Source of the DNA: Corynebacterium accolens
GTDB taxonomy: Bacteria; Actinomycetota; Actinomycetes; Mycobacteriales; Mycobacteriaceae
NCBI RefSeq assembly: GCF_023520795.1
Contig: NZ_CP046605.1
Span: 2,277,438-2,341,437 of the forward strand
Length of the DNA stretch: 64,000 bases
Reading direction: 5' to 3'
The notes beneath the pieces were generated by a model. The model saw only the letters and a program-made list of their open reading frames with translations. It made no database searches and was not told the DNA's origin. Shown in pieces: positions 1-64,000 of this stretch (within the stretch, counting starts at the first letter, position 1; each line of letters begins with the position of its first letter). The translations under genes and the position numbers were made by a program.

Positions 1-752
1 CCGCCTGGATTTATGGCGGCGTCTCCCTTAACCCGATGCGTCTTCCTGCCCGCCACCAGGAGACGATGCTCACGCGCGCTATCTACCGCTACCATCCGCG
101 CTTTGTCAACGCATCCTTTGAGTTTTGGTACGGCGACACCGACGAGGACCCAGGCCTTGCCGCCCTCGAGGGCGGCGACATCATGCCGGTGGGCAATGGC
201 GCAGTCTTGGTAGGCATGGGCGAGCGCACCACCTGGCAGGGCGTTAGCCGCTTGGCTAGCAACCTGTTCAAGGCCGGTGCGGCTGAGAAAGTCATCATCG
301 CGGCAATGGCTCCGGAGCGCGCCTCGATGCACCTGGATACCGTATTCACCTTCCTCGACGCGGACAAAGCCACCGCGTATCCGCGCGTGGTGGATACCAT
401 CCGTCCGCTGATTCTGCACCCCTCGGAGGATCACACGAAGCTGGAACTGGAAAGCCCGGACAAGCACTTCGCCACGGTGGTCGAAGAAGCGCTCGGCCTG
501 GATAAGCTCCACATCGTCGAAACTGGCGGCAATTCTTATGCCGCCGCGCGTGAGCAGTGGGATGACGCCAACAACGTGGTTGCCTTGGAGCCCGGTGTGG
601 TCGTGGCTTACGATCGCAACAAACACACCAATGCCAAGCTTCGCGACGCCGGCGTCGAAGTCATCGAGATCGGTTCCGCCGAACTGGGCCGTGGTCGCGG
701 TGGCGGACACTGCATGACCTGCCCCATCGTGCGCGATGCAGTGGACTACTAA
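1..752 (+). CDS. arcA: Arginine deiminase, C-terminal part (5' end outside window)
   Basis: Hydrolyses L-arginine to citrulline and ammonia, the first step of the cytoplasmic arginine deiminase pathway (ATP and acid tolerance). The reading frame is open from base 3 ([12 protein letters not shown]), so the gene begins upstream of the window. About 250 C-terminal residues are present. Family hallmarks are the NPMxxPARHQET-like segment, the EGGDIMPVG segment, the HIVETGGN segment and the C-terminal GGGHCMTCP, which carries the nucleophilic cysteine. The last residues and stop at 750-752 look intact. An amino acid permease follows 15 bp downstream, so the two are probably co-transcribed. No arcB or arcC is visible, but they could lie upstream. 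Confidence 0.95.
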
Positions 753-767
753 GGGGAACACTAGCCG

Positions 768-2084
768 ATGACAACATATGACGCTGCCGCGCCCGCCGCG
801 GACGAGACCGCATCTACTGCCTCCCCAGTAGGCCGCGAGGGCAAGAAGACCGAAGGTACCGCGCTGGGCTGGGTGCTCGCGCTCTTCGGCACCGCAATAG
901 GCGCAGGTATCCTCTTCCTTCCGCTACAGGCGGGCACCTTTGGCTTCTGGCCACTGGCCTTTGCCACGGCGATCATCTTCCCGGTGGTTTACTTCTCCCA
1001 CCGCACCTACGCGCGCATCGTCTCGGGCGCTCCCGTCGAAGACCACGGACTCGACGTCCTCGAGCTAGTACGCAAGTACTTGGGGCGGCACACCGGCCTC
1101 TTCGTGGCATTGATGTACTCGCTGGCGAATATCCCCACGGTGTTCATCTATGCCATCTCTTTGACCAACGCCATCGACAGTTTCATCGTTAATCAGCTGC
1201 ACGGCCCATCCATTAACCGTTGGGTTCTTTCGGTCCTATGCGTGGGAATTCTAACCGGCATCGTCGCCATCGGCCGCAAACCCATGCTATGGCTGGCCCA
1301 AGCGCTGGTTTATCCGCTCATCATCTCGCTGGCTGCGACCTCGATTTACCTAATTCCGCAGTGGGATCTGCGTTCCTTCATGGAAGTGGAATACCAGGAT
1401 GGCAGCTGGCCGTATATCCTGCTGGGCTCCGTGCTGATTCTGCCGGTGCTTGCTTTCTCCTTCTCGCACATGGCCGGCCTCTCCCAATTCTCCGTGGATA
1501 TGCAGCCCACCTACGGCGAGCAGACGGAAAAGCGCGTTACCCGCATTGAGCTCTACACCGCAGCACTGCTGGTCATCTTCACGATGTTCTTCGTGTGGTC
1601 CTGCGTGCTCGCCCTCGGTGCCGACGGCATGAAGGAAGCAACTGAGCAGAACCTGCCAGTGCTCTCCTACTTCGCTAACGTCACCGGCGTACCGCTGCTT
1701 GCCTGGCTGGCCCCGATGGTCGTTATCTTCGCGATTATTACCTCTTACTTCGGCACCATGCTCGGCGCTGAGGAGGGCACCTCTTATGTGGTGCGCCTCA
1801 TCGCGCCGCGTACTGCGAACCGTTTGAACCGCCGCGGCCTGCTCACCATCGTCTACACGTTCATCTTTGTCACCGGCACGCTGGTTTCGGTGTTCAACCC
1901 GCCAATTCTCAACCTCATCTACTTGGTTGGTGGCGTCTTCGATGCGGTGCTTATCTTCCTGCTTCCGGTCTACATGTTCCACCGGGTCAAGGAGTACAAG
2001 GCCTACCGCCATGACCCGTGGAACTACTTCGTATTCTTCTTTGGTTCGGTGATTCTGGCAGTCACCATCTGGGACTTGTTCTAG
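768..2084 (+). CDS. HAAAP/SdaC-type amino acid permease
   Basis: A 438-residue integral membrane protein with about 11 hydrophobic segments after a hydrophilic N-terminus of some 30 residues. The first membrane segment contains GTAIGAGILFLPLQAG, the signature of the hydroxy/aromatic amino acid permease family (SdaC, TdcC, Mtr, TyrP), so a serine or threonine proton symport role is the family expectation. It starts 15 bp after arcA with no terminator between. The context could mean a role in arginine/ornithine exchange, but ArcD proteins belong to other families, so the substrate is uncertain. Its stop codon overlaps the end of a degraded gene on the opposite strand. Confidence 0.85.
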   Translation: MTTYDAAAPAADETASTASPVGREGKKTEGTALGWVLALFGTAIGAGILFLPLQAGTFGFWPLAFATAIIFPVVYFSHRTYARIVSGAPVEDHGLDVLELVRKYLGRHTGLFVALMYSLANIPTVFIYAISLTNAIDSFIVNQLHGPSINRWVLSVLCVGILTGIVAIGRKPMLWLAQALVYPLIISLAATSIYLIPQWDLRSFMEVEYQDGSWPYILLGSVLILPVLAFSFSHMAGLSQFSVDMQPTYGEQTEKRVTRIELYTAALLVIFTMFFVWSCVLALGADGMKEATEQNLPVLSYFANVTGVPLLAWLAPMVVIFAIITSYFGTMLGAEEGTSYVVRLIAPRTANRLNRRGLLTIVYTFIFVTGTLVSVFNPPILNLIYLVGGVFDAVLIFLLPVYMFHRVKEYKAYRHDPWNYFVFFFGSVILAVTIWDLF

Positions 2085-2317
2085 TCCGCTTTCTGGAGCG
2101 GCCGGTTTGGGGTGGTCTGGGTTTCCATGACCTCGCCCAGCTTGCCCGCCGAATTCGAGATCATGTGCGCATTCTTTATCTGCTGCTCAAAGCCCACGTT
2201 GCCCACCACCATTGTGATGGCACGGAAATCCGCACACTTGTCTAACAAGCCCGCCAAGATTGCTACGCAATCATCCTAGGCGGTATCGGTATCGAGAATA
2301 AAAGGAACGGTAGACAT
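2081..2317 (-). pseudogene. Nucleoside hydrolase (IunH family), truncated remnant with in-frame stop
   Basis: Reading the minus strand from an ATG at 2317, preceded by a good ribosome binding site (AAGGAAG), gives M-S-T-V-P-F-I-L-D-T-D-T-A, then TAG (codon 14, 2276-2278), then D-D-C-V-A-I-L-A-G-L-L and a continuous frame to a stop at 2081-2083. The DTDxxxDD motif at the N-terminus is the calcium-binding signature of inosine/uridine-preferring nucleoside hydrolases. The following AITMVVGNVGFEQQIKNA fits the next conserved block. Only about 78 of the usual 310 or so codons remain, and the frame then runs into the permease gene. This is a gene killed by a nonsense change and a 3' deletion. It lies downstream of the ula genes on the same strand and may once have belonged to that operon. 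Confidence 0.72.
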
Positions 2318-2383
2318 TATCTTCCTTAAGCAGTGTGGACATCGGCTAGTTAGGCCTCCAATTTATCCCGTGCACGGGCGCGC

Positions 2384-2412
2384 AAAAAGCGCGCAAGGAG
2401 AACCTTGCGCGC
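2384..2412 (-). terminator. Rho-independent terminator of the ulaBC-ulaA operon
   Basis: A perfect 10-bp stem (GCGCGCAAGG paired with CCTTGCGCGC, loop of four) lies at 2389-2412. On the minus strand it is followed directly by five T residues. It sits 9 bp after the ulaA stop codon and explains the end of the leftward transcript. Confidence 0.88.
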
Positions 2413-2420
2413 TGTGGAGG

Positions 2421-3995
2421 TTAGACCCGAGAAGGCGGAACCGGAGCACCCTTTGGAGGAAGCACCTTGGGGTACTTTTTCGAAGCTGCGGTCTGGCCAG
2501 CAGCAAGCGGCTTAACGCCAGATGCCTCAGCCTTCGGGGTGGCAGCACCCGGCTGCTCGCGCCACGGGGTGGGATCCCAATTGGTGGCAACGAGTTTGCG
2601 CTGGGAGAACCAGCCCAGTGCCAAGACAGCCACGCCAAGAACAGCGATGAGCACGAGGCCCAGCGCTCCGCCGGCCTTGGAGGACCAGCCCAGGAGCAGG
2701 CCGAACCAGCCGAAGTCGGCGTCGCCGAAGGTGGTGTTGGCATCGCCGAAGGAGCCGAGGACACCGAGGAGGAAGGCCGGCAGGAAGGTGATGATGAGGC
2801 CGTTGACAAAGGCGCCAAAGATGGCGCCGCGGCGGCCACCGGTGGCGTTGCCGTAGACGCCGGCCGCACCGCCGGTGAAGAAGTGCGGCACGAGGCCTGG
2901 CAGAATCAGCGCCACGCCGAATGTTGGTCCGAGCCATGCGGCCAGAACAGCGAGGCCGATGAGGCCACCGATGAAGGAGAAGATGAAGCCCACCAGCACG
3001 GCGTTTTGTGCGTACGGGAAGACGATAGGCGCGTCCAGAGCCGGGATGGCACCGGGGACGACCTTGGCGGCGATGCCCTGGAATGCTGGGACGAGCTCAC
3101 CCAGGATGGTGCGCACGCCGAAGAGGATCACGGCCACGGCCACGCCGAATTGGAGGCCTTGGGTAAAGGACTGCATGAGGTAGTTACCCACGTTGGTGGC
3201 ACCGCCTTCGAATGCAGTGAAGGCCTCCTCGGTACCAGCGCGCACCATGAACATGACGGCGAGCACGATGTACATGAGAGCCATGGACAGTGCGGTAGCC
3301 ACCATGGAGTCACGCAGGAAGCGCAGGCCTTCGGGCAGCTTGAGCTCCTCCGTGGACTTGGACATCTTCTCGCCCTTGCCGCCAACTGCCTTGCCCACGG
3401 CACCGGCAGCAAGGTATCCGGCGGTGCCAAAGTGGCCGATGGCGATGGAATCATCGCCCGTAATGCGGCGCGTCCACGGGTGAGCAATGGCAGGCAGGGA
3501 GACCATCAAGATGCCCAGCAGCACGGCACCGAAGAGGACGACGATCCAGGAGGCATAGCCAGCCGGTGCGAGCACCATGGTCAGCAGCGTTGCCATGAAC
3601 AACACGTGGTGGCCGGTCAGGAATACATAGCTCATCGGGGTAAAACGCGCCAAAATTAGCGAGACCACGAAGCCCAGGATCATAATCCAGGCCACTTGGG
3701 AGCCGAACTGGTCCTGGGCAATGCCAACGATAGCCTCGTTGGTAGGCACCACGCCCTGCGCGCCGGTGGCGCCGGTGATCATGGCGCCGAGCGGCTCAAG
3801 GGAGGCGGTAACCAAGCCGGCACCCGCGCCCACCAGGAGGAAACCGAGCGTGGCCTTGATGGCGCCGCCGAGGACCTGGCCCACGCCACGGCCCATCGCA
3901 GCGAGACCCACCGCGGTAATGATGCCGATTAGGAACGCCGGCACGGAGAGAATTTCATTGACCAAGAAGTTGGCAATGTTCAGCAGGACATCCAT
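2421..3995 (-). CDS. ulaA: PTS ascorbate-family transporter subunit IIC
   Basis: Membrane permease (EIIC) of a phosphotransferase system of the L-ascorbate (UlaA/SgaT) family. It moves the sugar acid inward while it is phosphorylated by the partner EIIB. The 524-residue product starts MDVLLNIANFLVNEIL and has 10 to 12 hydrophobic segments. Family blocks include the glycine-rich GRGVGQVLGGAIKATLGFLLVGAGAG, the TPMSYVFLTGHHVLFMATLL segment and SIAIGHFGTAGYLAAG. The C-terminal tail of about 60 residues is hydrophilic and rich in Ala, Pro and Lys. It lies 9 bp downstream of the EIIA-EIIB gene. The substrate is inferred from family membership. No ascorbate-phosphate catabolic gene (ulaD, E, F or G) is present nearby. 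Confidence 0.9.
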   Translation of the reverse strand: MDVLLNIANFLVNEILSVPAFLIGIITAVGLAAMGRGVGQVLGGAIKATLGFLLVGAGAGLVTASLEPLGAMITGATGAQGVVPTNEAIVGIAQDQFGSQVAWIMILGFVVSLILARFTPMSYVFLTGHHVLFMATLLTMVLAPAGYASWIVVLFGAVLLGILMVSLPAIAHPWTRRITGDDSIAIGHFGTAGYLAAGAVGKAVGGKGEKMSKSTEELKLPEGLRFLRDSMVATALSMALMYIVLAVMFMVRAGTEEAFTAFEGGATNVGNYLMQSFTQGLQFGVAVAVILFGVRTILGELVPAFQGIAAKVVPGAIPALDAPIVFPYAQNAVLVGFIFSFIGGLIGLAVLAAWLGPTFGVALILPGLVPHFFTGGAAGVYGNATGGRRGAIFGAFVNGLIITFLPAFLLGVLGSFGDANTTFGDADFGWFGLLLGWSSKAGGALGLVLIAVLGVAVLALGWFSQRKLVATNWDPTPWREQPGAATPKAEASGVKPLAAGQTAASKKYPKVLPPKGAPVPPSRV

Positions 3996-4004
3996 GAGTG
4001 CTCC

Positions 4005-4844
4005 TTAGACGTCGTAAAGCTCGCGCAGAGCAGAATCGATTTCGGACACGTTCGTAAAGTCTTCGATGACGTGGACGGGCACCCCGACGTCGCCAAGCGT
4101 TGCAGCGATTTCCCCGGAAGTCAGCAGGAAGTCAGCTTCCTTCGCACGCCCCTTGGCCGAAATCGTGTCTGTTGCCTCGACGGTGAGGTACTTGCCCCAG
4201 CCCCATTCATCGAGGACCTGCTCCAGCGTGTTCTTCAGGAACAACGACGTGCCCAGGCCATTGCCGCACACGGTGTAGATTTTGCCTTTTGAAGCCACCG
4301 AATCAGCCGCGGTCTGGTGCTCGGCACCATCTCGCACGTCACTGTGATCAGCTGCATGAGCCGCGCTTGCCGACGCCGCCCCTGCCCCACCGTTCGCAAC
4401 ATCCACAAGCACCTGGCGCAGCTCGGCTTCGCTTTCTATGGAATCCAGACGCGCACGCACGTCCTTCTTCCCCAGCAGCCCGGCCAGCTCTTTCATTGCC
4501 TTCAGGTGCTCGGATGAATCCTTCGCCGCAAGTGCTACGACAAGATTCACCGGGTCATTGGCCTTGGAGCCAAACTCCACCGGAGTATCCAAGCGCACCC
4601 ACGACAACGCCGTTTCGCGCACTGCCTCCGACGGCCGCGCGTGGGCAAAGGCAAAGCCCGGCGCCACCACAATGTATGGACCATTTTCTTCCACCGAGCG
4701 CACCATCGCCTCGGTGTATGCCGGGCTCGTCTTGCCCGCCCCAACGAGCAAACCGCCCGCCAGCTCAATAGCCTTACGCCAGTCACTCGCACGGCCGTGC
4801 AGGTCAACCGCACCTTCTGCAAGCAACGCATTCAGCATGGACAT
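4005..4844 (-). CDS. PTS ascorbate-family EIIA-EIIB fusion protein
   Basis: A 279-residue cytoplasmic phosphocarrier. The N-terminal half (about residues 1-145) is an EIIA of the mannitol/fructose fold, with the phosphorylated histidine in the PGFAFAHARPSEAV segment. A linker rich in Ala, Ser and His follows (about 150-180). The C-terminal 90 residues are an EIIB with the phosphocysteine loop VCGNGLGTS. The order corresponds to UlaC joined to UlaB. The start at 4844 has a strong ribosome binding site (AGGAGG). A second ATG is two codons in. Together with UlaA it makes a complete two-protein EII complex that takes phosphate from HPr. A LacI-type palindrome lies about 75 bp upstream. Confidence 0.9.
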   Translation of the reverse strand: MSMLNALLAEGAVDLHGRASDWRKAIELAGGLLVGAGKTSPAYTEAMVRSVEENGPYIVVAPGFAFAHARPSEAVRETALSWVRLDTPVEFGSKANDPVNLVVALAAKDSSEHLKAMKELAGLLGKKDVRARLDSIESEAELRQVLVDVANGGAGAASASAAHAADHSDVRDGAEHQTAADSVASKGKIYTVCGNGLGTSLFLKNTLEQVLDEWGWGKYLTVEATDTISAKGRAKEADFLLTSGEIAATLGDVGVPVHVIEDFTNVSEIDSALRELYDV

Positions 4845-4917
4845 ACGTGTCCTCCTACCTTTATTCTTTGCCGGCCACGAAAGATATGACCAGCCCTAGC
4901 TAAAGTAATTACCAGGT

Positions 4918-4933
4918 ATGCAAACGTTTACCT
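4918..4933. promoter_or_regulatory. Candidate LacI/GalR-type operator upstream of the ula genes
   Basis: The sequence tgcaaacgtttacc contains the near-palindrome GCAAACGTTTAC, typical of LacI/GalR-family operators (core AAACGTTT). It lies about 75 bp before the EIIA-EIIB start, in the region expected to hold the promoter. No LacI-family gene is in the window, so the regulator must be encoded elsewhere. Catabolite control or sugar-specific repression are both possible. Confidence 0.45.
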
Positions 4934-5010
4934 AGTCCCTGCCGAATCTTTGCGCGTGATTAACCTTATCCGCGATGATTTCCGCTAGTGCACACCGATC
5001 GCTGGGTGGG

Positions 5011-6285
5011 TCACTCTGCTAACCCGAGCCATGTCAATCCCGGCGCGGTAAGTGCCGTAACGAGCGGGCGCCGCGACAAGAACTCGACGTAACCCATGCT
5101 CTCGAGCTCGGTAATCCCTTTACGCGCGGTCGGCTTGGACACTCCCACAACGCTGGCTACCTCGTCCAAGCTCAGGCCAGCACGTGGACCAAAAAGCGCG
5201 ACCTGTCCAAGCAAGAATGCGATTGATAATGCCAGCTCGTTTGCAGCTCCTTCGCTCTCTAGCGCACGCAGGCTCTGTTCCAGACTATTCAGTCGGTCGC
5301 TTCTTTCCTCGAGGGAGGACAACAAACGGGTCTGGGCGGCATTGACCATCGCAGCCATATCCTCGACAAAGAAAGTCAGCTCACCATAGTTCATGGGGTC
5401 TTCTGCCGTGGTGAAGGCATCGTAGTAGCGCCTCTTCTGCCTAAAGATTTCTGCCGAGAGCGACAACGCTGTCGGGGTAGAAAGCAGCCGTGATAGCCGA
5501 ATGCTCAGGAGGAATCTCCCCATGCGTCCGTTGCCGTCGTAAAACGGATGGGTGTGTTCAAACATGAAGTGCTCCACAAAGGCCGCGAAGAGCTGAACTC
5601 CCCGAGCCTCGTGAACGGAATCGAGCATCACCTCGAGGCGCGCCCGAATGGCGGACTCTCCCCGTGCGCCCGCATGAAGCTCACGCACTCCATCGTTTAG
5701 CGAAACATCGCCAGTTCGGAAGAGCTCGCCATCGGGCACATCGGCTTTGTCTACTTCTTCGCCGACGAGGGAGTCGTACAGCGAGCGAATCTCAGACAGG
5801 TTTGAGGGAAAACCCAATGGTGGAAGGTCATCTCGCCCCCAAAAATCGCCGGGGAGGGCCAGGTACTGCCGCACCATTTCCCGGAATCGTCGCACTGGCG
5901 CGCCTTCCGACGCCTTTCCCATGCTGCGTTCAGCCTCAACCGCGGCGGCGACTTCTTTGCGGGTGGAGGAAATGTTCTCAATATCGTTGGTCGCCTTTAT
6001 TTCATCGACCACCAGCTCATGAAAATAGTGTTCCCTAGCCGTCACTGGAAGTTTCTGCCACAACGCAGCAATCTGAACCTCTTGGCGCCAGACGCGCTCC
6101 ACCCTTTCTGCGAGACCACGGGTGTGAACATAGAAAAGCCCGTGCTTGCCCACCTCATAGGGCCAGGTAAAAGCAGCAGGACTTGAACGCCGCACACGGA
6201 GCTGCTCAGCAACAAGCTCCCTGCCACCACTCGTGGCACGATAAAACACCTTTTTCAGTGGTTCGTATTTTTCCACAGGCATCAC
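5011..6285 (-). CDS. Fic-domain protein with N-terminal inhibitory motif and C-terminal winged helix
   Basis: A 424-residue protein of the Fic family, which usually transfers AMP from ATP to a hydroxyl side chain of a target protein. The catalytic loop HPFYDGNGRMGR is at residues 246-257 (catalytic H246) and is complete. Residues 99-104, TNDIEN, fit the (S/T)xxxE(G/N) autoinhibitory motif placed N-terminal to the Fic core, as in class II Fic proteins. The last 60 or so residues (LSLDEVASVVGVSKPTARKGITELESMGYV) read as a winged helix-turn-helix. The start is GTG at 6285 or ATG at 6282, both with a weak ribosome binding site. Its target is unknown. It lies next to the large exonuclease-BRCT gene on the same strand and may be part of the same accessory insertion. 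Confidence 0.88.
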   Translation of the reverse strand: MMPVEKYEPLKKVFYRATSGGRELVAEQLRVRRSSPAAFTWPYEVGKHGLFYVHTRGLAERVERVWRQEVQIAALWQKLPVTAREHYFHELVVDEIKATNDIENISSTRKEVAAAVEAERSMGKASEGAPVRRFREMVRQYLALPGDFWGRDDLPPLGFPSNLSEIRSLYDSLVGEEVDKADVPDGELFRTGDVSLNDGVRELHAGARGESAIRARLEVMLDSVHEARGVQLFAAFVEHFMFEHTHPFYDGNGRMGRFLLSIRLSRLLSTPTALSLSAEIFRQKRRYYDAFTTAEDPMNYGELTFFVEDMAAMVNAAQTRLLSSLEERSDRLNSLEQSLRALESEGAANELALSIAFLLGQVALFGPRAGLSLDEVASVVGVSKPTARKGITELESMGYVEFLSRRPLVTALTAPGLTWLGLAE

Positions 6286-6299
6286 ACCGCCTAAACGTT

Positions 6300-6315
6300 A
6301 AAAATCGCGATTTTT
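6300..6315. promoter_or_regulatory. Perfect 16-bp palindrome in the Fic promoter region
   Basis: AAAAATCGCGATTTTT lies about 15 bp upstream of the Fic start, in an AT-rich stretch that is the only plausible promoter region. Because the Fic protein has a winged helix of its own, autoregulation at this site is a reasonable inference. Nothing else shows the binding partner. Confidence 0.4.
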
Positions 6316-6424
6316 TCAATTAAGCTACCCGAAAAACTTGTCTAAAATGAAAAATTCGCCCTTTTTTGATTTTAAGCAATGCACGGGGTTGCGTTATTTC
6401 AGTCCCCTTGCTCCATGAAATCCC

Positions 6425-9400
6425 CTAGAGCTCCTGAATGAGGTCAGCGATCTCGTCCTGGTGGCGGTGACGGAAGACCGCCACAGTTCGCCGGCGCGGC
6501 GCCTGCGGGCTCAGCCCCAGCATCTCGTTAACTCGAGCTAGCGAATCTTCCGTCGATTCACCCGGCTGCATCAGCGTGCCGTCAAGTCCCACGAAGTCAT
6601 AGAGGCGAGCCAACCCAGCCTCATGATGCTGGACAGCAGGTGCGATCGAGACATCAAAGGTCTTTTCTTTGCCCAGCTTGAGCCACACCCGCTGGCCCTC
6701 GTGGACACCGAGCTCGTCGAGGAACCGCTTTATCGTTGACAACGAGACTTGCTTGAGACGATTGACACGAACAAACTCCTCACCTAACCGGCTACTCAGC
6801 GCACAGCTCTCGCCCACTTTTACTCCGTAGTAAGCAGCAATGGGCGTGGGCACTGCGAAGCCGCTGCCACGCAGGTGGTCCTTGTTAACTGTCAGCAAGA
6901 GGTGCCAGTCGCCGTCACGGAGATAGGCATCGCGGGCATCTGCGATATCGCCCTCCATGACGTTTCCAGACTCATCCACTCGCGCAATAACCATGCCGTC
7001 GCGAGTCTCAAAATCTCCATTGGCCGCATATTGGCGGATCGAAAGTTCTGAAATTCGCAATCGCTCTGCCTGCGCTAGCAGCTCATTCAAAGCAATCGCA
7101 GGGACTTCCTGCGAGGAACCTGCGGCATCGACAACCATATGAGTACGGGTACTAGCGGCCAGGCGCGTAGAGATCCAGCTAGCAATACTCTTGAATTCCT
7201 CGTGACCCCACTCCGTCAGCGCCCATTGATCGGCAGAGACTTTTGTCAGACGAGGGTCGATGGAGAATTGATTAGAAGCAGACCGTGAGCTGCCACCCCC
7301 GAGGGTATCCATGATCGCTTCTGCAGTCATCGGCTCACCGTTTATAGCAAGCACGCTCACGGCACGGTCTTGGTAGCTGCCGACCTTTGTCAGCACGTAG
7401 TTGTCCAAGACTGCGACCTTAAGTTCATCGTTGGTCACGATGTACTGCTCCAGCCGGTCCGGCGTAACTTCTAGGCCCACGGCGAGTTCATCAATCCGAA
7501 CAATACCGTGGTCATCCGCCAGCGTTGTTAGCCTCTCTGACAAGGCCTGAGTGAAGCCATTGAACACCAACCAGCCGTTAACAACTTCCCATTGCTTGCC
7601 AATGCGCGTGAAGATTTCACCGAACGTTGCGTCAAACTCGGCTGGCTTTCGTACGAGATCAGGAAGCTCCCTTCGGAGCTCATCCACAGGCAAGATTGGA
7701 CGGGCACGCTTACCCACAGCCGCCACAACTTCTTTAAAGAGCGCACTATCCTTCTCAAAATCTTCCGCCAATTGTCGCTCCAACTGACGGATCCTCTCGC
7801 GCGTGAGACCAAACGCGGCACCGATGGAATCCAACGTCGCCTCACCAAGCCAACGGCTGCAAGCGATTCCGCGTTTGCGTTCATCACCGCCGGTGGCTCG
7901 AACGAGCTCATCCACGGCGCGTTGGAACAAAGTCCGCACTGGGGATTGCTGCTCCAGGTGTTCAGTAATTATGGGTACCTCAGCTGCGACGGCACTTGGT
8001 AACGACGCAACTTCTACAACCGCGCCATTTAGCTGTGCCCACCCGATGTACAACGCGGCTTGGTCCAACGCGCGGATTTCTTCGGACGTTCGACCCAAAA
8101 ACTCAGCAGCGCGCCCAGCGGAGTCATCGTCGCTAAAAGGATTCTCACCAAAGGGGATGTCACCATAAGGGTTCTCCGCTGCGCCAATGCTATCGATCAC
8201 CGCGGCATTTCCGCTGTCACTGGCTGCGAGAACCACAGCTTCCACCATGGCCACAAGCTTGTGTTCGCCTACTCCTGGTAGGTCACGCAAGTCCTCCACG
8301 GTTGCCTCCAGCGGTTGCGGGAACCGCGCAAACCACTGTGTGTACCCGCTCTTGTAAGAGCTTTGCACCTCGATCTCACTAAACGGTGTCAACTGGGGTG
8401 AGAGCTCCAGAAGTTTCTGTCTTGGGTGCTTGGCGCACCACTCCACCGCCAATGCCTTTGTGCCAGTATGCACACTTGTGCCAGAAACGCCAGTGCTCCA
8501 CGGGAAGATCCCGTAGGTTTCTGTCAGATCAAGTTCAGCAGGCTGCGCCGACAGGTCCTGCTCCACGAGTTGCCCGCCCCCAGACATATTGCCCAACAGA
8601 CGAGCAAAGGTCGTCTCACCAATAATTGGGACGCCATACTCCCTGGCCTTGCGCGCTTTTCCACTCATGGAGTCAGGGTTCGCTGCAACGAGTAGCACGG
8701 ACTTCTTCGTCACGCCGCCGACGCTTAGCCCTACTGCCATTGCGCGACGTTCCCATTCTTCTCGGGGAAGATCGAACTGCCCCGTAAACGTCACTCTATC
8801 CCCAACAGACAGGCTGATGCCCAGTTCACTTTCCCCTCGCTGTGGTGCCGCAAGGAGTGCCTCGGCGGTATCGGCAGGCAGCCCCAGCTGCTCGTTGAGC
8901 AACAGCAGCGTGGCACGTTCTTCCTCTGTCACCTCACCATCAAGCCAAACCTCTACGGCGAGCTGCCGAATAAAATCTTCATGAATACTCATCACGTCAT
9001 TGCTGGTGAGACCCTCCTGCTGTGCTTGGTTCTGCAGCTCGGCAATTTCAGACTTGGAAAGTTCCTTATCTACCAACGCTGCCGCGAGCAGTTTCTTGTA
9101 CTTCTCCGCGTCTCCGGAGCCTTCAGGTGCTGCAGTATCTGCCAGGCGGGCCAGCCATTCACCACGCTTGTGTGTCAAATCTTCTGCCAATGCGGTGCGA
9201 GGTAGAAGCGCGCCGCGGGCAGGAAACTCATGCGGCGGGAGGGTAATTGCTCTGCTGCTTATCACCACATCAGTCCCTTGGCTAACCAGCTGGGCAAACA
9301 GCTCTGCAGTCGCCAATGCATCTGCCAGTGCCGAGTGCGGACGGGCATTTGTAATCCCAACAACTTCCAAGGCGTGCTCAAGGGTTGTGCCCTCGCCTGG

Positions 9401-9781
9401 ATACGTCTGCTGGAACAACCGCTTGGTATCAACCACCCACGCCCCGTAGTTAGGCCACGCCACCCCTAAATTAGAAAACTCCCTCTGCAAGAACCGCACT
9501 TCGAAAGGCGCATTGTGTGCGACCACCGTGCGCCCGTTGAGAAGTTCGAAGAATTCCCCTGCGACTTCGCCGAAAAGGGGCGCATCCACAACGTCAGTCG
9601 GTGTGATGCGGTGAACGAATGAGTTCGGAATATCCCGCTGCGGCTGCACCAAGGTCTCCCACGTTGACTCCACCTCCCGGTTGTGGTCCAACAGAACCAC
9701 ACCTATCTCGATGACTCGATCAGTCGAACCAAAGCCTGTGGTCTCGAAGTCAACGACGGCGTATCGCTTAGAGGCAACCAT
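6425..9781 (-). CDS. Composite protein: DnaQ-like 3'-5' exonuclease, BRCT domain, sigma-region-4-like HTH
   Basis: An 1118-residue protein whose parts read clearly but whose whole I cannot name. Residues 5-165 are a DEDDh exonuclease: Exo I is DFET (D11, E13), Exo II is AHNAPFEVRFL, with Glu94 where Asp is usual, and Exo III is HSALADALAT (H149, D154). Residues 225-320 are a helical, acidic segment resembling a TerB-type bundle. Residues 327-396 form a BRCT domain (GDRVTFTGQF, then TKKSVLLVAANPDSMSGKARKA), as in DNA ligase. Around 497-510, DLRDLPGVGEHKL looks like a helix-hairpin-helix. Residues 647-670 (TLDSIGAAFGLTRERIRQLERQ) match the sigma-70 region 4 helix-turn-helix. The C-terminal 400 residues hold further winged-helix-like segments. 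A role in DNA repair or in defence is inference. Confidence 0.75.
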   Translation of the reverse strand: MVASKRYAVVDFETTGFGSTDRVIEIGVVLLDHNREVESTWETLVQPQRDIPNSFVHRITPTDVVDAPLFGEVAGEFFELLNGRTVVAHNAPFEVRFLQREFSNLGVAWPNYGAWVVDTKRLFQQTYPGEGTTLEHALEVVGITNARPHSALADALATAELFAQLVSQGTDVVISSRAITLPPHEFPARGALLPRTALAEDLTHKRGEWLARLADTAAPEGSGDAEKYKKLLAAALVDKELSKSEIAELQNQAQQEGLTSNDVMSIHEDFIRQLAVEVWLDGEVTEEERATLLLLNEQLGLPADTAEALLAAPQRGESELGISLSVGDRVTFTGQFDLPREEWERRAMAVGLSVGGVTKKSVLLVAANPDSMSGKARKAREYGVPIIGETTFARLLGNMSGGGQLVEQDLSAQPAELDLTETYGIFPWSTGVSGTSVHTGTKALAVEWCAKHPRQKLLELSPQLTPFSEIEVQSSYKSGYTQWFARFPQPLEATVEDLRDLPGVGEHKLVAMVEAVVLAASDSGNAAVIDSIGAAENPYGDIPFGENPFSDDDSAGRAAEFLGRTSEEIRALDQAALYIGWAQLNGAVVEVASLPSAVAAEVPIITEHLEQQSPVRTLFQRAVDELVRATGGDERKRGIACSRWLGEATLDSIGAAFGLTRERIRQLERQLAEDFEKDSALFKEVVAAVGKRARPILPVDELRRELPDLVRKPAEFDATFGEIFTRIGKQWEVVNGWLVFNGFTQALSERLTTLADDHGIVRIDELAVGLEVTPDRLEQYIVTNDELKVAVLDNYVLTKVGSYQDRAVSVLAINGEPMTAEAIMDTLGGGSSRSASNQFSIDPRLTKVSADQWALTEWGHEEFKSIASWISTRLAASTRTHMVVDAAGSSQEVPAIALNELLAQAERLRISELSIRQYAANGDFETRDGMVIARVDESGNVMEGDIADARDAYLRDGDWHLLLTVNKDHLRGSGFAVPTPIAAYYGVKVGESCALSSRLGEEFVRVNRLKQVSLSTIKRFLDELGVHEGQRVWLKLGKEKTFDVSIAPAVQHHEAGLARLYDFVGLDGTLMQPGESTEDSLARVNEMLGLSPQAPRRRTVAVFRHRHQDEIADLIQEL

Positions 9782-9940
9782 GGGGCCTTCCTTCTAGCTT
9801 TTTGGATCAATGCGTTGGGCTACTCAATTGCGCTGCACACCACATCATATGTGTCGACATGTCTCGAGTCTGTCGGCCTGGCCCAGAAGTACCTTGAATT
9901 CCAATCAGAACATGCACAATAGACTGCATGTCGAAACTGG
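9782..9940. other. Promoter region of the exonuclease-BRCT gene
   Basis: About 160 bp between the exonuclease start (read leftward) and the first insertion-sequence remnant. It must hold the promoter. The ATG at 9781 is preceded on the minus strand by AGAAGGAAGG, a strong ribosome binding site. I see no further gene. Confidence 0.5.
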
Positions 9941-9942
9941 GC

Positions 9943-10049
9943 CTGACCCCCGGACAGTGGACACGTCGGGGGTTAGCTATGCTGCTTTGGTCAATGTAGC
10001 TGAAGTCTCGGCTTCAAAGACATCAGGGGCTGAGGTTACCCTCGTTTAG
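9943..10049 (-). mobile_element. Terminal remnant of an IS3-family element (same type as the 11340-12634 copy)
   Basis: Read on the minus strand, this piece matches the 3' end of the intact element at about 12535-12634: the last codons of orfB (ending in a Tyr/Leu-rich tail around TCGGCTTCAAAGAC) and the terminal inverted repeat with GTGGACAC and a run of C. The two copies are in opposite orientation. The rest of this older copy is missing, because another IS3-family element begins at about 10050. Confidence 0.7.
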
Positions 10050-10090
10050 TGGACACCCGATTAGTGCGGATCTTGTGTCCGTAAGAGAGG

Positions 10091-10408
10091 ATGTTCATTG
10101 TGAGTCAACAACGCCAGAAATACACACCTGAGTATCGACGCGAAGCCGCGAACCTGGTAATCGAATCGCAGCGCCCAATTGCTCATGTAGCGAAAGAAAT
10201 TGGTGTCGCACCTGGTCTTTTAGGCCGATGGGTAAAAAATGAGCGTCAACGCCGAGGATCCTCCGATGGATTAAGCGAGGCTGATCTTCGTGCTGAGAAT
10301 GCTCGTCTGCGCCGTGAGCTGGCAGAAGCCAAGATGGATAACGAGTTTTTGTCAAAAGCGACAGCCTTCTTCGCCGCAAGGCAACGCGAACAGAAAAGTT
10401 CGAATTGA
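10091..10408 (+). CDS. IS3-family transposase OrfA
   Basis: A 105-residue protein with an N-terminal helix-turn-helix (YTPEYRREAANLVIES through IGVAPGLLGRWV) and a C-terminal leucine-zipper-like coil (LRAENARLRRELAEAKMDNEFLSKA). This is the DNA-binding partner of IS3 transposases. It overlaps orfB by 4 bp. An A-rich stretch just before the stop (near 10392) could serve for the -1 ribosomal frameshift that makes the OrfAB fusion. Confidence 0.88.
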   Translation: MFIVSQQRQKYTPEYRREAANLVIESQRPIAHVAKEIGVAPGLLGRWVKNERQRRGSSDGLSEADLRAENARLRRELAEAKMDNEFLSKATAFFAARQREQKSSN

Positions 10409-11308
10409 TGCAGCCAGAGAAGGCTAACTACAGCATCAAGCGCATGGCACGCTTGTTGAAGGTATCTCGGTCTGGATACTACAAATGGACCCATACACAG
10501 CAGCAACGACTATCCGGCGAAGATAATCGTGCAGCATTTTACAATGATGTTGACCGCAAGATTCACCAGATTTGGAAAAACTCCGACGAGGTCTATGGTG
10601 CTCCGCGGATCACCGCAGAGCTAGGTGAGCGCTACCAGATCAGTGTGAATCGCAAGACTGTGGCTAAGCGGATGCGTCTGATGGGCATTGAAGGGATTTC
10701 ACCGCGTGCTTTTGTGCCGGTGACAACGATTCAATCTAAGCGTAAGTCCACGCTTCCTGACTTGGTCCGGCGCATGTTTGATACCGGTGAGCTTAACCGA
10801 GTGTGGATGTCAGATATTACTTATCTGCGCACTGGTGAAGGCTGGTTGTATTTGTGCGTGGTCCGCGATGGTCATTCCCGCAGGTTACTGGGCTGGGCTA
10901 TGGATAGCGTGCAAGACACAAGTTTGGTCGAACGGGCCCTGCGGATGGCGCACACGCTGCGTGGTGACGTTGCTGACGGGCTGGTGTTTCACGCCGACCG
11001 TGGGACACAATTCACCAGTGAGAAGCTCTGGGAGGTGTGCCGCAGCCTAGGGGTTGCTCAGTCTGTGGGACGTACCGGAGTGTGTTTCGATAATGCGATG
11101 GCCGAGTCGTTCTGGTCGACGCTGAAAACTTAAGTTCTACGACCGTAAGCGCTGGCCAACCCGTGATGCCGCACGCAAGGCCGTTGCCTACTGGATTGAA
11201 GTAGTCTACAACCGTCGGCGCCGGCACTCCGCACTCGGGATGGTCAGCCCCGTCGATTTCGAAAATCACATCACCCAAACCAGAAACGAAGAAAAAATCG
11301 CTGCCTAA
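10405..11308 (+). pseudogene. IS3-family transposase OrfB, frameshifted near its 3' end
   Basis: The catalytic integrase-like part of an IS3 transposase. Reading from 10405 gives an HTH_21-type N-terminus (YSIKRMARLLKVSRSGYYKW) and the DDE triad in WMSDITYLR, FHADRGTQFTS and NAMAESFWSTLK. The frame stops at 11133 (TAA) just after the catalytic Glu. One base later the next frame continues as K-F-Y-D-R-K-R-W-P and runs to the normal IS3 ending (YNRRRRHSALGMVSP) and a stop at 11306-11308. A single extra T near 11132 explains the break. The copy is probably inactive, though all catalytic residues lie before it. Confidence 0.82.
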
Positions 11309-11407
11309 CCGCTAGGTAGCTCCACTACGTGTCCAGGACCTGACCCCCATGTGGTGGACACCTGATATCCAGCCCAGTCGAGCTGGGAAGAAAGGTAATC
11401 TACCACC

Positions 11408-11707
11408 ATGTCCAGGTACTCCGAACAGTTCAAACGCGATGCCGTGGCCCTCTATGAGAACAATGAGGACCTCTCGCTGAACTCAGCATCAGCCGAGCTC
11501 GGAATCAATCGAGCCTCGCTGCATTCTTGGGTCAAAAAGTACGGCACCGGCAAACGTGCTCGCACAAAGGCCATGCACGATAAAGCCCAAGCGGCGAATG
11601 ATTCCGAGCGAATCCGCCAGCTAGAAAAAGAGAACGCAAAATTGCGCGAAGAGCGCGATATTCTGCGCAAGGCCGCCAAATATTTTGCCGAAGAGACACG
11701 CTGGTGA
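11408..11707 (+). CDS. IS3-family transposase OrfA
   Basis: A 99-residue protein with a helix-turn-helix (YSEQFKRDAVALYENNEDLSLNSASAELGINRASLHSWV) and a charged coil ending in KLREERDILRKAAKYFAEE, typical of IS3 OrfA. It overlaps the start of orfB by 4 bp, as expected for a frameshifted OrfAB product. Confidence 0.9.
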   Translation: MSRYSEQFKRDAVALYENNEDLSLNSASAELGINRASLHSWVKKYGTGKRARTKAMHDKAQAANDSERIRQLEKENAKLREERDILRKAAKYFAEETRW

Positions 11708-12600
11708 TCCGCTTCCAGTTTGTCTATGACCACCGAACCGAGTACTCGGTCAAGCGGATGTGCCATGTGTTAAAGCTCAATCGCTCCTCGTTCTACAAAT
11801 GGGTCAATACCCGCGAAAATCGCAGGTTAAAGATGTGCTCTGATGCTCTTATTGGTGCAAGAATCAAGACCATCTTCGATGATGAGCACGGGCTTTATGG
11901 TGCCAAACGCATCGCCGCAAGCCTCAACGACGATACGGACCTCGGCCCGACCAATCATAAGAAGGTCGCACGCATCATGAAATCGATGGGGATCAAAGGC
12001 TTTACCAAACGACGTCGATGCATCACCACCAAGCGCAAGCCTGGCCACCGTGTCATGCCAGATTTAGTAGGCCGCAATTTCACCGCTGACAGGCCGAACC
12101 ACGTCTATGTAGGCGACATCACCTACCTGCCGTGCAAGGGAGGCAAAAACATGTATTTGGCTACAGTCATTGACACCTATTCACGGAAACTTGCAGGTTA
12201 TGCACTCGCAGACCACATGCGTGTCTCACTGGTCATCGATGCCCTAGCCCACGCACACGGTGTGCGTGGCAGTCTTGACGGGGCTATTTTCCATTCCGAT
12301 CACGGCAGCGTGTACACCTCACAAGCGTTTAGAAACTACTGCTCGTCGCTGGGTGTACGCCAATCCATGGGCGCGGTGGGAACGAGTGCCGATAATGTCC
12401 TGGCAGAGTCATTTAACGCCACCTTAAAACGTGAAGTGCTGCGTGATCGGAAAGTCTTTGATAATCCCATTATCTGCCGTCAGGAAGTCTTCCGGTGGTG
12501 CATGCGCTACAACACCCGCAGGCGCCACTCCTGGTGCAATCTTGTGGCTCCTGATGTCTTTGAAGCCGAGACTTCAGCTATACTAGCTAAAGTCGCATAG
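11704..12600 (+). CDS. IS3-family transposase OrfB (DDE integrase domain), intact
   Basis: A 298-residue protein with an HTH_21-like N-terminus (YSVKRMCHVLKLNRSSFYKWV) followed by an rve integrase core. The DDE residues are seen in VGDITYLPCKGG, FHSDHGSVYTS and NVLAESFNATLKREVL. The C-terminal RYNTRRRHSWCNLVAPDVF is the usual IS3 ending. No frameshift or internal stop, so this copy could be active and could also mobilise related, defective copies nearby. Confidence 0.9.
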   Translation: MIRFQFVYDHRTEYSVKRMCHVLKLNRSSFYKWVNTRENRRLKMCSDALIGARIKTIFDDEHGLYGAKRIAASLNDDTDLGPTNHKKVARIMKSMGIKGFTKRRRCITTKRKPGHRVMPDLVGRNFTADRPNHVYVGDITYLPCKGGKNMYLATVIDTYSRKLAGYALADHMRVSLVIDALAHAHGVRGSLDGAIFHSDHGSVYTSQAFRNYCSSLGVRQSMGAVGTSADNVLAESFNATLKREVLRDRKVFDNPIICRQEVFRWCMRYNTRRRHSWCNLVAPDVFEAETSAILAKVA

Positions 12601-12634
12601 TTAACCCCCGATGTGTCCACTTTCCGGGGGTCGG

Positions 12635-12905
12635 GCCCCCACGATTTGCGGGCAACCCCAACACCTCTTTGCTTTGTTGTCAATATTGGCGAGTTATCTT
12701 GTGTAGATGTGCTGATAGTAGAGCGGATTTATGGGTGAGTTTTAATGATGTTTACTGTTTATTATCTCAGCGAGTATTCGTAGCTTCAGCTGTTAATTTT
12801 TCGGCTACAAGCTAGGCAGCTGCGCGGTCACCGAATCAGACGTATGATGTCTTATGACTAAGGATTTCGTACAGATATTTCGCATCTAACCGGAAGGTAA
12901 AGACC
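12635..12905. promoter_or_regulatory. nanA promoter region with GntR-type operator half
   Basis: This 270-bp AT-richer stretch between the IS end and nanA holds no gene I can see. At 12835-12850 it contains ATCAGACGTATGATGT, which differs at one position from the core of the perfect palindrome ahead of the transporter gene. It most likely holds the nanA promoter and the NanR binding site. A good ribosome binding site (GGAAGG) lies just before the nanA ATG. Confidence 0.6.
12835..12850. promoter_or_regulatory. Candidate NanR (GntR/FadR) operator ahead of nanA
   Basis: ATCAGACGTATGATGT matches 15 of 16 bases of the operator at 16847-16866. It lies about 55-70 bp before the nanA start. The match between two promoter regions of one pathway, with a GntR-family regulator gene in the same cluster, supports a shared repressor site. 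Confidence 0.6.
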
Positions 12906-13886
12906 ATGTCCGCCACTACACAAAGTCCAGCCACTACCCAGCGCTCCGCGGCTACCCAGCCTGTGAAGGGTGTGGTCCCACCCGTACTCACGCCACTGAA
13001 TGATGACTACTCCATCGACATCAGTACCCTTAAACGCCACGCTGAACGCCTGATCAAAGCCGGCGTCCACGGACTATTCGTCCTTGGCTCCTCCGGCGAG
13101 GTCGCATTCCTCACCCGCGAGCAACGCCGCGAGGTCATCGCCGCCGTCATCGAGCAAGCCCAAGGGCGCGTACCCGTCATTGCGGGTGTGATTGATATGA
13201 CCACCCCACGGGTCATTGAGCATATTAAGGACGCCGTCTCCCTCGGCGTGGACGGTCTGGTCGCCACCGCCCCGTTTTACGTCCGTACGCACGCGGTGGA
13301 AATTGCGGAGCATTTCCGACAGCTCCACGCCGCAGCGCCCGATACCCCGCTGTACGCCTATAACCTGCCGGTGAGTGTTCATACTGTTCTAGAGATTGGG
13401 TCATTAGTTGAGCTAGCCAGCGAGGGTGTTCTTGCAGGTGTGAAGGATTCCGGGGGTAATGATGGGTACACTCGTGCGTTAATTCTTGCCCGCGATAAAG
13501 CAGGCGTGGAAAACTTTGTGGTGCTGACTGGCTCCGAAACCACTGTGGATTTCGCGTATCTTGCCGGTGCTGATGGCGTGGTTCCGGGGTTGGGGAATGT
13601 GGACCCAGTGTCTTATGTCACACTGCACGATTTACTGGTGAAGGGCGAGTTCGCGGAAGCAGCGCGTGTCCAAGCTAGGATCACGGAGTTATTTACCATC
13701 GTTGGTGTGGGTGATGCCTCCCGTATGGGCGGAAGTTCCCAGGGCTTGGGTAGTTTCAAGGCGGCGCTGCATCACCTTGGGGTATTTCCTTCTGGTTTGA
13801 TGTCCCGTCCACACGTTGCGCTGAATAGTGACGAGCGTGCGGCAATTGCCACCATTGTTGACGCGGCGAAGATCATTGAACCATAA
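12906..13886 (+). CDS. nanA: N-acetylneuraminate lyase (DapA/NanA family)
   Basis: Cleaves N-acetylneuraminate (sialic acid) to N-acetylmannosamine and pyruvate through a Schiff base. The 326-residue protein has the (beta/alpha)8 barrel of the dihydrodipicolinate synthase/NAL family: GLFVLGSSGE near the N-terminus, the catalytic tyrosine in YAYNLP and the Schiff-base lysine in AGVKDSGGN. By sequence alone it could be another aldolase of this family. The neighbouring nanK, nanE, nagA and nagB make the sialic acid role nearly certain. The first 20 residues, rich in Thr, Ser and Gln, are an extra N-terminal extension. A good ribosome binding site precedes the ATG. Confidence 0.9.
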   Translation: MSATTQSPATTQRSAATQPVKGVVPPVLTPLNDDYSIDISTLKRHAERLIKAGVHGLFVLGSSGEVAFLTREQRREVIAAVIEQAQGRVPVIAGVIDMTTPRVIEHIKDAVSLGVDGLVATAPFYVRTHAVEIAEHFRQLHAAAPDTPLYAYNLPVSVHTVLEIGSLVELASEGVLAGVKDSGGNDGYTRALILARDKAGVENFVVLTGSETTVDFAYLAGADGVVPGLGNVDPVSYVTLHDLLVKGEFAEAARVQARITELFTIVGVGDASRMGGSSQGLGSFKAALHHLGVFPSGLMSRPHVALNSDERAAIATIVDAAKIIEP

Positions 13887-13987
13887 GCACTGGCCATTGA
13901 ATCTGAATGTACGCCGATGCTGACCCACCCTTGTGAGTATCGAACTCACACTTGTATAGCCAACTATCCCTTATGTAGCCAAATATT

Positions 13988-14983
13988 ATGACTGTGACAC
14001 TTGCTTTAGACGTTGGGGCAACAAAAATTGCCTGGGGTTTCGTAGATGATGACTCGCCTATGACAGCGCGATGTGTGGGCAGAATCCCCGCCCAGCCGCG
14101 GGGAGCCACGACGGGCGAACAGATACAGAAAGCTATTGCTCAGGCCGTGGATACTTCTGGTATTCACCCCACCCGCATAGGGATCGGCGCGCCGGGTGTT
14201 GTGCTCGCCCCTCAAGGACAGGTGGTACATAACGGCGATACGATCACGGGCTGGTCGGGGACAAATATTCGTGACCTGGCACGTGAGGTTATTGGTGTTG
14301 CCTGCGCGGTTCATAATGATGTGCGCGTATGGGCGTATGGTGAGTTGGCTGTGGGGCAGGCTCGGGAATTTCAGTACGGGCGGGTGTTGTATTTATCTTT
14401 GGGCACTGGCGTGGGGGGCGCGGTCAGCGATGATGGCGCACTTTTGCCCAGCCGTACTGGTTCAGCGGGGGAGTTTTCCGAGCTGCTGAGCGTGGACTGC
14501 CGGGGTTGTGCGGATCGTGCGGAAAACCTTATGAGCGGTAATGCATTGGCTAGTTACTACCAGGCACTGTCCGCTGAGTCGGCGCAGCCTGGCGCAGAGA
14601 CCCCAACCGTTGAGCCGGCGCAGCCTGGCGTTTTACAGGCGCACCGGATTTCCTGGCGACGCCGCGATGAGCTGGCGATTACCTTGGAAGAAGTCGTGGA
14701 GCGGATGAATCAGGGCGATGAGCTGGCTTCGTGGATTATCCGGAGCAATTCTTATGGTCTCGGGCGGGCAGTAGCGGGGTTGGTGTCCGGATTGGATCTT
14801 GATGCTGTGATTCTTGGTGGTGGGGTCAGCCAGATTGGCGAACCTGTGGTGGAGCCGTTCACGCGCGCTATCGCCGATCATGTGTTGGCGCCGAATAAAG
14901 GGGTTGCGGTGCGGGTTACTGGGTCAGCGTCCACAGCTCCGCTGGTTGGTGCGGCGGCATACGCACGCGACCACGCCTTTTAG
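13988..14983 (+). CDS. nanK: N-acetylmannosamine kinase (ROK family)
   Basis: Phosphorylates N-acetylmannosamine to its 6-phosphate. The 331-residue ROK protein shows the N-terminal phosphate loop LALDVGATKIAWGFVDDD, the sugar-binding and catalytic segment VHNDVRVWAYGE and the GTGVGGAVSDDGALL loop. The zinc-binding CxCGxxGC motif of ROK kinases is reduced here to DCRGCADRAEN. An insertion after it contains a near-exact duplication (two copies of EPAQPG or SAQPG, encoded by GGCGCAGCCTGGCG twice). No ribosome binding site is evident before the ATG, so translation may be leaderless or start elsewhere. It follows nanA after about 100 bp. Confidence 0.85.
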   Translation: MTVTLALDVGATKIAWGFVDDDSPMTARCVGRIPAQPRGATTGEQIQKAIAQAVDTSGIHPTRIGIGAPGVVLAPQGQVVHNGDTITGWSGTNIRDLAREVIGVACAVHNDVRVWAYGELAVGQAREFQYGRVLYLSLGTGVGGAVSDDGALLPSRTGSAGEFSELLSVDCRGCADRAENLMSGNALASYYQALSAESAQPGAETPTVEPAQPGVLQAHRISWRRRDELAITLEEVVERMNQGDELASWIIRSNSYGLGRAVAGLVSGLDLDAVILGGGVSQIGEPVVEPFTRAIADHVLAPNKGVAVRVTGSASTAPLVGAAAYARDHAF

Positions 14984-14995
14984 CTCACCCGTTGC

Positions 14996-15110
14996 GTCAC
15001 GTCCCGCGTACCCCCGCTGCACATCGCCCGCGCCCGAGCAGTCCTGCCACCGCCCGCTACGCCCGCTGCGTCCACTGCCCCCCGCCACGCCCCGCACTCA
15101 CCCTCTACCC
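14996..15110 (+). promoter_or_regulatory. C-rich, G-poor spacer between nanK and nanE (possible rut-like or regulatory RNA region)
   Basis: The plus strand here is strikingly rich in C and poor in G over about 115 bases (many CCCGC and GCCCC runs), unlike its neighbours. That strand bias is a feature of Rho utilisation sites, so partial Rho-dependent termination between nanK and nanE is possible. No stem with a T-run is visible. It could also be neutral drift. Confidence 0.35.
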
Positions 15111-15146
15111 AGTTTCGATAACACCATGTGAAAGGTTTCATCCACG

Positions 15147-15857
15147 ATGTTCCAGTTTGATAGCAATGACCTCGATCGGCGCCGCGCCCAGGTTCTTGAT
15201 CTTATCCGCGGCACGGTGACTGTATCGGTGCAGGCTCCGGACGGCCACCCGATGCGTGATACTCATACGTTGACCCGTGTCGCTCGTGCGTGTGTGGCAG
15301 GCGGCAGCCGCGCGATTCGTTGTGGTGGCTACGGGGGAATCCAGGATGTTGAGGCTATTGCGCAGGCCGTGGACGTGCCGGTTTTTGGCCTGACGAAGGA
15401 AGGCGGCGAGGGCGTGTATATCACCCCGACGGTGGAGTCTGTACGCCAGTTGGCGGCGGCGGGTGCTGCGGTGATTTGTGCAGACGCCACCGATCGCCCG
15501 CGTCCGGATTCGTCGACGTATGCCGATCTTGTGGAGGAATGCCACCGTCTGAATGTATTAGCGATGGCTGATTGTTCCACGCCGGAGGACATGCTTCGGG
15601 CTCATCAGTGTGGTGCGGATATTATTTCCACAACGTTGGCTGGCTATACGGAGTCTCGGGCGAAGACCGCGGGTCCGGATGTGGAGTGTTTAGCTGACGG
15701 TCGTGCGCGGTGTGGGCAGGAAGCGTTTATCATCGGGGAGGGGCGGTTTGCCTCCCGTGAGGATGTGCAGGCAGGTCGAGCATCGGGGGCGGACGCCATC
15801 ATCATCGGCACAGCCATTACCGATCCGGCGTGGATTACTCGACAGTTCAACTCCTAA
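15147..15857 (+). CDS. nanE: N-acetylmannosamine-6-phosphate 2-epimerase
   Basis: Converts N-acetylmannosamine 6-phosphate to N-acetylglucosamine 6-phosphate, feeding NagA. The 236-residue protein is a small (beta/alpha)8 barrel. Family segments are SRAIRCGGYGGIQDVEAI, the GLTKEGGEGVYITPT loop, CADATDRPRP, MADCSTPEDMLRA and the C-terminal phosphate-binding GADAIIIGTAIT. It is preceded by a purine-rich AAAGG 20 bp upstream. The ATG at 15147 follows the nanK stop by 163 bp, most of it the C-rich spacer. Confidence 0.92.
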   Translation: MFQFDSNDLDRRRAQVLDLIRGTVTVSVQAPDGHPMRDTHTLTRVARACVAGGSRAIRCGGYGGIQDVEAIAQAVDVPVFGLTKEGGEGVYITPTVESVRQLAAAGAAVICADATDRPRPDSSTYADLVEECHRLNVLAMADCSTPEDMLRAHQCGADIISTTLAGYTESRAKTAGPDVECLADGRARCGQEAFIIGEGRFASREDVQAGRASGADAIIIGTAITDPAWITRQFNS

Positions 15858-15876
15858 AGGTTCAGCGTCTCCAGTG

Positions 15877-16593
15877 TCACAGCGATTCTAAGATCGGTTC
15901 ATAGTGCAGATAAACAGCTGCTTTATAGGCGTCGAGGTTGTTATCGCGTAGTGCATTGATGATGTTCTGGTGTGCCTGTACGGTTTTTATGAGGTCTCGG
16001 GGCGCTGGTATTTGCCGTAGGGGGATGACGTTCATGTGGACTTGCCAGAGTGCGTCATAGAGTTCGCGGATGATGGGGTTATCGATGTTGGATAGCAGGA
16101 TGTGGTGAAAGCGCCGGTCTTCGTCCGCGAAGTTTTCGGCGTTGGCTTGTTTTTCCCCCATGGCGGTGACTAGTGCATGTAGTTGTTCATGCGTGGGGGT
16201 GTCCAGCTTCCTGGCGATTTCTCGGCCGATTGCCAGGTCCATGGCTTGGCGTGTTTCTACGACGTAGCGCAGGGTTTCGAGGTTTTCGTCTGCGTCTAGG
16301 GTCGCCCGGAAGATTAAGCCTTGTACCAGTGAGGTTAATGAGGCATTGGATACGAAGGTTCCTGTGCCGTGGCGTACTTCTACGATGTCTAGGGTGGCGA
16401 GGATACGCATGGCCTCGCGCACGGAGGATCGGGAAAACCCCAGTTCGGCGCACAGTTCAGCTTCGGTGGGCATGGTATCTCCTGGGGATAGGGAATTGTC
16501 CCGGATGAAGCGTTTGATACCTTCGACGGCTTGTTGGGTGGTGGAGGAAAGGGGTGTTCGTGCCCCATCGATTCCCCACGGTGAACTGTGCAC
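15877..16593 (-). CDS. nanR: GntR/FadR-family (FCD) transcriptional regulator, NanR-type
   Basis: A 238-residue regulator with an N-terminal winged helix (TMPTEAELCAELGFSRSSVREAMRILATLDIVEVRHGTGTFV) and a C-terminal FCD effector domain with helices carrying the metal-binding-type histidines (RRFHHILLS, HQNIINALRDN). It lies divergent to the transporter gene and convergent to nanE, inside the sialic acid cluster, and by context it represses that cluster when no inducer is present. The inducer is probably an amino-sugar phosphate or N-acetylneuraminate, which I cannot tell from sequence. Two copies of a palindrome upstream of nanA and the transporter gene are its likely targets. Confidence 0.85.
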   Translation of the reverse strand: MHSSPWGIDGARTPLSSTTQQAVEGIKRFIRDNSLSPGDTMPTEAELCAELGFSRSSVREAMRILATLDIVEVRHGTGTFVSNASLTSLVQGLIFRATLDADENLETLRYVVETRQAMDLAIGREIARKLDTPTHEQLHALVTAMGEKQANAENFADEDRRFHHILLSNIDNPIIRELYDALWQVHMNVIPLRQIPAPRDLIKTVQAHQNIINALRDNNLDAYKAAVYLHYEPILESL

Positions 16594-17023
16594 GGCGTGT
16601 CCTTTCTGTGTTTGTTGCGCTGGGTTTGTGGAGTCAGGTCGGTTGAGTTTATGTGATTTTATGTCAATGACCCTGATGGTTTCACGTGGCCGCCGTAGGC
16701 GGGTCCGCTGGTGCTGCGGACGTGCGTGTCAGCGTGCGTGTCGGCCTGGGCGTGCCAGTGTGCGCGCCGGTGCCTGCTCGTGGAACCTGGTCGTTAAACC
16801 CCCCTTAACAGGGGGTATTTAAAAGATTTCCTCTAAGGGCATTCTGTACATCAGACGTCTGATGTATTCTAAACTTCGCAATGTTTTTTGGTGTACGGCG
16901 TGGCTACATACGCGGCTGCGATATATGGCTCTGTGATGTGTGCTGTGCCGTACGGCGCGGCGCTGATTATAAAGGGCTGCGCAGGTTGTGACGTGCGGCA
17001 CATATTATGAAAGGGGGGCTGCA
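16594..17023. promoter_or_regulatory. Divergent promoter region between nanR and the transporter gene
   Basis: About 430 bp without a gene. Besides the operator at 16847-16866 it contains a short GC hairpin at 16798-16816 (ACCCCC paired with GGGGGT) just before the operator. The ribosome binding site AAGGGGGG at about 17011 fixes the transporter start at 17024. Confidence 0.55.
16847..16866. promoter_or_regulatory. Perfect 20-bp palindrome, candidate NanR operator
   Basis: TACATCAGACGTCTGATGTA is identical to its own reverse complement. It lies between nanR and the sialic acid transporter gene, about 160 bp before the transporter start and 250 bp before the nanR start. The related site at 12835 ahead of nanA makes chance very unlikely. 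It fits the dimeric binding of FadR-type GntR regulators. Confidence 0.75.
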
Positions 17024-18532
17024 ATGCAATCATTTGGCACTGTCAACTGGATCGTGTTGATCCTCTATCTCCTCGGCATGCTCCTCGTGGGGGCTTATTT
17101 TGCCAAGCGGGCAGTTCATGGACAGGATGAGTTTTTCAAAGCGGGCGGCCGCATACCCGGTTGGGCGGCAGGCTTTTCCATCTACGCCACCACATTGTCT
17201 GCTGTTACTTTTATGTCCACCCCAGAAAAGGCGTACTTGACAGACTGGGGATATTCGGCAGGTAACCTGGCCATTTTCGCCATCGTCCCGCTGCTGATCG
17301 GTTTCTATGTACCGTTTTTCCGAAAGTTGGACGTCACCACCGCCTACGAATACCTAGAGGAGCGCTTTTCTGTCGCCTTGCGCGTCATCGGTTCCCTCCT
17401 ATTCGTTCTCTACCATATGGGGCGTATTGCTATCGTCGTGTATCTGCCAACGCTGGCGATCACCTCTGTGGCGGACATGAACCCCCTCATCGTTGCTGCC
17501 TGTGTTGGTTTCTTGTGCGTGATATACACCTTCTTGGGTGGCATGGAGGGCGTGATTTGGTCCGATGTTATCCAAGGTATTTTGCTGCTTGCGGGTGCCG
17601 CCGTGGTGATTCTTGCGGCAATGTCGATGACTCCGGAGGGTTTCTCCGACGCTTTGTCACACGCCGCCAGCGAGGGTAAGTTCTACTCCTCACAGAACTT
17701 CGCTACTGATGCAATCTTTACCTCCATTCCATTCATTTTCATCGGCAGTATCCTGAATAGTCTGCATCAGTACACGTCCTCGCAGGATGTTGTGCAGCGC
17801 TACCAAACTACACCAACGATCCAGGCGACCAAAAAATCCCTGATTGTTAACGGAATCCTCGCGCTCGTGACCATTCCACTGTTCTACGGCATGGGAACCG
17901 CACTGTATAACTTCTACGAGGCCAAGGGTGGTCTACCCGAGGGCGTGAACACTTCCGCCGTGGTGCCGTATTTCATTCTTTCCGAACTGCCAGCTGGTAT
18001 CGCTGGGCTGATCATTGCCGCTATTCTCGCGGCAGCGCAGTCCACGATTTCTTCATCACTGAACTCTATTTCTGCCTGTGTTGTGGTGGATATTTACAAT
18101 AGGTTCTCGGATAAACAAGCCTCTGTGATGTTCTCCCGCATTGTGATTATCATCGCCGGAATTTTCGGCGTGGGCGTGGCTCTATATCTTGTGGCGACCA
18201 ATCAATCGGACCTATGGGACCTCTTCTTGTCCATCACCGGCCTGTTCGGTGTGCCGCTGACAGCCGTCTTTGCCCTAGGTATTTTCACCAAGACGGCCAA
18301 TTCCCACGGCGTGCTGATTGGTTTGGCTTTAGGCGCTGTTGCCGCATTTTTCGCAGGAAAGATGGGCCAAGGTCCGTTCCTGGTCTCTACCGTGGCATTC
18401 GTGGTGACTCTTGTCGCCGGTTATGTTGTATCCCTGATATTCACCAGCAGGCATACCCATGACATCACGGCATTAACAATCTACGGCAAAGATCAGGAGT
18501 ATATCCGCCGCGCCCCAGCACTGGCGAAGTAA
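17024..18532 (+). CDS. Sodium:solute symporter (SSS family), probable sialic acid transporter
   Basis: A 502-residue permease with 13 or so membrane segments, starting MQSFGTVNWIVLILYLLGML. An upstream in-frame ATG at 16988 has no ribosome binding site, while AAGGGGGG sits 7 bp before 17024. SSS family signs are the early GRIPGWAAGFSIYATTLSAVTFMSTPEKAY segment, SSQDVVQRYQTT, and ISSSLNSISACVVVDIY. Sodium-coupled import of N-acetylneuraminate is inferred from position between nanR and nagA; SSS-type SiaT transporters are known in other bacteria. In C. glutamicum the equivalent cluster uses an ABC transporter instead. No ABC genes are here. Confidence 0.85.
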   Translation: MQSFGTVNWIVLILYLLGMLLVGAYFAKRAVHGQDEFFKAGGRIPGWAAGFSIYATTLSAVTFMSTPEKAYLTDWGYSAGNLAIFAIVPLLIGFYVPFFRKLDVTTAYEYLEERFSVALRVIGSLLFVLYHMGRIAIVVYLPTLAITSVADMNPLIVAACVGFLCVIYTFLGGMEGVIWSDVIQGILLLAGAAVVILAAMSMTPEGFSDALSHAASEGKFYSSQNFATDAIFTSIPFIFIGSILNSLHQYTSSQDVVQRYQTTPTIQATKKSLIVNGILALVTIPLFYGMGTALYNFYEAKGGLPEGVNTSAVVPYFILSELPAGIAGLIIAAILAAAQSTISSSLNSISACVVVDIYNRFSDKQASVMFSRIVIIIAGIFGVGVALYLVATNQSDLWDLFLSITGLFGVPLTAVFALGIFTKTANSHGVLIGLALGAVAAFFAGKMGQGPFLVSTVAFVVTLVAGYVVSLIFTSRHTHDITALTIYGKDQEYIRRAPALAK

Positions 18533-18573
18533 TCACCATGACCACGTGGTGATGTGACCTACCATCGATAGTT

Positions 18574-19878
18574 ATGACATTCTCAGGACCACGCATTCTC
18601 ACAGGCCGGTTTATCACCGAATCCGTTACATGTGATCACGCCCAAATCCGGCTGGATTCCCATGGCGTCATTGAGAGCATCGAGCCTGTCTCCGAGGCTG
18701 CGCCCATCACCACCGCACCCGCCACCCCCGCGTCTATCACCACCGCAGGCGCTCCCCGTGAAGGCACCGTCACCACGCTCGCCGCCTCCGATCGGATCAC
18801 GTGGGTGCCGGGGTTCGTTGATCTTCACAACCACGGCGGTAATGGCGGGGCATTTCCCACCGGTGAACTGCAACAATGTCGAGCCGCCGCAGCCTACCAC
18901 CGCGCCGCCGGAACCACCACGCTTCTAGCCAGCACGGTATCCGCCACACGCGATGATCTGCTTGCCCAGCTTGATATCCTCACCACGCTATGCCAGGAAC
19001 GAACCATTGACGGTATCCACCTGGAAGGGCCATTCGTTAACGCCTGCCGCTGTGGCGCCCAGAACCCCGCAGCGATCATCGACGGTGACCCAAAGCTCTT
19101 CGCCGAACTGCTGGACGCGGGCGCCGGACATATTGTGTCAATGACCTTCGCCCCGGAAACCCCACATGCCCGTGAGCTGGTGAGCATGTGCGCGCGCCAT
19201 CATGTTATTGCGTCGCTGGGCCATACGGATGCCTCCGCGCATCTCACCCGGAGCATTCTTGATCACGCCCGCGAGGTTGGGGCGACAGTCACCGCCACAC
19301 ACCTGTTCAATGCCATGCCACCTCTGCATCACCGCCGGCCTGGTGCCGCGGCCGCGCTGGTGACTGCGGCCAGTGCGGGTGAGGTATTCGTGGAGCTGGT
19401 GGCGGACGGCACCCATCTGGATCACCACATGGTCGATATGGTGTGGGCTGCCGCGCCGAATAATGCGATGGCCATTACGGATGCGATGGAGGCCGCAGGT
19501 TTGGAGGATGGGGAATATATCCTCGGCGCGCTTGATGTTCAGGTGCGCGGTGGGGTGGCGCGATTGGCAACACAGGATGGTAGCGCCGGTGCGATTGCCG
19601 GGGGAACATCCACGCTGCTTGATCAATTTCATGCCTTTCGGGCGCGTCATGGAGTGCATGATGCTGTGCGGTTTACCTCCGCGAATGCTCGGGCTGTGCT
19701 GGAGGCAGCAGGTCAGAGCCACGCTGGGGCGACAACGGCGGAGCACGGCGGGGTGGCTGAGCACAACAGTGTTGGGCCGGGGTCACTATTGCATTGCCCG
19801 GCGCCGGAGGTTGGCCAGCCAGCGCGGTTGGTGGGTCTCAACCCGGACGGCACGATTGCGGAGGTTATCCGCGCATGA
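18574..19878 (+). CDS. nagA: N-acetylglucosamine-6-phosphate deacetylase
   Basis: Removes acetate from N-acetylglucosamine 6-phosphate in the cytoplasm. The 434-residue amidohydrolase shows the metal site PGFVDLHNHGG, the catalytic HLEGPFVN, the histidine motifs SLGHTDAS and ATHLFNAMPPLHHRRPG, the substrate loop LVADGTHLDHHMV and the catalytic aspartate in AITDAMEAAG. It has low-complexity Ala/Pro/Thr stretches near residues 40-70 that most NagA proteins lack. There is no clear ribosome binding site before 18574. It begins 41 bp after the transporter, preceded by a small hairpin, so leaderless or coupled translation is possible. Confidence 0.92.
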   Translation: MTFSGPRILTGRFITESVTCDHAQIRLDSHGVIESIEPVSEAAPITTAPATPASITTAGAPREGTVTTLAASDRITWVPGFVDLHNHGGNGGAFPTGELQQCRAAAAYHRAAGTTTLLASTVSATRDDLLAQLDILTTLCQERTIDGIHLEGPFVNACRCGAQNPAAIIDGDPKLFAELLDAGAGHIVSMTFAPETPHARELVSMCARHHVIASLGHTDASAHLTRSILDHAREVGATVTATHLFNAMPPLHHRRPGAAAALVTAASAGEVFVELVADGTHLDHHMVDMVWAAAPNNAMAITDAMEAAGLEDGEYILGALDVQVRGGVARLATQDGSAGAIAGGTSTLLDQFHAFRARHGVHDAVRFTSANARAVLEAAGQSHAGATTAEHGGVAEHNSVGPGSLLHCPAPEVGQPARLVGLNPDGTIAEVIRA

Positions 19879-19960
19879 AAAACAACGACCGCGAAACTAC
19901 ACACCGCGAACATAAACACAGCGGTAACCCCGCGAAACATAAAGATAAGAAAGGACCATC

Positions 19961-20728
19961 ATGAAGATTCTTATTCGTCACAGCCCCGAGGATGTCGCAA
20001 CCACCGCCGCGCAGATTTTCGCGCAGCACATTACCCCTGGCGCGCGGATAGGTTTAGCCACCGGCTCCACGCCTTTATTGATGTATCAGGAACTTATCCG
20101 GAAATTCCAACGCGGTGATCTTACATTTGCGCAGGTAGATGCTTTTTTGCTGGATGAATACGTGGGTTTGCCGAAGGAACATAGGGAGTCTTACTACGCC
20201 ACTATCCGCCGCGAGTTCACTGAACATATTGATATTGCGGATACTGCCGTTCACTCGCCGGACGGCACGCATACTCACCCGTGCCAGGCGGCTAGGCAGT
20301 ATCAAGAGCTTATAGACGCCGCACCTATTGACATTCAGCTCTTAGGCATAGGAGCTAATGGCCATCTGGGGTTTAACGAACCAACCTCTGCGTTGACCTC
20401 CGTGACTCGTGTGAAAACCTTGCACCCGAGGACTGTGCAGGATAATGCGCGTTTTTTTGATTCAGCCCAGGACGTGCCTCACCATGTGATTACTCAAGGT
20501 TTGGGAACGATACAGAAAGCATCCCACCTCTTATTATTGGCGACTGGCGAAGCCAAGGTGGAGGCCGTGAAGGCAATGGTGGAAGGGCCGTTAAGTGCAT
20601 TTTGCCCGGCGTCTGTGTTGCAACTGCACCCACAGGCCACGGTTGTGCTTGATGAGGCCGCGGCTGCTGCCCTATCGGATAAGGACTACTACCGTTTCGT
20701 GGAAGAACACCAACACCTGGTGAGTTAG
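19961..20728 (+). CDS. nagB: Glucosamine-6-phosphate deaminase
   Basis: Converts glucosamine 6-phosphate to fructose 6-phosphate and ammonia, completing entry of sialic acid and GlcNAc carbon into glycolysis. The 255-residue protein has the family blocks RIGLATGSTPLLMYQEL, DAFLLDEYVGLPKEHRESY (catalytic Asp) and QLLGIGANGHLGFNEP. It has a strong ribosome binding site (AAAGGACC). It is the last gene of the cluster; the right end of an ISL3 element lies 70 bp beyond its stop. Confidence 0.93.
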   Translation: MKILIRHSPEDVATTAAQIFAQHITPGARIGLATGSTPLLMYQELIRKFQRGDLTFAQVDAFLLDEYVGLPKEHRESYYATIRREFTEHIDIADTAVHSPDGTHTHPCQAARQYQELIDAAPIDIQLLGIGANGHLGFNEPTSALTSVTRVKTLHPRTVQDNARFFDSAQDVPHHVITQGLGTIQKASHLLLLATGEAKVEAVKAMVEGPLSAFCPASVLQLHPQATVVLDEAAAAALSDKDYYRFVEEHQHLVS

Positions 20729-20798
20729 GGCTATGAATTTTTTGGGGCTGTGAGGTTAGGGTTTATGGCTACCGGTGGTGTGCTGTGCAGGATTAACC

Positions 20799-21598
20799 GG
20801 CTCTTCGGGTTTTAGAGTGCATTGATTTTGTGTTGGATGTTGACGGCGTGGATGAGGCATCGCAAGATGTAGTGGTTGAGGTTGCAGAAGCCGAGGGCGA
20901 TGCCGCGTAGGAATTCTAGGCGGGCGTTGATGGCTTCGACCGGCCCGTTGGATACTTTGTAGTCGAAGTAGGCGAGGACGTCCTTGCGGCGCTTGTTCAT
21001 GGTCTGGCCCAGCTGCTCGATCTCAGCGATCCCGGCGTCTTTCATGCCAACAAGCGTGTCAATGAGCATGCTCATGGCTTTCTTGGCTGCTTGCTGGGAT
21101 TGTTGTAGCAGCTAATGACTTGTTGGTAGTAGTTCCAGGTCTCTTGTAGCCGCGCGTAGTCGTCGAAGTCAAACAGCTCCTCAAGCCTTCTGCGCTGTTT
21201 GTCGGTGAGTAGGTGCTCGGTGGTCAACAGCGTTTTCCGATTGCGGTAGAGCGGGTCTTTGCTCCGGTTACGCCGGCCTTTTGTTTCTCACTGGATCCTG
21301 GTATGACACGTGGTGAGCTTGTCATCGGCAAGGCGTACAACGTGGAACGGGTCTATGACTTGGGTGGCTTTTGCAATGACCTCGCCAGCGGCGGTGGCAT
21401 AGCCTTGGAAGCCGTCCATGCTGATGATTTTGACGTGATCGCGGAACTGCTCGCTTTGATTATTCAGCCATGTTCGCAACGCGTTAGCGCTTGTTGCTGG
21501 GACAACGTTAAGAAGCCGGGCGGGGCGGATGACGTTTGCATCCTTGTCGTGGTGGTCGGTCATATCGACGATGATGGTGACGTATCCGTTGCGCGGGC
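20799..21598 (-). pseudogene. ISL3-family transposase remnant
   Basis: The end repeat GGCTCTTCGGGTTTT at 20799 is the ISL3-type terminus. Reading leftward, two separate frames show ISL3 transposase sequence: VTIIVDMTDHHDKDANVIRPARLL with the middle FQGYATAAGEVIAKATQVIDPFHVVRLADDKL (21288-21600) and the end KVSNGPVEAINARLEFLRGIALGFCNLNHYILRCL (20812-21075). Internal frameshifts separate them, and the N-terminal third is gone where an IS3 element begins at about 21598. Confidence 0.82.
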
Positions 21599-21632
21599 CT
21601 GGCCCCCAGAAAGTGGACACGTCGGGGGTTAG

Positions 21633-22516
21633 TTATGCTGCTTGGGGCAGTTTAGCTGAATTAAGCGCTTCGAAGTCATCGGGGGCTAGAAGGTTGCACC
21701 AGGAGTGCCGCCTGCGCGTGTTGTAGCGCATGCACCACCGGAAGATTTCCTGGCGGCAGCTGATTGGACTTTCAAAGAGTTTCCTATCACGCAGTACTTC
21801 ACGCTTTAAGGTGGCGTTAAAGGATTCTGCTAGGGCTTCTATCCGCACTCGTTCCCACTGCTCCCATGGATTGACGCACACCAAGCTGGGCGCAGTGGTC
21901 CCCAAACGCCTGTGAGGTGTACACACTGCCATGATCAGAATGGAAAGTTGCCCCTTTAAGGCTTCCGCGGACCTTTCTGGCATGAGACAAAGCCTCGATA
22001 ACCAGCGATACCCGCAAGTGATCCGCGAGTGCATGACCGACAAGTTTGCGAGAGTAGACGTCGATGACCGTGGCAAGGTACATGTTCTTGCCACCCTTAC
22101 ACGGCAGGTAGGTGATGTCGCCTACATAGACGTGGTTTGGCCTGTCAGCGGTGAATCTCCGGCCTACTAGATCTGGCATGACTCTGTGGCCAGGCTTGCG
22201 CCTGGTAGTGACACATCGGCGCCGCTTGGTAAAGCCTTTGAAGTCCCATGGCTTTCATGATGCGTGCGACTTTCTTGTGATTGGCCGGGGTATACGCCGG
22301 GTCTTCCTTGAGGTTTGCAGCGATGCGTTTAGCACCGTAAAGCCCGTGCTCATCAGCGAAGATGGTTGTGATTCTTGCACCAATAAGACCGTCGGAATAC
22401 ATCTTTAACCTGCGCTGTTCACGGGTGTGGACCCATTTATAAAACGAGGAACGATTCAGCTTTAACACCTGGCACATCCGTGTGAGCCGAGTACTCGGTT
22501 CGGTGGTCATAGACAC
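21633..22516 (-). pseudogene. IS3-family transposase OrfB, multiply frameshifted
   Basis: Three overlapping minus frames together reconstruct OrfB: 22516-22145 (CQVLKLNRSSFYKWV, DEHGLYGAKRIAANL), 22179-21817 (YVGDITYLPCKGGKNM, TFHSDHGSVYTSQAF) and 22094-21633 (ALAESFNATLKREVL, RYNTRRRHSWCNLLAPDDF). Reading jumps frame at least twice, including between the second Asp and the Glu of the DDE triad, so no full transposase can be made. Confidence 0.85.
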
Positions 22517-22546
22517 ACTGGAAGCAGAACTCCCGTGAGTCTGCTT

Positions 22547-22834
22547 TAAGCAAAATATTTCGCAGCCTTGCGCAGGATATCGCGTTCTTCGCGCAGCTTA
22601 GAGACCTCTTTTTCCAACTGGCGGATGCGTCTCACGATTCATTCGCCGTTTGGGCTTTCTCATGCACAGCTTTTATGCGCGCACGCTTTCCGGTGCCGTA
22701 CTTCTTGACCCATGAATGTAGCCGATGCACGGTTGATACCGAGCTGGGCTGATGCTGCGTTCAGCGAGAGGTCCTCATTGTTCTCATAGAGGGCCACAGC
22801 ATCGCGTTTGAACTGTTCGGAGTACCTGGACATG
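22547..22834 (-). pseudogene. IS3-family transposase OrfA, degraded
   Basis: Minus-strand fragments reproduce OrfA of the intact copy (start MSRYSEQFKRDAVALYENNEDLSLNAAS near 22832, coil ending in KLREERDILRKAAKYF near 22560), but single-base changes in the middle break the frame. The start context at 22832 is kept. Confidence 0.75.
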
Positions 22835-22905
22835 GTGGTAGATTACCAATCTTGCCAGCCCGAATGGGCTGGATATCAGGTGTCCACCCAAAAGGGGTCA
22901 GGTCC

Positions 22906-22977
22906 CTCCGCGTCCACAAAGTCCCTAGACTCCTAGTCCAAAAAGTAGCTGGACTCCAAGTCCAAAAACCTCATGGA
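22906..22977. repeat. Three tandem 24-bp repeats
   Basis: Three consecutive 24-bp units (22906-22929, 22930-22953, 22954-22977) share the pattern CTCC.AGTCCAAAAA....TGGA, with the first unit most diverged. They start exactly where the IS3 element ends. Function unknown. Confidence 0.65.
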
Positions 22978-23310
22978 CATAACACCTCAAAGCTAGACGG
23001 GCCCTAAAATACGATTTAATCTAGCGCTTCACCGCCCTACATTCCAAGAATTCGGTGTACACAGCACGATGCGGCTCAACTCGTTATCCCGATACGTTTT
23101 CCATTTCACTAGTTCTAAAAATTCGACAGCAATAGCGGCCAATAGGAAAATCGACATTGCCACTGCAACATATACGGTGAGAGAGTTTTAGAGCATTTTC
23201 CATTGCCTGAACCAGGTCCACCCCGGAAAGTGGACACGTCTTCGATTTTTAAAAGTCGTAGTAGACTAATAAGGGCCCCAACGAGTGCCAGCTCATTGTG
23301 ACCCTCGGGT
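22978..23310. other. Non-coding, IS-scarred region
   Basis: About 330 bp of AT-richer sequence with no convincing gene. A short IS3 terminal remnant lies at 23214-23241 (CCCCGGAAAGTGGACACGTC), identical in type to the ends of the neighbouring elements. The rest holds nothing I recognise. Confidence 0.5.
23214..23241 (-). mobile_element. Solo terminal repeat of the IS3-type element
   Basis: CCCCGGAAAGTGGACACGTC is the end sequence shared with the copies at 9943, 12634 and 21598. No transposase sequence is attached, so this is a scar. Confidence 0.5.
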
Positions 23311-23382
23311 CTAAACACCCACATGAAGAATCGCGCTAACGAACTTCACGGTAGCGGTCACAAAGTTGAGGACTCCGCTCAT
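23311..23382 (-). CDS. Possible 23-codon hydrophobic peptide
   Basis: An ATG at 23382 opens a 23-codon frame (M-S-G-V-L-N-F-V-T-A-T-V-K-F-V-S-A-I-L-H-V-G-V). It is amphipathic or hydrophobic in character. The frame stays open upstream of the ATG, and AAAGGAG lies 17 bp before it, nearer to in-frame upstream codons, so the true start is uncertain. It lies between the IS scars and the pck terminator. I recognise no family. Confidence 0.25.
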   Translation of the reverse strand: MSGVLNFVTATVKFVSAILHVGV

Positions 23383-23461
23383 CAAGTTAAGGATTGCAGC
23401 TCCTTTGGTGGCGAGGTCTTTTCCGTTGTAACTGGGGTATCGGTTTAACCCCAACAAAGAT

Positions 23462-23493
23462 CTAACCCCAGAGCTTTACGCTGCTGGGGTTAG
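23462..23493 (-). terminator. Terminator downstream of pck
   Basis: CTAACCCCAG and CTGGGGTTAG form a perfect 10-bp stem with a 12-base loop, 30 bp after the pck stop. On the minus strand a short T-rich stretch (ATCTTTGTT) follows. Confidence 0.7.
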
Positions 23494-23524
23494 CTTTATG
23501 CGGGGATTACCGCGGCTGAACGCG

Positions 23525-25351
23525 TTAGGAAGCGGCGTCCTCCACGCGCTTCTTCAGGGCGCGGAATTGGTTCCACACTTCCTCGGGCACGCGGGAGCCC
23601 AAGAAGTTCAGGTACTCGGCGTTGTCTTGCATATCGCCTTCCCATTCCTTCGGGTCAACGGCAAGGGCGGCGCGAACGTCGTCGACATCGAAGTCAAGGC
23701 CTTCCAAGTCGATGTCCTCGGCGCGGGCGGTGCGTCCGACCACCGTGTCCTCGGCTTCCACGTTGCCTTCGATGCGGTCGATAATCCACTTAAGAACGCG
23801 GGAGTTCTCGCCAAAGCCCGGCCACAGGAAGCGGCCATCGTCGCCGCGGCGGAACCAGTTAACCAGGAAAACCTCTGGCATGCGGTCGCCGCCCTTTTTG
23901 CCCATGTCAATCCAGTGCTGCAGGTAGTCACCGGCGTTGTAACCCATGAACGGCAGCATAGCCATCGGGTCGTGGCGCAGCGCGCCAACTTCGCCCTCTG
24001 CGGCTGCAGTCTGGCCGGAAGACAGCAGTGCACCGATCATGGTGCCGTGGTTCCAGTCGAAAGACTGGGTCACCAGCGGAACCGTGGTCTTGCGGCGGCC
24101 GCCGAAGAGGATGGCATCAATCTTGACGCCCTTCCAGTCGTCGTATTCCGGCGCGGCGGTGGGGCACTGGGAAATCGGTACGCAGTAGCGGGAGTTCGGG
24201 TGGGCGGCCTTGGTGGACGATGCTGGTGTCCAGTCCTCACCGGTCCAGGAGATGAGGTGGTCTGGTGCCTCCTCGGTCATGTCCTCCCACCAGACATCGC
24301 CGTCATCGGTAAGCGCAACGTTGGTGAACAAGGTATTGCCCGGCTTCATGGTATCCATGGCAATCGGGTTGGAATCGTAGTTGGTGCCAGGGGCAACGCC
24401 GAAGAAACCGTTTTCCGGGTTCACGGCATAAAGGCCGTCCTCGCGCAGGTGCAGCCAGGCGATGTCATCGCCCACGACCTCAGCCTTCCAGCCAGGAATG
24501 GTGGGGGTGATCATGGCCAGGTTGGTCTTACCGCACTGGGATGGGAATGCGGCGGCGACGTGGTAGTTCTTGCCCTCTGGGTTCGTCAGCTTCAGGATGA
24601 GCATGTGCTCAGCCATCCAGCCTTCTTCCTTGGCCATGACGGACGCGATGCGCAGCGCGTAGCACTTCTTAGCCAAGATAGCGTTGCCGCCGTAGCCGGA
24701 ACCGTAGGACCAAATCTCCTTGGTCTCTGGGAACTGGGTGATGTACTTATTGTCGTTGCACGGCCAAGCAACGTCCTCTTCGCCTGGCTGTAGCGGGGCG
24801 CCGACGGAGTGGAGGGCGTGGACGAAATCGCCGTCCGTACCAATCTTGTCCAGCGCCTCTGCGCCCATGCGGGTCATGATGCGCATGGACAAGACCACAT
24901 AAGCGGAATCGGTCAGCTGCACGCCGAGCTTGGGCTCTGGATCGCTGATCGGGCCCATGCAGAAAGGAACGACGTACATGGTCCGGCCCTTCATGGATCC
25001 ACGGAAGGCCTCCGTCATTTCTTCCTTCATGGCCTTTGGCGGCGCCCAGTTATTGGTTGGGCCCGCGTCTTCTTCCTTCGAGGTGCAGATGAAGGTGCGG
25101 GATTCCACGCGGGCAACGTCCGCAGGGTTGGACCGCGCCAAGTAGGAATTCGGGCGCTTTTCCTCATTGAGCTTGATGAGGGTGCCTTTTTCTACTAGCT
25201 CCGCGGCGAGGCGGTCAGCCTCTTCCTGCGAGCCATCCACAAAAGCCACCTCGTCCGGCTGGAAAAGCTCAACGCTTTCATTAATCCAGTCGATCAGTTT
25301 TTGATTGTCTGTAGGCAGCTCTCCAACGAGGCCCTGAATGGTGGCGGTCAT
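23525..25351 (-). CDS. pck: Phosphoenolpyruvate carboxykinase (GTP)
   Basis: Interconverts oxaloacetate and PEP with GTP, the main gluconeogenic step in corynebacteria. The 608-residue protein has the GTP-type PEPCK blocks: the substrate segment [27 protein letters not shown], the kinase-1 loop [14 protein letters not shown] with the reactive cysteine, the metal-binding [15 protein letters not shown] and [11 protein letters not shown] place the start at 25351 ([12 protein letters not shown]), with AGAGGAGA just upstream, rather than at the longer in-frame ATG at 25396. Monocistronic, read leftward, with its own terminator. Confidence 0.96.
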
Positions 25352-25712
25352 TAAAAATTCTCCTCTGGATAGGATGTGAAAATCGGGGCACATCACGGCC
25401 CAACTTTGCCTTCCGCCTCCAGATTAACCGGCAGAGCCAAAATATTGTTCACATTAAGTGTCATTTTTCCCACTCCGGTTATATCCACCGCCGTGAGCGG
25501 ACGTTTACCAAGCGCACCACGAACAATTGTGATATTAGGCGTGATATCCTCCACACCATTTCGGGGGTAGACAAGTTGCCCGTTCGCCCGTTCCGCGCCA
25601 CAAGACACCACCCCCGTCAAAGCCTCCGGTTATCCCCCTCCCCCATACGGCGGGGAAAATACCCGGCGCGGCATATTGCTTGCCATGCCTGGACAGGGAA
25701 AAATAGGGCGCG
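25352..25712. promoter_or_regulatory. Divergent promoter region between pck and trmB
   Basis: About 360 bp with no convincing gene; a 75-codon minus frame here has no ribosome binding site and no family resemblance. It must hold promoters for both divergent units. I see no clear known regulator site. Confidence 0.45.
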
Positions 25713-26489
25713 ATGAATAGCACGGATAATTCTCAAAACACCCCTGCCGGAGAAATGCCGCCGGGTCGCCCGCCGCAAACGGACTTCAATGCGGTCTTTA
25801 ATAATGACCTGGACTACCCGCGCCTGGGCAATGTCACCTTCCGCCGCGGCACGCTCACAGATAACCAGCACCAGCTTTTTGAGCAGCGCTGGCCCGAGCT
25901 GGGCCGCGTCTTAAGCGATGAGCTTATCGATGTCGATGAGTGGTTCGGCCGCACCGGCGCCAAGACCATCGTGGAAATCGGCTCCGGCACCGGCACCTCC
26001 ACCGCGGCCATGGCGCCGCTGGAGCAGGATACCAATATCATCGCGGTGGAGCTCTATAAGCCCGGTTTGGCCAAGCTCATGGGGCAGGTGGAGCGCGAGG
26101 GCATCGATAATATCCGCATGATCCGTGGCGATGGCGTGGAGGTCATGGTGCGCATGATCGCCCCCGAATCCCTGGACGGCATCCGCGTCTTTTTCCCGGA
26201 CCCCTGGCCCAAGGCGCGCCACCACAAGCGCCGCATCATCCAATCCGGCACGCTCAACCTCTTTGCCTCCCGGTTAAAGAAGGGCGGCGTGCTGCACGTT
26301 GCGACCGACCACGCCGGCTATGCCGAATGGATAGATGAGCTCGTGCACGTCGAGCCCAACCTGGAGTACAAGGGCTGGCCGTGGCCGGATTGCCCGCAAT
26401 TGGTGGATCGCCAGATCATCACCAAGTTTGAGGGCAAGGGCCTAAATAAAGAACACATCATTACTGAATACCTGTGGGAGAAGAAGTAA
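25713..26489 (+). CDS. trmB: tRNA (guanine-N7)-methyltransferase
   Basis: Methylates G46 of tRNAs with S-adenosylmethionine. The 258-residue protein has the SAM-binding loop [15 protein letters not shown], the acidic strand end [11 protein letters not shown] and the family signature [19 protein letters not shown]. The 30 N-terminal residues are a polar extension common in actinobacterial TrmB. The stop is followed directly by the ATG of the next gene, so the two are translationally coupled. Confidence 0.95.
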
Positions 26490-27083
26490 ATGAGCACCTA
26501 TCTACTGGTGTGGGACGCACCCAATATGGATATGGGGCTCGGCTCCCTGCTCGGCGGGCGCCCCACCGCGGCACATCGCCCGCGTTTTGATGCCATCGGC
26601 CGGTGGCTGGTCTACCGCGCGGTGGATGTCGATGCCGATCCGCAGGCCGCGGTCTTTACCAATGTCTCCCCCGGCGGTGCCGATGTGATTCGCCCATGGG
26701 TAGAGGCCATCCGCAATGTGGGCTTTGGAGTCTTTGCCAAGCCGAAGATCCACGAAGATGATGACGTGGATCCGGATATGATCGACCACATTGAAAAACT
26801 GCGCGATGATCTCGCCGGCGTCGTGGTGGCCTCTGCCGATGGCCAGAACTTTCAGCCCTTGTTAGAAGAGCTCATTGATGAGGGCCTTCCCGTTACCGTC
26901 CTGGGTTTCCACGAACACGCCTCCTGGGCCGTGGGCCACCCCGAGATCGACTTTGTTGACTTAGAAGATATTGACGGCGTCTTCCGCGAGCCGCTGCCGC
27001 GCGTCAACCTGGATAACCTGCCTGAAGGTGGTGCATGGCTCCAGCCATTCCGCCCGCTGGCTGCGCTACTGAATAATAGCTAG
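26490..27083 (+). CDS. NYN-domain (PIN-like) protein
   Basis: A 197-residue cytoplasmic protein with the NYN/LabA fold. Acidic residues expected for metal binding are seen in the first strand (LLVWDAPNMDMGLG) and in the VVVASADGQNFQPLLEEL segment, typical of NYN ribonucleases. RNA cleavage is the family expectation but no substrate is known. It begins immediately after the trmB stop and ends 14 bp before the MmpL gene. This gene order is conserved in corynebacteria. Confidence 0.8.
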   Translation: MSTYLLVWDAPNMDMGLGSLLGGRPTAAHRPRFDAIGRWLVYRAVDVDADPQAAVFTNVSPGGADVIRPWVEAIRNVGFGVFAKPKIHEDDDVDPDMIDHIEKLRDDLAGVVVASADGQNFQPLLEELIDEGLPVTVLGFHEHASWAVGHPEIDFVDLEDIDGVFREPLPRVNLDNLPEGGAWLQPFRPLAALLNNS

Positions 27084-27097
27084 GAGGCTTACCCCAC

Positions 27098-29251
27098 ATG
27101 TTTGAAAAATGGGGACGATTTTCCTACGCGCACCGCAAGGTCATTCCCATCGTCATCCTCAGTGCCATCCTTGCCCTCTTCGTAGGCTTTGGAACCCAGC
27201 TCGAGGAACGCATGAGCCAGGAGGGCTGGGAGGACCCGAATGCGGCATCGACAAGCGCGGCGCAAATCGAACAAGAAACGTTCGGCCGCGATAATTCCGG
27301 CGACGTGATTTTGCTCTTTAGCTCGCCCGATAAGAACTTCGATGCCGCCAAGGAGCACTTGGCGCAGCTCAAAGAGGATTACCCGGATCAGATTGACTCT
27401 GTCACCAGTTATTTCGATAGCAAGAACCCCAACCTGGTCAATGATGATCACTCGCTGGCCTTTGCCGCTATTGGGCTCAAGGGCGATGATGAACAAACCC
27501 TGAAGGATTTCCGCGCCATCGAGGGCGCGCTGACGGATACCTCCGCGCCGGTCAAGGTTGCCGGCGCCACGGCCGTGGCGGACGCCCTCGATGAAGGCAT
27601 GGCAGAAGATATTGCGCGCGCGGAAAAGGCCGCGCTCCCGCTCGTTGGCCTGCTGCTTCTGGTGGTCTTTGGTTCCGTGGTGGCGGCGTTCATGCCGCTT
27701 ATTGTCGGTGGCCTATCCATCCTGGGCTCGCTGGGTATTTTGGCCGTCCTGGCCGGTTTCCTGCAGGTCAACGTCTTTGCCCAGGCAGTGGTCACGCTGC
27801 TGGGGCTGGGCCTGGCCATCGATTACGGCCTATTTATGGTCTCCCGCTTCCGCGAGGAACTGGACAAGGGAAGCTCCACCAAGGATGCCGTGTCCACCAC
27901 CACCGCCACCGCCGGGCAGACCGTCGTCTTTTCCGCGGCGATGGTCGCCGTCGCGCTCTCCGGGCTCTTCCTCTTCCCCCAGGCCTTCTTGAAGTCCGTT
28001 GCCTATGGCTCGATTTCCGCCGTCGGCCTGGCGGCCCTGCTGTCCGTCACCGTCTTGCCGGCCCTGTTTGGCATGCTCGGGCCCAAGATCGATCTGTGGT
28101 CGGTGCGCCGCACCTCCCGCACGGCCCGCACCATTCAGGACACCTGGTGGTACAAGCTGCCGCGCTGGGCCATGCGCCGCGCCAAAGGCCTGACCCTGGC
28201 CATCTGCGGCCTCCTCATCGCGCTCGCACTGCCGATCATGAGCATCACCTTCGGCGGCATCAACGAGACCTACCTGCCGCCCAACCACGACACCCGCGTG
28301 GCGCAGGATACCTTCAACGACGAGTTCCCCGCCTTCCGCACCGAGCCGGTCAAGCTCGTGGTGGAAAATGCCACCAACGAGCAGCTTGTCGATGTCGTCA
28401 TGCAAGTCCGCGGCCTCGACGGCCTTACCGAGCCCATGGGGCCATCGACCGCCACCATGGACGGAACCACGGTCCTTTCGGCCGGCATTAAGGACCGCGA
28501 AGACTACGCACGGATCGTCCACGAGCTCGAGGATGTTAAAGCGCCCGAGGGCGTCAACCTGTATGTCGGCGGCACGCCAGCCATGGAGGTGGAATCGCTC
28601 GATGCACTCTTCCACAAGCTGCCGTGGATGGCGCTGTACGTCGTCCTCGCCACCTTCATCCTCATGGCATTAGTCTTTGGCTCTTTCGTGCTGCCAATTA
28701 AGGCCATTGTCATGACGCTTCTGACCCTGGGTGCCACCCTGGGCATCCTGACGCTCATGTTCGTCATCGGCGTGGGCTCTGGCGCGCTGAACTTCTCGCC
28801 CGGCCCGCTCATGAGCCCCATTCTGGTGCTCATCATCGCCATCATCTATGGCCTGTCCACCGACTACGAGGTCTTTTTGGTCTCCCGCATGGTGGAGGCC
28901 CGGCGGCGCGGCGATTCCACGGACGAGGCCATCGCTGCAGGCACCGCGCATACCGGCGGCATCATCACGGCTGCGGCCCTGATCATGATCGTGGTGGCGG
29001 GGGCGTTCGGCTTCTCCGATATCGTGATGATGAAATACATCGCGTACGGCATGATTTTTGCGCTGCTTATCGATGCCACAATTGTCCGCATGCTCCTCGT
29101 CCCCGCCGTTATGCACCTACTGCGCGAAGATAACTGGTGGGCGCCTAGCTGGCTGCATCACATGACCACTAGGCTTTCTGGTGGTTCCACCCGCCGTGGG
29201 AAGACCATTCCCTTCAGTGAATTAAAGCGGCGCCTTGAAGGAGATAAATAA
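27098..29251 (+). CDS. MmpL-family (RND) transporter, CmpL1-like
   Basis: A 717-residue membrane protein of the MMPL/RND superfamily. It has one N-terminal membrane segment, a periplasmic domain (about 40-170), five membrane segments (LPLVGLLLLVVFGSVVAAFMPLI onward) with the conserved GLGLAIDYGLFMVSRFREEL, a second periplasmic domain (about 400-510) and a second bundle with YGLSTDYEVFLVSRMVEARR. The paired DY motifs are those of proton-driven MmpL proteins. In C. glutamicum the gene at this place (cmpL1) exports acylated trehalose for the mycomembrane, which fits the pks13 locus 6 kb on. The ribosome binding site TAGGAGG lies just upstream. Confidence 0.9.
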   Translation: MFEKWGRFSYAHRKVIPIVILSAILALFVGFGTQLEERMSQEGWEDPNAASTSAAQIEQETFGRDNSGDVILLFSSPDKNFDAAKEHLAQLKEDYPDQIDSVTSYFDSKNPNLVNDDHSLAFAAIGLKGDDEQTLKDFRAIEGALTDTSAPVKVAGATAVADALDEGMAEDIARAEKAALPLVGLLLLVVFGSVVAAFMPLIVGGLSILGSLGILAVLAGFLQVNVFAQAVVTLLGLGLAIDYGLFMVSRFREELDKGSSTKDAVSTTTATAGQTVVFSAAMVAVALSGLFLFPQAFLKSVAYGSISAVGLAALLSVTVLPALFGMLGPKIDLWSVRRTSRTARTIQDTWWYKLPRWAMRRAKGLTLAICGLLIALALPIMSITFGGINETYLPPNHDTRVAQDTFNDEFPAFRTEPVKLVVENATNEQLVDVVMQVRGLDGLTEPMGPSTATMDGTTVLSAGIKDREDYARIVHELEDVKAPEGVNLYVGGTPAMEVESLDALFHKLPWMALYVVLATFILMALVFGSFVLPIKAIVMTLLTLGATLGILTLMFVIGVGSGALNFSPGPLMSPILVLIIAIIYGLSTDYEVFLVSRMVEARRRGDSTDEAIAAGTAHTGGIITAAALIMIVVAGAFGFSDIVMMKYIAYGMIFALLIDATIVRMLLVPAVMHLLREDNWWAPSWLHHMTTRLSGGSTRRGKTIPFSELKRRLEGDK

Positions 29252-30280
29252 TTGAAAAATTGGCTGCAAGTTATCGCCTCGCTCATAGTCCTGGCCATCC
29301 TCATCTATGTCTTCCGCGATGAGCTGGACTTTTTGAGCGAAGGCTTCTCACGGCTCTCCCACGCCGAACCGGGGCCGGTAACCCTCGTGGTCGTTGCCTC
29401 TATTATTTCCGTCGTGGCGATGGGCGAGGTCATGCGCCTGCTCATCCGCGCCGGTGGGGTGGAGGTTGAGGCCACGGAAACCGCCGCCCTTACCTTTGCA
29501 TCCAATTCCTGGTCCACCACCATGCCCGCCGGCCCCGCCTTTTCTGCCATTTTGACCTTCCACGTGCAGCGCACCTGGGGCGCCTCGGTGGTCCTGTGCG
29601 GTTGGTTCTTCGTGCTGTCATCGGCCATTTCCACCTTGTGGCTGGTGCTTATTGGGCTTGGCGGCGTGCTCTTCCTTAACGCCGATATGGCCCTGTGGTC
29701 CCTCATCGGCACGTTGGCGGTAATGCTGGCGCTCTCCGGCGGGCTCTTCTGGCTAAGCAACAACCCCGAAACGCTGGAGCGCTGGGTAAAAAAGCAGCGG
29801 CTGGTAAAAGGCTCGAAGCGCGAAGCCCTGCTCGAGCACGTGGAAAGCCTCAAGGAAGTGCACCTCACCCGCCGGCAATTCGCCTGGGCATCGTTCTACT
29901 CCTTGGCCAACCGGTTAATCGACATGGTCGCGCTCTGGGGCTGCGTATGGGCCGTAACCGGCCAGATGCCCACGACCGATTCGGCCGATAACACCACCAC
30001 CATCGCCGGCGTCGCGCTGGCTTATCTCACTGCCAAGCTGGCCGGCTCCGCTCAAGTCACCCCGGCGGGTCTCGGCACAGTGGAAGCAGCGATAATCGCC
30101 ACGCTCGTGGCCACGGGCATGACCGCGGTCGATGCCACCAGCACGGCGATCATCTACCGCCTTATCTCTTTTGCCTTCATCACCGCTATTGGCTGGGTCA
30201 TTTATTTCTGGCACTATGCCCGCAAGGGCATTACCTACGCCGCGCTATCCCGTAAAGAAAAAGAAAAGGAAACCGTATGA
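29252..30280 (+). CDS. Flippase-like membrane protein (LPG synthase TM-region / UPF0104 family)
   Basis: A 342-residue protein with about eight membrane segments. It starts at TTG 29252, directly after the MmpL stop, with AAGGAGAT as ribosome binding site inside the MmpL gene. Family signs are the ALTFASNSWSTTMPAGPAFSAILTFHVQRTWGAS segment and AQVTPAGLGTVEAAIIATLVATGM near the C-terminus, both typical of the AglD/MprF-transmembrane superfamily. Its role next to the mycolate exporter is probably in envelope lipid handling, but this is inference. Confidence 0.8.
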   Translation: MKNWLQVIASLIVLAILIYVFRDELDFLSEGFSRLSHAEPGPVTLVVVASIISVVAMGEVMRLLIRAGGVEVEATETAALTFASNSWSTTMPAGPAFSAILTFHVQRTWGASVVLCGWFFVLSSAISTLWLVLIGLGGVLFLNADMALWSLIGTLAVMLALSGGLFWLSNNPETLERWVKKQRLVKGSKREALLEHVESLKEVHLTRRQFAWASFYSLANRLIDMVALWGCVWAVTGQMPTTDSADNTTTIAGVALAYLTAKLAGSAQVTPAGLGTVEAAIIATLVATGMTAVDATSTAIIYRLISFAFITAIGWVIYFWHYARKGITYAALSRKEKEKETV

Positions 30281-30615
30281 CTTCCACGCGTATTGCTCCA
30301 CTCATTGACATCATCGCCTTGATGATTTTTGCCATCGCCGCTCGCCTCGCTCACGGCGGTTTGAGCTTTTCCGGCTGGGTCGATGCCTTCTGGCCCTGGG
30401 CGGTAGGCGCGCTCATCGGCTGGGCCATCATCCTCGCCACAAAGGTCCAGGGCAAGTGGAAAGAGGGCGTCGTAGTCTGGCTATCCGCCATCATCGGCGG
30501 AATGGCCCTGTGGATCATGGTCAATGGCCGCCTGCCGCATTGGAGCTTCCTCATCGTGGCGACCGTGATGTCCGCCCTGTTCTTCTTTGGCTGGCGGCTA
30601 TTTGCCCGCAAGTAG
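30277..30615 (+). CDS. DUF3054 family membrane protein
   Basis: A 112-residue protein with four predicted membrane segments, starting ATGA-overlapping the preceding gene. The IDIIALMIFAIAARLAHGG and FWPWAVGALIGWAIIL segments fit the actinobacterial DUF3054 family. It is the last gene of the trmB operon. No function is known. Confidence 0.8.
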   Translation: MTSTRIAPLIDIIALMIFAIAARLAHGGLSFSGWVDAFWPWAVGALIGWAIILATKVQGKWKEGVVVWLSAIIGGMALWIMVNGRLPHWSFLIVATVMSALFFFGWRLFARK

Positions 30616-30846
30616 CAGATCGTAAAAAGCGACTTACCCTAGAACGCGCATCAGTCAAATCAATTCAGCAAATTTTTGACTTCAAGCCGTCAACCCTACC
30701 CCTTATGGGGGTAATCAGCTCGAAATAGCAGTTACAACTAATAGTACGGGAAAAGCTTTTAGTGAATAATTGCCCGTATCCGAGTACAGAACTTCAAAAT
30801 CGGATACCACTCAATTATCCCCACAAGAAGTTGAAAGGTTCCCGTA
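30616..30846. promoter_or_regulatory. Promoter region of the lipase gene
   Basis: About 230 bp, AT-rich toward its right half. It carries the ribosome binding site AGAAGTTGAAAGG just before the GTG at 30847. There is no visible terminator for the upstream operon other than weak T-rich stretches. Confidence 0.4.
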
Positions 30847-32241
30847 GTGAAAGCTGCAACACGTAATTATCTAGCGCTTGTGGCTTCAGGGGTTCTCATG
30901 ACTGCCGCTTCCCCTGTCGCCGGCGCTATCGATTCCGCCGAATCGGCTCCACCAGTTGAAGAGCATTCAGAACTTCCAGAATCCGCTTTTATTGACGAGG
31001 CACTTAAAGGCTCAGGATCCGCTGAAGATTCACAAGAGGCGAAATCAATGGCCGAAGAAGCCTCCAAACTCCCTCCCCTTTCATCAGGGCTCTTGGGCCC
31101 AGGTGACCATATCGGAGATCAATACACCGCTTTCTACCACGATCCAGTAGAACTCGACTCCTCGGAGCCTGGACAGCTCTTCCGATCAGAATCTGTGCGC
31201 AACCCCAAAAATCCACTTGGCATCAGCAACGTCGGCCCCTATAAGGCAGACCGCATACTCTATTCTTCCACCAACCGTTCTGGAGAAAAGATCCAAGTAA
31301 GCGGGATGGTCATTGAGCCCAAGGCCGAGTGGGACGGAGAAGGACCACGCCCTGTCGTAGCATTTGCGCCGGGAACCCAAGGTTTAGCGGACCGCTGTGC
31401 CGCCTCCCGTAAAATTGCAGACGGGGTTGGAGACTACGAGCAGTTCTATTTCCATCAGTACCTTAAGAAGGGCTATGCTGTAGTACTCACCGACTACGAG
31501 GGCCTTGGCACCCCTGGCATGCACACGTACATGGATCGCGCATCCCAAGGCCATACAGTCCTCGACAGTATTCGAGCTGCGCAGCAACTAGAAGGCTGGG
31601 ACATTAACGAAACCAACCCAGTATTTATCAATGGCTACTCCCAAGGCGGTGGAGCTGCTGCCGCTGCTGCCGAGCTATATGATGACTATGCTCCGGAGCT
31701 CAACATCAAGCTTGCGACTATCGGTGCTGCGCCAACAGACCTTACGCTGTTGCCTTCTACCCTCGACGGCTCCTTGTATTTCCTCTTCGAGTCGTATGCC
31801 CTTCTAGGGCTAAGCAACTCCTATGGCGAGGATCTGTACTCGCATCTCAATGACCGGGGCGCAAGAAAGCTACAGGATGCGACGAATACTTGTACTATGG
31901 GGCTCCTTAAGACCGCCGGCACTACCGTTGAGCGGATCAGCAACGATGGCAGAACCGTGCAAGACTTCATTGACAGTGAGCCTTTCAAATCGATGCTGGC
32001 AGAGCAGCATATTGGCTACGCTGCTCCCGGGATTCCAGTCGTCATTACGCATGGCCGCGGTGATGACGTGATTCCGTACTCTACTGCTGAACAGCTCGTA
32101 AATGAATGGACTGAGCGCGGCGCCGATGTCACTTTCATCCCAAATAACGCCCACACTCACCCGACCGGCACTATTCCGCACATCATCGAATCAGTAAAAG
32201 CTATTGACGATGCGCTACAGCACGAGGAGGGAAGCCAGTAA
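30847..32241 (+). CDS. Secreted lipase of the LIP family (alpha/beta hydrolase)
   Basis: A 464-residue exported hydrolase starting at GTG 30847. It has a Sec-type signal peptide (KAATRNYLALVASGVLMTAASPVAGA, cleavage near residue 27), then an acidic, Ser/Glu-rich linker to about residue 75. The catalytic serine is in the nucleophile elbow GYSQGGGAAAA. The acid and histidine lie in the C-terminal part (HGRGDDVIPYSTAEQLV and NNAHTHPTGTIPHI). The family contains secretory triacylglycerol lipases of corynebacteria and yeasts. It is separated from the core operons on both sides and may be a host-lipid enzyme of lipophilic species. Confidence 0.88.
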   Translation: MKAATRNYLALVASGVLMTAASPVAGAIDSAESAPPVEEHSELPESAFIDEALKGSGSAEDSQEAKSMAEEASKLPPLSSGLLGPGDHIGDQYTAFYHDPVELDSSEPGQLFRSESVRNPKNPLGISNVGPYKADRILYSSTNRSGEKIQVSGMVIEPKAEWDGEGPRPVVAFAPGTQGLADRCAASRKIADGVGDYEQFYFHQYLKKGYAVVLTDYEGLGTPGMHTYMDRASQGHTVLDSIRAAQQLEGWDINETNPVFINGYSQGGGAAAAAAELYDDYAPELNIKLATIGAAPTDLTLLPSTLDGSLYFLFESYALLGLSNSYGEDLYSHLNDRGARKLQDATNTCTMGLLKTAGTTVERISNDGRTVQDFIDSEPFKSMLAEQHIGYAAPGIPVVITHGRGDDVIPYSTAEQLVNEWTERGADVTFIPNNAHTHPTGTIPHIIESVKAIDDALQHEEGSQ

Positions 32242-32682
32242 ATACTGCTCCCTTACGCCATGAAAAGGCTCCGATGGGGTTGCCCGTTAAGTGAAAAAGC
32301 TTTCCTTTCCGATCTCGTGGGGTAACCATGAAATAGTTGAACTCGGTCTTTCTTCTCTAGCATGAAACTAGGCGCACTAGCGGCCATAGGTCGCGATCAG
32401 GGGCGTGAACACCTGTGAGCAGATAGCAGGGCGCTTTTGTCCGGCAATGCGCCGGCGCATTCGCGTATCAGTATGAGCAACAGAACGCGCTCAAAACGTT
32501 AGGGCGTGCACATGCAAACGAGCACTAGGACGTGGCAATCACACGGGGCAAGGAGGTCGCGGGCGCGACTTCCGCGGCAGCACCAAACCTATAACTACTC
32601 GTAGTGGATTAATCGTCGCATCCTGTTTTCAAAAACTCATCGCACTTGTTTGCTCACACCGAGAGTTTCATTGGCTAGCGAC
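32242..32682. other. Non-coding gap, probably decayed sequence
   Basis: About 440 bp with stops in all frames and no ribosome binding site of note. It lies between the lipase and the YbjN-like genes. I see no recognisable gene and no long hairpin. Confidence 0.4.
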
Positions 32683-33102
32683 CTACTGTGGATGCTCTTC
32701 GCTATAGCGCAGCAAGGTTTCCGCAACAATCTGGGCTCCAAGTAAAGCTTCGTCACGCAGCTGTGCTTCGGAGTACTCAACGCCTTTGATGATTCGATGC
32801 TCAGCGTGGATAACACTCGCAGTCTGCTGGTCTGCACGGAAAACAACCGGCCACAGCGCACGATTATTAAAGTCGCTGATCCAATTAAGATCCGCTGCTT
32901 CGGACTGACGAGCCTGGATCATCCCACCAATACCAATGTTCGTGTCCTGATCAACGATGTAGACAGGAACCCCATTGACCTGAGTCAGCAATCCACCAGT
33001 CGACAGCTGCGAGCAGCTAAGCCCCTGAGTAGAAAGTGCCTCCCCAATAGATTCGACGGATGCTTCACGCAATGCTGGCTGCTTCTTTCCAAACAATCCC
33101 AT
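32683..33102 (-). CDS. YbjN-like protein
   Basis: A 139-residue cytoplasmic protein without membrane segments. I start it at 33102 (MGLFGKKQPAL), preceded by AAGGGGCGGAG; a longer frame exists upstream but overlaps the preceding gene. Blocks such as PVYIVDQDTNIGIGGMIQ and DLNWISDFNNRALWPVVFRADQ suggest the YbjN superfamily, which has a chaperone-like fold. It lies 4 bp after a second protein of similar pattern, so the two may form a heteromer or be a duplicated pair. No function is known. Confidence 0.55.
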   Translation of the reverse strand: MGLFGKKQPALREASVESIGEALSTQGLSCSQLSTGGLLTQVNGVPVYIVDQDTNIGIGGMIQARQSEAADLNWISDFNNRALWPVVFRADQQTASVIHAEHRIIKGVEYSEAQLRDEALLGAQIVAETLLRYSEEHPQ

Positions 33103-33106
33103 GGTC

Positions 33107-33526
33107 TTACTCCGCCCCTTCAAAAAGTTCTTCGATCGTTCCCAGCGCATCGAACCCAACCTGCAGGCTAGCGTCGATTAGCGCATCCAGCTGAAATTGG
33201 GACACGCCTTGGGTGAAGTTGAAGTGATTGCGGAATACAATCGTCCGGCGTCCCTCGATGAGGTTAGGAACCACTTTGCCGAAAGCCAGGTTGTCATTCG
33301 TCGCATTAATAGCGTTCATTGCCACCAGCTTCTTATCCGACGGGATTGCTCCAAAAGACTCAATGCGAACAGTGAAATACTCACCCTCGGGAACGAAGAT
33401 GGCAACACCTTGCGGAAATTGGGAGCCCCACTCGCCGTTTTCCTCTCCCGCAGAAATCTGCAACGTATTCAGTGACTTGACGAGCATGGGAGTAGAGAAA
33501 GTGGTGATGTCTTTATATGAACTCAT
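33107..33526 (-). CDS. YbjN-like protein (second copy)
   Basis: A 139-residue protein with a similar pattern to its neighbour: an N-terminal amphipathic part, a middle with GEYFTVRIESFG, then a helix-rich tail FQLDALIDASLQVGFDALGTIEELFE. YbjN-type assignment is by overall pattern only. The gene ends 4 bp before the next start, so the two are coupled. A ribosome binding site (AGGAGC) precedes the ATG at 33526. Confidence 0.5.
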   Translation of the reverse strand: MSSYKDITTFSTPMLVKSLNTLQISAGEENGEWGSQFPQGVAIFVPEGEYFTVRIESFGAIPSDKKLVAMNAINATNDNLAFGKVVPNLIEGRRTIVFRNHFNFTQGVSQFQLDALIDASLQVGFDALGTIEELFEGAE

Positions 33527-33538
33527 TTTGCTCCTACT

Positions 33539-34030
33539 TTACAAGAGGTTCTCTAAAGGGAGATCCTTATTGATCCAGATTCTTTCCTTAGCACGCTCAT
33601 TTAAGTCCTCATAGTAGCTTAAGAAATCTCCGATGGACTGCGCTTTTGCATCTGTAGCTTCTTTTGCTCCAGCCCATACAATTTTGTCCGGTTCGGAAAA
33701 ATCTGCTTTAAGGATCGGATAGTCGCCGGCTAATGTATCGAAAACAATCGAATCAGCGATTTCGTCGTATAAATAAGGTGACCATGTATAGCGTTGGTAG
33801 CCTGCCTCATATCCTACGATTGCCGTCTGTTTTAGGGCTTTAACACGGAGGATAAGGGCGATCTCGAAATGAGAAGGACATTGCACTATGAATAATGGAG
33901 CTATATCTGTCTTGTTTTTATAGCTGTTTTCTTCAGCTATCCATTTGTTTAGTGCCACCGACAGCTTTATTGCTAATCGGCCAATATCGATTTGTTCGAT
34001 ATCTATCCACATAGATCTTCCATTCCGCAC
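33539..34030 (-). CDS. Protein of unknown function
   Basis: A 163-residue soluble protein, or 157 residues if the in-frame ATG at 34012 (MWIDIEQIDIGRL) is used. It is rich in aromatic residues (GYEAGYQRYTWSPYLYDEIADS) and acidic in its tail. I recognise no family. It is the first gene of a three-gene leftward unit with the two YbjN-like genes. The low GC content relative to neighbours and the IS remnant just upstream suggest it was acquired. Whether it is an immunity or effector-handling protein cannot be told. Confidence 0.5.
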   Translation of the reverse strand: MRNGRSMWIDIEQIDIGRLAIKLSVALNKWIAEENSYKNKTDIAPLFIVQCPSHFEIALILRVKALKQTAIVGYEAGYQRYTWSPYLYDEIADSIVFDTLAGDYPILKADFSEPDKIVWAGAKEATDAKAQSIGDFLSYYEDLNERAKERIWINKDLPLENLL

Positions 34031-34040
34031 TTCAGAATTT

Positions 34041-34185
34041 GGGCCTGACCCCGGAAAGTAAACGCATTGTTCTCTTAGACGGCCACACCATCGCGTGTGA
34101 ACTGTTCCCAGTACGTAGCATGGTCGTAGATTACAATTGTGCCAGCCCGACCGGGCCAGGTATCAGGTAGCCACCAAACAGAGTT
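34041..34185 (-). mobile_element. Internally deleted IS3 remnant (both ends, no middle)
   Basis: The left part (GGGCCTGACCCCGGAAAGT) matches the right terminus of the IS3 type at 11340-12634. It is followed directly by sequence matching the opposite end, including the start of orfA (TCTTAGACGGCCACACCATCG) and the leader with its TCGTAGATTACA. About 1.15 kb of the element's middle is missing. This is a short non-autonomous form bounded by both ends. Confidence 0.7.
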
Positions 34186-34305
34186 CATCTCCGAGGGCAG
34201 GAGAGCCCGGAATCCACGCCAAACAACGCAGAAATAAACGATGCCAAAGCGTTACGCCAGTTTGACGACAAGGCTTAGCGTCCGGCAGACGATTTTACTC
34301 GCCGG

Positions 34306-34479
34306 TTATTCCTGATGCCTGTTTTTGATGCGATTGACCAGTACTGCTCCAACTATGGTGAGCAGTATGAGGATGAGAAACCCGAGGATCGACTTGTTTG
34401 CGATGCCGACATAACCTGAAATTGCCAGCCCAAATAGTGCAACGACAATCGCATTAGGAGATATTTTATGCCTGTTCAT
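34306..34479 (-). CDS. Small membrane protein, two predicted helices
   Basis: A 57-residue protein starting MNRHKISPNAIVVALFG at 34479, with a strong AGGAGGCC ribosome binding site directly upstream. It has two hydrophobic segments (about 9-26 and 30-47) and a basic C-terminus. A longer frame to 34563 exists but lacks a site. No family recognised. Confidence 0.5.
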   Translation of the reverse strand: MNRHKISPNAIVVALFGLAISGYVGIANKSILGFLILILLTIVGAVLVNRIKNRHQE

Positions 34480-34841
34480 TAGGCCTCCTTCACACTTGAT
34501 CGTTAAATGGGCCTGACCACCGACAAAACGACTGAATCCGGAAATCCGGCGGCGTACCGACATTGTAGGGCTCTTCCTTAGCCGCAGGTCTGTGATCCGC
34601 GCGGTCGGCTCTATTCTAGCCGAACAACATGATGATTGGATCCAGCAAAAGCGCTACATGTCTGTCCTCGATTCAGAAAGAACAGATACACCACTTCTAC
34701 GGACTTGACCATCCCCGCCACAAACAGAGTATCGAGGATGATTTTTACTCATCCTTTCATCGTGATCCGAACCGGCTAGCACAGCAGGAAGTTGTGTACG
34801 GTATTTCCCAGTCAAAGACCGGTTATCACCGTAGAAGAGTG

Positions 34842-34864
34842 AAAAGGGCTAGTACCACTAGCCC
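34842..34864 (-). terminator. Terminator after the small peptide gene
   Basis: GGGCTAGT and ACTAGCCC form an 8-bp stem with a 3-base loop at 34846-34864. Reading leftward it is followed by TTTTCACTC. It lies about 80 bp beyond the 35-codon gene at 34945-35052. Confidence 0.65.
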
Positions 34865-34944
34865 AGACCCACTAACGAGCCAACCTCAACCACGCATCCT
34901 GCCGTCTAGCCTCGGAGCCTTAAATCTGTGCGAACGTTCTCAGC

Positions 34945-35052
34945 TTAGAACGGCAGCTTGAATGGCACGCCTGCTGCGATCTGGTTGTAGGCCCAGTAAA
35001 TGTAGCCGATGATTTCACCAATCAGGTCGAATGCGCTGGACAAAGCAAACAA
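34945..35052 (-). CDS. 35-residue hydrophobic peptide, possible small envelope or channel-forming peptide
   Basis: Starting at TTG 35052 with an AAGGAG site 7-12 bp upstream, the minus strand encodes 35 residues: first (Met)FALSSAFDLIGEIIGYIYW and then AYNQIAAGVPFKLPF. It is hydrophobic and amphipathic, with no signal peptide. It is followed by a terminator and lies about 60 bp after accD3 on the same strand. Small hydrophobic peptides of 35-60 residues (PorA, PorH and relatives) form mycomembrane channels in corynebacteria. That resemblance is in size and character only; I do not claim homology. Confidence 0.45.
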   Translation of the reverse strand: MFALSSAFDLIGEIIGYIYWAYNQIAAGVPFKLPF

Positions 35053-35113
35053 GGTTTTCTCCTTCAACTGTCACGAAACTCTTATTTGGGTATCGTAACG
35101 CCATAGCACCGCG

Positions 35114-36670
35114 TTACATCGGTGCAATATTGTGCTTTTTGGGCAGGTCATGCGCAGACTTTGTGGCCAATTGCCGCAGCGCCTGGCGCAGGGCAATGCG
35201 CGATTGATTCGGTTGAATCATGGCATCCAAGTAGCCGCGTTCCGCTGCCACGTAGGGTGCCGTCATGGTCTCATCGTAGAAGTCCATGAACATCTTCTTG
35301 GTCATCTCGCGCTGCTCTGGGGTCTCGGCGGCCTCGAGCTGCTTGCCCGCAATCATCACGACTGCTGCGGCCGCACCCATGACGGCGATCTGCGCGGTAG
35401 GCCACGCCAAGTTAATATCGCCGCTCAAGTTCTTCGACCCCATGACGGCATAGGCGCCGCCGTAGGCCTTGCGCACGATGAGCGAGACCTTCGGCACGGT
35501 CGCTTCCACGACGGCGAAGGCGAATTTCGCACCGCGGTGAATCAGACCCACCTTCTCCTGCTCCACGCCCGGCAGGTAGCCCGGCGTATCGACGACGAAG
35601 ACGAGCGGGACATTGTAGGCATCGCAGATGCGAATGAAGCGCGCGCCCTTATCGGCGGCATCGGCATCGATGCAGCCGGCCAAGTGCATGGGGTTATTGG
35701 CCACAAAGCCCACCGTTTTGCCGTCGATGCGGCCAAAGGCGGTGATCATATTCGGCGCGAAGTTTTCTTGGATTTCGATGAGCTCATCGTCATCGCCAAG
35801 CTGGGTGAGCAATTCCATCATGTCGTAGCCGGCGTTGGTGTCATCCGGCATGAAGGAATTCAGATCCTCGTCCTCGGTGATTTCGGCATCAGAAGGCGCG
35901 GGAAAGGTCGGCGACTCATCAAAGCAGGTCAGCGGCAGGTGATCCAAAATATCGCGCACCATGTCAAAGGCGTCTTCCTCAGAATCCACCACGGCGGAGA
36001 CGTTGCCGTTGAGCTCCTGCTGGCGGGCGCCGCCCAACTCAGCGGAGGTGACGTCTTCACCGGTAACCTCACGGATGACATTGGGGCCGGTGACATACAT
36101 TTCCGCTTCCTCATCCACGGCGATGACAAAGTCAGTGGTCACCGGCGCGTAGACCGCGCCGCCGGCGGATTTACCCATAATGATGGAAATCTGCGGGCTG
36201 CGGCCTGATAGCGGCAGCTGGCGGCGGGCGATTTCGGAGTACATCGCCAGCGAGGTCACGGCGTCTTGAATGCGGGCACCACCGGAATCTTGGATACCGA
36301 TGACCGGGCAGCCAATCTTGATGGCCATATCCATGATCTCAGTGACCTTCTTACCAAAAGTCACACCCACGGAGCCGCCGTAGACCGTCTTATCGTGGGC
36401 ATAGATGCACACGGGCCGGCCGGATACGCGGCCATAGCCCGTGACCACGCCATCGGAATAGATGGCCTCCGGGTCACCCGGGGTCTTGCCCAAGGAGCCG
36501 GTTTCGACGAAGGAACCTTCATCCAAGAGCTCGTTGATGCGCTGGCGAGGGGTGGTACGGCCTGCCTCGTCGCGGCGTGTGCGGGAACGCTCGCTGCCTG
36601 GATCTTGCGCCTCTTCTAGGCGCTTGCGCAGGTCAGCGAGCTTCTCAGCGGTTGTTTGCTTGGCCGCCAC
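35114..36670 (-). CDS. accD3: Acyl-CoA carboxylase beta subunit (AccD3)
   Basis: Carboxyltransferase of the acyl-CoA carboxylase complex that makes the carboxylated alkyl-CoA used by Pks13 in corynomycolate synthesis. The 518-residue protein has the crotonase-like N-half (QDSGGARIQDAVTSLAMYSEI, GKSAGGAVYAPVTTDFVIAVDEEAEMYVTGPNVI) and C-half (VVDTPGYLPGVEQEKVGLIHRGAKFAFA, KAYGGAYAVMGSKNL) of the AccD/PccB family. The start is GTG at 36670, overlapping the pks13 stop by 26 bp, with GAGGAGAA inside the end of pks13. Pks13, FadD32 and this protein are co-transcribed. Confidence 0.95.
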   Translation of the reverse strand: MAAKQTTAEKLADLRKRLEEAQDPGSERSRTRRDEAGRTTPRQRINELLDEGSFVETGSLGKTPGDPEAIYSDGVVTGYGRVSGRPVCIYAHDKTVYGGSVGVTFGKKVTEIMDMAIKIGCPVIGIQDSGGARIQDAVTSLAMYSEIARRQLPLSGRSPQISIIMGKSAGGAVYAPVTTDFVIAVDEEAEMYVTGPNVIREVTGEDVTSAELGGARQQELNGNVSAVVDSEEDAFDMVRDILDHLPLTCFDESPTFPAPSDAEITEDEDLNSFMPDDTNAGYDMMELLTQLGDDDELIEIQENFAPNMITAFGRIDGKTVGFVANNPMHLAGCIDADAADKGARFIRICDAYNVPLVFVVDTPGYLPGVEQEKVGLIHRGAKFAFAVVEATVPKVSLIVRKAYGGAYAVMGSKNLSGDINLAWPTAQIAVMGAAAAVVMIAGKQLEAAETPEQREMTKKMFMDFYDETMTAPYVAAERGYLDAMIQPNQSRIALRQALRQLATKSAHDLPKKHNIAPM

Positions 36671-39600
36671 GTATCTTCTCCTCGATCCAATCGTTCATAT
36701 GCTTGCCCACGGTGCCAATGGCTGGCTCGTCCGGCACTGCCAAGTGATCGCCGGGCAGCTGCACAATATCTAGATCCTTAACGATAACGCCCCAGCCGCC
36801 ATCCGGATCAACCTCAGCGTAGCGCGGCTCCAGCTCGATCGCACCGTCATGCATCCGCTCGGAGCGGAAAAGCAGCACGGGGACGCTGACATCGGCCCAG
36901 CGGTGGAAATCGATCTTGGCCAGAATCTGGTTATCCACGAAGGACGCCCGCTGGTGCTCCAAGACGCCGGCGGATAGGCCGTGTTCGGAGGCATCCGTCG
37001 TGGCCAAGAATTCCGCCAGCATGGTCATCAGGGCATCCTCGCCCATGGTTTCCAGCATCTCGTACGGAGGCTCGAAGTCCAGGCCATAGGTCTTCTTGGC
37101 AAAGGCGGCGTAGCGCTCCCACCGGGCGCGGGTTTCTTCCGGCGTATCCGGTGCCGGGTGGGAAGGCTGCGTGGTATCGAGCAAAGCGATGAACGCGACC
37201 TCGGCGCTCTCCTCCCCGCGCTTGCTGCGCTCTGCCAGCTGGTAGGCCACCTCATAGGCCAAGGCGCCGCCAAAGGACCAGCCGCCCAGGACGACCTTGC
37301 GGCCGCGCGCATAGCGAACGATGTCCTCGATATAGGCGGCGGCTCGCTCTTCTAAGGAGCCTTCAATCCTTTCCACGCCGTAGACGGCGACATCCGCTGG
37401 CAGCCGACGGGTCAGCGGCTGGTAAACCACCGTGGTTCCACCGGCCGGGTGGAACATGAATACGGCTGGGCCATCGGCCTCGCGCAGGACGCGAATATTG
37501 CCTTCCACCTCGGCCTCAAGGCCCTCACGGACCAGGTCAGCCAAGGTTTCCAGCGCCTCAGCGTCGAGGACCTGCTGCGCGGTGACATCGATGTGGGCAC
37601 GATCGCGCAAGCGCTCGGCAATCTGTGCGGCCACTTCTGCAGAGATTTCCGGAAGCGGCGAGGTCACGCCCGCCGGGGCCTTGCCGGTAATGCTTGCCCA
37701 CGTGCCAAAGACCATGCGCTCAGAGGCATCGCGCGGGGCGACGCCCACGCCCTGCTCCGAGTCTTGGGTGGTCTCGTCTGCTGCGGACGCGGACTCGGTA
37801 GCCGGAGCAGCATCGGCACTGTTCTCACTATTATCTATGCGGCCGCCGGCAACGGCCTCCTCGACCATGGTGATGACGTCTGCCAAGGAGGCATCGCGAA
37901 GCGCCTGCACCTGCAGCGGTGGAATCTGGAAGTCATTTTCCACGCGGTTTTTAATGCGCATGCCCATCAGGGAATCGAGGCCCAAGTCAATCAGCGGCAG
38001 CTCGCGCGGCAGATCCGAGACGTCATAGCCCATGGATTCGGACACGATAAGCGCCAGGCGGTCCTCGACGGTCTCTTGCCGCGGATCCCAACGCACCGCG
38101 TCTACACCCGCGTCATCGGCAGTCGGCTCCGGGGCGGCGCTGCCCTCTGGCACCGCCGCGACCCCAGGGATCGCACCCGCGCCCAAGTCCAGGCCGGAGG
38201 CAAAACCTTCCGCCAAGAGCTCAGTCCGGGTCTCCTGCACGCTGTAGACGGCGATGGACATGCCGCCGATGGACGTGGTGACCACGGTGGTAATTTCCCC
38301 GTACGGCGGGAGATCGCGGTGTTCCTCCGCGGCCACGATGTGTGCCCCAGGCTGCACCGCTTCTGCGGCGGCCTCCACGATGGCCAGCGTGGACGGGGCC
38401 TGATCCGCGTTGGTGGAAAAAGCCACCTTGCCCTCCGGCAGGTTCACGCGAGTACCGGGCAGACCGGAGACCCCAGCCGAGGGCCGCGCATTGGTCCAGA
38501 AGCGCTGGCGGTTGAACTGGGTATACGGCGCTTCTGCCTGCGCGCCCGAGCCCACTACGGCGGCGAAATTCACCGGGGTTCCGGTTACGTAGAGCTTGCT
38601 CAATAGATCCAACAAAGACTCGGTGGGCTCCACCTTGCGCTTTAGGCTATACAGCAATTGCGCATCGGCCTTGCCCACAGCAAACGCGGTAGACATAAGC
38701 CCCATGAGCGCCACCGGGTTCGGCGAAATCTCCACCAACTGGGTGTGGCCTGCAGCAAAGGCCTGTTCCGTAGCGTCCTGCAGATACACAGGGTACCGGG
38801 TCATGCGCAGCCAGTAATCCTCATCGTGGACGGTGGCGCCGGGGCGGTAGACCTCACCCTTATCCACGGAAGAAAAGAGCGTCGTGTGCAGCGGGCGGGC
38901 CTCCATGCCGGCGATGGCAGCTTCGAGCTCGCCCAAGATCGGATCAACGGCAGAGGTATGCCCCGCCGCCTTCACGTTGAGCGCGCGGGCGAATTTTCCT
39001 TCCCCATCGAGTTTTTCCACCAGGTCCAGTACCGCCTGGCGCGGCCCGCCCACGGTGGTCATGCCGGGGCCGGTATAGACGGCTGGTTCGATAAATGCAT
39101 CGAGGGCGGCGATGTCCTCGGCGGACAGCTCGACGACGGCCATGGCGCCTTGGTCGGCCTCGCTTAGCGATGCCTCTCCCTCACCCATCAAGCGCGCGCG
39201 GTGGCAGGCAATGATCATCGCATCCTGCGCGGAAATGCCACCCGCGGCATAGGCCGCGGCGATCTCACCCATGGACATGCCCATAACGCCCGCTGGGCGC
39301 ACGCCGAAGGAGGCCAATAGATCCGTCAGTGCAATCTGGATGGCGGTGATGGCAACCTGCGCGGTTTCCGTGTCATAGGTTTGAGAATCGTCCTCAACGA
39401 TGTCCAGGATCGACCAGCCAGATTCGAAATCAACGACCTCGTCGAATTCTTTCAGCCGCGCGCTAAACAGCGGCGAGAGGGCGATCATGTCCTTTGCCAT
39501 CTTGCGGTGTTGGGAACCAAAGCCGGAGTATACGAAGACCGGCCCCTGTACCTGCGGGGAATCCGCCGCGGCGATGCCGACAGACACCTTGCCCTCGGCC

Positions 39601-41402
39601 ACCTGGCGCAGGCGCTTAATGGCCTCTTCAATGGAGCTGGCCATGACGACGGCGCGCGAGCGCGCGTGGTTGCGGCGCGCGACCGTGCGCGCTACATCGG
39701 CCAAGTCTGGCTGTTCTGCCTCTAAGAAATCCGCGAGCAGCCCCGCCGCACGCGCGCGGCGGGAGGGCAAGAGGCCGGAGACCGGCAGCGCCACCGTGCC
39801 GGTGGATAGCTGCGGCTCGGTGGTACGCGGGGTGCCCTGGTAATCCGTCAAGACGACGTGGGCATTCGTGCCGCCAAAGCCAAAGCCCGATACGCCGGCC
39901 ACCTTTTTCCCGGAGTATTCCGGCCACTCGCGCGGGTCTTCAACGACCTCGAGGCGCTCGGCCACGAAATCGATATAGCGGTTCGGGCCAGCGTAATTAA
40001 TATTCGCGGGGATAATATCGTGCCGCATGGCCTCGATGATCTTGATGAGGCCCACGACGCCCGCGGCGGATTCGGAGTGGCCGATATTGGTCTTGGCAGA
40101 GCCCAAGAGCACGGGCGATTCAATCCCGCGCCCGGCACCCAGCACGCGACCGAGCGCGCTGGCCTCGATGGGATCGCCCAAGATGGTGCCCGTACCGTGG
40201 GCCTCCACATAATCCACGTCCTCGGGCGCCACGCCCGCATCCGCGTAGGCGCGGCGCAGCACGTCTTCTTGCGCTTCTGGGTTGGGTGCGGTCAGGCCAT
40301 TCGAGTGGCCATCAGAGTTGACGGCAGAGCCCTTGAGGACGGCTAGGATTTCATCGCCATCGGCCTCCGCGTCCTCTAGGCGCTTGAGCACCAGCACGCC
40401 GGCGGCATCGGCACGCACGATGCCATCGGCGTCATCGGAAAAAGCATGAATGGCGCTGGTAGGAGAGGTGACACCCAATTCCGAAAAGGCGGTGGAGGCG
40501 TGCGGAGCGGCCAAGATATTCACGCCACCTGCCAGCGCTACATCGGCGGCGCCGGTGCGCAGATCCTTGATGGCATGGTCGACCGCAACCAAGGAAGACG
40601 AGCAAGCCGTATCCACATTGATGGATGGGCCGCGGAAATCCAGGGCATAGGAAATGCGGTTGGCGACGACTGCCGAGGAATTACCCGTAAGCGCATAAGG
40701 GTGCATCTCCGTGGGATCGGCCGTAATCAGCATGCCGTAATCATTATTGGTTGAGCCCATGTACACGCCCGTGTGCGTGCCGCGCAGCTCATTGGCAGGA
40801 AGACCAGCGTTCTCCAGCGCGTGCCATACCAACTCGAGCAGGATGCGCTGCTGCGGATCCATGTTCGCGGCCTCCAACGGCGATAGGCCGAAGAACTCCG
40901 CATCAAAGGATGCAACATCGTCGATATAACCGCCATCGGTATTTTGCTGCGCGATCTTCTCGCTCATTGCCGGATCGGCGCTGTATTCAGACCACCGCCC
41001 CACCGGCAGCGGACCAGTGCCCGCGCGCGATTCCGCGAGCATGGTCCAAAATTCCGGCACGTCTTTGGCGCCTGGGAAACGACCGGACAAGCCGATAACC
41101 GCAATATCAGTACCCTGCGCAGCGCGAGTCGAGCGCTGCACGCGCGGGGCATCGTCGCGCCGCCCCGCGGGCTCAGTGAGCAGGCGATTGGCTAGGAGCT
41201 CAATCGTGGGGTACTCATACGCCGCCGTGGCATCGAGCCGCGTGCCTAAGAGTTTTTCTAATTCACCCGATAGCACTACGGCATCTCGTGAGGAAAGACC
41301 ATAATTTTCCAGTGGGGTGGAATCTAAAATCTCTGTGGCGGCAACGCCCGTGGCCTGGGATACCCAGTCACGCAGCCATGCACGAAGTTGCTCGATGGTC
41401 AT
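36645..41402 (-). CDS. pks13: Mycolate condensing polyketide synthase Pks13
   Basis: Condenses the two fatty chains that give corynomycolic acid. The 1585-residue product has an N-terminal ACP (about 1-80, pantetheinylated serine in GLSSRD near residue 38), a ketosynthase (about 95-520, C267 in VDTACSSS, H402 in EAHGTGT, H442 in NIGHSESAAG), an acyltransferase (about 600-930, active serine in GMSMGEIAAA), a second ACP (about 1130-1200, LGLDSLMGMR) and a C-terminal thioesterase (GGWSFGGALAYEV). This domain order is that of known Pks13. The start at 41402 lies 90 bp after the fadD32 stop, read leftward. The long linkers are rich in Ala and Glu. It is the committed enzyme of the locus. Confidence 0.96.
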   Translation of the reverse strand: MTIEQLRAWLRDWVSQATGVAATEILDSTPLENYGLSSRDAVVLSGELEKLLGTRLDATAAYEYPTIELLANRLLTEPAGRRDDAPRVQRSTRAAQGTDIAVIGLSGRFPGAKDVPEFWTMLAESRAGTGPLPVGRWSEYSADPAMSEKIAQQNTDGGYIDDVASFDAEFFGLSPLEAANMDPQQRILLELVWHALENAGLPANELRGTHTGVYMGSTNNDYGMLITADPTEMHPYALTGNSSAVVANRISYALDFRGPSINVDTACSSSLVAVDHAIKDLRTGAADVALAGGVNILAAPHASTAFSELGVTSPTSAIHAFSDDADGIVRADAAGVLVLKRLEDAEADGDEILAVLKGSAVNSDGHSNGLTAPNPEAQEDVLRRAYADAGVAPEDVDYVEAHGTGTILGDPIEASALGRVLGAGRGIESPVLLGSAKTNIGHSESAAGVVGLIKIIEAMRHDIIPANINYAGPNRYIDFVAERLEVVEDPREWPEYSGKKVAGVSGFGFGGTNAHVVLTDYQGTPRTTEPQLSTGTVALPVSGLLPSRRARAAGLLADFLEAEQPDLADVARTVARRNHARSRAVVMASSIEEAIKRLRQVAEGKVSVGIAAADSPQVQGPVFVYSGFGSQHRKMAKDMIALSPLFSARLKEFDEVVDFESGWSILDIVEDDSQTYDTETAQVAITAIQIALTDLLASFGVRPAGVMGMSMGEIAAAYAAGGISAQDAMIIACHRARLMGEGEASLSEADQGAMAVVELSAEDIAALDAFIEPAVYTGPGMTTVGGPRQAVLDLVEKLDGEGKFARALNVKAAGHTSAVDPILGELEAAIAGMEARPLHTTLFSSVDKGEVYRPGATVHDEDYWLRMTRYPVYLQDATEQAFAAGHTQLVEISPNPVALMGLMSTAFAVGKADAQLLYSLKRKVEPTESLLDLLSKLYVTGTPVNFAAVVGSGAQAEAPYTQFNRQRFWTNARPSAGVSGLPGTRVNLPEGKVAFSTNADQAPSTLAIVEAAAEAVQPGAHIVAAEEHRDLPPYGEITTVVTTSIGGMSIAVYSVQETRTELLAEGFASGLDLGAGAIPGVAAVPEGSAAPEPTADDAGVDAVRWDPRQETVEDRLALIVSESMGYDVSDLPRELPLIDLGLDSLMGMRIKNRVENDFQIPPLQVQALRDASLADVITMVEEAVAGGRIDNSENSADAAPATESASAADETTQDSEQGVGVAPRDASERMVFGTWASITGKAPAGVTSPLPEISAEVAAQIAERLRDRAHIDVTAQQVLDAEALETLADLVREGLEAEVEGNIRVLREADGPAVFMFHPAGGTTVVYQPLTRRLPADVAVYGVERIEGSLEERAAAYIEDIVRYARGRKVVLGGWSFGGALAYEVAYQLAERSKRGEESAEVAFIALLDTTQPSHPAPDTPEETRARWERYAAFAKKTYGLDFEPPYEMLETMGEDALMTMLAEFLATTDASEHGLSAGVLEHQRASFVDNQILAKIDFHRWADVSVPVLLFRSERMHDGAIELEPRYAEVDPDGGWGVIVKDLDIVQLPGDHLAVPDEPAIGTVGKHMNDWIEEKIRGGQANNR

Positions 41403-41492
41403 AAACCGTCTTTCCTAGTGGGGTTAATAGAACGACAAATACCTATATCGCTCTATTTTGTCACCTTGTTAACTTAACGTCCGAATCCGGCT

Positions 41493-43238
41493 TTAAGCTT
41501 GGTAGTCCTTTTTTGCCACGCGGCGGGCAATCTTATGCGAGGAGGTGCGCTTAATTTCGCCCGGCGCCTTCCACACGATATCGCTCGGGGTAATGCCGTG
41601 ATTCTTCGTCACGGCCGTGCGAATCGCCTCACCGGCGGCGGCGTCGCCAGATGGATCCGCGTCATCGGCGCGCTCCACCAAGAGAACCAAGGACTCTGAG
41701 TTTTCGCCCTCTACGGCAAAGGCGGCGACGGAATCTGGGCGCACGTGCGCGGATGCGTCCTGCACGGTGCCTTCAATATCTTGCGGGTAGTGGTTGCGCC
41801 CGGCGACGACGATGAGATCCTTAAGCCGCCCGGTGATATACAGCTCGCCCTCGATGATGGTGGCGAGATCGCCGGTGGCCATCCACCAATCATCCTCCGG
41901 CAGGCCATCCTGGATGCGCTCACCCAGGGTATTGCGGAAGGTAGCTGCGGTTTCTTCCGGGCGGTTGAGATAGCCCGTTGCCATATTTTGCCCATGCACC
42001 CAGATTTCACCAATGGTGCCTTCTGGGACCTCGGCCTTGGTTTCAGGATCCACGATGGCTAGGTGCTGGAACGAGACGCCCTGGCCATTCGAGGCGAAGG
42101 CAACCGTTGCCGCAGACTTTTCTTCAATAACCGCCTTACCGTCCGCCAATTTCTCGCGGTTGAAGTGGGAGATGATCGGGCGCTTGTCACCCTGTGCGGT
42201 AGAAACGATGAGGGTGGCTTCCGCCAAACCATAGGAAGGGCGCAGCACGGAGCGCTCGACGCTGAAGGTGTCCAGGAATTTCTGCACGGCTGGTTCCGTC
42301 ACCGGCTCAGAACCAATGAGGATGCCATCGACGTTGGAGAAATCCGCGTCCTTGCCGTAGCGCGCGGCCAATTCCAGGGCGAAATTGGGCACGGCGGTAT
42401 AGGTTTTCTTCTCATCCCCCGGCTGGCGGCTGATGCGCTCAACCCACCGGTTGGGGTGTTGGATGAAATCGCGCGGGGTCATCAAATCCAATTCGATGCC
42501 CAGAATCGTGGTGAATAGCGCCAAGATGATGCCCATATCGTGGTGCATCGGCAGCCACGAGACCACGCGCGGCGGAAACTGCATGTTGATCGCGCGGAAG
42601 ATCTGCAGCACATTGACCAGGATCGCGCGGTTGCTCAGCTCCACGCCGGCAGGGGTGCGCGTTGAGCCGGAGGTGTACTGCAAGAAGGCGGTGGATTCCA
42701 CGCCCTCGCCGGCAACCGGCTTCCACGACGCCGCCAAGGAATCTGGCAGCGCATTGATGGAGATGACGCGCGGGCGCTCCCGCTCGGTGGAGAAATAGGT
42801 GCGCACCGCTGCGGCCGATACGCGGTTGGTCAACACAACGGTGGGTTCGCAGTCAGCAAAGACCGCCTTGAGGTGATCCGCGTGGCCTGGCTCATTCGGA
42901 TCATAGAGCGGAATCGGGGTCATTCCCGCGTACATCGCGCCCAAGAAACCAAAGAGGTACTCGGGGGAGTTGCCCGCCAGGATGGCCACGCGGGTACCGG
43001 GTTCTGCGACCTGTTGCAGGCGCGCTGCCACCACTTTGATCCGGGTATTGATCTCTTGACGGTTGAGCTCGCGGGAGGTGTCTCCCTCATCGTAGAGCCA
43101 CTGGCGGATTACTACCTGCGAGGTATCCGTTTCTGCCTGGTAGAGGGTCTCTGCCAGGCCCGCCAAGGTGAGTTCTGCGGGGAGGGCGATATTGCCCTCG
43201 GCATCAAAGAACTTCCCCATGAGTTGCTGTATATCCAT
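41493..43238 (-). CDS. fadD32: Long-chain fatty-acyl-AMP ligase FadD32
   Basis: Activates the meromycolate-type fatty acid as acyl-AMP and hands it to the N-terminal ACP of Pks13. The 581-residue protein is a fatty-acyl-AMP ligase (FAAL) of the ANL superfamily. The P-loop-like FLQYTSGSTRTPAGVELS (A3) and DDWWMATGDLATIIEGELYITGRLKDLIVVAGRNHYPQDIE (A7-A8) are plain. The insertion typical of FAALs is present near residue 330-370. Its ribosome binding site (AGGAGA) precedes the ATG at 43238. It is transcribed ahead of pks13. Confidence 0.95.
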   Translation of the reverse strand: MDIQQLMGKFFDAEGNIALPAELTLAGLAETLYQAETDTSQVVIRQWLYDEGDTSRELNRQEINTRIKVVAARLQQVAEPGTRVAILAGNSPEYLFGFLGAMYAGMTPIPLYDPNEPGHADHLKAVFADCEPTVVLTNRVSAAAVRTYFSTERERPRVISINALPDSLAASWKPVAGEGVESTAFLQYTSGSTRTPAGVELSNRAILVNVLQIFRAINMQFPPRVVSWLPMHHDMGIILALFTTILGIELDLMTPRDFIQHPNRWVERISRQPGDEKKTYTAVPNFALELAARYGKDADFSNVDGILIGSEPVTEPAVQKFLDTFSVERSVLRPSYGLAEATLIVSTAQGDKRPIISHFNREKLADGKAVIEEKSAATVAFASNGQGVSFQHLAIVDPETKAEVPEGTIGEIWVHGQNMATGYLNRPEETAATFRNTLGERIQDGLPEDDWWMATGDLATIIEGELYITGRLKDLIVVAGRNHYPQDIEGTVQDASAHVRPDSVAAFAVEGENSESLVLLVERADDADPSGDAAAGEAIRTAVTKNHGITPSDIVWKAPGEIKRTSSHKIARRVAKKDYQA

Positions 43239-43297
43239 CGATTCTCCTTTGGTAAATGGTTTTGTCTTAAAAAATATCGATGTGTTAGCGCCTCATG

Positions 43298-44218
43298 TTA
43301 CACGGCGTCGATGACCCGGTGGGCCCAGTCCACGACCCACTGGTTTGCAGTAGTCCCATCAATCACGCCGTCATTGCTGGCGTACTGCGCATGCACCCCA
43401 TTGGCCCCGATCAAATCCTTGGCGCGTTCCAAACCATTGCCCACGCCGGTGGGAGCATCACACACGGAGTCATCCGGGGCACAGATCTGGTAGGTCCTAT
43501 CCGCGAGCTCGCCGAAGCCATGCGGGCGCGCGCCGCGCATGGTCGCTCCAGGCACGATGGGCTGGACGAGCCCGGAGACGGGCTCCAAGGCAATCTCGGC
43601 ACCGATTCCGCCGAGCGCGTGGCCTGGATTTTGGCCCACGCCGTTTTCACGCCGGCCATCTGCGATCAGCGCCACGCCAGCGATATTTTCCGCCGGGATC
43701 ACGCCTTCGCCACCGCCAATATCATCGGCCACATCGCCGGCGATGACCGCACCTTGGGAAAATCCGCTCAAAATGAACTTGGTCTGTGGGCAGCTATCGT
43801 GCATGCCGCGCAGCTCTTCATTCATCTTCGCGGTGCCCTCATTGCGGGAATCGTCGTAGCTCATCTCCTCCTGCGCATTGATATTTTTAAATTGCGCAGT
43901 ATACGGAAGGGTCCACACCTTCACATCATCCCCGTAGGCCTCCCGCAACGGCTGCGTAACAGACAGCATGAACGAGCGCGGATTAGCAGAAGGGTTCAAG
44001 GGATCATCGTCTGCCGCGGATTCCCAGGTGCCTGGCGCGGAAATAAACTCCACTGCTGGGCACCAATCCGGCTGAGATGGTTCCGGTGGTGCCGCAGACT
44101 CTGACTCCTCGGGGGCGCTAGGCCCCGCCGAGTCCGAGGTCGTGAGGTAGTGCACCGCCCCCGCGCCGATCACAACGAGGAGGGCGAGGACGGCAACGAC
44201 GGTAATGATTTTTCGCAT
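43298..44218 (-). CDS. Cutinase-family secreted hydrolase
   Basis: A 306-residue exported or anchored alpha/beta hydrolase of the cutinase-like (Culp) family. It has an N-terminal membrane or signal segment (KIITVVAVLALLVVIGAGAVHYL), a Pro/Ser/Glu-rich linker and the nucleophile elbow FILSGFSQGAVIAGDVADDIG. Acid and histidine lie in the C-terminal part (CAPDDSVCDAP and NDGVIDGTTANQWVVDWAHR). Corresponding genes next to fadD32 in mycolata are thioesterase or phospholipase-like Culp proteins; the natural substrate is unknown. Read leftward ahead of fadD32 with a 59-bp gap. Confidence 0.88.
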   Translation of the reverse strand: MRKIITVVAVLALLVVIGAGAVHYLTTSDSAGPSAPEESESAAPPEPSQPDWCPAVEFISAPGTWESAADDDPLNPSANPRSFMLSVTQPLREAYGDDVKVWTLPYTAQFKNINAQEEMSYDDSRNEGTAKMNEELRGMHDSCPQTKFILSGFSQGAVIAGDVADDIGGGEGVIPAENIAGVALIADGRRENGVGQNPGHALGGIGAEIALEPVSGLVQPIVPGATMRGARPHGFGELADRTYQICAPDDSVCDAPTGVGNGLERAKDLIGANGVHAQYASNDGVIDGTTANQWVVDWAHRVIDAV

Positions 44219-44251
44219 GAACTAGTTGTACCCGGAAAACCTCAAAGGAAG

Positions 44252-44779
44252 CTAGCAAAGGGCTGAACGTGCGTTGTCCTGCAGCAGCTTGGTGAGCTCG
44301 TCAAAGTCCTTATCAGAGCGTTGCTGCTCAATCAGTTGCCCGGCCACTGCGGGAATGGTGATTTCATCTTCGCCGCAAGCGCCCTGGCCAGCACCGAGGA
44401 GCTGATCTTCTACCCCATTGACGTTCACGCCTGCATCCTTCAACGAATCCAGATACGCAGCCTCTTCCTTGGGCAGCTGCGCGGACGGGATTTCAGAGAT
44501 CTCACGGGCGCCGCGATCCTCCGGGGAGTTCGCGGAACCAGAGCCGTTCCGCGGCTCAGCGGAATCCTTGGAATCGTCCTTGGACTCGGAGGGCTCCTGC
44601 GAGGAGGAAGCACTGCTAGATGCAGACTCGCTACTGCTCGTGGTCGATTCTTCGGAGGTCTTTTCGCGCGACAGCGGCGCCACCGAAGTGTCGTTGCCGG
44701 AGTCACTATCCACGGTGGCAGAGTCACACCCTGCCAAGCCGAGGCATAAGACCGCTCCTACGATGGCTAATTTACGCAT
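44252..44779 (-). CDS. Lipoprotein, DUF732-like C-terminus
   Basis: A 175-residue lipoprotein. The lipobox LGLAGC is near residue 18, followed by a long linker rich in Ser, Glu and Asp to about residue 105. The C-terminal 65 residues (LDSLKDAGVNVNGVEDQLLGAGQGACG and VAGQLIEQ) are like the DUF732 fold of actinobacterial secreted proteins, with two cysteines that could pair. It is co-directional with and between Cop1 and the cutinase gene. Function unknown. Confidence 0.75.
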   Translation of the reverse strand: MRKLAIVGAVLCLGLAGCDSATVDSDSGNDTSVAPLSREKTSEESTTSSSESASSSASSSQEPSESKDDSKDSAEPRNGSGSANSPEDRGAREISEIPSAQLPKEEAAYLDSLKDAGVNVNGVEDQLLGAGQGACGEDEITIPAVAGQLIEQQRSDKDFDELTKLLQDNARSALC

Positions 44780-44781
44780 GC

Positions 44782-46731
44782 TTACTTCTTTTCAGTCTGT
44801 ACGCGGCCCATGACTTCACTGATCGTTCCGTGCTGGAACTCCTGCTTCAATCCACCAGCTGCGATTTCGGAGTAATCAGAGGTGGGCCAGCCAAATTCGC
44901 CGTGCTCCCAGCCCTTCTTACCCCATTCATCCATGATGGCGCCCTTCAAGATGTAGTGCGCGCCGGATTCTGGGGACCAGTAGATGGAGCCATGTTCAAA
45001 CTCCTGGAAGAAGCCGCCCTCGACCTTCTTCTCGCCGTCCGTGGGGAAGCCCAGTGGGGATTCGACACCGCCCATATCCTTGTACTTTTTGCCAATGGCA
45101 CCAAAGGACACCTGGTTCTTGCCGTCCGGGTTGCGGGTCAGAATGCCGTTTTGGAATTCCTGGGTAAAGCCTTCGCCCACCTTCTTGACCGCGCCGGTCG
45201 GGTACTTCAGATCGCCGCCTTCGTAGCCCTTCTCGCCCCACTTCTTGAACATGTCGCTGGTAATTTCCCAGGCGCCGGTCTCTGGGCTCCAGTAAATGGA
45301 ACCGTGTTCGAAGTGCACGAAGCGTCCCTTGCCATCTGGCGTTTTAAGCTCATCGGACTTCGGGAAGCCCAACCAGGAGGTAGGACCACCGATTTCCGCA
45401 TAGCGGGCGCCAATGCGGCCGTGCAGGGCGTGCGCACCGGTCTCCGGGGACCAGTACGCCGTACCGGTTTCGAAGTCTTGTGCCTTGCCCTTATCGGCAA
45501 CGTCATATTCGTTATTCAGGCAGGAACCGATGTGGCCTTCCTTGGTGGCCTTGGCGATCTCGCCTTCGGTCTGACAGTCCGCACCGCGGTCGGCCTTGTC
45601 AATGTTGAGGGCATCCGCAATGTAGGGCCATGCATTTTGCATCTCAAATTGCCAGAATTCCCAGCTGTGCACGCCGGAGGGGCGGAATTGCACCACCGGT
45701 TCCACATTGGCGCGCTTCGCGTAATCCACGAAGGTCTGGGTGGACATACGGGAGATGACCTCCAAGCCCATGCCGGCCAAGCTTGCCTGGCCCTTGGCCA
45801 CGGAGGTGGCATTGCCAAAGTCATCCTTGCCGTTACCGGCAGAGACATAGACCTGCATGTCCTTGAGGTTTTCGATGCCCAGCTTTGGATCGTGGTCGAT
45901 CCAGTCCTGCGAGGCCGGCTCGCCCCACATCTTGCGGGAATCGAAGCCACCGGCATCGCGCTGCGCAGCCATGATGGCCTGCGGCATGCCGCGGGTGGTC
46001 GTATCAAGGTAGCCGGAGAACGAGCCCACGAAACCAAACAGGTACGGGTTGCGCTCCGCCAGGTTGATCGCAGCGGTACCGCCCATGGACAGCCCAGTGA
46101 CCGCGCGCTTCTGGTTGGAGCGGTATTCCTTATCCAAGATGGGAACCAATTCCTTGGTCAGGAAGGTCTCCCACTTGTAGTTCTTGCCTGCATCCGGCTG
46201 CTGCCAGTCGGAGTAGAAGGAGGATTCGCCGCCCACCGGCATGATGAGGTTGACGTTGCGGTCCGCGTACTGGTTGAGGATATTGGTCTCAATGGTCCAT
46301 CCGGACTCGTCATCGCGGGCGCGCAGGCCGTCGAGCGCCCATACCTCAGGGAACTTCTTTTCCGGCTGCGAATACCAGTCGCGCGCGAGCTGGATCTGCA
46401 CCTTTTGCTCTTGATCCGGCATCGCTGCGGACTTGATATAGACCATCAGGTGGCGGTTGGACAGGTACTCCACACGGTTGATCTTTACGCCATCCGGCAG
46501 GCCCTCTACCTCTGGGTACTCGGTCTCCACTGGGGTACGAGCCGGCGGATCCTTGGGCGCAAAGTGGTCAGACAGGCTGCCGCCACCGCCTGGCTGAGCA
46601 GAGCTAATATCACCAAGTGAGCTTTGGGCTGTGGCATTGGGCAGCAGGGCCAGTCCAACGGCGATGGCGGTCGGTACGGCTGCTACCGCAAGCCCCTTGC
46701 GGGCCTTGCCCGGGGAAGTGTTTTTGCGCAT
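44782..46731 (-). CDS. cop1: Trehalose corynomycolyltransferase with LGFP repeats (Cop1/PS1-like)
   Basis: Secreted enzyme that transfers corynomycolate from trehalose monocorynomycolate to arabinogalactan or trehalose. The 649-residue protein has a signal peptide (AVAAVPTAIAVGLALLPNATAQ), an Ag85-type esterase domain with the catalytic serine in VTGLSMGGTAAINLA and downstream acid/His residues, then a C-terminal stalk of LGFP-type repeats (WLGFPKSDE, PLGFPTDGE, WPTSDY segments about every 50 residues). LGFP repeats bind the envelope and are the mark of Cop1/CspA, the PS1 protein. It is read leftward after its own promoter region, ending 2 bp before the lipoprotein gene. Confidence 0.93.
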   Translation of the reverse strand: MRKNTSPGKARKGLAVAAVPTAIAVGLALLPNATAQSSLGDISSAQPGGGGSLSDHFAPKDPPARTPVETEYPEVEGLPDGVKINRVEYLSNRHLMVYIKSAAMPDQEQKVQIQLARDWYSQPEKKFPEVWALDGLRARDDESGWTIETNILNQYADRNVNLIMPVGGESSFYSDWQQPDAGKNYKWETFLTKELVPILDKEYRSNQKRAVTGLSMGGTAAINLAERNPYLFGFVGSFSGYLDTTTRGMPQAIMAAQRDAGGFDSRKMWGEPASQDWIDHDPKLGIENLKDMQVYVSAGNGKDDFGNATSVAKGQASLAGMGLEVISRMSTQTFVDYAKRANVEPVVQFRPSGVHSWEFWQFEMQNAWPYIADALNIDKADRGADCQTEGEIAKATKEGHIGSCLNNEYDVADKGKAQDFETGTAYWSPETGAHALHGRIGARYAEIGGPTSWLGFPKSDELKTPDGKGRFVHFEHGSIYWSPETGAWEITSDMFKKWGEKGYEGGDLKYPTGAVKKVGEGFTQEFQNGILTRNPDGKNQVSFGAIGKKYKDMGGVESPLGFPTDGEKKVEGGFFQEFEHGSIYWSPESGAHYILKGAIMDEWGKKGWEHGEFGWPTSDYSEIAAGGLKQEFQHGTISEVMGRVQTEKK

Positions 46732-46822
46732 AGGTAAACGTCCTTGAAGATTTACCGCGGCTACATTCCGAAGGTTCCCCTCCTCCGGACTGCCGCCTGC
46801 GGCGTGAGCTGTCTATTGTGCG

Positions 46823-46852
46823 CTTAAGTTTAAGTTGAACTTGAGGCTTAAG
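46823..46852. promoter_or_regulatory. Nested inverted repeat upstream of cop1
   Basis: CTTAAG occurs at both edges (46823-46828 and 46847-46852) around the near-palindrome AAGTTGAACTT. It lies about 90-120 bp before the cop1 start, between the cmt terminator and cop1. It could be an operator or part of the promoter. I know no factor for it. Confidence 0.3.
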
Positions 46853-46934
46853 AAAGGCTGACACGCCGGAGGCAATTTATATCACCATTTATTGCGGTTC
46901 GGACGAGGCTGAACTCAAGCCCTATTACAGACGC

Positions 46935-46963
46935 AAAAAGTCCCCTACCACAAGGTAGGGGAC
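46935..46963 (-). terminator. Terminator of the second mycolyltransferase gene
   Basis: GTCCCCTACC paired with GGTAGGGGAC (10 bp, loop ACAA) at 46940-46963, followed on the minus strand by five T residues. It lies 19 bp beyond the stop and separates the upstream gene from cop1. Confidence 0.88.
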
Positions 46964-46981
46964 GAAAGCGTCAAAAGGCTT

Positions 46982-48001
46982 TTACCAAGCGTTCATAACG
47001 TTGAGAACCTGCGGCTTCGACTTCTCCAGCTGGTAGCCAAACTGTAGCCAGTTGTGCAGCCCCTGTGCCGGGTAGTCCACGGTCGGGTTCAGGCCCTGCA
47101 GGCGAGCTGCACCTTCCCAGACGTGGGTGGTGATGCGGGAACCGACCTCAAGGGCAGCACCGGCTGCTTGGTGCTCTGGGAGGTAGCGCTGGCGGTCAAG
47201 GTCGCCCGGGATACCGGTTGCGGCGGAGATGTAGACATCGGTATTGCGCAGCTGCGGGATGAGCAGCAAGGGGTCATTCTGGAAGCGCTTCGGGTTAAAC
47301 AGCGAGCCGTACATCGCGTTGATGTTGAACCCGCCGGCATCCAGCATGGCAAAGCGCATGAAGGTCTGCGCGCCCGGCACCGTCGTGGTCAAGTAGCCGG
47401 AGAAGGACAGCGCCTGGCGGAACTGGTCATTGTGCTTTGCAGCCAAGGTCAAAGCAGAACCAGCGCCCATGGACAGGCCAGCAATGGAGTTATTATTGCG
47501 GGCCACGCCGAAGTTGCTCTCCAAGTAGGCGGGAAGCTCGCTGGTCAGGAAGGTCTCCCACTTGTAGTTGACCGGCTCGTTCGGGTCGTACTTAGCGGGT
47601 GCCTGCCAGTCAGCGTAGAAGGAGGACTCGCCGCCTACCGGCATGACCAGGGTGATATTGTGCGGCTCGTAGGTACGTGCCGCGTTGACGTCATTGACCC
47701 ACGCGTTGGTGCGGTCGGTCGCACGCAGTCCGTCCAAGAGGTACAGGCCAGCGTTGCCGCCATTCTTTGCGGGCTGGATCTGCACTGGGATATTGCGGCC
47801 CATCGACTGAGACCACACGTCGCAGCGCTGGACCCACCAGCCCACCTGGTCCCACTCGCACGTGCCAGTATTGTCCGCACGCAAGAAATCGCGGTGAGCT
47901 GCGTGCGCCTGCTGGGTGCCGCCTGCCACTACGGCAAGACCCAGCGCTACGGCGACTGCCATGATGACCGAAAGGACGCGACCCCTAATAGATGCAGTCA
48001 T
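46982..48001 (-). CDS. Trehalose corynomycolyltransferase (Cmt2-like)
   Basis: A 339-residue secreted Ag85-family enzyme without LGFP repeats. It has a signal peptide (VLSVIMAVAVALGLAVVAGGTQQAHA), the LYLLDGLRATDRTNAWVNDV segment, the catalytic serine in IAGLSMGAGSALTLA, and a C-terminal histidine in QGLHNWLQFGYQL. The order cmt2, cop1, lipoprotein, cutinase, fadD32 is that of C. glutamicum. Two cysteines near the N-terminus (TCEWDQ and QRCDVW) could form a disulfide. Confidence 0.93.
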   Translation of the reverse strand: MTASIRGRVLSVIMAVAVALGLAVVAGGTQQAHAAHRDFLRADNTGTCEWDQVGWWVQRCDVWSQSMGRNIPVQIQPAKNGGNAGLYLLDGLRATDRTNAWVNDVNAARTYEPHNITLVMPVGGESSFYADWQAPAKYDPNEPVNYKWETFLTSELPAYLESNFGVARNNNSIAGLSMGAGSALTLAAKHNDQFRQALSFSGYLTTTVPGAQTFMRFAMLDAGGFNINAMYGSLFNPKRFQNDPLLLIPQLRNTDVYISAATGIPGDLDRQRYLPEHQAAGAALEVGSRITTHVWEGAARLQGLNPTVDYPAQGLHNWLQFGYQLEKSKPQVLNVMNAW

Positions 48002-48140
48002 CTTTCTCCTTCACAAAGTATTTGGTAATTGTCACTTAGCTTTATCGCTCGGAATCTGTGAACCGTTAACATCCCGACGCGAAAGCCTAACTAGCAAGCA
48101 GTCTAATGCACTCCCGGGCCAAATGTTGCATCTTCCCCCA

Positions 48141-49835
48141 TCAGTCCAGGTAAGACCCCGGATCGGAAGTGAAGGAAAGCGTCCGCCCGTCTGTCAGGGA
48201 AAATTTAATGTTTTCCCAGAATCGGCCCCAAGTTAAGGGATCCCTGTACGTGGCAAAGAGTTCCTGAAAATCGGCATCGTTAAGCGCGGTGCGGGCCTTG
48301 CGGGCCGCGTCCTTATCAATCCAGAACGGCACGGAATCAATATCGGCCGCGGAATCCGCCACCTGCCACGGCATGCCCAGGCTCTTATCGTGGCCAATCC
48401 GCCCGCCCTCGATGCGGGGCTGGCGCGCTGCCAACGGGTTGCTCAGGCCAATCTCATCGAGCACGCGCACATCCAACGGGGCATTCATGGAGGTAAGCCC
48501 CAGGTTGAGGTAATACACCGTGGGCGGATCCGTGCGCGAAGGATCCCCCTCGGTAGCCAGCCAGGAAGGGCTGCCATCGTCTTGCAGGTAGCGGAAGGTC
48601 ATGGCATCGCCATCCTCCAGCTCCTTAATCGCGTCCGTATAGCCGTGCATCATCTCGCTGCGCAGGAACTCTTCGGCGTGGCGGGGCGGTTCATCCATCC
48701 GTGTAGTGTGGGTCCAAAAGTCGCGCTCGTCCACAATGGAAATATCGCTGTCATAGACGGCTGGATCCACCGGGTGGCCGCGCAGCGCAACGATGATCGC
48801 CCACACGGCGCAAGCGACAGAAGCCACCCATACCCGCAGGTTCACCACAAAAATGGGAAGTAGGGCGGCAAAAAGCGGCAAAAGCAGCATGCGGCCGTGC
48901 ATGAAATCGCCGCCCACCCGCAGGACATACAGGGTGTGCAGCACAGCGGTTCCGACGAAGATGTAGACGGCGCTTGCGGTAGAGCGCAGCTGCGGCGGGC
49001 GCAGCTCAGCCTTCCAGAGTGCGGCTACCACCAGCACGACCAGCGGCAGCACCAACCAGTAGGGCCCAATGAAATCACCGAGGTAGGTAAAGCCCTTTCC
49101 CCATTCGGAGCCACTGGCGGATTTCGCCACCGCCGTATGCGGGGTCAATAGACCGTAATATCCCATGCGGAAAATCTGGTAGCCCAAGGGCAGCGGCAGG
49201 GCGATGGCCAGCACCTTCCACGAGCGCGTGGAAACCAACAGCACGATCCCCACGATGCCGCCGTACAGCGCCAGCTCGGGGCGGATGAGCCAGGACAGCC
49301 CGGCCCAAAAGGCGAGCCAATACGCGGCGGAATTCCCTCGCTCGTGGCGGTGCGGGCGCGCCCACTGCAGCAGCAGCCACCACAGCATGGCCAGGTAAAA
49401 TAGGCACAGGCCCCATTCCAGGCCGGAGGTAAAAAAGTCACGCGCCGGCGGCAGCGCCACATAGACCAAGGCGCCGGCCGGGAGCACGATGCCGGAGTGC
49501 ATGCTTGCCGATGCCCACGTGCCCAGCACCATCGCCGCCACGGCTAGGACCAGCCCGAGGTAGATGGCGATGGATTCTAGCTCAGCATTGCTGGCCCACC
49601 GCACCGCTAAGATGAGGTATTGCCACAGCGTGGAGGTATTGGCCTCAACGCGCTCGCCCACATTGAATACCGGGCCATTGCCTGCCTCTAGGTTGCGGAC
49701 GGTGCGCAGGACGATGAGCCCGTCATCGGAGATCCAGCGGCGGGCGAAACCGCCCCAAAACGACAAAACACCGACAACAATGATTGCCGCTGGCGCGCTC
49801 CAGCGCGCGAGGTTCTTGTTGTCGGTGTTACACAC
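48141..49835 (-). CDS. aftB: Terminal arabinofuranosyltransferase AftB
   Basis: Adds the terminal beta-1,2-linked arabinofuranose to arabinogalactan, using decaprenyl-phosphoarabinose on the outer face of the membrane. The 564-residue GT-C enzyme has an early segment RRWISDDGLIVLRTVRNLEAGNGPVFNVGERVEANTSTLW with the catalytic DD pair, about nine membrane segments, and a soluble C-terminal domain of about 200 residues. The start is GTG at 49835. It lies 54 bp after the UbiA-type gene on the same strand and in C. glutamicum has the same neighbours. Confidence 0.92.
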   Translation of the reverse strand: MCNTDNKNLARWSAPAAIIVVGVLSFWGGFARRWISDDGLIVLRTVRNLEAGNGPVFNVGERVEANTSTLWQYLILAVRWASNAELESIAIYLGLVLAVAAMVLGTWASASMHSGIVLPAGALVYVALPPARDFFTSGLEWGLCLFYLAMLWWLLLQWARPHRHERGNSAAYWLAFWAGLSWLIRPELALYGGIVGIVLLVSTRSWKVLAIALPLPLGYQIFRMGYYGLLTPHTAVAKSASGSEWGKGFTYLGDFIGPYWLVLPLVVLVVAALWKAELRPPQLRSTASAVYIFVGTAVLHTLYVLRVGGDFMHGRMLLLPLFAALLPIFVVNLRVWVASVACAVWAIIVALRGHPVDPAVYDSDISIVDERDFWTHTTRMDEPPRHAEEFLRSEMMHGYTDAIKELEDGDAMTFRYLQDDGSPSWLATEGDPSRTDPPTVYYLNLGLTSMNAPLDVRVLDEIGLSNPLAARQPRIEGGRIGHDKSLGMPWQVADSAADIDSVPFWIDKDAARKARTALNDADFQELFATYRDPLTWGRFWENIKFSLTDGRTLSFTSDPGSYLD

Positions 49836-49889
49836 GGGGTGAAAGTGTATCAGCCCCAGCGCGGTTTACCTTATCGAAATTCCTTGTGC

Positions 49890-50870
49890 TTAAAACAAGG
49901 GCATGACGTAGACGGCCATAGCGATACAGGCCAGCCAGGCGATGGCGAGGAATTGCAGGGTGCGGTCCCCCAACGCGATTTCTTCCGGGGCTCCGCCCTG
50001 GCCGCGGTCCACGTCGGCGGCATAGCGCAGGATGGCGATGGTAAACGGCACCATGGAAATCTGGTACCACACGCCACCGGAGGTTGCGGCATTCGCCAGC
50101 TCAAAGCCCCACAGGGAGTAGAAGACCACCACGGCGGTGGCCGCCAGCGTCCACACAAAGCGCAGGTAGGTCGGCGTATATCCCTGCAAGGATTTGCGGA
50201 TCTTCGCGCCGGTCTTTTCCACCAGCAAAATTTCGGCATAGCGCTTACCAGAGGCCATAAACAGCGAGCCAAAGGCGGCGACCAGCAAGAACCATTGCGA
50301 AAGCTCAATATCGGCGGCCACGCCGCCGGCCATGGTGCGCAGCATGAATCCGGAGGAGACCAGAGCGATATCGATGACCGGAATGTGCTTCCAGCCAAAG
50401 CAATAGCCCAGCTGCAGGGCGATGTAGACCGCCATGACGATGGCCAGCTCTAGCCCCGCGGTGGCCAAGAAGGACAGCCCGATGGACAGGCCAACGAGCA
50501 CCACGGCCATGACATAGGCCACCTTGATGGGCAGCACGCCCGAGGCGATAGGGCGGAAGCGCTTGGTCGGGTGCTCCTGGTCCTCGCGCCAATCCTTGGC
50601 GTCATTGATCAGGTAAATGGAGGAAGCGCCGAGGCAGAAGACGATGAAGGCTAGGAGGACATCGACAAGCACGCGCCCGTGAAAGAGCGAGTCCGCACCG
50701 GCCGCGGCGGGCGCGGCCAGCACGAGGATGTTTTTTACCCATTGCTTCGGGCGCAGGGCCTTGACCATGCCATCGGCCAAATTCTTCGGCGGCTTGCGCT
50801 TGCGGCCGGTATCGACACCGGACGTATGCGGCTCCGAATAGAGAAAGTGCTGATTCTCAGCCTCACTCAT
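49890..50870 (-). CDS. ubiA: Decaprenyl-phosphate phosphoribosyltransferase (UbiA family)
   Basis: Transfers ribose 5-phosphate from PRPP to decaprenyl phosphate, the first membrane step toward decaprenyl-phosphoarabinose (DPA), the arabinose donor. The 326-residue protein has eight or so membrane segments and the two Asp-rich motifs of UbiA enzymes (YLINDAKDWREDQEHPTKRFRPIASG and YAADVDRGQG). Its start overlaps the PAP2 gene by 4 bp (ATGA). The name in Corynebacterium is often ubiA, although it is not the ubiquinone enzyme. Confidence 0.92.
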   Translation of the reverse strand: MSEAENQHFLYSEPHTSGVDTGRKRKPPKNLADGMVKALRPKQWVKNILVLAAPAAAGADSLFHGRVLVDVLLAFIVFCLGASSIYLINDAKDWREDQEHPTKRFRPIASGVLPIKVAYVMAVVLVGLSIGLSFLATAGLELAIVMAVYIALQLGYCFGWKHIPVIDIALVSSGFMLRTMAGGVAADIELSQWFLLVAAFGSLFMASGKRYAEILLVEKTGAKIRKSLQGYTPTYLRFVWTLAATAVVVFYSLWGFELANAATSGGVWYQISMVPFTIAILRYAADVDRGQGGAPEEIALGDRTLQFLAIAWLACIAMAVYVMPLF

Positions 50871-51382
50871 GCGTCTTTCTCCTTCGTCATTGCCCGCGCG
50901 GTGGCAGCGCCAATGGCTGCGCCCGCGACGGTATCGGTTGGATAATGCACCCCGAGCACCATACGCGATGCCATCATTACCGGCACTCCCACAAGCGGGA
51001 TCTTGGACCCCGTCAGGCGGGAAAGGCCCACCAAGAAGGCGGTGGTGGAGGTGGCATGCGAGGACGGGAAGGACAGGCGCGAGGGGGTTTTCACCCCAAC
51101 TCGCACGTAGGAATAATCGGGCCGCTTGCGCCGCACGATGCGCTTGAGCACCACGCTTGCCGCATGCGCGGTAAAAGCCGCGGCACCGATCCGAATCCAG
51201 TCTTCCCGGCGCTTTTTGTCCAGGCTGGCGCCTAAGGCCGCGCTGCCCAACCAGCCCAGGGCGTGCTCGCCCAAGTGGCTTAAACCGCGGGCGGTGGGCA
51301 CGACACCCGGCACGTCAAAGGCGGCGTTCTGGATGGATTCCAGGACGCGGGATTCTGCGATGGAAAGCTTATTGGGCATCAA
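50867..51382 (-). CDS. PAP2-family phosphatase (decaprenylphosphoryl-5-phosphoribose phosphatase)
   Basis: A 171-residue membrane phosphatase that by context removes the 5-phosphate from decaprenyl-phosphoryl phosphoribose, the step after UbiA. The three PAP2 motifs are seen: KRIVRRKRPDYS, SFPSSHATST and ASRMVLGVHYPTDTVAGA. It overlaps both neighbours: its start lies in the end of glfT2, and its stop overlaps the UbiA start. Confidence 0.88.
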   Translation of the reverse strand: MMPNKLSIAESRVLESIQNAAFDVPGVVPTARGLSHLGEHALGWLGSAALGASLDKKRREDWIRIGAAAFTAHAASVVLKRIVRRKRPDYSYVRVGVKTPSRLSFPSSHATSTTAFLVGLSRLTGSKIPLVGVPVMMASRMVLGVHYPTDTVAGAAIGAATARAMTKEKDA

Positions 51383-53321
51383 AAACCTTCTTCCAAGAGG
51401 ACCGCGCCGTCAATTCCGGCAACGCGGCGCGGTAGCGTGCCCGCAGGTCATCGAAGTTTTCTTCAATTTCCTTCAGCAGGCCACGGGTTTCGGCGATAAG
51501 CTCCTTGGCCAAATCGCGGTCGCGCTTGCGGAAGGCTACGCCCGTGCCGCCGGCCGTGGACACGGTGGCGGAATCCAGGCGGGACAGAGTGAACCAGCGC
51601 GCCTCTTCTGGGGTGAGGTTCAGCTGCGGTGCCGCGTGGTGCGCCGGATCCTCCTTGCTCAGCAGGTGCTTAAGGCCCTTGGCCGCCCACGGCAGCTTTT
51701 TGACCTTGCCCAGGCGGCCGCCCACATTGCGGGTGGGAACGCCCGGCGCGCCGGTCGGCGCTGGCAGCTGATCCGCGGATTCGATGATGACCGCATCCGA
51801 GTAGTTCTTGCGGATCTCCGCGATGCGCGGCAACGAGGTATCCAAGATATCGAAGAGGCGGTCTGGCCCCGCAAGGAAGTCCTTCATGGCCTCAATTTGG
51901 ATGGCCATGGTGGAGTATTCCATGCACATAGTGTGCTTGAGCGTGGATTTAAAGATAGACCTAGTAATGCCAGATACTGCGCCATCGTGGTACAGCGAGG
52001 CCACGATCAGGCGGTTGCGCAGGTGGAAATAGGCCTGCCAGTCAATGGCATCGTCCTTATCCGCCCAGGCCATGTGCCAGATGGCCGCGCCTGGCCAAGT
52101 CACGGTTGGGAACCCATTGCGGGCGGCGCGCAGGGAGTACTCGGTATCGTCCCACTTGATAAAGAGCGGCAGTGGCTGGCCGTTGGTCTCTGCCACCACG
52201 CGCGGGAAGAGGCACATCCACCAGCCGTTATATTCCACGTCCACGCGGCGGTGTAGGTCGCGGGAATCGTACTTCTTTGGATCCAGGCGGGTTTCTGGTG
52301 TGCCAATAGCGCGCAGCGGGTACTTGGCAAAGTCGTGGTCGTACACGGCGTGCGGGGCCGCGCCCCACATGAAGTCGGAGCGATTGACCTGCTCACCGGT
52401 GGTGCGCAGCTGGGAGCGCTCCTGCAGGTTGAGCATCTGCCCGCCGACGATGATCGGCTTTTCCGCATAGCGCGCGGCCTGCACTGCGCGCAGCACGGAG
52501 TCCGGCTCGATGGCGATGTCATCGTCCATGTACAAGATGAAGGGCGAATCGGTGTTTTCCAGCGCCTCGTACATGATGCGGGAATAACCACCGGAACCGC
52601 CGAGGTTGCCCTGGCGGAATTCGCGGAAGCGATCGCCAAAGTGGTCTACCGCCTCGTCGTATCCGGGCTCATCGGCTGGGTGCTGGTTGCCCTGGTCCGG
52701 CATGAGGACGAAGTCGATGATCTCATCCACCACGGGATCTTCTGCCAGCGCCTGCAGGGCGGCGACGGCGTCCGTGGGGCGGTTGAAGGTGGGGATGCCG
52801 ACGGCGACGCGCTTTTCGGAAGGGGCAAGCTCGGTGCCATCGGGAAGCGTCTGCGCTGCCGGGGCCTGCGGGGAGCACCAGGCTGCATCCGACAACGTGG
52901 TTTCCTTTTCCGCGGTGATATCGAACCACAGCCAGCCGCCATCCTCGAAGTTCTTCAGTGGCAGCTCAAACTCGTGGTGGCCGGTGCCCACGAGATGGTT
53001 GGCCACGGAAATGCGCTGGCCATCCTGCTTGGAACGGTACAAAGAAACGTTGGCCTGGCCCTCGATCTCCAGGCTTAGAACCACCGAGCGCAATTGCGAC
53101 CAGCGGCGCCAGTAAGAGGCCGGGAAGGCGTTGAAGTAGGTTTCAAAGGAGGCTTCCTCGCCGGCCGGGATGGTCACGGCGGTCCGGTTTGTCCAGCTCA
53201 AGCGCTCGCGGTTTTGCTCCGCCTCGATGAGGTAGAGCATGCGTACGTCAAAGGGTTCGCCGCGCTTGGGCAGCAAGATTCGCTGCAGGGGCTCATATGC
53301 CGAGGTGTTGTTGGCAGTCAC
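51369..53321 (-). CDS. glfT2: Galactofuranosyltransferase GlfT2
   Basis: Polymerises alternating beta-1,5 and beta-1,6 galactofuranose from UDP-galactofuranose in galactan synthesis. The 650-residue cytoplasmic protein has an N-terminal beta-rich domain, then the GT-2 core with GIPTFNRPTDAVAALQAL, the metal-binding LYMDDDIAIEPDS and the MTWADK / IWHMAWADKDDAIDW segment with catalytic acid residues, and a helical C-terminal part. It is the first gene of the leftward arabinogalactan sub-operon, overlapping the PAP2 gene by 14 bp. The second transferase, GlfT1, is not in the window. Confidence 0.94.
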   Translation of the reverse strand: MTANNTSAYEPLQRILLPKRGEPFDVRMLYLIEAEQNRERLSWTNRTAVTIPAGEEASFETYFNAFPASYWRRWSQLRSVVLSLEIEGQANVSLYRSKQDGQRISVANHLVGTGHHEFELPLKNFEDGGWLWFDITAEKETTLSDAAWCSPQAPAAQTLPDGTELAPSEKRVAVGIPTFNRPTDAVAALQALAEDPVVDEIIDFVLMPDQGNQHPADEPGYDEAVDHFGDRFREFRQGNLGGSGGYSRIMYEALENTDSPFILYMDDDIAIEPDSVLRAVQAARYAEKPIIVGGQMLNLQERSQLRTTGEQVNRSDFMWGAAPHAVYDHDFAKYPLRAIGTPETRLDPKKYDSRDLHRRVDVEYNGWWMCLFPRVVAETNGQPLPLFIKWDDTEYSLRAARNGFPTVTWPGAAIWHMAWADKDDAIDWQAYFHLRNRLIVASLYHDGAVSGITRSIFKSTLKHTMCMEYSTMAIQIEAMKDFLAGPDRLFDILDTSLPRIAEIRKNYSDAVIIESADQLPAPTGAPGVPTRNVGGRLGKVKKLPWAAKGLKHLLSKEDPAHHAAPQLNLTPEEARWFTLSRLDSATVSTAGGTGVAFRKRDRDLAKELIAETRGLLKEIEENFDDLRARYRAALPELTARSSWKKVFDAQ

Positions 53322-53415
53322 GATTGCTTCGATTCTCCAAACGATTTAAACAGTAGTCAGCGACCTAGCGTAGTTGTTTTCGCGCGACTGCTCGGGTTTA
53401 CACGCGGACAATAAA

Positions 53416-53444
53416 AGAAGGGCCGAGGAATTCCTCCTCGGCCC
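53416..53444 (-). terminator. Terminator of the phosphatase-like gene
   Basis: GGGCCGAGGA and TCCTCGGCCC form a perfect 10-bp stem (loop ATTCC) at 53420-53444, with TTCTTTTATTG following on the minus strand. It lies 20 bp beyond the stop of the gene at 53464. Confidence 0.85.
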
Positions 53445-53463
53445 AGGGCTTATGGCGCCTCCC

Positions 53464-54051
53464 TTATGCGCTCACGCGCTCGGTCACCGGGTCGATTCCC
53501 AGCTTGTTCAGCATGTAGTAGACGCGGGCCTCGAGGTCATCGGCAAGCTCGCGGGCTTGCTCAACGGTCTCAGCCGGGGCGATGTCCCAGATCTTGATGT
53601 CCTTGCCGGCCTCATCGCGCTCGACCTCGCGGCCCAGGTACACGATGTAGTCCGGCATGGCCACGGTCCGCACCTCTTCGAGGTACTTCTTGGGAGCCTG
53701 ACCCATCCCGCGCTCGCTCATGACGTGGGCCAGGTGGTCATTGCCGTCATTTTCCGGGTGCGCGGCGGCGGTATCGACGTAGAGCGCCGCACCGGCGTGC
53801 TTCTTGGTGAGGTCCGCTGCAGCCTTGGCCAGGGCGTGGTTATTGCCCGCGGCGAAGCGAACGTGGATGCGGTGGGCACCGAAGAACTCGCGCACCTCGC
53901 GCTCTACCAGCACGGGGATGAATTCCACAAGCTCGGCGTGGGCGGTGTGCTTGGCGATGACCTCGTCCAGCTTCGCATCGATGTCAGCACGGGTATATCC
54001 GTGACCGTACTTGGTGTGTAGGTCATGACGGAGGGTTTCAAACTGGTTCAT
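53464..54051 (-). CDS. LMW-phosphatase/ArsC-like protein lacking the catalytic cysteine
   Basis: A 195-residue cytoplasmic protein, started at 54051 (MNQFETLRHDLH) with GGGGATAA upstream. Residues 1-60 form the three-helix domain found before actinobacterial low-molecular-weight phosphatase/arsenate reductase domains. The rest aligns in pattern with that family: the strand IHVRFAAGNNHAL stands where VLFVCxHNxGRS is usual, then MPDYIVYLG, and IWDIAPAETVEQARELADDLEARV for the C-terminal helix. The CX5R loop is lost (no Cys, no Arg). It is therefore likely a binding or regulatory protein rather than an enzyme. A longer open frame upstream is not coding (see rejected). Confidence 0.65.
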   Translation of the reverse strand: MNQFETLRHDLHTKYGHGYTRADIDAKLDEVIAKHTAHAELVEFIPVLVEREVREFFGAHRIHVRFAAGNNHALAKAAADLTKKHAGAALYVDTAAAHPENDGNDHLAHVMSERGMGQAPKKYLEEVRTVAMPDYIVYLGREVERDEAGKDIKIWDIAPAETVEQARELADDLEARVYYMLNKLGIDPVTERVSA

Positions 54052-54216
54052 TGTTATCCCCTTTCCTGGATTCTTTCCCCGTTTGCTTTTTGTTAACTTA
54101 AAGTTAACCTTACAGCGCGGTGTGACATACGTCAATTGATTGGTCATAACCCAGTAGTTAGCCCTCGCGTGGAGCAAGTTACGCGTGGGGCGCGCTGGAC
54201 TATAGACTCTGCCTTG

Positions 54217-56076
54217 ATGATCCTGCTCATTGATAATTACGACTCGTACACGTTTAACCTCGCGCACCTCATCGCAGAGGTCTCTGGAACCGAGCCCCTC
54301 GTCGTTCCAGCGGGCGAGGCCGCCGGCATCCCAGAGCACGTGCGCGCCGGCGAGTTCAGCCACGTGGTTATCTCCCCTGGTCCAGGGACCCCGGAGGAAG
54401 ACAACGACTTTGGCATGTCCCGGCGCGTTATCGAGGCGGCCGCCGCAGCGCGAATTCCCCTGCTCGGCGTCTGCCTTGGCCACCAGGGATTGGCGATGCT
54501 CGCCGGTGCCCGCATACGCCGCGCGCCCGAACCGCGCCACGGCTTCGTATCCACCATCAGCCACTCCGGCGAGGGAATTTTCGCCACCATCCCGCAGGAT
54601 TTTCAGGCGGTGCGCTACCACTCGCTGCACATTGAGCCCGCCCCCGGCATCACCGTGCACGCCCGCAGCGAGGACGGCACCGTCCAGGCCCTCAAAGTCG
54701 ATGGCCTGCCGCATTGGGGCGTGCAATTCCACCCCGAATCGGTACTCACCCAGCACGGCGCGACCCTGCTGCGCAATTTCCTCGGCGGTTTTCGCCTGCT
54801 CCACCGCGAGGTCCCCGGCGCGATTGACTGCCCACGGGTCTTCGCGGCGCTGCAGGCAGACGGCAACGACGCCTTCTTCTTGGACTCCGCCGACGCGCGC
54901 GGGCGCTATAGCATTCTTGGCGATGCCACCGGTCCGCTTAGCCGCTCCTTTCGCTACCGGCTTGGCGATGCCCCCGATATCCTCACCACCCTCGAGCGCG
55001 AGCTATCCACGCAGGTCTTTGACGCGCCGGATTTACCGTTTACCGGCGGGGTAATCGGTTACTTGGGCTACGGATGCGCGCAGCTTACCTTGCCCATCCA
55101 GCTGCGCCACCGCTCGCCGTATCCCGATGCCTACTTCATCCGGCCGCAGTCCTTCCTCATCTACGACCACCACCGGCAGGTGACCCACCTGTGCTGCCTC
55201 GACGGCGACGGTGCCCAGCGCCTGCTTGACCGCCTGGAAAGCGCCGTGCACAGCGCGCAACAGGAGGAAAGCGAGGGTGGTGGCGGGGCATCGGCAAGCG
55301 CGGGCGCCTGGCGCACCACCGACTACCTGGACCGAATCCAGCGCGCCCAAGAGCTTTTGCACGCCGGGGAAAGCTACGAGGTCTGCCTGACCGATACCTA
55401 TACCGCGCAGGCCACCGGCGATATTTATACAGCGCTGCGCCGGCACAACCCAGCACCGTACGCGGCGCATCTGGTATTCGACGGCGTGGAAATCTGCAGC
55501 GCCTCGCCAGAGCGCTTCCTCAGCGTGCGCGATAACCGCGTCGAGGCCAAGCCCATCAAGGGCACCATTCCAGCCCACCAGGACCCCTCCCTGCTTCGCG
55601 ACGACCCCAAGACCCGCGCCGAAAACCTTATGATCGTGGACCTTTTGCGCAACGATTTATCCCGCGTGTGCGAGCCCGGCACCGTGCGCGTTCCAGGGCT
55701 GATGAACGTGGAAAGCTACGCCACCGTGCACCAGCTCGTCTCCACGATTACCGGCCAGCTGCGCCCCGGCACCACCGCGCTCGATGCCATCCGCGCCGCC
55801 TTCCCGCCCGGCTCCATGACCGGCGCGCCGAAGCTGCGCACCTGCGAGATTATCGATGCCCTCGAGGCAGGACCCCGCGGCGTCTATTCCGGCATCGTGG
55901 GCTACCTCGGCTATTCCGGCGAGGCGGATTTCAGCGTGGTGATCCGCACCGCGGTGCGCGCGGCTAACGAGGTCACCGTCGGTGCCGGCGGCGCCATCGT
56001 CCTCGATTCCGATCCCGCAGCCGAGCTGGCCGAAAGAAACCTCAAGGCCCAATCGGTACTCGGGGCGTGGTCATGA
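54217..56076 (+). CDS. pabAB: Aminodeoxychorismate synthase, fused glutaminase and synthase
   Basis: Makes 4-amino-4-deoxychorismate from chorismate and glutamine, the first step to p-aminobenzoate and folate. The 619-residue fusion has a type I glutamine amidotransferase at 1-200 (LLIDNYDSYTFNL, GVCLGHQGLAML with the nucleophilic cysteine, WGVQFHPES) and a chorismate-binding domain at about 220-619 (ASPERFLS, EAKPIKGTIP, PPGSMTGAPKLRTCEII). I start it at ATG 54217 (MILLIDNYDSYTF), because the longer frame from 54136 has no site. The order PabA-PabB rather than TrpE is supported by the PIKGT motif with Lys. It overlaps pabC. Confidence 0.93.
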   Translation: MILLIDNYDSYTFNLAHLIAEVSGTEPLVVPAGEAAGIPEHVRAGEFSHVVISPGPGTPEEDNDFGMSRRVIEAAAAARIPLLGVCLGHQGLAMLAGARIRRAPEPRHGFVSTISHSGEGIFATIPQDFQAVRYHSLHIEPAPGITVHARSEDGTVQALKVDGLPHWGVQFHPESVLTQHGATLLRNFLGGFRLLHREVPGAIDCPRVFAALQADGNDAFFLDSADARGRYSILGDATGPLSRSFRYRLGDAPDILTTLERELSTQVFDAPDLPFTGGVIGYLGYGCAQLTLPIQLRHRSPYPDAYFIRPQSFLIYDHHRQVTHLCCLDGDGAQRLLDRLESAVHSAQQEESEGGGGASASAGAWRTTDYLDRIQRAQELLHAGESYEVCLTDTYTAQATGDIYTALRRHNPAPYAAHLVFDGVEICSASPERFLSVRDNRVEAKPIKGTIPAHQDPSLLRDDPKTRAENLMIVDLLRNDLSRVCEPGTVRVPGLMNVESYATVHQLVSTITGQLRPGTTALDAIRAAFPPGSMTGAPKLRTCEIIDALEAGPRGVYSGIVGYLGYSGEADFSVVIRTAVRAANEVTVGAGGAIVLDSDPAAELAERNLKAQSVLGAWS

Positions 56077-56825
56077 GCTCCTATATCTGGCGCGACGGCG
56101 CCTTTATCCCCTGCACCCCACCAACCGCTTCCTGCACCGTGGCCGATTCCTGGCGCCATTCGCAAGGCCGCACGCACGGCCTCCAGCTCCACCTGAAGCG
56201 CTTCGAATCCGTGGCTGGAGCCTTGCCCGCCGGCTTCGTCCCCGCCATGCTGGAGCTGCTTTCAGGCGGCGAGCTCTTCCCCCGCATCGCCCTCATAGCC
56301 GACGAGCTTTACCTCGATATCCGGCCTGCCCCGGCTCCGCGCGCCCACACGCGCCTTACTTATACACAGGCCCCCGATCCCCGAGTGCGGCCTCTAGTCA
56401 AAGGCCCGGACCTGCCCGCCCTGGCCGCCTACCGCGAGCAGTATCAGGTAAGCGGCACCGATGACACCGCGATTGTCGATGCCCACGGCGCTATCGCAGA
56501 AATCACCACCGGCGCGCTCATCGCCTGGGACGGCGACACCCTCCTGCTTCCTACCGGCGTGCGCCTGCCCAGCGTGACCCTGCGCCAGGTCCTGCACCGC
56601 TGCAATGACGCAGGACTTTCCACCGTTCAGCGCCCGTTGACCCCGGCACTCGCTGCGGAATGCCCTCTATGGTTTATCAACTCACTGCACGGCATCAGCC
56701 CTGTCAGCTCTATGCACACACCACACGGCACCATCACTCCGCCACCGCACCCAGAGGCCGCCAGCTGGCAAAACTGGTGGTGGCAGGGTTTTAGCACCGA
56801 AACTATGGGTGAACACTACACATAA
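56073..56825 (+). CDS. pabC: Aminodeoxychorismate lyase (class IV aminotransferase family)
   Basis: Splits aminodeoxychorismate into p-aminobenzoate and pyruvate, using PLP. The 250-residue protein begins at ATG 56073, overlapping the pabAB stop by 4 bp (a GTG at 56067 is an alternative). Class IV signs are HGLQLHLKRFE, the likely PLP lysine in RPLVKGPDLPALAAYREQ, IAEITTGALIAWDGDTLLLPTG and RLPSVTLRQVL. Position behind pabAB settles the function better than sequence. Its C-terminus is rich in Trp. A hairpin follows its stop directly. Confidence 0.85.
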   Translation: MSSYIWRDGAFIPCTPPTASCTVADSWRHSQGRTHGLQLHLKRFESVAGALPAGFVPAMLELLSGGELFPRIALIADELYLDIRPAPAPRAHTRLTYTQAPDPRVRPLVKGPDLPALAAYREQYQVSGTDDTAIVDAHGAIAEITTGALIAWDGDTLLLPTGVRLPSVTLRQVLHRCNDAGLSTVQRPLTPALAAECPLWFINSLHGISPVSSMHTPHGTITPPPHPEAASWQNWWWQGFSTETMGEHYT

Positions 56826-56888
56826 CACTCAACACAACACTCAACATGTGCAGTGTTGTGTTGAGTGTTGGGTGTTGTGTTGAGTGTT
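56824..56888. terminator. Triple-armed repeat hairpin between convergent genes
   Basis: AACACTCAACACAACACT (56824-56841) pairs perfectly with AGTGTTGTGTTGAGTGTT (56852-56869) around a 10-base loop. A third near-copy of the second arm follows at 56870-56888. Neither side has a T-run, but it lies between the convergent pabC and esterase genes, so a role as transcription barrier is likely. The extra arm could form alternative stems. Confidence 0.6.
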
Positions 56889-56927
56889 CACGCCGAGATT
56901 TCTATTAGCTCGGGCAGATCGCGGCCT

Positions 56928-57857
56928 TTAGCCTCGGCCCCGCAGCGCACGCTTTAATTCGCTGCCGATAATGGTGCGCGCAATCAACGCATCCGAAATA
57001 ATCCCGCCCATCTGGACGAACGGATGAACTTGGCCTTTAAATTCGATCGAGCTCACTACATTTCCCGCATTGAGCATTCGCTCAACGTAGTCACTTACCT
57101 CAGAGACCAACGGATCAAGCTCACCGGTAATCACCGTCGCTGGAGGTAGCCCCACCAGATCGCCATTCCTGCCGGGTGACATACGGATATCCGTGCGGTC
57201 TGCGGTGCCCGCGTAAGAATCATAAAAATAGTTAAGGCGCCGCCGGGTGAGGTAGTAGCCGTCACTAAAATCCGAATGGGATTGCGTGTCAAAGGTGGAT
57301 AAATCCATGACGGGATAGATCAACACTTGATGAGCCAGCTTATCGCGCAGTTCTTGTGCAATCACCGCTGCGATATTGCCGCCCGCGCTGTCTCCGCCCA
57401 CGGCAACGCGCGTTGGATCGATGCCAATCCCCAGTTCTCCTTGTAACACCCCGTCTACTACTGCACGGCAATCATCTAGTGGTGCTGGGAAGGGGTGTTC
57501 CGGTGCACGGCGATAGTGCACGCTGATACAGATGATTCCCGCTTCTGCGGCAATGTCCCGCACGGTTGTATCCGTGGTCTCTAAATCCCCCAGCACCCAG
57601 CCGCCGCCGTGGAAGAAGATGAAGGCAGGCTCTGCTGGCTGGGCATCGGAAAGCGCGGGCTCCTGTGGTATATAAACCCGCACCGTGACACCGCGCACCG
57701 AGGTCTCGTACACGGAAGCCATCGGGGTTTTCTTGCCCCAAGCCGCTGCCGTCTTCTGCTGGGCGGCGCGGTTTTCTTCAGGGGTGCGCGTGTCCAGCTG
57801 CGAGGCATCCCTGTTCAGCTCGAGGAATTTTTGGGCTTCGGGCTGAATAAACACCAT
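56928..57857 (-). CDS. Esterase/lipase of the hormone-sensitive lipase family
   Basis: A 309-residue cytoplasmic alpha/beta hydrolase. It has the oxyanion motif FFHGGGWVLGD, the nucleophile GGDSAGGNIAAV, the acid in GELDPLVSEV and the histidine in GQVHPFVQMGG, in the order of HSL-type carboxylesterases. No signal peptide. Its natural ester is unknown; short acyl esters are the usual substrate of the family. Monocistronic, leftward. Confidence 0.9.
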   Translation of the reverse strand: MVFIQPEAQKFLELNRDASQLDTRTPEENRAAQQKTAAAWGKKTPMASVYETSVRGVTVRVYIPQEPALSDAQPAEPAFIFFHGGGWVLGDLETTDTTVRDIAAEAGIICISVHYRRAPEHPFPAPLDDCRAVVDGVLQGELGIGIDPTRVAVGGDSAGGNIAAVIAQELRDKLAHQVLIYPVMDLSTFDTQSHSDFSDGYYLTRRRLNYFYDSYAGTADRTDIRMSPGRNGDLVGLPPATVITGELDPLVSEVSDYVERMLNAGNVVSSIEFKGQVHPFVQMGGIISDALIARTIIGSELKRALRGRG

Positions 57858-57883
57858 AAAAATACTTTCCAGTACTGCACCTA

Positions 57884-58096
57884 TTAAGCGATGCGAGCAC
57901 TCATCATAGCTGGGTTGGATAGCGGAAAGGCCCGCCGGGTGTTCCGGCAGGCCTTCTTTGCTTGCTGCTTTTTCTTATCGGGAATGCGCGTTGCGCGGCT
58001 GCGCAGTTTCAAATGCTCCTGGAGCCGCTCCGGGGACATCTTCCACATGCTGCGGTCCGCGTGCCCGGGCTTGGTGTATTTCTTGCGTTGAGCCAT
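57884..58096 (-). CDS. Small basic protein
   Basis: A 70-residue protein, very rich in Lys and Arg (MAQRKKYTKPGHADRSMWKMS at the start), with an excellent ribosome binding site (TTAGGAGGTGA). It has no recognisable domain; a nucleic-acid-binding role is a guess from charge. The last 20 codons overlap a GC hairpin (57926-57950), so either the terminator lies within the gene or the true stop is reached through a frameshift. Similar short basic proteins occur in other corynebacteria at this position. Confidence 0.6.
   Translation of the reverse strand: MAQRKKYTKPGHADRSMWKMSPERLQEHLKLRSRATRIPDKKKQQAKKACRNTRRAFPLSNPAMMSARIA
57926..57955 (-). terminator. GC-rich hairpin inside the 3' end of the small basic protein gene
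   Basis: GGCCTGCCGG and CCGGCGGGCC pair with a short loop, and TTTCC follows on the minus strand. It reads as a Rho-independent terminator, but it lies before the stop of the frame from 58096. Confidence 0.45.
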
Positions 58097-58158
58097 GCCG
58101 TCACCTCCTAACCTGTGAGGTGACTAAGCATAGCGTGCCCAGGGCGGATTAGCAGCTC

Positions 58159-59415
<1,257 letters not shown>

Positions 59416-59513
59416 TCACAGTTGTCACACTCGTAGCATCACTATCAACTGTTAACTTTTGGCAACCGTTTTTACAGCTACATCGGCACCTAACTCAACC
59501 CAGGGAGAATAGA

Positions 59514-61412
59514 GTGAAGCAACGACGTCGACTAGTCCCCACGAGGTCACCGTGGACCACACCCGTCATCGCGACGGTTTCCTCCATTGCCCTCGTCATG
59601 GCGGCCGCATTCGGCGGCCAGCAGGTCCTCAAAACCCAGGACTCTGGGTCCGGCGGGCCCATCGAGGTGAAAAACGCCTCAGAAAGCTTTAGCGACGCCG
59701 ACTCCGTCGTCGTTGATGATCCCGCCGTGGCAGCGCAAGGCGATGGCGAGGGCCCGCGTGCCGTCAAGCACTTCCACCGCGACGAACCATTCAACATGTT
59801 CGCTGTGACCTGGGAGGGCAAGCGCGACGTGCACTCCTTCGTCCGCTCCAAGCAGGAGGACGGCTCCTGGAGCGAGTGGTTCGATATGGATGCCATGAAC
59901 TACGGCGATGGCAAGAACGGTACCGAGCTTATTTACGTGGGCGATACCAACGATGTGCAGGTATCCATGGCCAATGTGGACCTCGTGACCGGCTCCAACC
60001 TGGATGACGATGCTGAATTGCTCGAAAAAGCAGCCGGCGCTGCGGATGCCAACCGTGCCGCACCGCTGCCCTATAACGTCGGCGATATCGCCCCTGTAGC
60101 TGATGAGAACAACACCGACCGCACCACCGTATCGGACCTAGATGCCGTCTTCATGGACGGCAATGCCCAAGAAGGCCAAGCCATCGAACCTACTGCCACC
60201 ACCGATGGCATGCCAAAGGTAGTTTCTCGCTCCGGATGGGGCGCCGATGAATCCAAGCGCTGCCAGCAGCCCACCTACGATGACGGCATCAAGGCGATGA
60301 CGCTGCACCACACCGCGGGCTCCAATAACTACACCCCGGCACAGGCCGCCGCGCAGGTTCGCGCTGCCTACGAATACCACGCACAGAACCTGGGCTGGTG
60401 CGATATTGGATACAACGTGCTCGTGGATAAGTTCGGCACCATCTACGAAGGCCGTTACGGCGGACTCGACAAGGCCGTCCAGGGCGCCCACGTTGGTGGC
60501 TTCAACTCCCATAACTGGGGCATTTCCATGATTGGTAACTACGAAATTGCAGAACCATCACAGAAGATGCTGAACTCGGTAGCAGAAATCGCCGGATGGA
60601 AGGCCGCTATCTCCGGCATCGATCCCACCGGCACCGCTACCCTGACCTCTGGTGGCTTCGGCGGATCCAAATATGCGGCCGGCACGCAGGCAACCGTGCC
60701 TGCCTTCAGCGGACACAATGATTTCCACTACACCCAGTGCCCGGGTAGCCACACCGTGCAGCACTGGAAAGAGATCCGCGATAACACCAAGCAGAAGTAC
60801 AACGCGGTCAAGGCCGGCGGCAGCGCCGCTGCAATGAATTGGGATAAGAAGCCATCGATTAGCGGCGATCAGTCCGCCCCGGACGGGACCACCTCCTCCA
60901 TCGGAGGGGTCGATGTTCCGGTATCGACCATCCAGGCCTTGGCTGGCATCGCCGCCGCCGTCTTCGGCGTCCTGGTTGCCAACGACCGCGTGGCACAGCC
61001 GGATACTGATAAAAAGGTTGCCGGCAACCTGACCGCAGGCGATATTCCGAATATCGTCAACAAGGTTGTGCAGCTTTCTAATAATGAAGGACTCAAGGAA
61101 TCCTGGACCTCCGTCCTCAACGCCTTTGGCCCAGTCCTGGGCCTCGCCGTAGGCGGACCGAACTCCACCGATTCCGGCAAGATCATGTACCAGCTCTTCC
61201 AAAACGGCGTGGTCCTCTCCTCCAAGGACTCCGGCGCCAAGGCCCTGACCGGGGAGATTGCTAAGAAGTGGGCAGAGGGCGATAACGCCTCCAAGCTCGG
61301 CCTGCCCACGACCAACGAGATTAAGAACGGCAAGGAAATCCGCGTCCAGTTCCAGGGCGGCGAGATTGTCTACAACATGAATACCGAAAAGGTAGACATT
61401 TACACCAAATAG
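59514..61412 (+). CDS. Secreted PGRP-type N-acetylmuramoyl-L-alanine amidase with LGFP-like tail
   Basis: A 632-residue exported peptidoglycan amidase starting at GTG 59514. It has a signal or anchor segment (TPVIATVSSIALVMAAAFGG), an N-terminal domain rich in Asp, and the PGRP domain at about 235-425. SRSGWGADESKRC opens the domain, zinc ligands are in LHHTAGSNNYTP and GHNDFHYTQCPGS, and the conserved YEYHAQNLGWCDIGYNVLVDKFGTIYEGR follows. The C-terminal 130 residues contain an LGFP-like repeat (KWAEGDNASKLGLPTTNE) shared in kind with Cop1, probably an envelope anchor. Mycolata of this locus carry such a gene beside glf. Confidence 0.9.
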   Translation: MKQRRRLVPTRSPWTTPVIATVSSIALVMAAAFGGQQVLKTQDSGSGGPIEVKNASESFSDADSVVVDDPAVAAQGDGEGPRAVKHFHRDEPFNMFAVTWEGKRDVHSFVRSKQEDGSWSEWFDMDAMNYGDGKNGTELIYVGDTNDVQVSMANVDLVTGSNLDDDAELLEKAAGAADANRAAPLPYNVGDIAPVADENNTDRTTVSDLDAVFMDGNAQEGQAIEPTATTDGMPKVVSRSGWGADESKRCQQPTYDDGIKAMTLHHTAGSNNYTPAQAAAQVRAAYEYHAQNLGWCDIGYNVLVDKFGTIYEGRYGGLDKAVQGAHVGGFNSHNWGISMIGNYEIAEPSQKMLNSVAEIAGWKAAISGIDPTGTATLTSGGFGGSKYAAGTQATVPAFSGHNDFHYTQCPGSHTVQHWKEIRDNTKQKYNAVKAGGSAAAMNWDKKPSISGDQSAPDGTTSSIGGVDVPVSTIQALAGIAAAVFGVLVANDRVAQPDTDKKVAGNLTAGDIPNIVNKVVQLSNNEGLKESWTSVLNAFGPVLGLAVGGPNSTDSGKIMYQLFQNGVVLSSKDSGAKALTGEIAKKWAEGDNASKLGLPTTNEIKNGKEIRVQFQGGEIVYNMNTEKVDIYTK

Positions 61413-61434
61413 TCTCGCCCATGGAGAAGGGGCG

Positions 61435-62265
61435 CTAGAACCAGCGCTCCAACACCTTCGCCACGCCCGCCTGGTGGTTGGCCACGGTGACCGCATCAGC
61501 GGCCGCCTTTACCGCCGGGAGGGCGTTTTCCATTGCCACCCCGCAGCCGGCCCAGGTGAGCATCTCAATGTCATTGGGCATATCACCAAAGGCAATGGTC
61601 TCTTCCTGCGCTATCCCATGCTGCTTGGCCAACCACTCCACGCCGCGGCGCTTGGTGACGTTGGGGGCCGCGACCTCGAGCACGCCCTCCTGCATGGAGT
61701 AGGTGATATGCGCCAGCTCCGGATCGATATGGGGAGCAATCAAGTCATAGAGTTCCGGTGCGGAATAATCCGTGTTCCGGATAAGCAGTTTGACCACCGG
61801 CTGTGCCACCAGCTCGCCCACGCTGACCACGCCAAAACCCTCAAAGAGGGCATTTTCTGAGTAGCGAGGATCGACCACGAAAAGCTCCTCGGGGGCATCG
61901 GCAAGCGAACCGCCCGCGCGTTCCGCGCCAAAGCCGACGGTACCGAGGACGCGCTGGGCTACCGTCACCACCTCTTCTAGCGCGTCTGGGTACAGCTCGC
62001 GCGCGGATAAGACGCGGTCCTCCGCGGAATCATAGAGCACCGCCCCATTTGAGGTCACGCATACCGGGCGCACCGTGAGCTGCTCCAGCACCGGCTCTAT
62101 CCAGCGAAAGGGCCTGCCGGTGGATAACGCAAAATAAGCACCCTGCTGCACCGCCCGCGCCACTGCGTCGCGGTTGCGACGCGGGACGCGATGATTGCGG
62201 TCCAACAGGGTGCCGTCAATATCGCTCGCGATGAGCCGAGGGGCCCGGGTAGGGAAAGTATCCAT
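61435..62265 (-). CDS. HAD-superfamily (Cof-type) hydrolase
   Basis: A 276-residue phosphatase of the HAD IIB/Cof group. Motif I is IASDIDGTLLDRNHRVP, motif II STGRPF, motif III includes VTKRRGVEWLAKQHGI, and motif IV FGDMPNDIEMLTWAGCGVAMENA. Substrate unknown; sugar phosphates and flavin phosphates are typical of this group. It lies 22 bp upstream of the glpK stop on the same strand and is probably transcribed with glpFK. Confidence 0.88.
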   Translation of the reverse strand: MDTFPTRAPRLIASDIDGTLLDRNHRVPRRNRDAVARAVQQGAYFALSTGRPFRWIEPVLEQLTVRPVCVTSNGAVLYDSAEDRVLSARELYPDALEEVVTVAQRVLGTVGFGAERAGGSLADAPEELFVVDPRYSENALFEGFGVVSVGELVAQPVVKLLIRNTDYSAPELYDLIAPHIDPELAHITYSMQEGVLEVAAPNVTKRRGVEWLAKQHGIAQEETIAFGDMPNDIEMLTWAGCGVAMENALPAVKAAADAVTVANHQAGVAKVLERWF

Positions 62266-62287
62266 ACCCGCGAGTTTACTTCAGGAT

Positions 62288-63835
62288 TTAGAAGTCCATC
62301 TCATCCTCATCGGAGTCTTCCCAGTTCAAGGAACGCTTGATAGCGCGCTTCCATTCACCGTAGAGGTAGTCCACCTCTTCTTGCTCCATCTTGGGCTTGA
62401 ATACGGTGAGGTCACCGCGCTGGGTATCCAGGATGCTGAGGTCCTCCCAGAAGCCATTGTCCAAGCCGGCAGCAACAGCGGCGCCGGTTGCGGTGGTCTC
62501 AATGTTCTTCGGGCGGTGCACCTCCACGCCCAGGATGTCAGACTGGAACTGCATGAGTAGCTCGTTGGTGGTCATGCCGCCATCCACGCGCAGCTCGGTG
62601 ATCTCCACGCCGGAGTCCGCCACCATGGCATCCGCCACATCGCGGGTCTGGTAAGCGGTTGCCTCGAGGACGGCGCGTGCCAGGTGTCCACGGTTGGCAA
62701 AGCGGGTCAGGCCGACGATGACGCCGCGGGCATCGGAACGCCAGTGCGGAGCGAAGAGACCAGAGAACGCTGGGACGATGTACACGCCACCGTTGTCCTT
62801 GGTCTCGCGTGCCAGGTTCTCGATGGCAGAGGAGTTGGGGATGAGCTGCAGGTTATCGCGCAGCCACTGCACGAGGGAGCCACCCATGGAAACGGAGCCT
62901 TCCAGTGCGTACACGGGGCGCTCGCCCTCGCGCTGGAAGCAGACGGTGGTCAGCAGGCCGTTTTCGGAGAACTTCGGGGTGGTACCGGTGTTCAGCAGCA
63001 GGAAGAGGCCGGTGCCGTAGGTGTTCTTGGCCGAACCCGCGCGGAAGCAGCCCTGGCCAAACATAGCGGACTGCTGGTCACCCAAGATGGCGCGAATGGG
63101 AACGCCGGCGAGGGAACCGCGCTCGCGGACGGTGCGGAAATCACCCAGAGACGGGCGAATCTCCGGCAGCATGGACATCGGAATGCCCATTTCCTTGCAC
63201 AGATCTTCGTCCCACTCCAGCTTTTCGATGTCCATGAGCAGCGTACGCGAAGCGTTGGTCACGTCCGTTGCGTGCAGCGCTTCCTTGTCGCCGTCGCCCT
63301 CGGCACCGCCGGTCAGGTTCCACAGCAGCCAGGAGTCAATGGTGCCGAAGAGCAGCTCGCCCTTTTCGGCGCGCTCGCGGACACCATCAACATTATCGAG
63401 GATCCACTTGACCTTCGGGCCAGCTGGGTAGGAGTTGATCAGCAGGCCGGTGCGGCGGCGCCACTTATCCGGGCCCTCTTCACCTGCCAGTTCCTTACAG
63501 ATGGCGGAGGTGCGGGTGTCCTGCCAGACGATGGCGTTGTAGACGGGCTCACCAGTGTTCTTATCCCACACCACGGTGGTTTCGCGCTGGTTGGTGATAC
63601 CGACGGAGTCGATATCTTCTACTGTTATATCGCCATTGGCCAAAGCCTCCCCCACAGCACGGCGGGTGTTGCTCCAGATCTCCTGCGGGTCGTGTTCTAC
63701 CCAGCCCTTTTCTGGGAAGATCTGCTCGTGCTCGAGCTGGCCCACGGATACCTGATCGCCATCGTGGTTGAAGATGATGCAGCGGGTTGAGGTGGTTCCT
63801 TGGTCAATAGCTGCGACGTATTTCTTATCACTCAT
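62288..63835 (-). CDS. glpK: Glycerol kinase
   Basis: Phosphorylates glycerol to sn-glycerol 3-phosphate. The 515-residue FGGY-family enzyme has [19 protein letters not shown] at the N-terminus, the [20 protein letters not shown] segment, the [15 protein letters not shown] loop and [23 protein letters not shown]. It has a purine-rich site (AGGAGAAA) before the ATG at 63835. The channel gene glpF lies just upstream. Confidence 0.96.
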
Positions 63836-63865
63836 GTGTCTAATTTCTCCTGTATAGGGGGTGGA

Positions 63866-64000
63866 TTAAAGCGCAATGGACAATAGGCCAACGGCAACGG
63901 CCGAAAGCAGCGGGCCAACAATCGGCACCCATGCATAGCCCCAGTTAGCGCTGCCCTTGTCCTTAATGGGAAGGACGAAGGCGTACATCAAACGCGGTCC
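63866..64000 (-). CDS. glpF: Glycerol uptake facilitator (aquaporin family), C-terminal end
   Basis: The minus frame gives 44 residues (ending in WGYAWVPIVGPLLSAAVAVGLL and stop TAA at 63866-63868). They match the last membrane segment and tail of MIP-family glycerol facilitators, where WVPIxGPxxGxxxG is typical. The gene runs off the right edge of the window. Adjacent glpK confirms the assignment. Confidence 0.85.
   Translation of the reverse strand, partial: GPRLMYAFVLPIKDKGSANWGYAWVPIVGPLLSAVAVGLLSIAL

Follow-up and report, generated by a model that had tools for sequence, protein, structure and literature searches.

Clusters of nan genes are known from two of six strains of Corynebacterium accolens, where they adjoin transposase or integrase genes (PMC8754123, Microbiol Spectr 2022). 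In that paper the clusters have conserved genes at both ends and are termed genomic islands gained by transfer. The core finding, that C. accolens has nan islands adjoining transposases, has thus been known since its publication in 2022.

Here we analyse a 64,000-nucleotide stretch of C. accolens DNA (the window, to which all coordinates refer). We suggest that it very probably holds a genomic island of mosaic structure, about 25 kb long, which lies in the gap between a methyltransferase-CPBP gene pair and pckG and combines two or more blocks that were acquired independently. As judged from the nucleotide comparisons, acquisition is shown, with two different close partners for the two blocks. 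The segment has the traits of a genomic island: the site is island-free in kin, the similarity is discordant with the core and the GC3 of the nan-nag genes is unlike that of the core. The names methyltransferase, vanW-like, arcA, IS256-type and ribbon-helix-helix are assigned by eye throughout. The search covered a single genome of each species; counts are thus per species, not per strain.

The nan-nag genes and their predicted pathway

The nan-nag genes (12906-20728) follow the order nanA-nanK-nanE-nanR-SSS-nagA-nagB, all on the plus strand except nanR. NanA is an N-acetylneuraminate lyase (12906..13886; profile match, best solved relative 5c54), NanK is a ROK-family kinase (13988..14983; profile match) and NanE is an N-acetylmannosamine-6-phosphate 2-epimerase (15147..15857), with 234.9 bits against a cut-off of 189. 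The GntR/FCD regulator NanR (15877..16593, minus strand; profile match) is followed by an SSS-family symporter, probably for sialic acid (17021..18532; best solved relative 5nv9), nagA (18574..19878), which has no Pfam match, and nagB for glucosamine-6-phosphate deaminase (19961..20728; profile match). With the equivalog models nanE scores above the curated cut-off, nanA, nanK and nagA (NCBIfam) score below theirs, and nagB falls narrowly short (236.7 versus 236.9). The original prediction of a self-contained cluster with transporter, lyase, kinase, epimerase, deacetylase, deaminase and regulator holds in both content and order.

The canonical NanA-K-E catabolism set is complete, with lyase, kinase, epimerase, transporter, nagA and nagB all present. 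We suggest that these genes would form a complete nan-nag unit with a predicted function in the sialic acid pathway. Free Neu5Ac would enter by SSS uptake; NanA, NanK, NanE, NagA and NagB would take it to fructose-6-phosphate, and the divergent NanR would control the unit. A perfect 20-bp palindrome at 16847..16866, recognised as a sequence pattern, is the candidate NanR operator, and its imperfect copy lies upstream of nanA (12835..12850). The 14-base core of the candidate operator is exact in all seven nan clusters with a transporter identity of at least 84%. No BNR_2 sialidase, the one family looked for, is found in the genome; thus, the strain may depend on sialic acid released by others.

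Two blocks with different partners

The stretch common to C. macginleyi, the sister species of C. accolens (PMC11651106), covers 12663..21229 on the plus strand (block 2; 96.6-97.1% identity). The nan-nag block is 97% identical there, at another site, and the aligned core stretches are 83-89% identical. Third-codon identity to C. macginleyi is 93.6-97.6% in 7/7 island genes and 74.0-81.5% in 11/11 core genes, the latter being those on the aligned stretches obtained and not a genome-wide sample. The GC3 of the seven nan-nag genes (56.6-64.8%) also differs from that of six core genes (68.7-79.0%); the overall G+C of the island, only slightly below the core, is weak evidence. The SSS gene is present in 15 of 242 genomes, among which a close copy of the nan block is seen elsewhere in C. 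macginleyi alone. NagA is 94% identical in C. macginleyi and at most 61% in the other 150 of 151 genus genomes, among which its donor is not found.

The nan-nag set thus appears to stem from recent exchange with a related species. The transfer between corynebacteria that had been proposed is therefore supported by the 97% versus 83-89% identity and by the nan-free site in close kin. This indicates that a human-associated Corynebacterium recently gained a host-sugar pathway from a pool common to its sister species. The C. macginleyi nan copy is found immediately beyond a 13-kb gene cluster, and local movement may thus account for some of the history. Carriage by a plasmid or phage was considered and rejected: the 33 plasmid matches to the SSS protein (E up to 1e-60) stay below 60% identity and include no Corynebacterium plasmid, NagA has one weak plasmid match, and a single-protein scan with NanE finds nothing in viral contigs.

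Block 1 has another partner, the genome of a third species (G050). It consists of arcA (arginine deiminase, starting left of the window) with an arcD-like amino acid transporter gene (1..2084, plus strand; 93% nucleotide identity to G050), a ula-like PTS permease (EIIC-GAT) with an EIIA/EIIB protein (2421..4844, minus; 94%), a Fic-domain protein matching the PADLOC SoFic model (5011..6285, minus; 96%) and a DEDDh-type exonuclease domain protein, the PADLOC candidate PDC-S48 (6425..9781, minus; 96%). The whole arc/PTS/Fic/exonuclease block is 93-96% identical in G050; the pckG region of G050 is about 79% identical, and reaches 78-84% against the named loci compared (9 of 80). Third-codon identity to G050 is 83.6-92.5% in 5/5 block 1 genes and 48.8-61.9% in 5/5 core genes. 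Of the five block 1 genes measured, three have a GC3 that looks core-like (arcD 77%, ulaA 79%, ulaBC 69%).

The block junctions have IS3-family copies at them or close by. The right-end scar at 9939..10031 (minus strand; 88%, E 3e-24), which had been placed at 9943 and is real, is 98.9% identical to the IS remnant at -2365..-2072 across block 1 (93 columns, indels not counted). When aligned with seven other right ends, these IS ends flanking block 1 reach at most 93.5%. Identity between the left IS remnant and the remnant of the sister genome at the same breakpoint is 78%, and that of the flank is 93%. For the first 1.3 kb of the segment, from the left IS remnant to -733, the only counterpart next to block 1 in G050 is a 118-base arcA-like repeat. 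Hence, there is likely to be a third piece, and the edge of block 1 does not coincide exactly with the IS end.

If an unsampled Corynebacterium had already assembled the entire 25-kb segment and passed it on in one transfer, recent exchange would also be visible in both blocks, and the arc and nan genes are close together in G011 as well. However, the nearest partners of the blocks are different species, and each lacks the block found in the other: the 15 genomes (of 242) that carry the SSS gene do not include G050, and those matching the Fic-exonuclease DNA do not include the C. macginleyi genome (G189). We consider such a transfer unlikely.

The insertion site and the IS elements

The acquired segment extends about 2 kb beyond the left edge of the window and ends before the ancestral right flank and pckG (22980..25396, minus strand). 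The distance from the methyltransferase to pckG is 53 bp to 3.6 kb in 11/11 fetched relatives and about 26.7 kb here. In four of the five closest kin by pckG, a single contig carries both flanks and the site has no nan genes; the fifth is cut by the contig end. Corynebacterium sp. KPL1814 belongs to both sets, the five closest kin and the 11 relatives. The nearest pckG matches listed are KPL1814, a MAG, MSK130 and ACRPS (99%) and C. macginleyi (97%), whose contig stops 1.8 kb past pckG.

These data bear on the opposite possibility that the cluster is ancestral at the pckG locus, that IS elements inserted there later and that relatives lost it. Related species do have nanA and nanE at 75-82%, SSS at 84-85% and nanR and nanK at 64-68%, and G011 has an arc pair some 5 kb away from nan. 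However, the gene order interrupted by the segment is intact in 11/11 relatives checked, and third-codon identity with C. macginleyi greatly exceeds that of the core. Nor did the NanE/pckG search of 151 genomes place nan-nag genes at this locus in most relatives, the result that the original prediction had tied to an ancestral cluster. NanE is found in 44 other genomes; 25 of them have it on one contig with the best pckG match, the closest pair being about 146 kb apart, and in the other 19 pckG is on a different contig, where adjacency is formally possible. An ancestral cluster is thus contradicted for this locus and very unlikely, while an older presence elsewhere in the genus is possible.

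Hallmarks of an integrative element (ICE, prophage) are not seen: the window has no tRNA, no integrase is recognised by eye among the listed ORFs, and the NanE scan of viral contigs gives no match.

The nan-nag genes lie between an intact IS3 element and an inverted broken relative, as predicted, with bounds refined to 11336-12638 and 21595-22905. The former (IS-A, plus strand) has an open transposase frame and the target duplication CCA at 11333-11335 and 12639-12641. The latter (IS-B, minus strand) is decayed, with the transposase split over several frames, and is flanked by CGC/CTC without a matching duplication. It is abutted by an ISL3-type transposase remnant (20840..21594, minus; profile match at 21291-21594, the rest by eye). 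To the left of IS-A lies a second IS3-family element (IS-C, 10031..11335, plus), whose second frame stops early at 11133. A predicted scar near 34041 is real (34065-34176, 80-82%). At 23214 a match is present, but it spans merely 17-20 bases (E 0.013); by eye it is also found in the sister genome G104, and hence predates the island.

IS-A and IS-B are 83% identical over 1,314 columns (17% difference). Two 100% identical copies of IS-A occur elsewhere in the genome, and IS-A and these twins have target duplications. IS-A is thus shown to be a separate insertion event: it inserted alone, as its own CCA duplication and its identical twins indicate. Simple transposition would have brought it in at a later stage.

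Recombination between IS-A and IS-B that flips the nan operon as a switch is conceivable in principle, since the inverted copies, about 9 kb apart, have a longest identical run of 49 bases. However, no inverted arrangement is seen in the genomes read, one per species, and the invertible part includes the region upstream of nanA, which means that a flip would not obviously alter expression; we regard the switch as highly improbable. A composite transposon, in which IS-A and IS-B moved the nan-nag genes as one unit, would explain the related inverted copies on both sides but can practically be dismissed, given their 83% identity, the CCA duplication that belongs to IS-A and has no equivalent at IS-B, and the different IS3 end and IS256-type element (the latter by eye) that bound block 2 in C. 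macginleyi.

We return to the mosaic of separately acquired blocks. Resident and incoming IS copies would recombine, thus joining the blocks; this joining step is likely, as read from similarity patterns only, and the order of events is inferred. The gap between the methyltransferase/CPBP-protease gene pair and the convergent pckG is a site of variable cargo, and it is where close relatives keep candidate defence genes. Tentatively, and with somewhat less than even confidence, we propose that in the C. accolens complex this gap is a recombination-fed cargo site mixing anti-phage-type and nutrition genes. Decayed IS3 remnants would serve there as portable homology that stacks blocks of different Corynebacterium species, moving cargo without transposition.

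Comparison with known systems

IS copies flank the cargo here as in IS3-family composite transposons; however, the present island differs from these in the identity of the copies and in the target duplications. IS pairs bracketing a pathway can be bystanders, and target duplications tell.

The SSS-type clusters of the C. minutissimum clade (G011, G100, which is C. minutissimum 1941, G010, G208 and G195) have the same nanA-K-E-R-SSS order and, as here, the palindrome between nanR and SSS. Identity to the present genes is 75-82% for nanA and nanE, 84-85% for SSS and 64-68% for NanR and NanK. Unlike here, nagA and nagB are not found beside the nan genes in the stretches read, and nan lies far from pckG in G011 and on another contig in G100 and G010.

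The published C. accolens islands are the closest. The legend of Fig. 4 in PMC8754123 mentions an SSS transporter, and nagA genes that lack Pfam domains, as in the present island, and the figure presumably shows the present locus. The passages compared here do not name the site, block 1, target duplications or an operator, and 'macginleyi' occurs 0 times in the main text of that paper. Relative to these passages, the present analysis adds the site, the mosaic structure and the exchange partner.

IS elements around the nan-nag genes

In the window (bases 2277438-2341437 of a single-contig genome of 2.466 Mb) the nan-nag unit nanA-nanK-nanE-nanR-SSS-nagA-nagB (12906-20728) lies, as originally predicted, between two IS3-family copies, IS-A (11336-12638, plus strand) and the inverted IS-B (21595-22905, minus strand). 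Two elements were missing from that description: the IS3-family IS-C (10031-11335, plus strand), immediately next to IS-A, and an ISL3-type remnant (~20840-21594), which adjoins IS-B. No ISL3 reading frame was recognised in the translations on the far side of IS-B. Elsewhere in the window there are an inverted repeat (56812-56881; 35-bp arms, 86% complementary, without a spacer) and two identical 28-bp direct repeats (46155-46182 and 47542-47569), separated by 1.4 kb.

IS-A starts with GGACCTGACC and finishes with GGTCGGGCCC. It is present in the genome in three identical copies, alongside three other full-length relatives (83-87%, IS-B included); with partial copies and scars, matches of this type total 21. 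Each identical copy has its own duplication, CCA in the window and GGT and TTT at the others, which makes all three simple insertions; IS-C supplies the left CCA of IS-A with its final three bases. The bases flanking IS-B do not match (CGC and CTC), and its transposase is broken. Thus, the proposed composite transposon is not retained, and the IS pair is not the carrier of the nan-nag genes.

The pckG site and the two blocks

A methyltransferase gene is found beside pckG in all 11 fetched relatives, at a distance of about 53-66 bp in seven of them and of 1.4-3.6 kb in the remaining four; in this genome the distance is 26.7 kb. In KPL1814 pckG is 99% identical and its left flank is orthologous (93%) to the DNA just left of the window. 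This orthologous stretch terminates in an IS remnant at -2365 to -2072 (negative coordinates are left of the window), orthology of the right flank restarts at 22980, and about 25 kb lies between the two. A site without nan is present with both flanks on one contig in four of the five nearest kin by pckG, KPL1814 included; in the fifth, C. macginleyi, it is interrupted by a contig end. In the four kin 0.7-1.5 kb of other DNA separates the homologous ends. In KPL1814 it contains a PIN-domain gene with one neighbour; MSK130 has a protein that fits the defence model PD-T4-5, as does a MAG on the strength of its near-identical sequence; and ACRPS has a short gene pair, the first member being ribbon-helix-helix-like by eye. 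In this genome and in all four of these kin the left breakpoint falls, also by eye, within the same few bases. Candidate defence-type genes were noted in the pckG gap of several relatives (L163 9543-10301 and L052 17507-18034, in stretches from compared genomes) and of this genome, namely Fic (SoFic model) and PDC-S48 (5011-9781).

We suggest that the island is very probably a mosaic of at least two independently acquired blocks beside pckG. Our confidence is reduced by the 1.3 kb of DNA separating block 1 (the arc, ula-type PTS, Fic and exonuclease genes left of IS-C) from the left IS end and by core-like GC3 in three block 1 genes.

Block 1 is collinear with G050 from -733 to 9909, with identities of 93% for the arc part, 94% for ula and 96% for Fic and the exonuclease; the pckG region of G050 is about 79% identical to this genome. 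Seven of the ten genomes searched have arc or ula relatives of lower identity (75-79%) at other places. The inward-facing IS right ends flanking the block are mutually 98.9% identical over 93 columns, with two small indels uncounted, and at most 93.5% identical to seven other aligned right ends; the left one is 1.3 kb away from where the G050 match starts. The left IS remnant shares its breakpoint with the remnant of the sister genome KPL1814 at 78% identity, the flank being at 93%, and may have been replaced through recombination with an incoming IS copy. A broken second copy of part of arcA lies left of the intact gene (L083 18184-18301, window -1255 to -1138).

Block 2 (12663-21229), which contains the nan-nag unit, is shared with C. 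macginleyi at 96.6-97.1%. The C. macginleyi genome, G189, is CCUG 32361, its pckG contig being identical to the named record over 13,638 bases. There the block lies on the far side of a 13-kb vanW-like-to-CPBP gene cluster, with an IS3 left end at one side and an IS256-type element at the other, on a contig starting only 0.6 kb ahead of it. Third-codon identity is 93.6-97.6% in all seven island genes versus 74.0-81.5% in all 11 core genes. The neighbouring 9.3-kb core stretch varies from 82.8 to 92.6% per 500 bases, and the 500 bases closest to the block (91.6%) fall within this range, giving no clear sign that block 2 arrived with its present flank. None of the other 150 of the 151 genus genomes searched has a NagA relative above 61%, yet that of C. 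macginleyi is 94% identical, hence the nan and nag genes were already linked when the exchange took place. NagA (18574-19878) has no Pfam match, and a second nagA is located at C1:29655-30548.

Of 151 genus genomes 45 have NanE, this one counted. NanE and the best pckG match share a contig in 25 of the 44 others, the nearest pair being about 146 kb apart, and are on different contigs in 19. The SSS transporter reaches the threshold used in 15 out of 242 genus genomes, the present one included, and exceeds 85% in only one other, C. macginleyi (98%).

Pathway and candidate NanR operator

Together, the encoded enzymes would convert Neu5Ac to fructose-6-phosphate by the canonical route. Among solved structures, the transporter is closest to 5nv9, presumably SiaT of Proteus mirabilis, and the lyase to 5c54, which we take to be the C. 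glutamicum enzyme.

Between nanR and the transporter gene lies a perfect palindrome of 20 bp (16847-16866), a candidate NanR operator, whose core is ATCAGACGTCTGAT. The core is exact in all seven nan clusters with transporters at least 84% identical; in G010 the palindrome deviates outside it. A near copy precedes nanA in this genome (12835-12850) and in C. macginleyi. Support for the palindrome is weaker from clusters whose transporters are more distant: the loci of G200, G047 and G131 contain no exact copy and that of G132 a site with two mismatches. Two additional nan loci were compared, of which G030 also carries a site with two mismatches and G142 lacks one. The motif has three matches at two sites in the window versus 0.02 expected, the pattern being derived from the window itself, so that conservation is the better argument than match count.

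Relation to reported islands

No BNR_2 sialidase was found in the genome, in agreement with the consulted part of PMC11651106, according to which nasal Corynebacterium genomes have none. Nan islands beside transposase genes were already reported in two of six C. accolens strains (PMC8754123, consulted part), and no description of a nan cluster in C. macginleyi was found in the consulted part of PMC11651106, the only paper retrieved for this species with sialic acid. The finding is thus known in outline. Relative to the consulted parts of both papers, our analysis adds where the island sits, its mosaic make-up from two sources, C. macginleyi as a partner, the origin of IS-A by a single insertion, and the palindrome.
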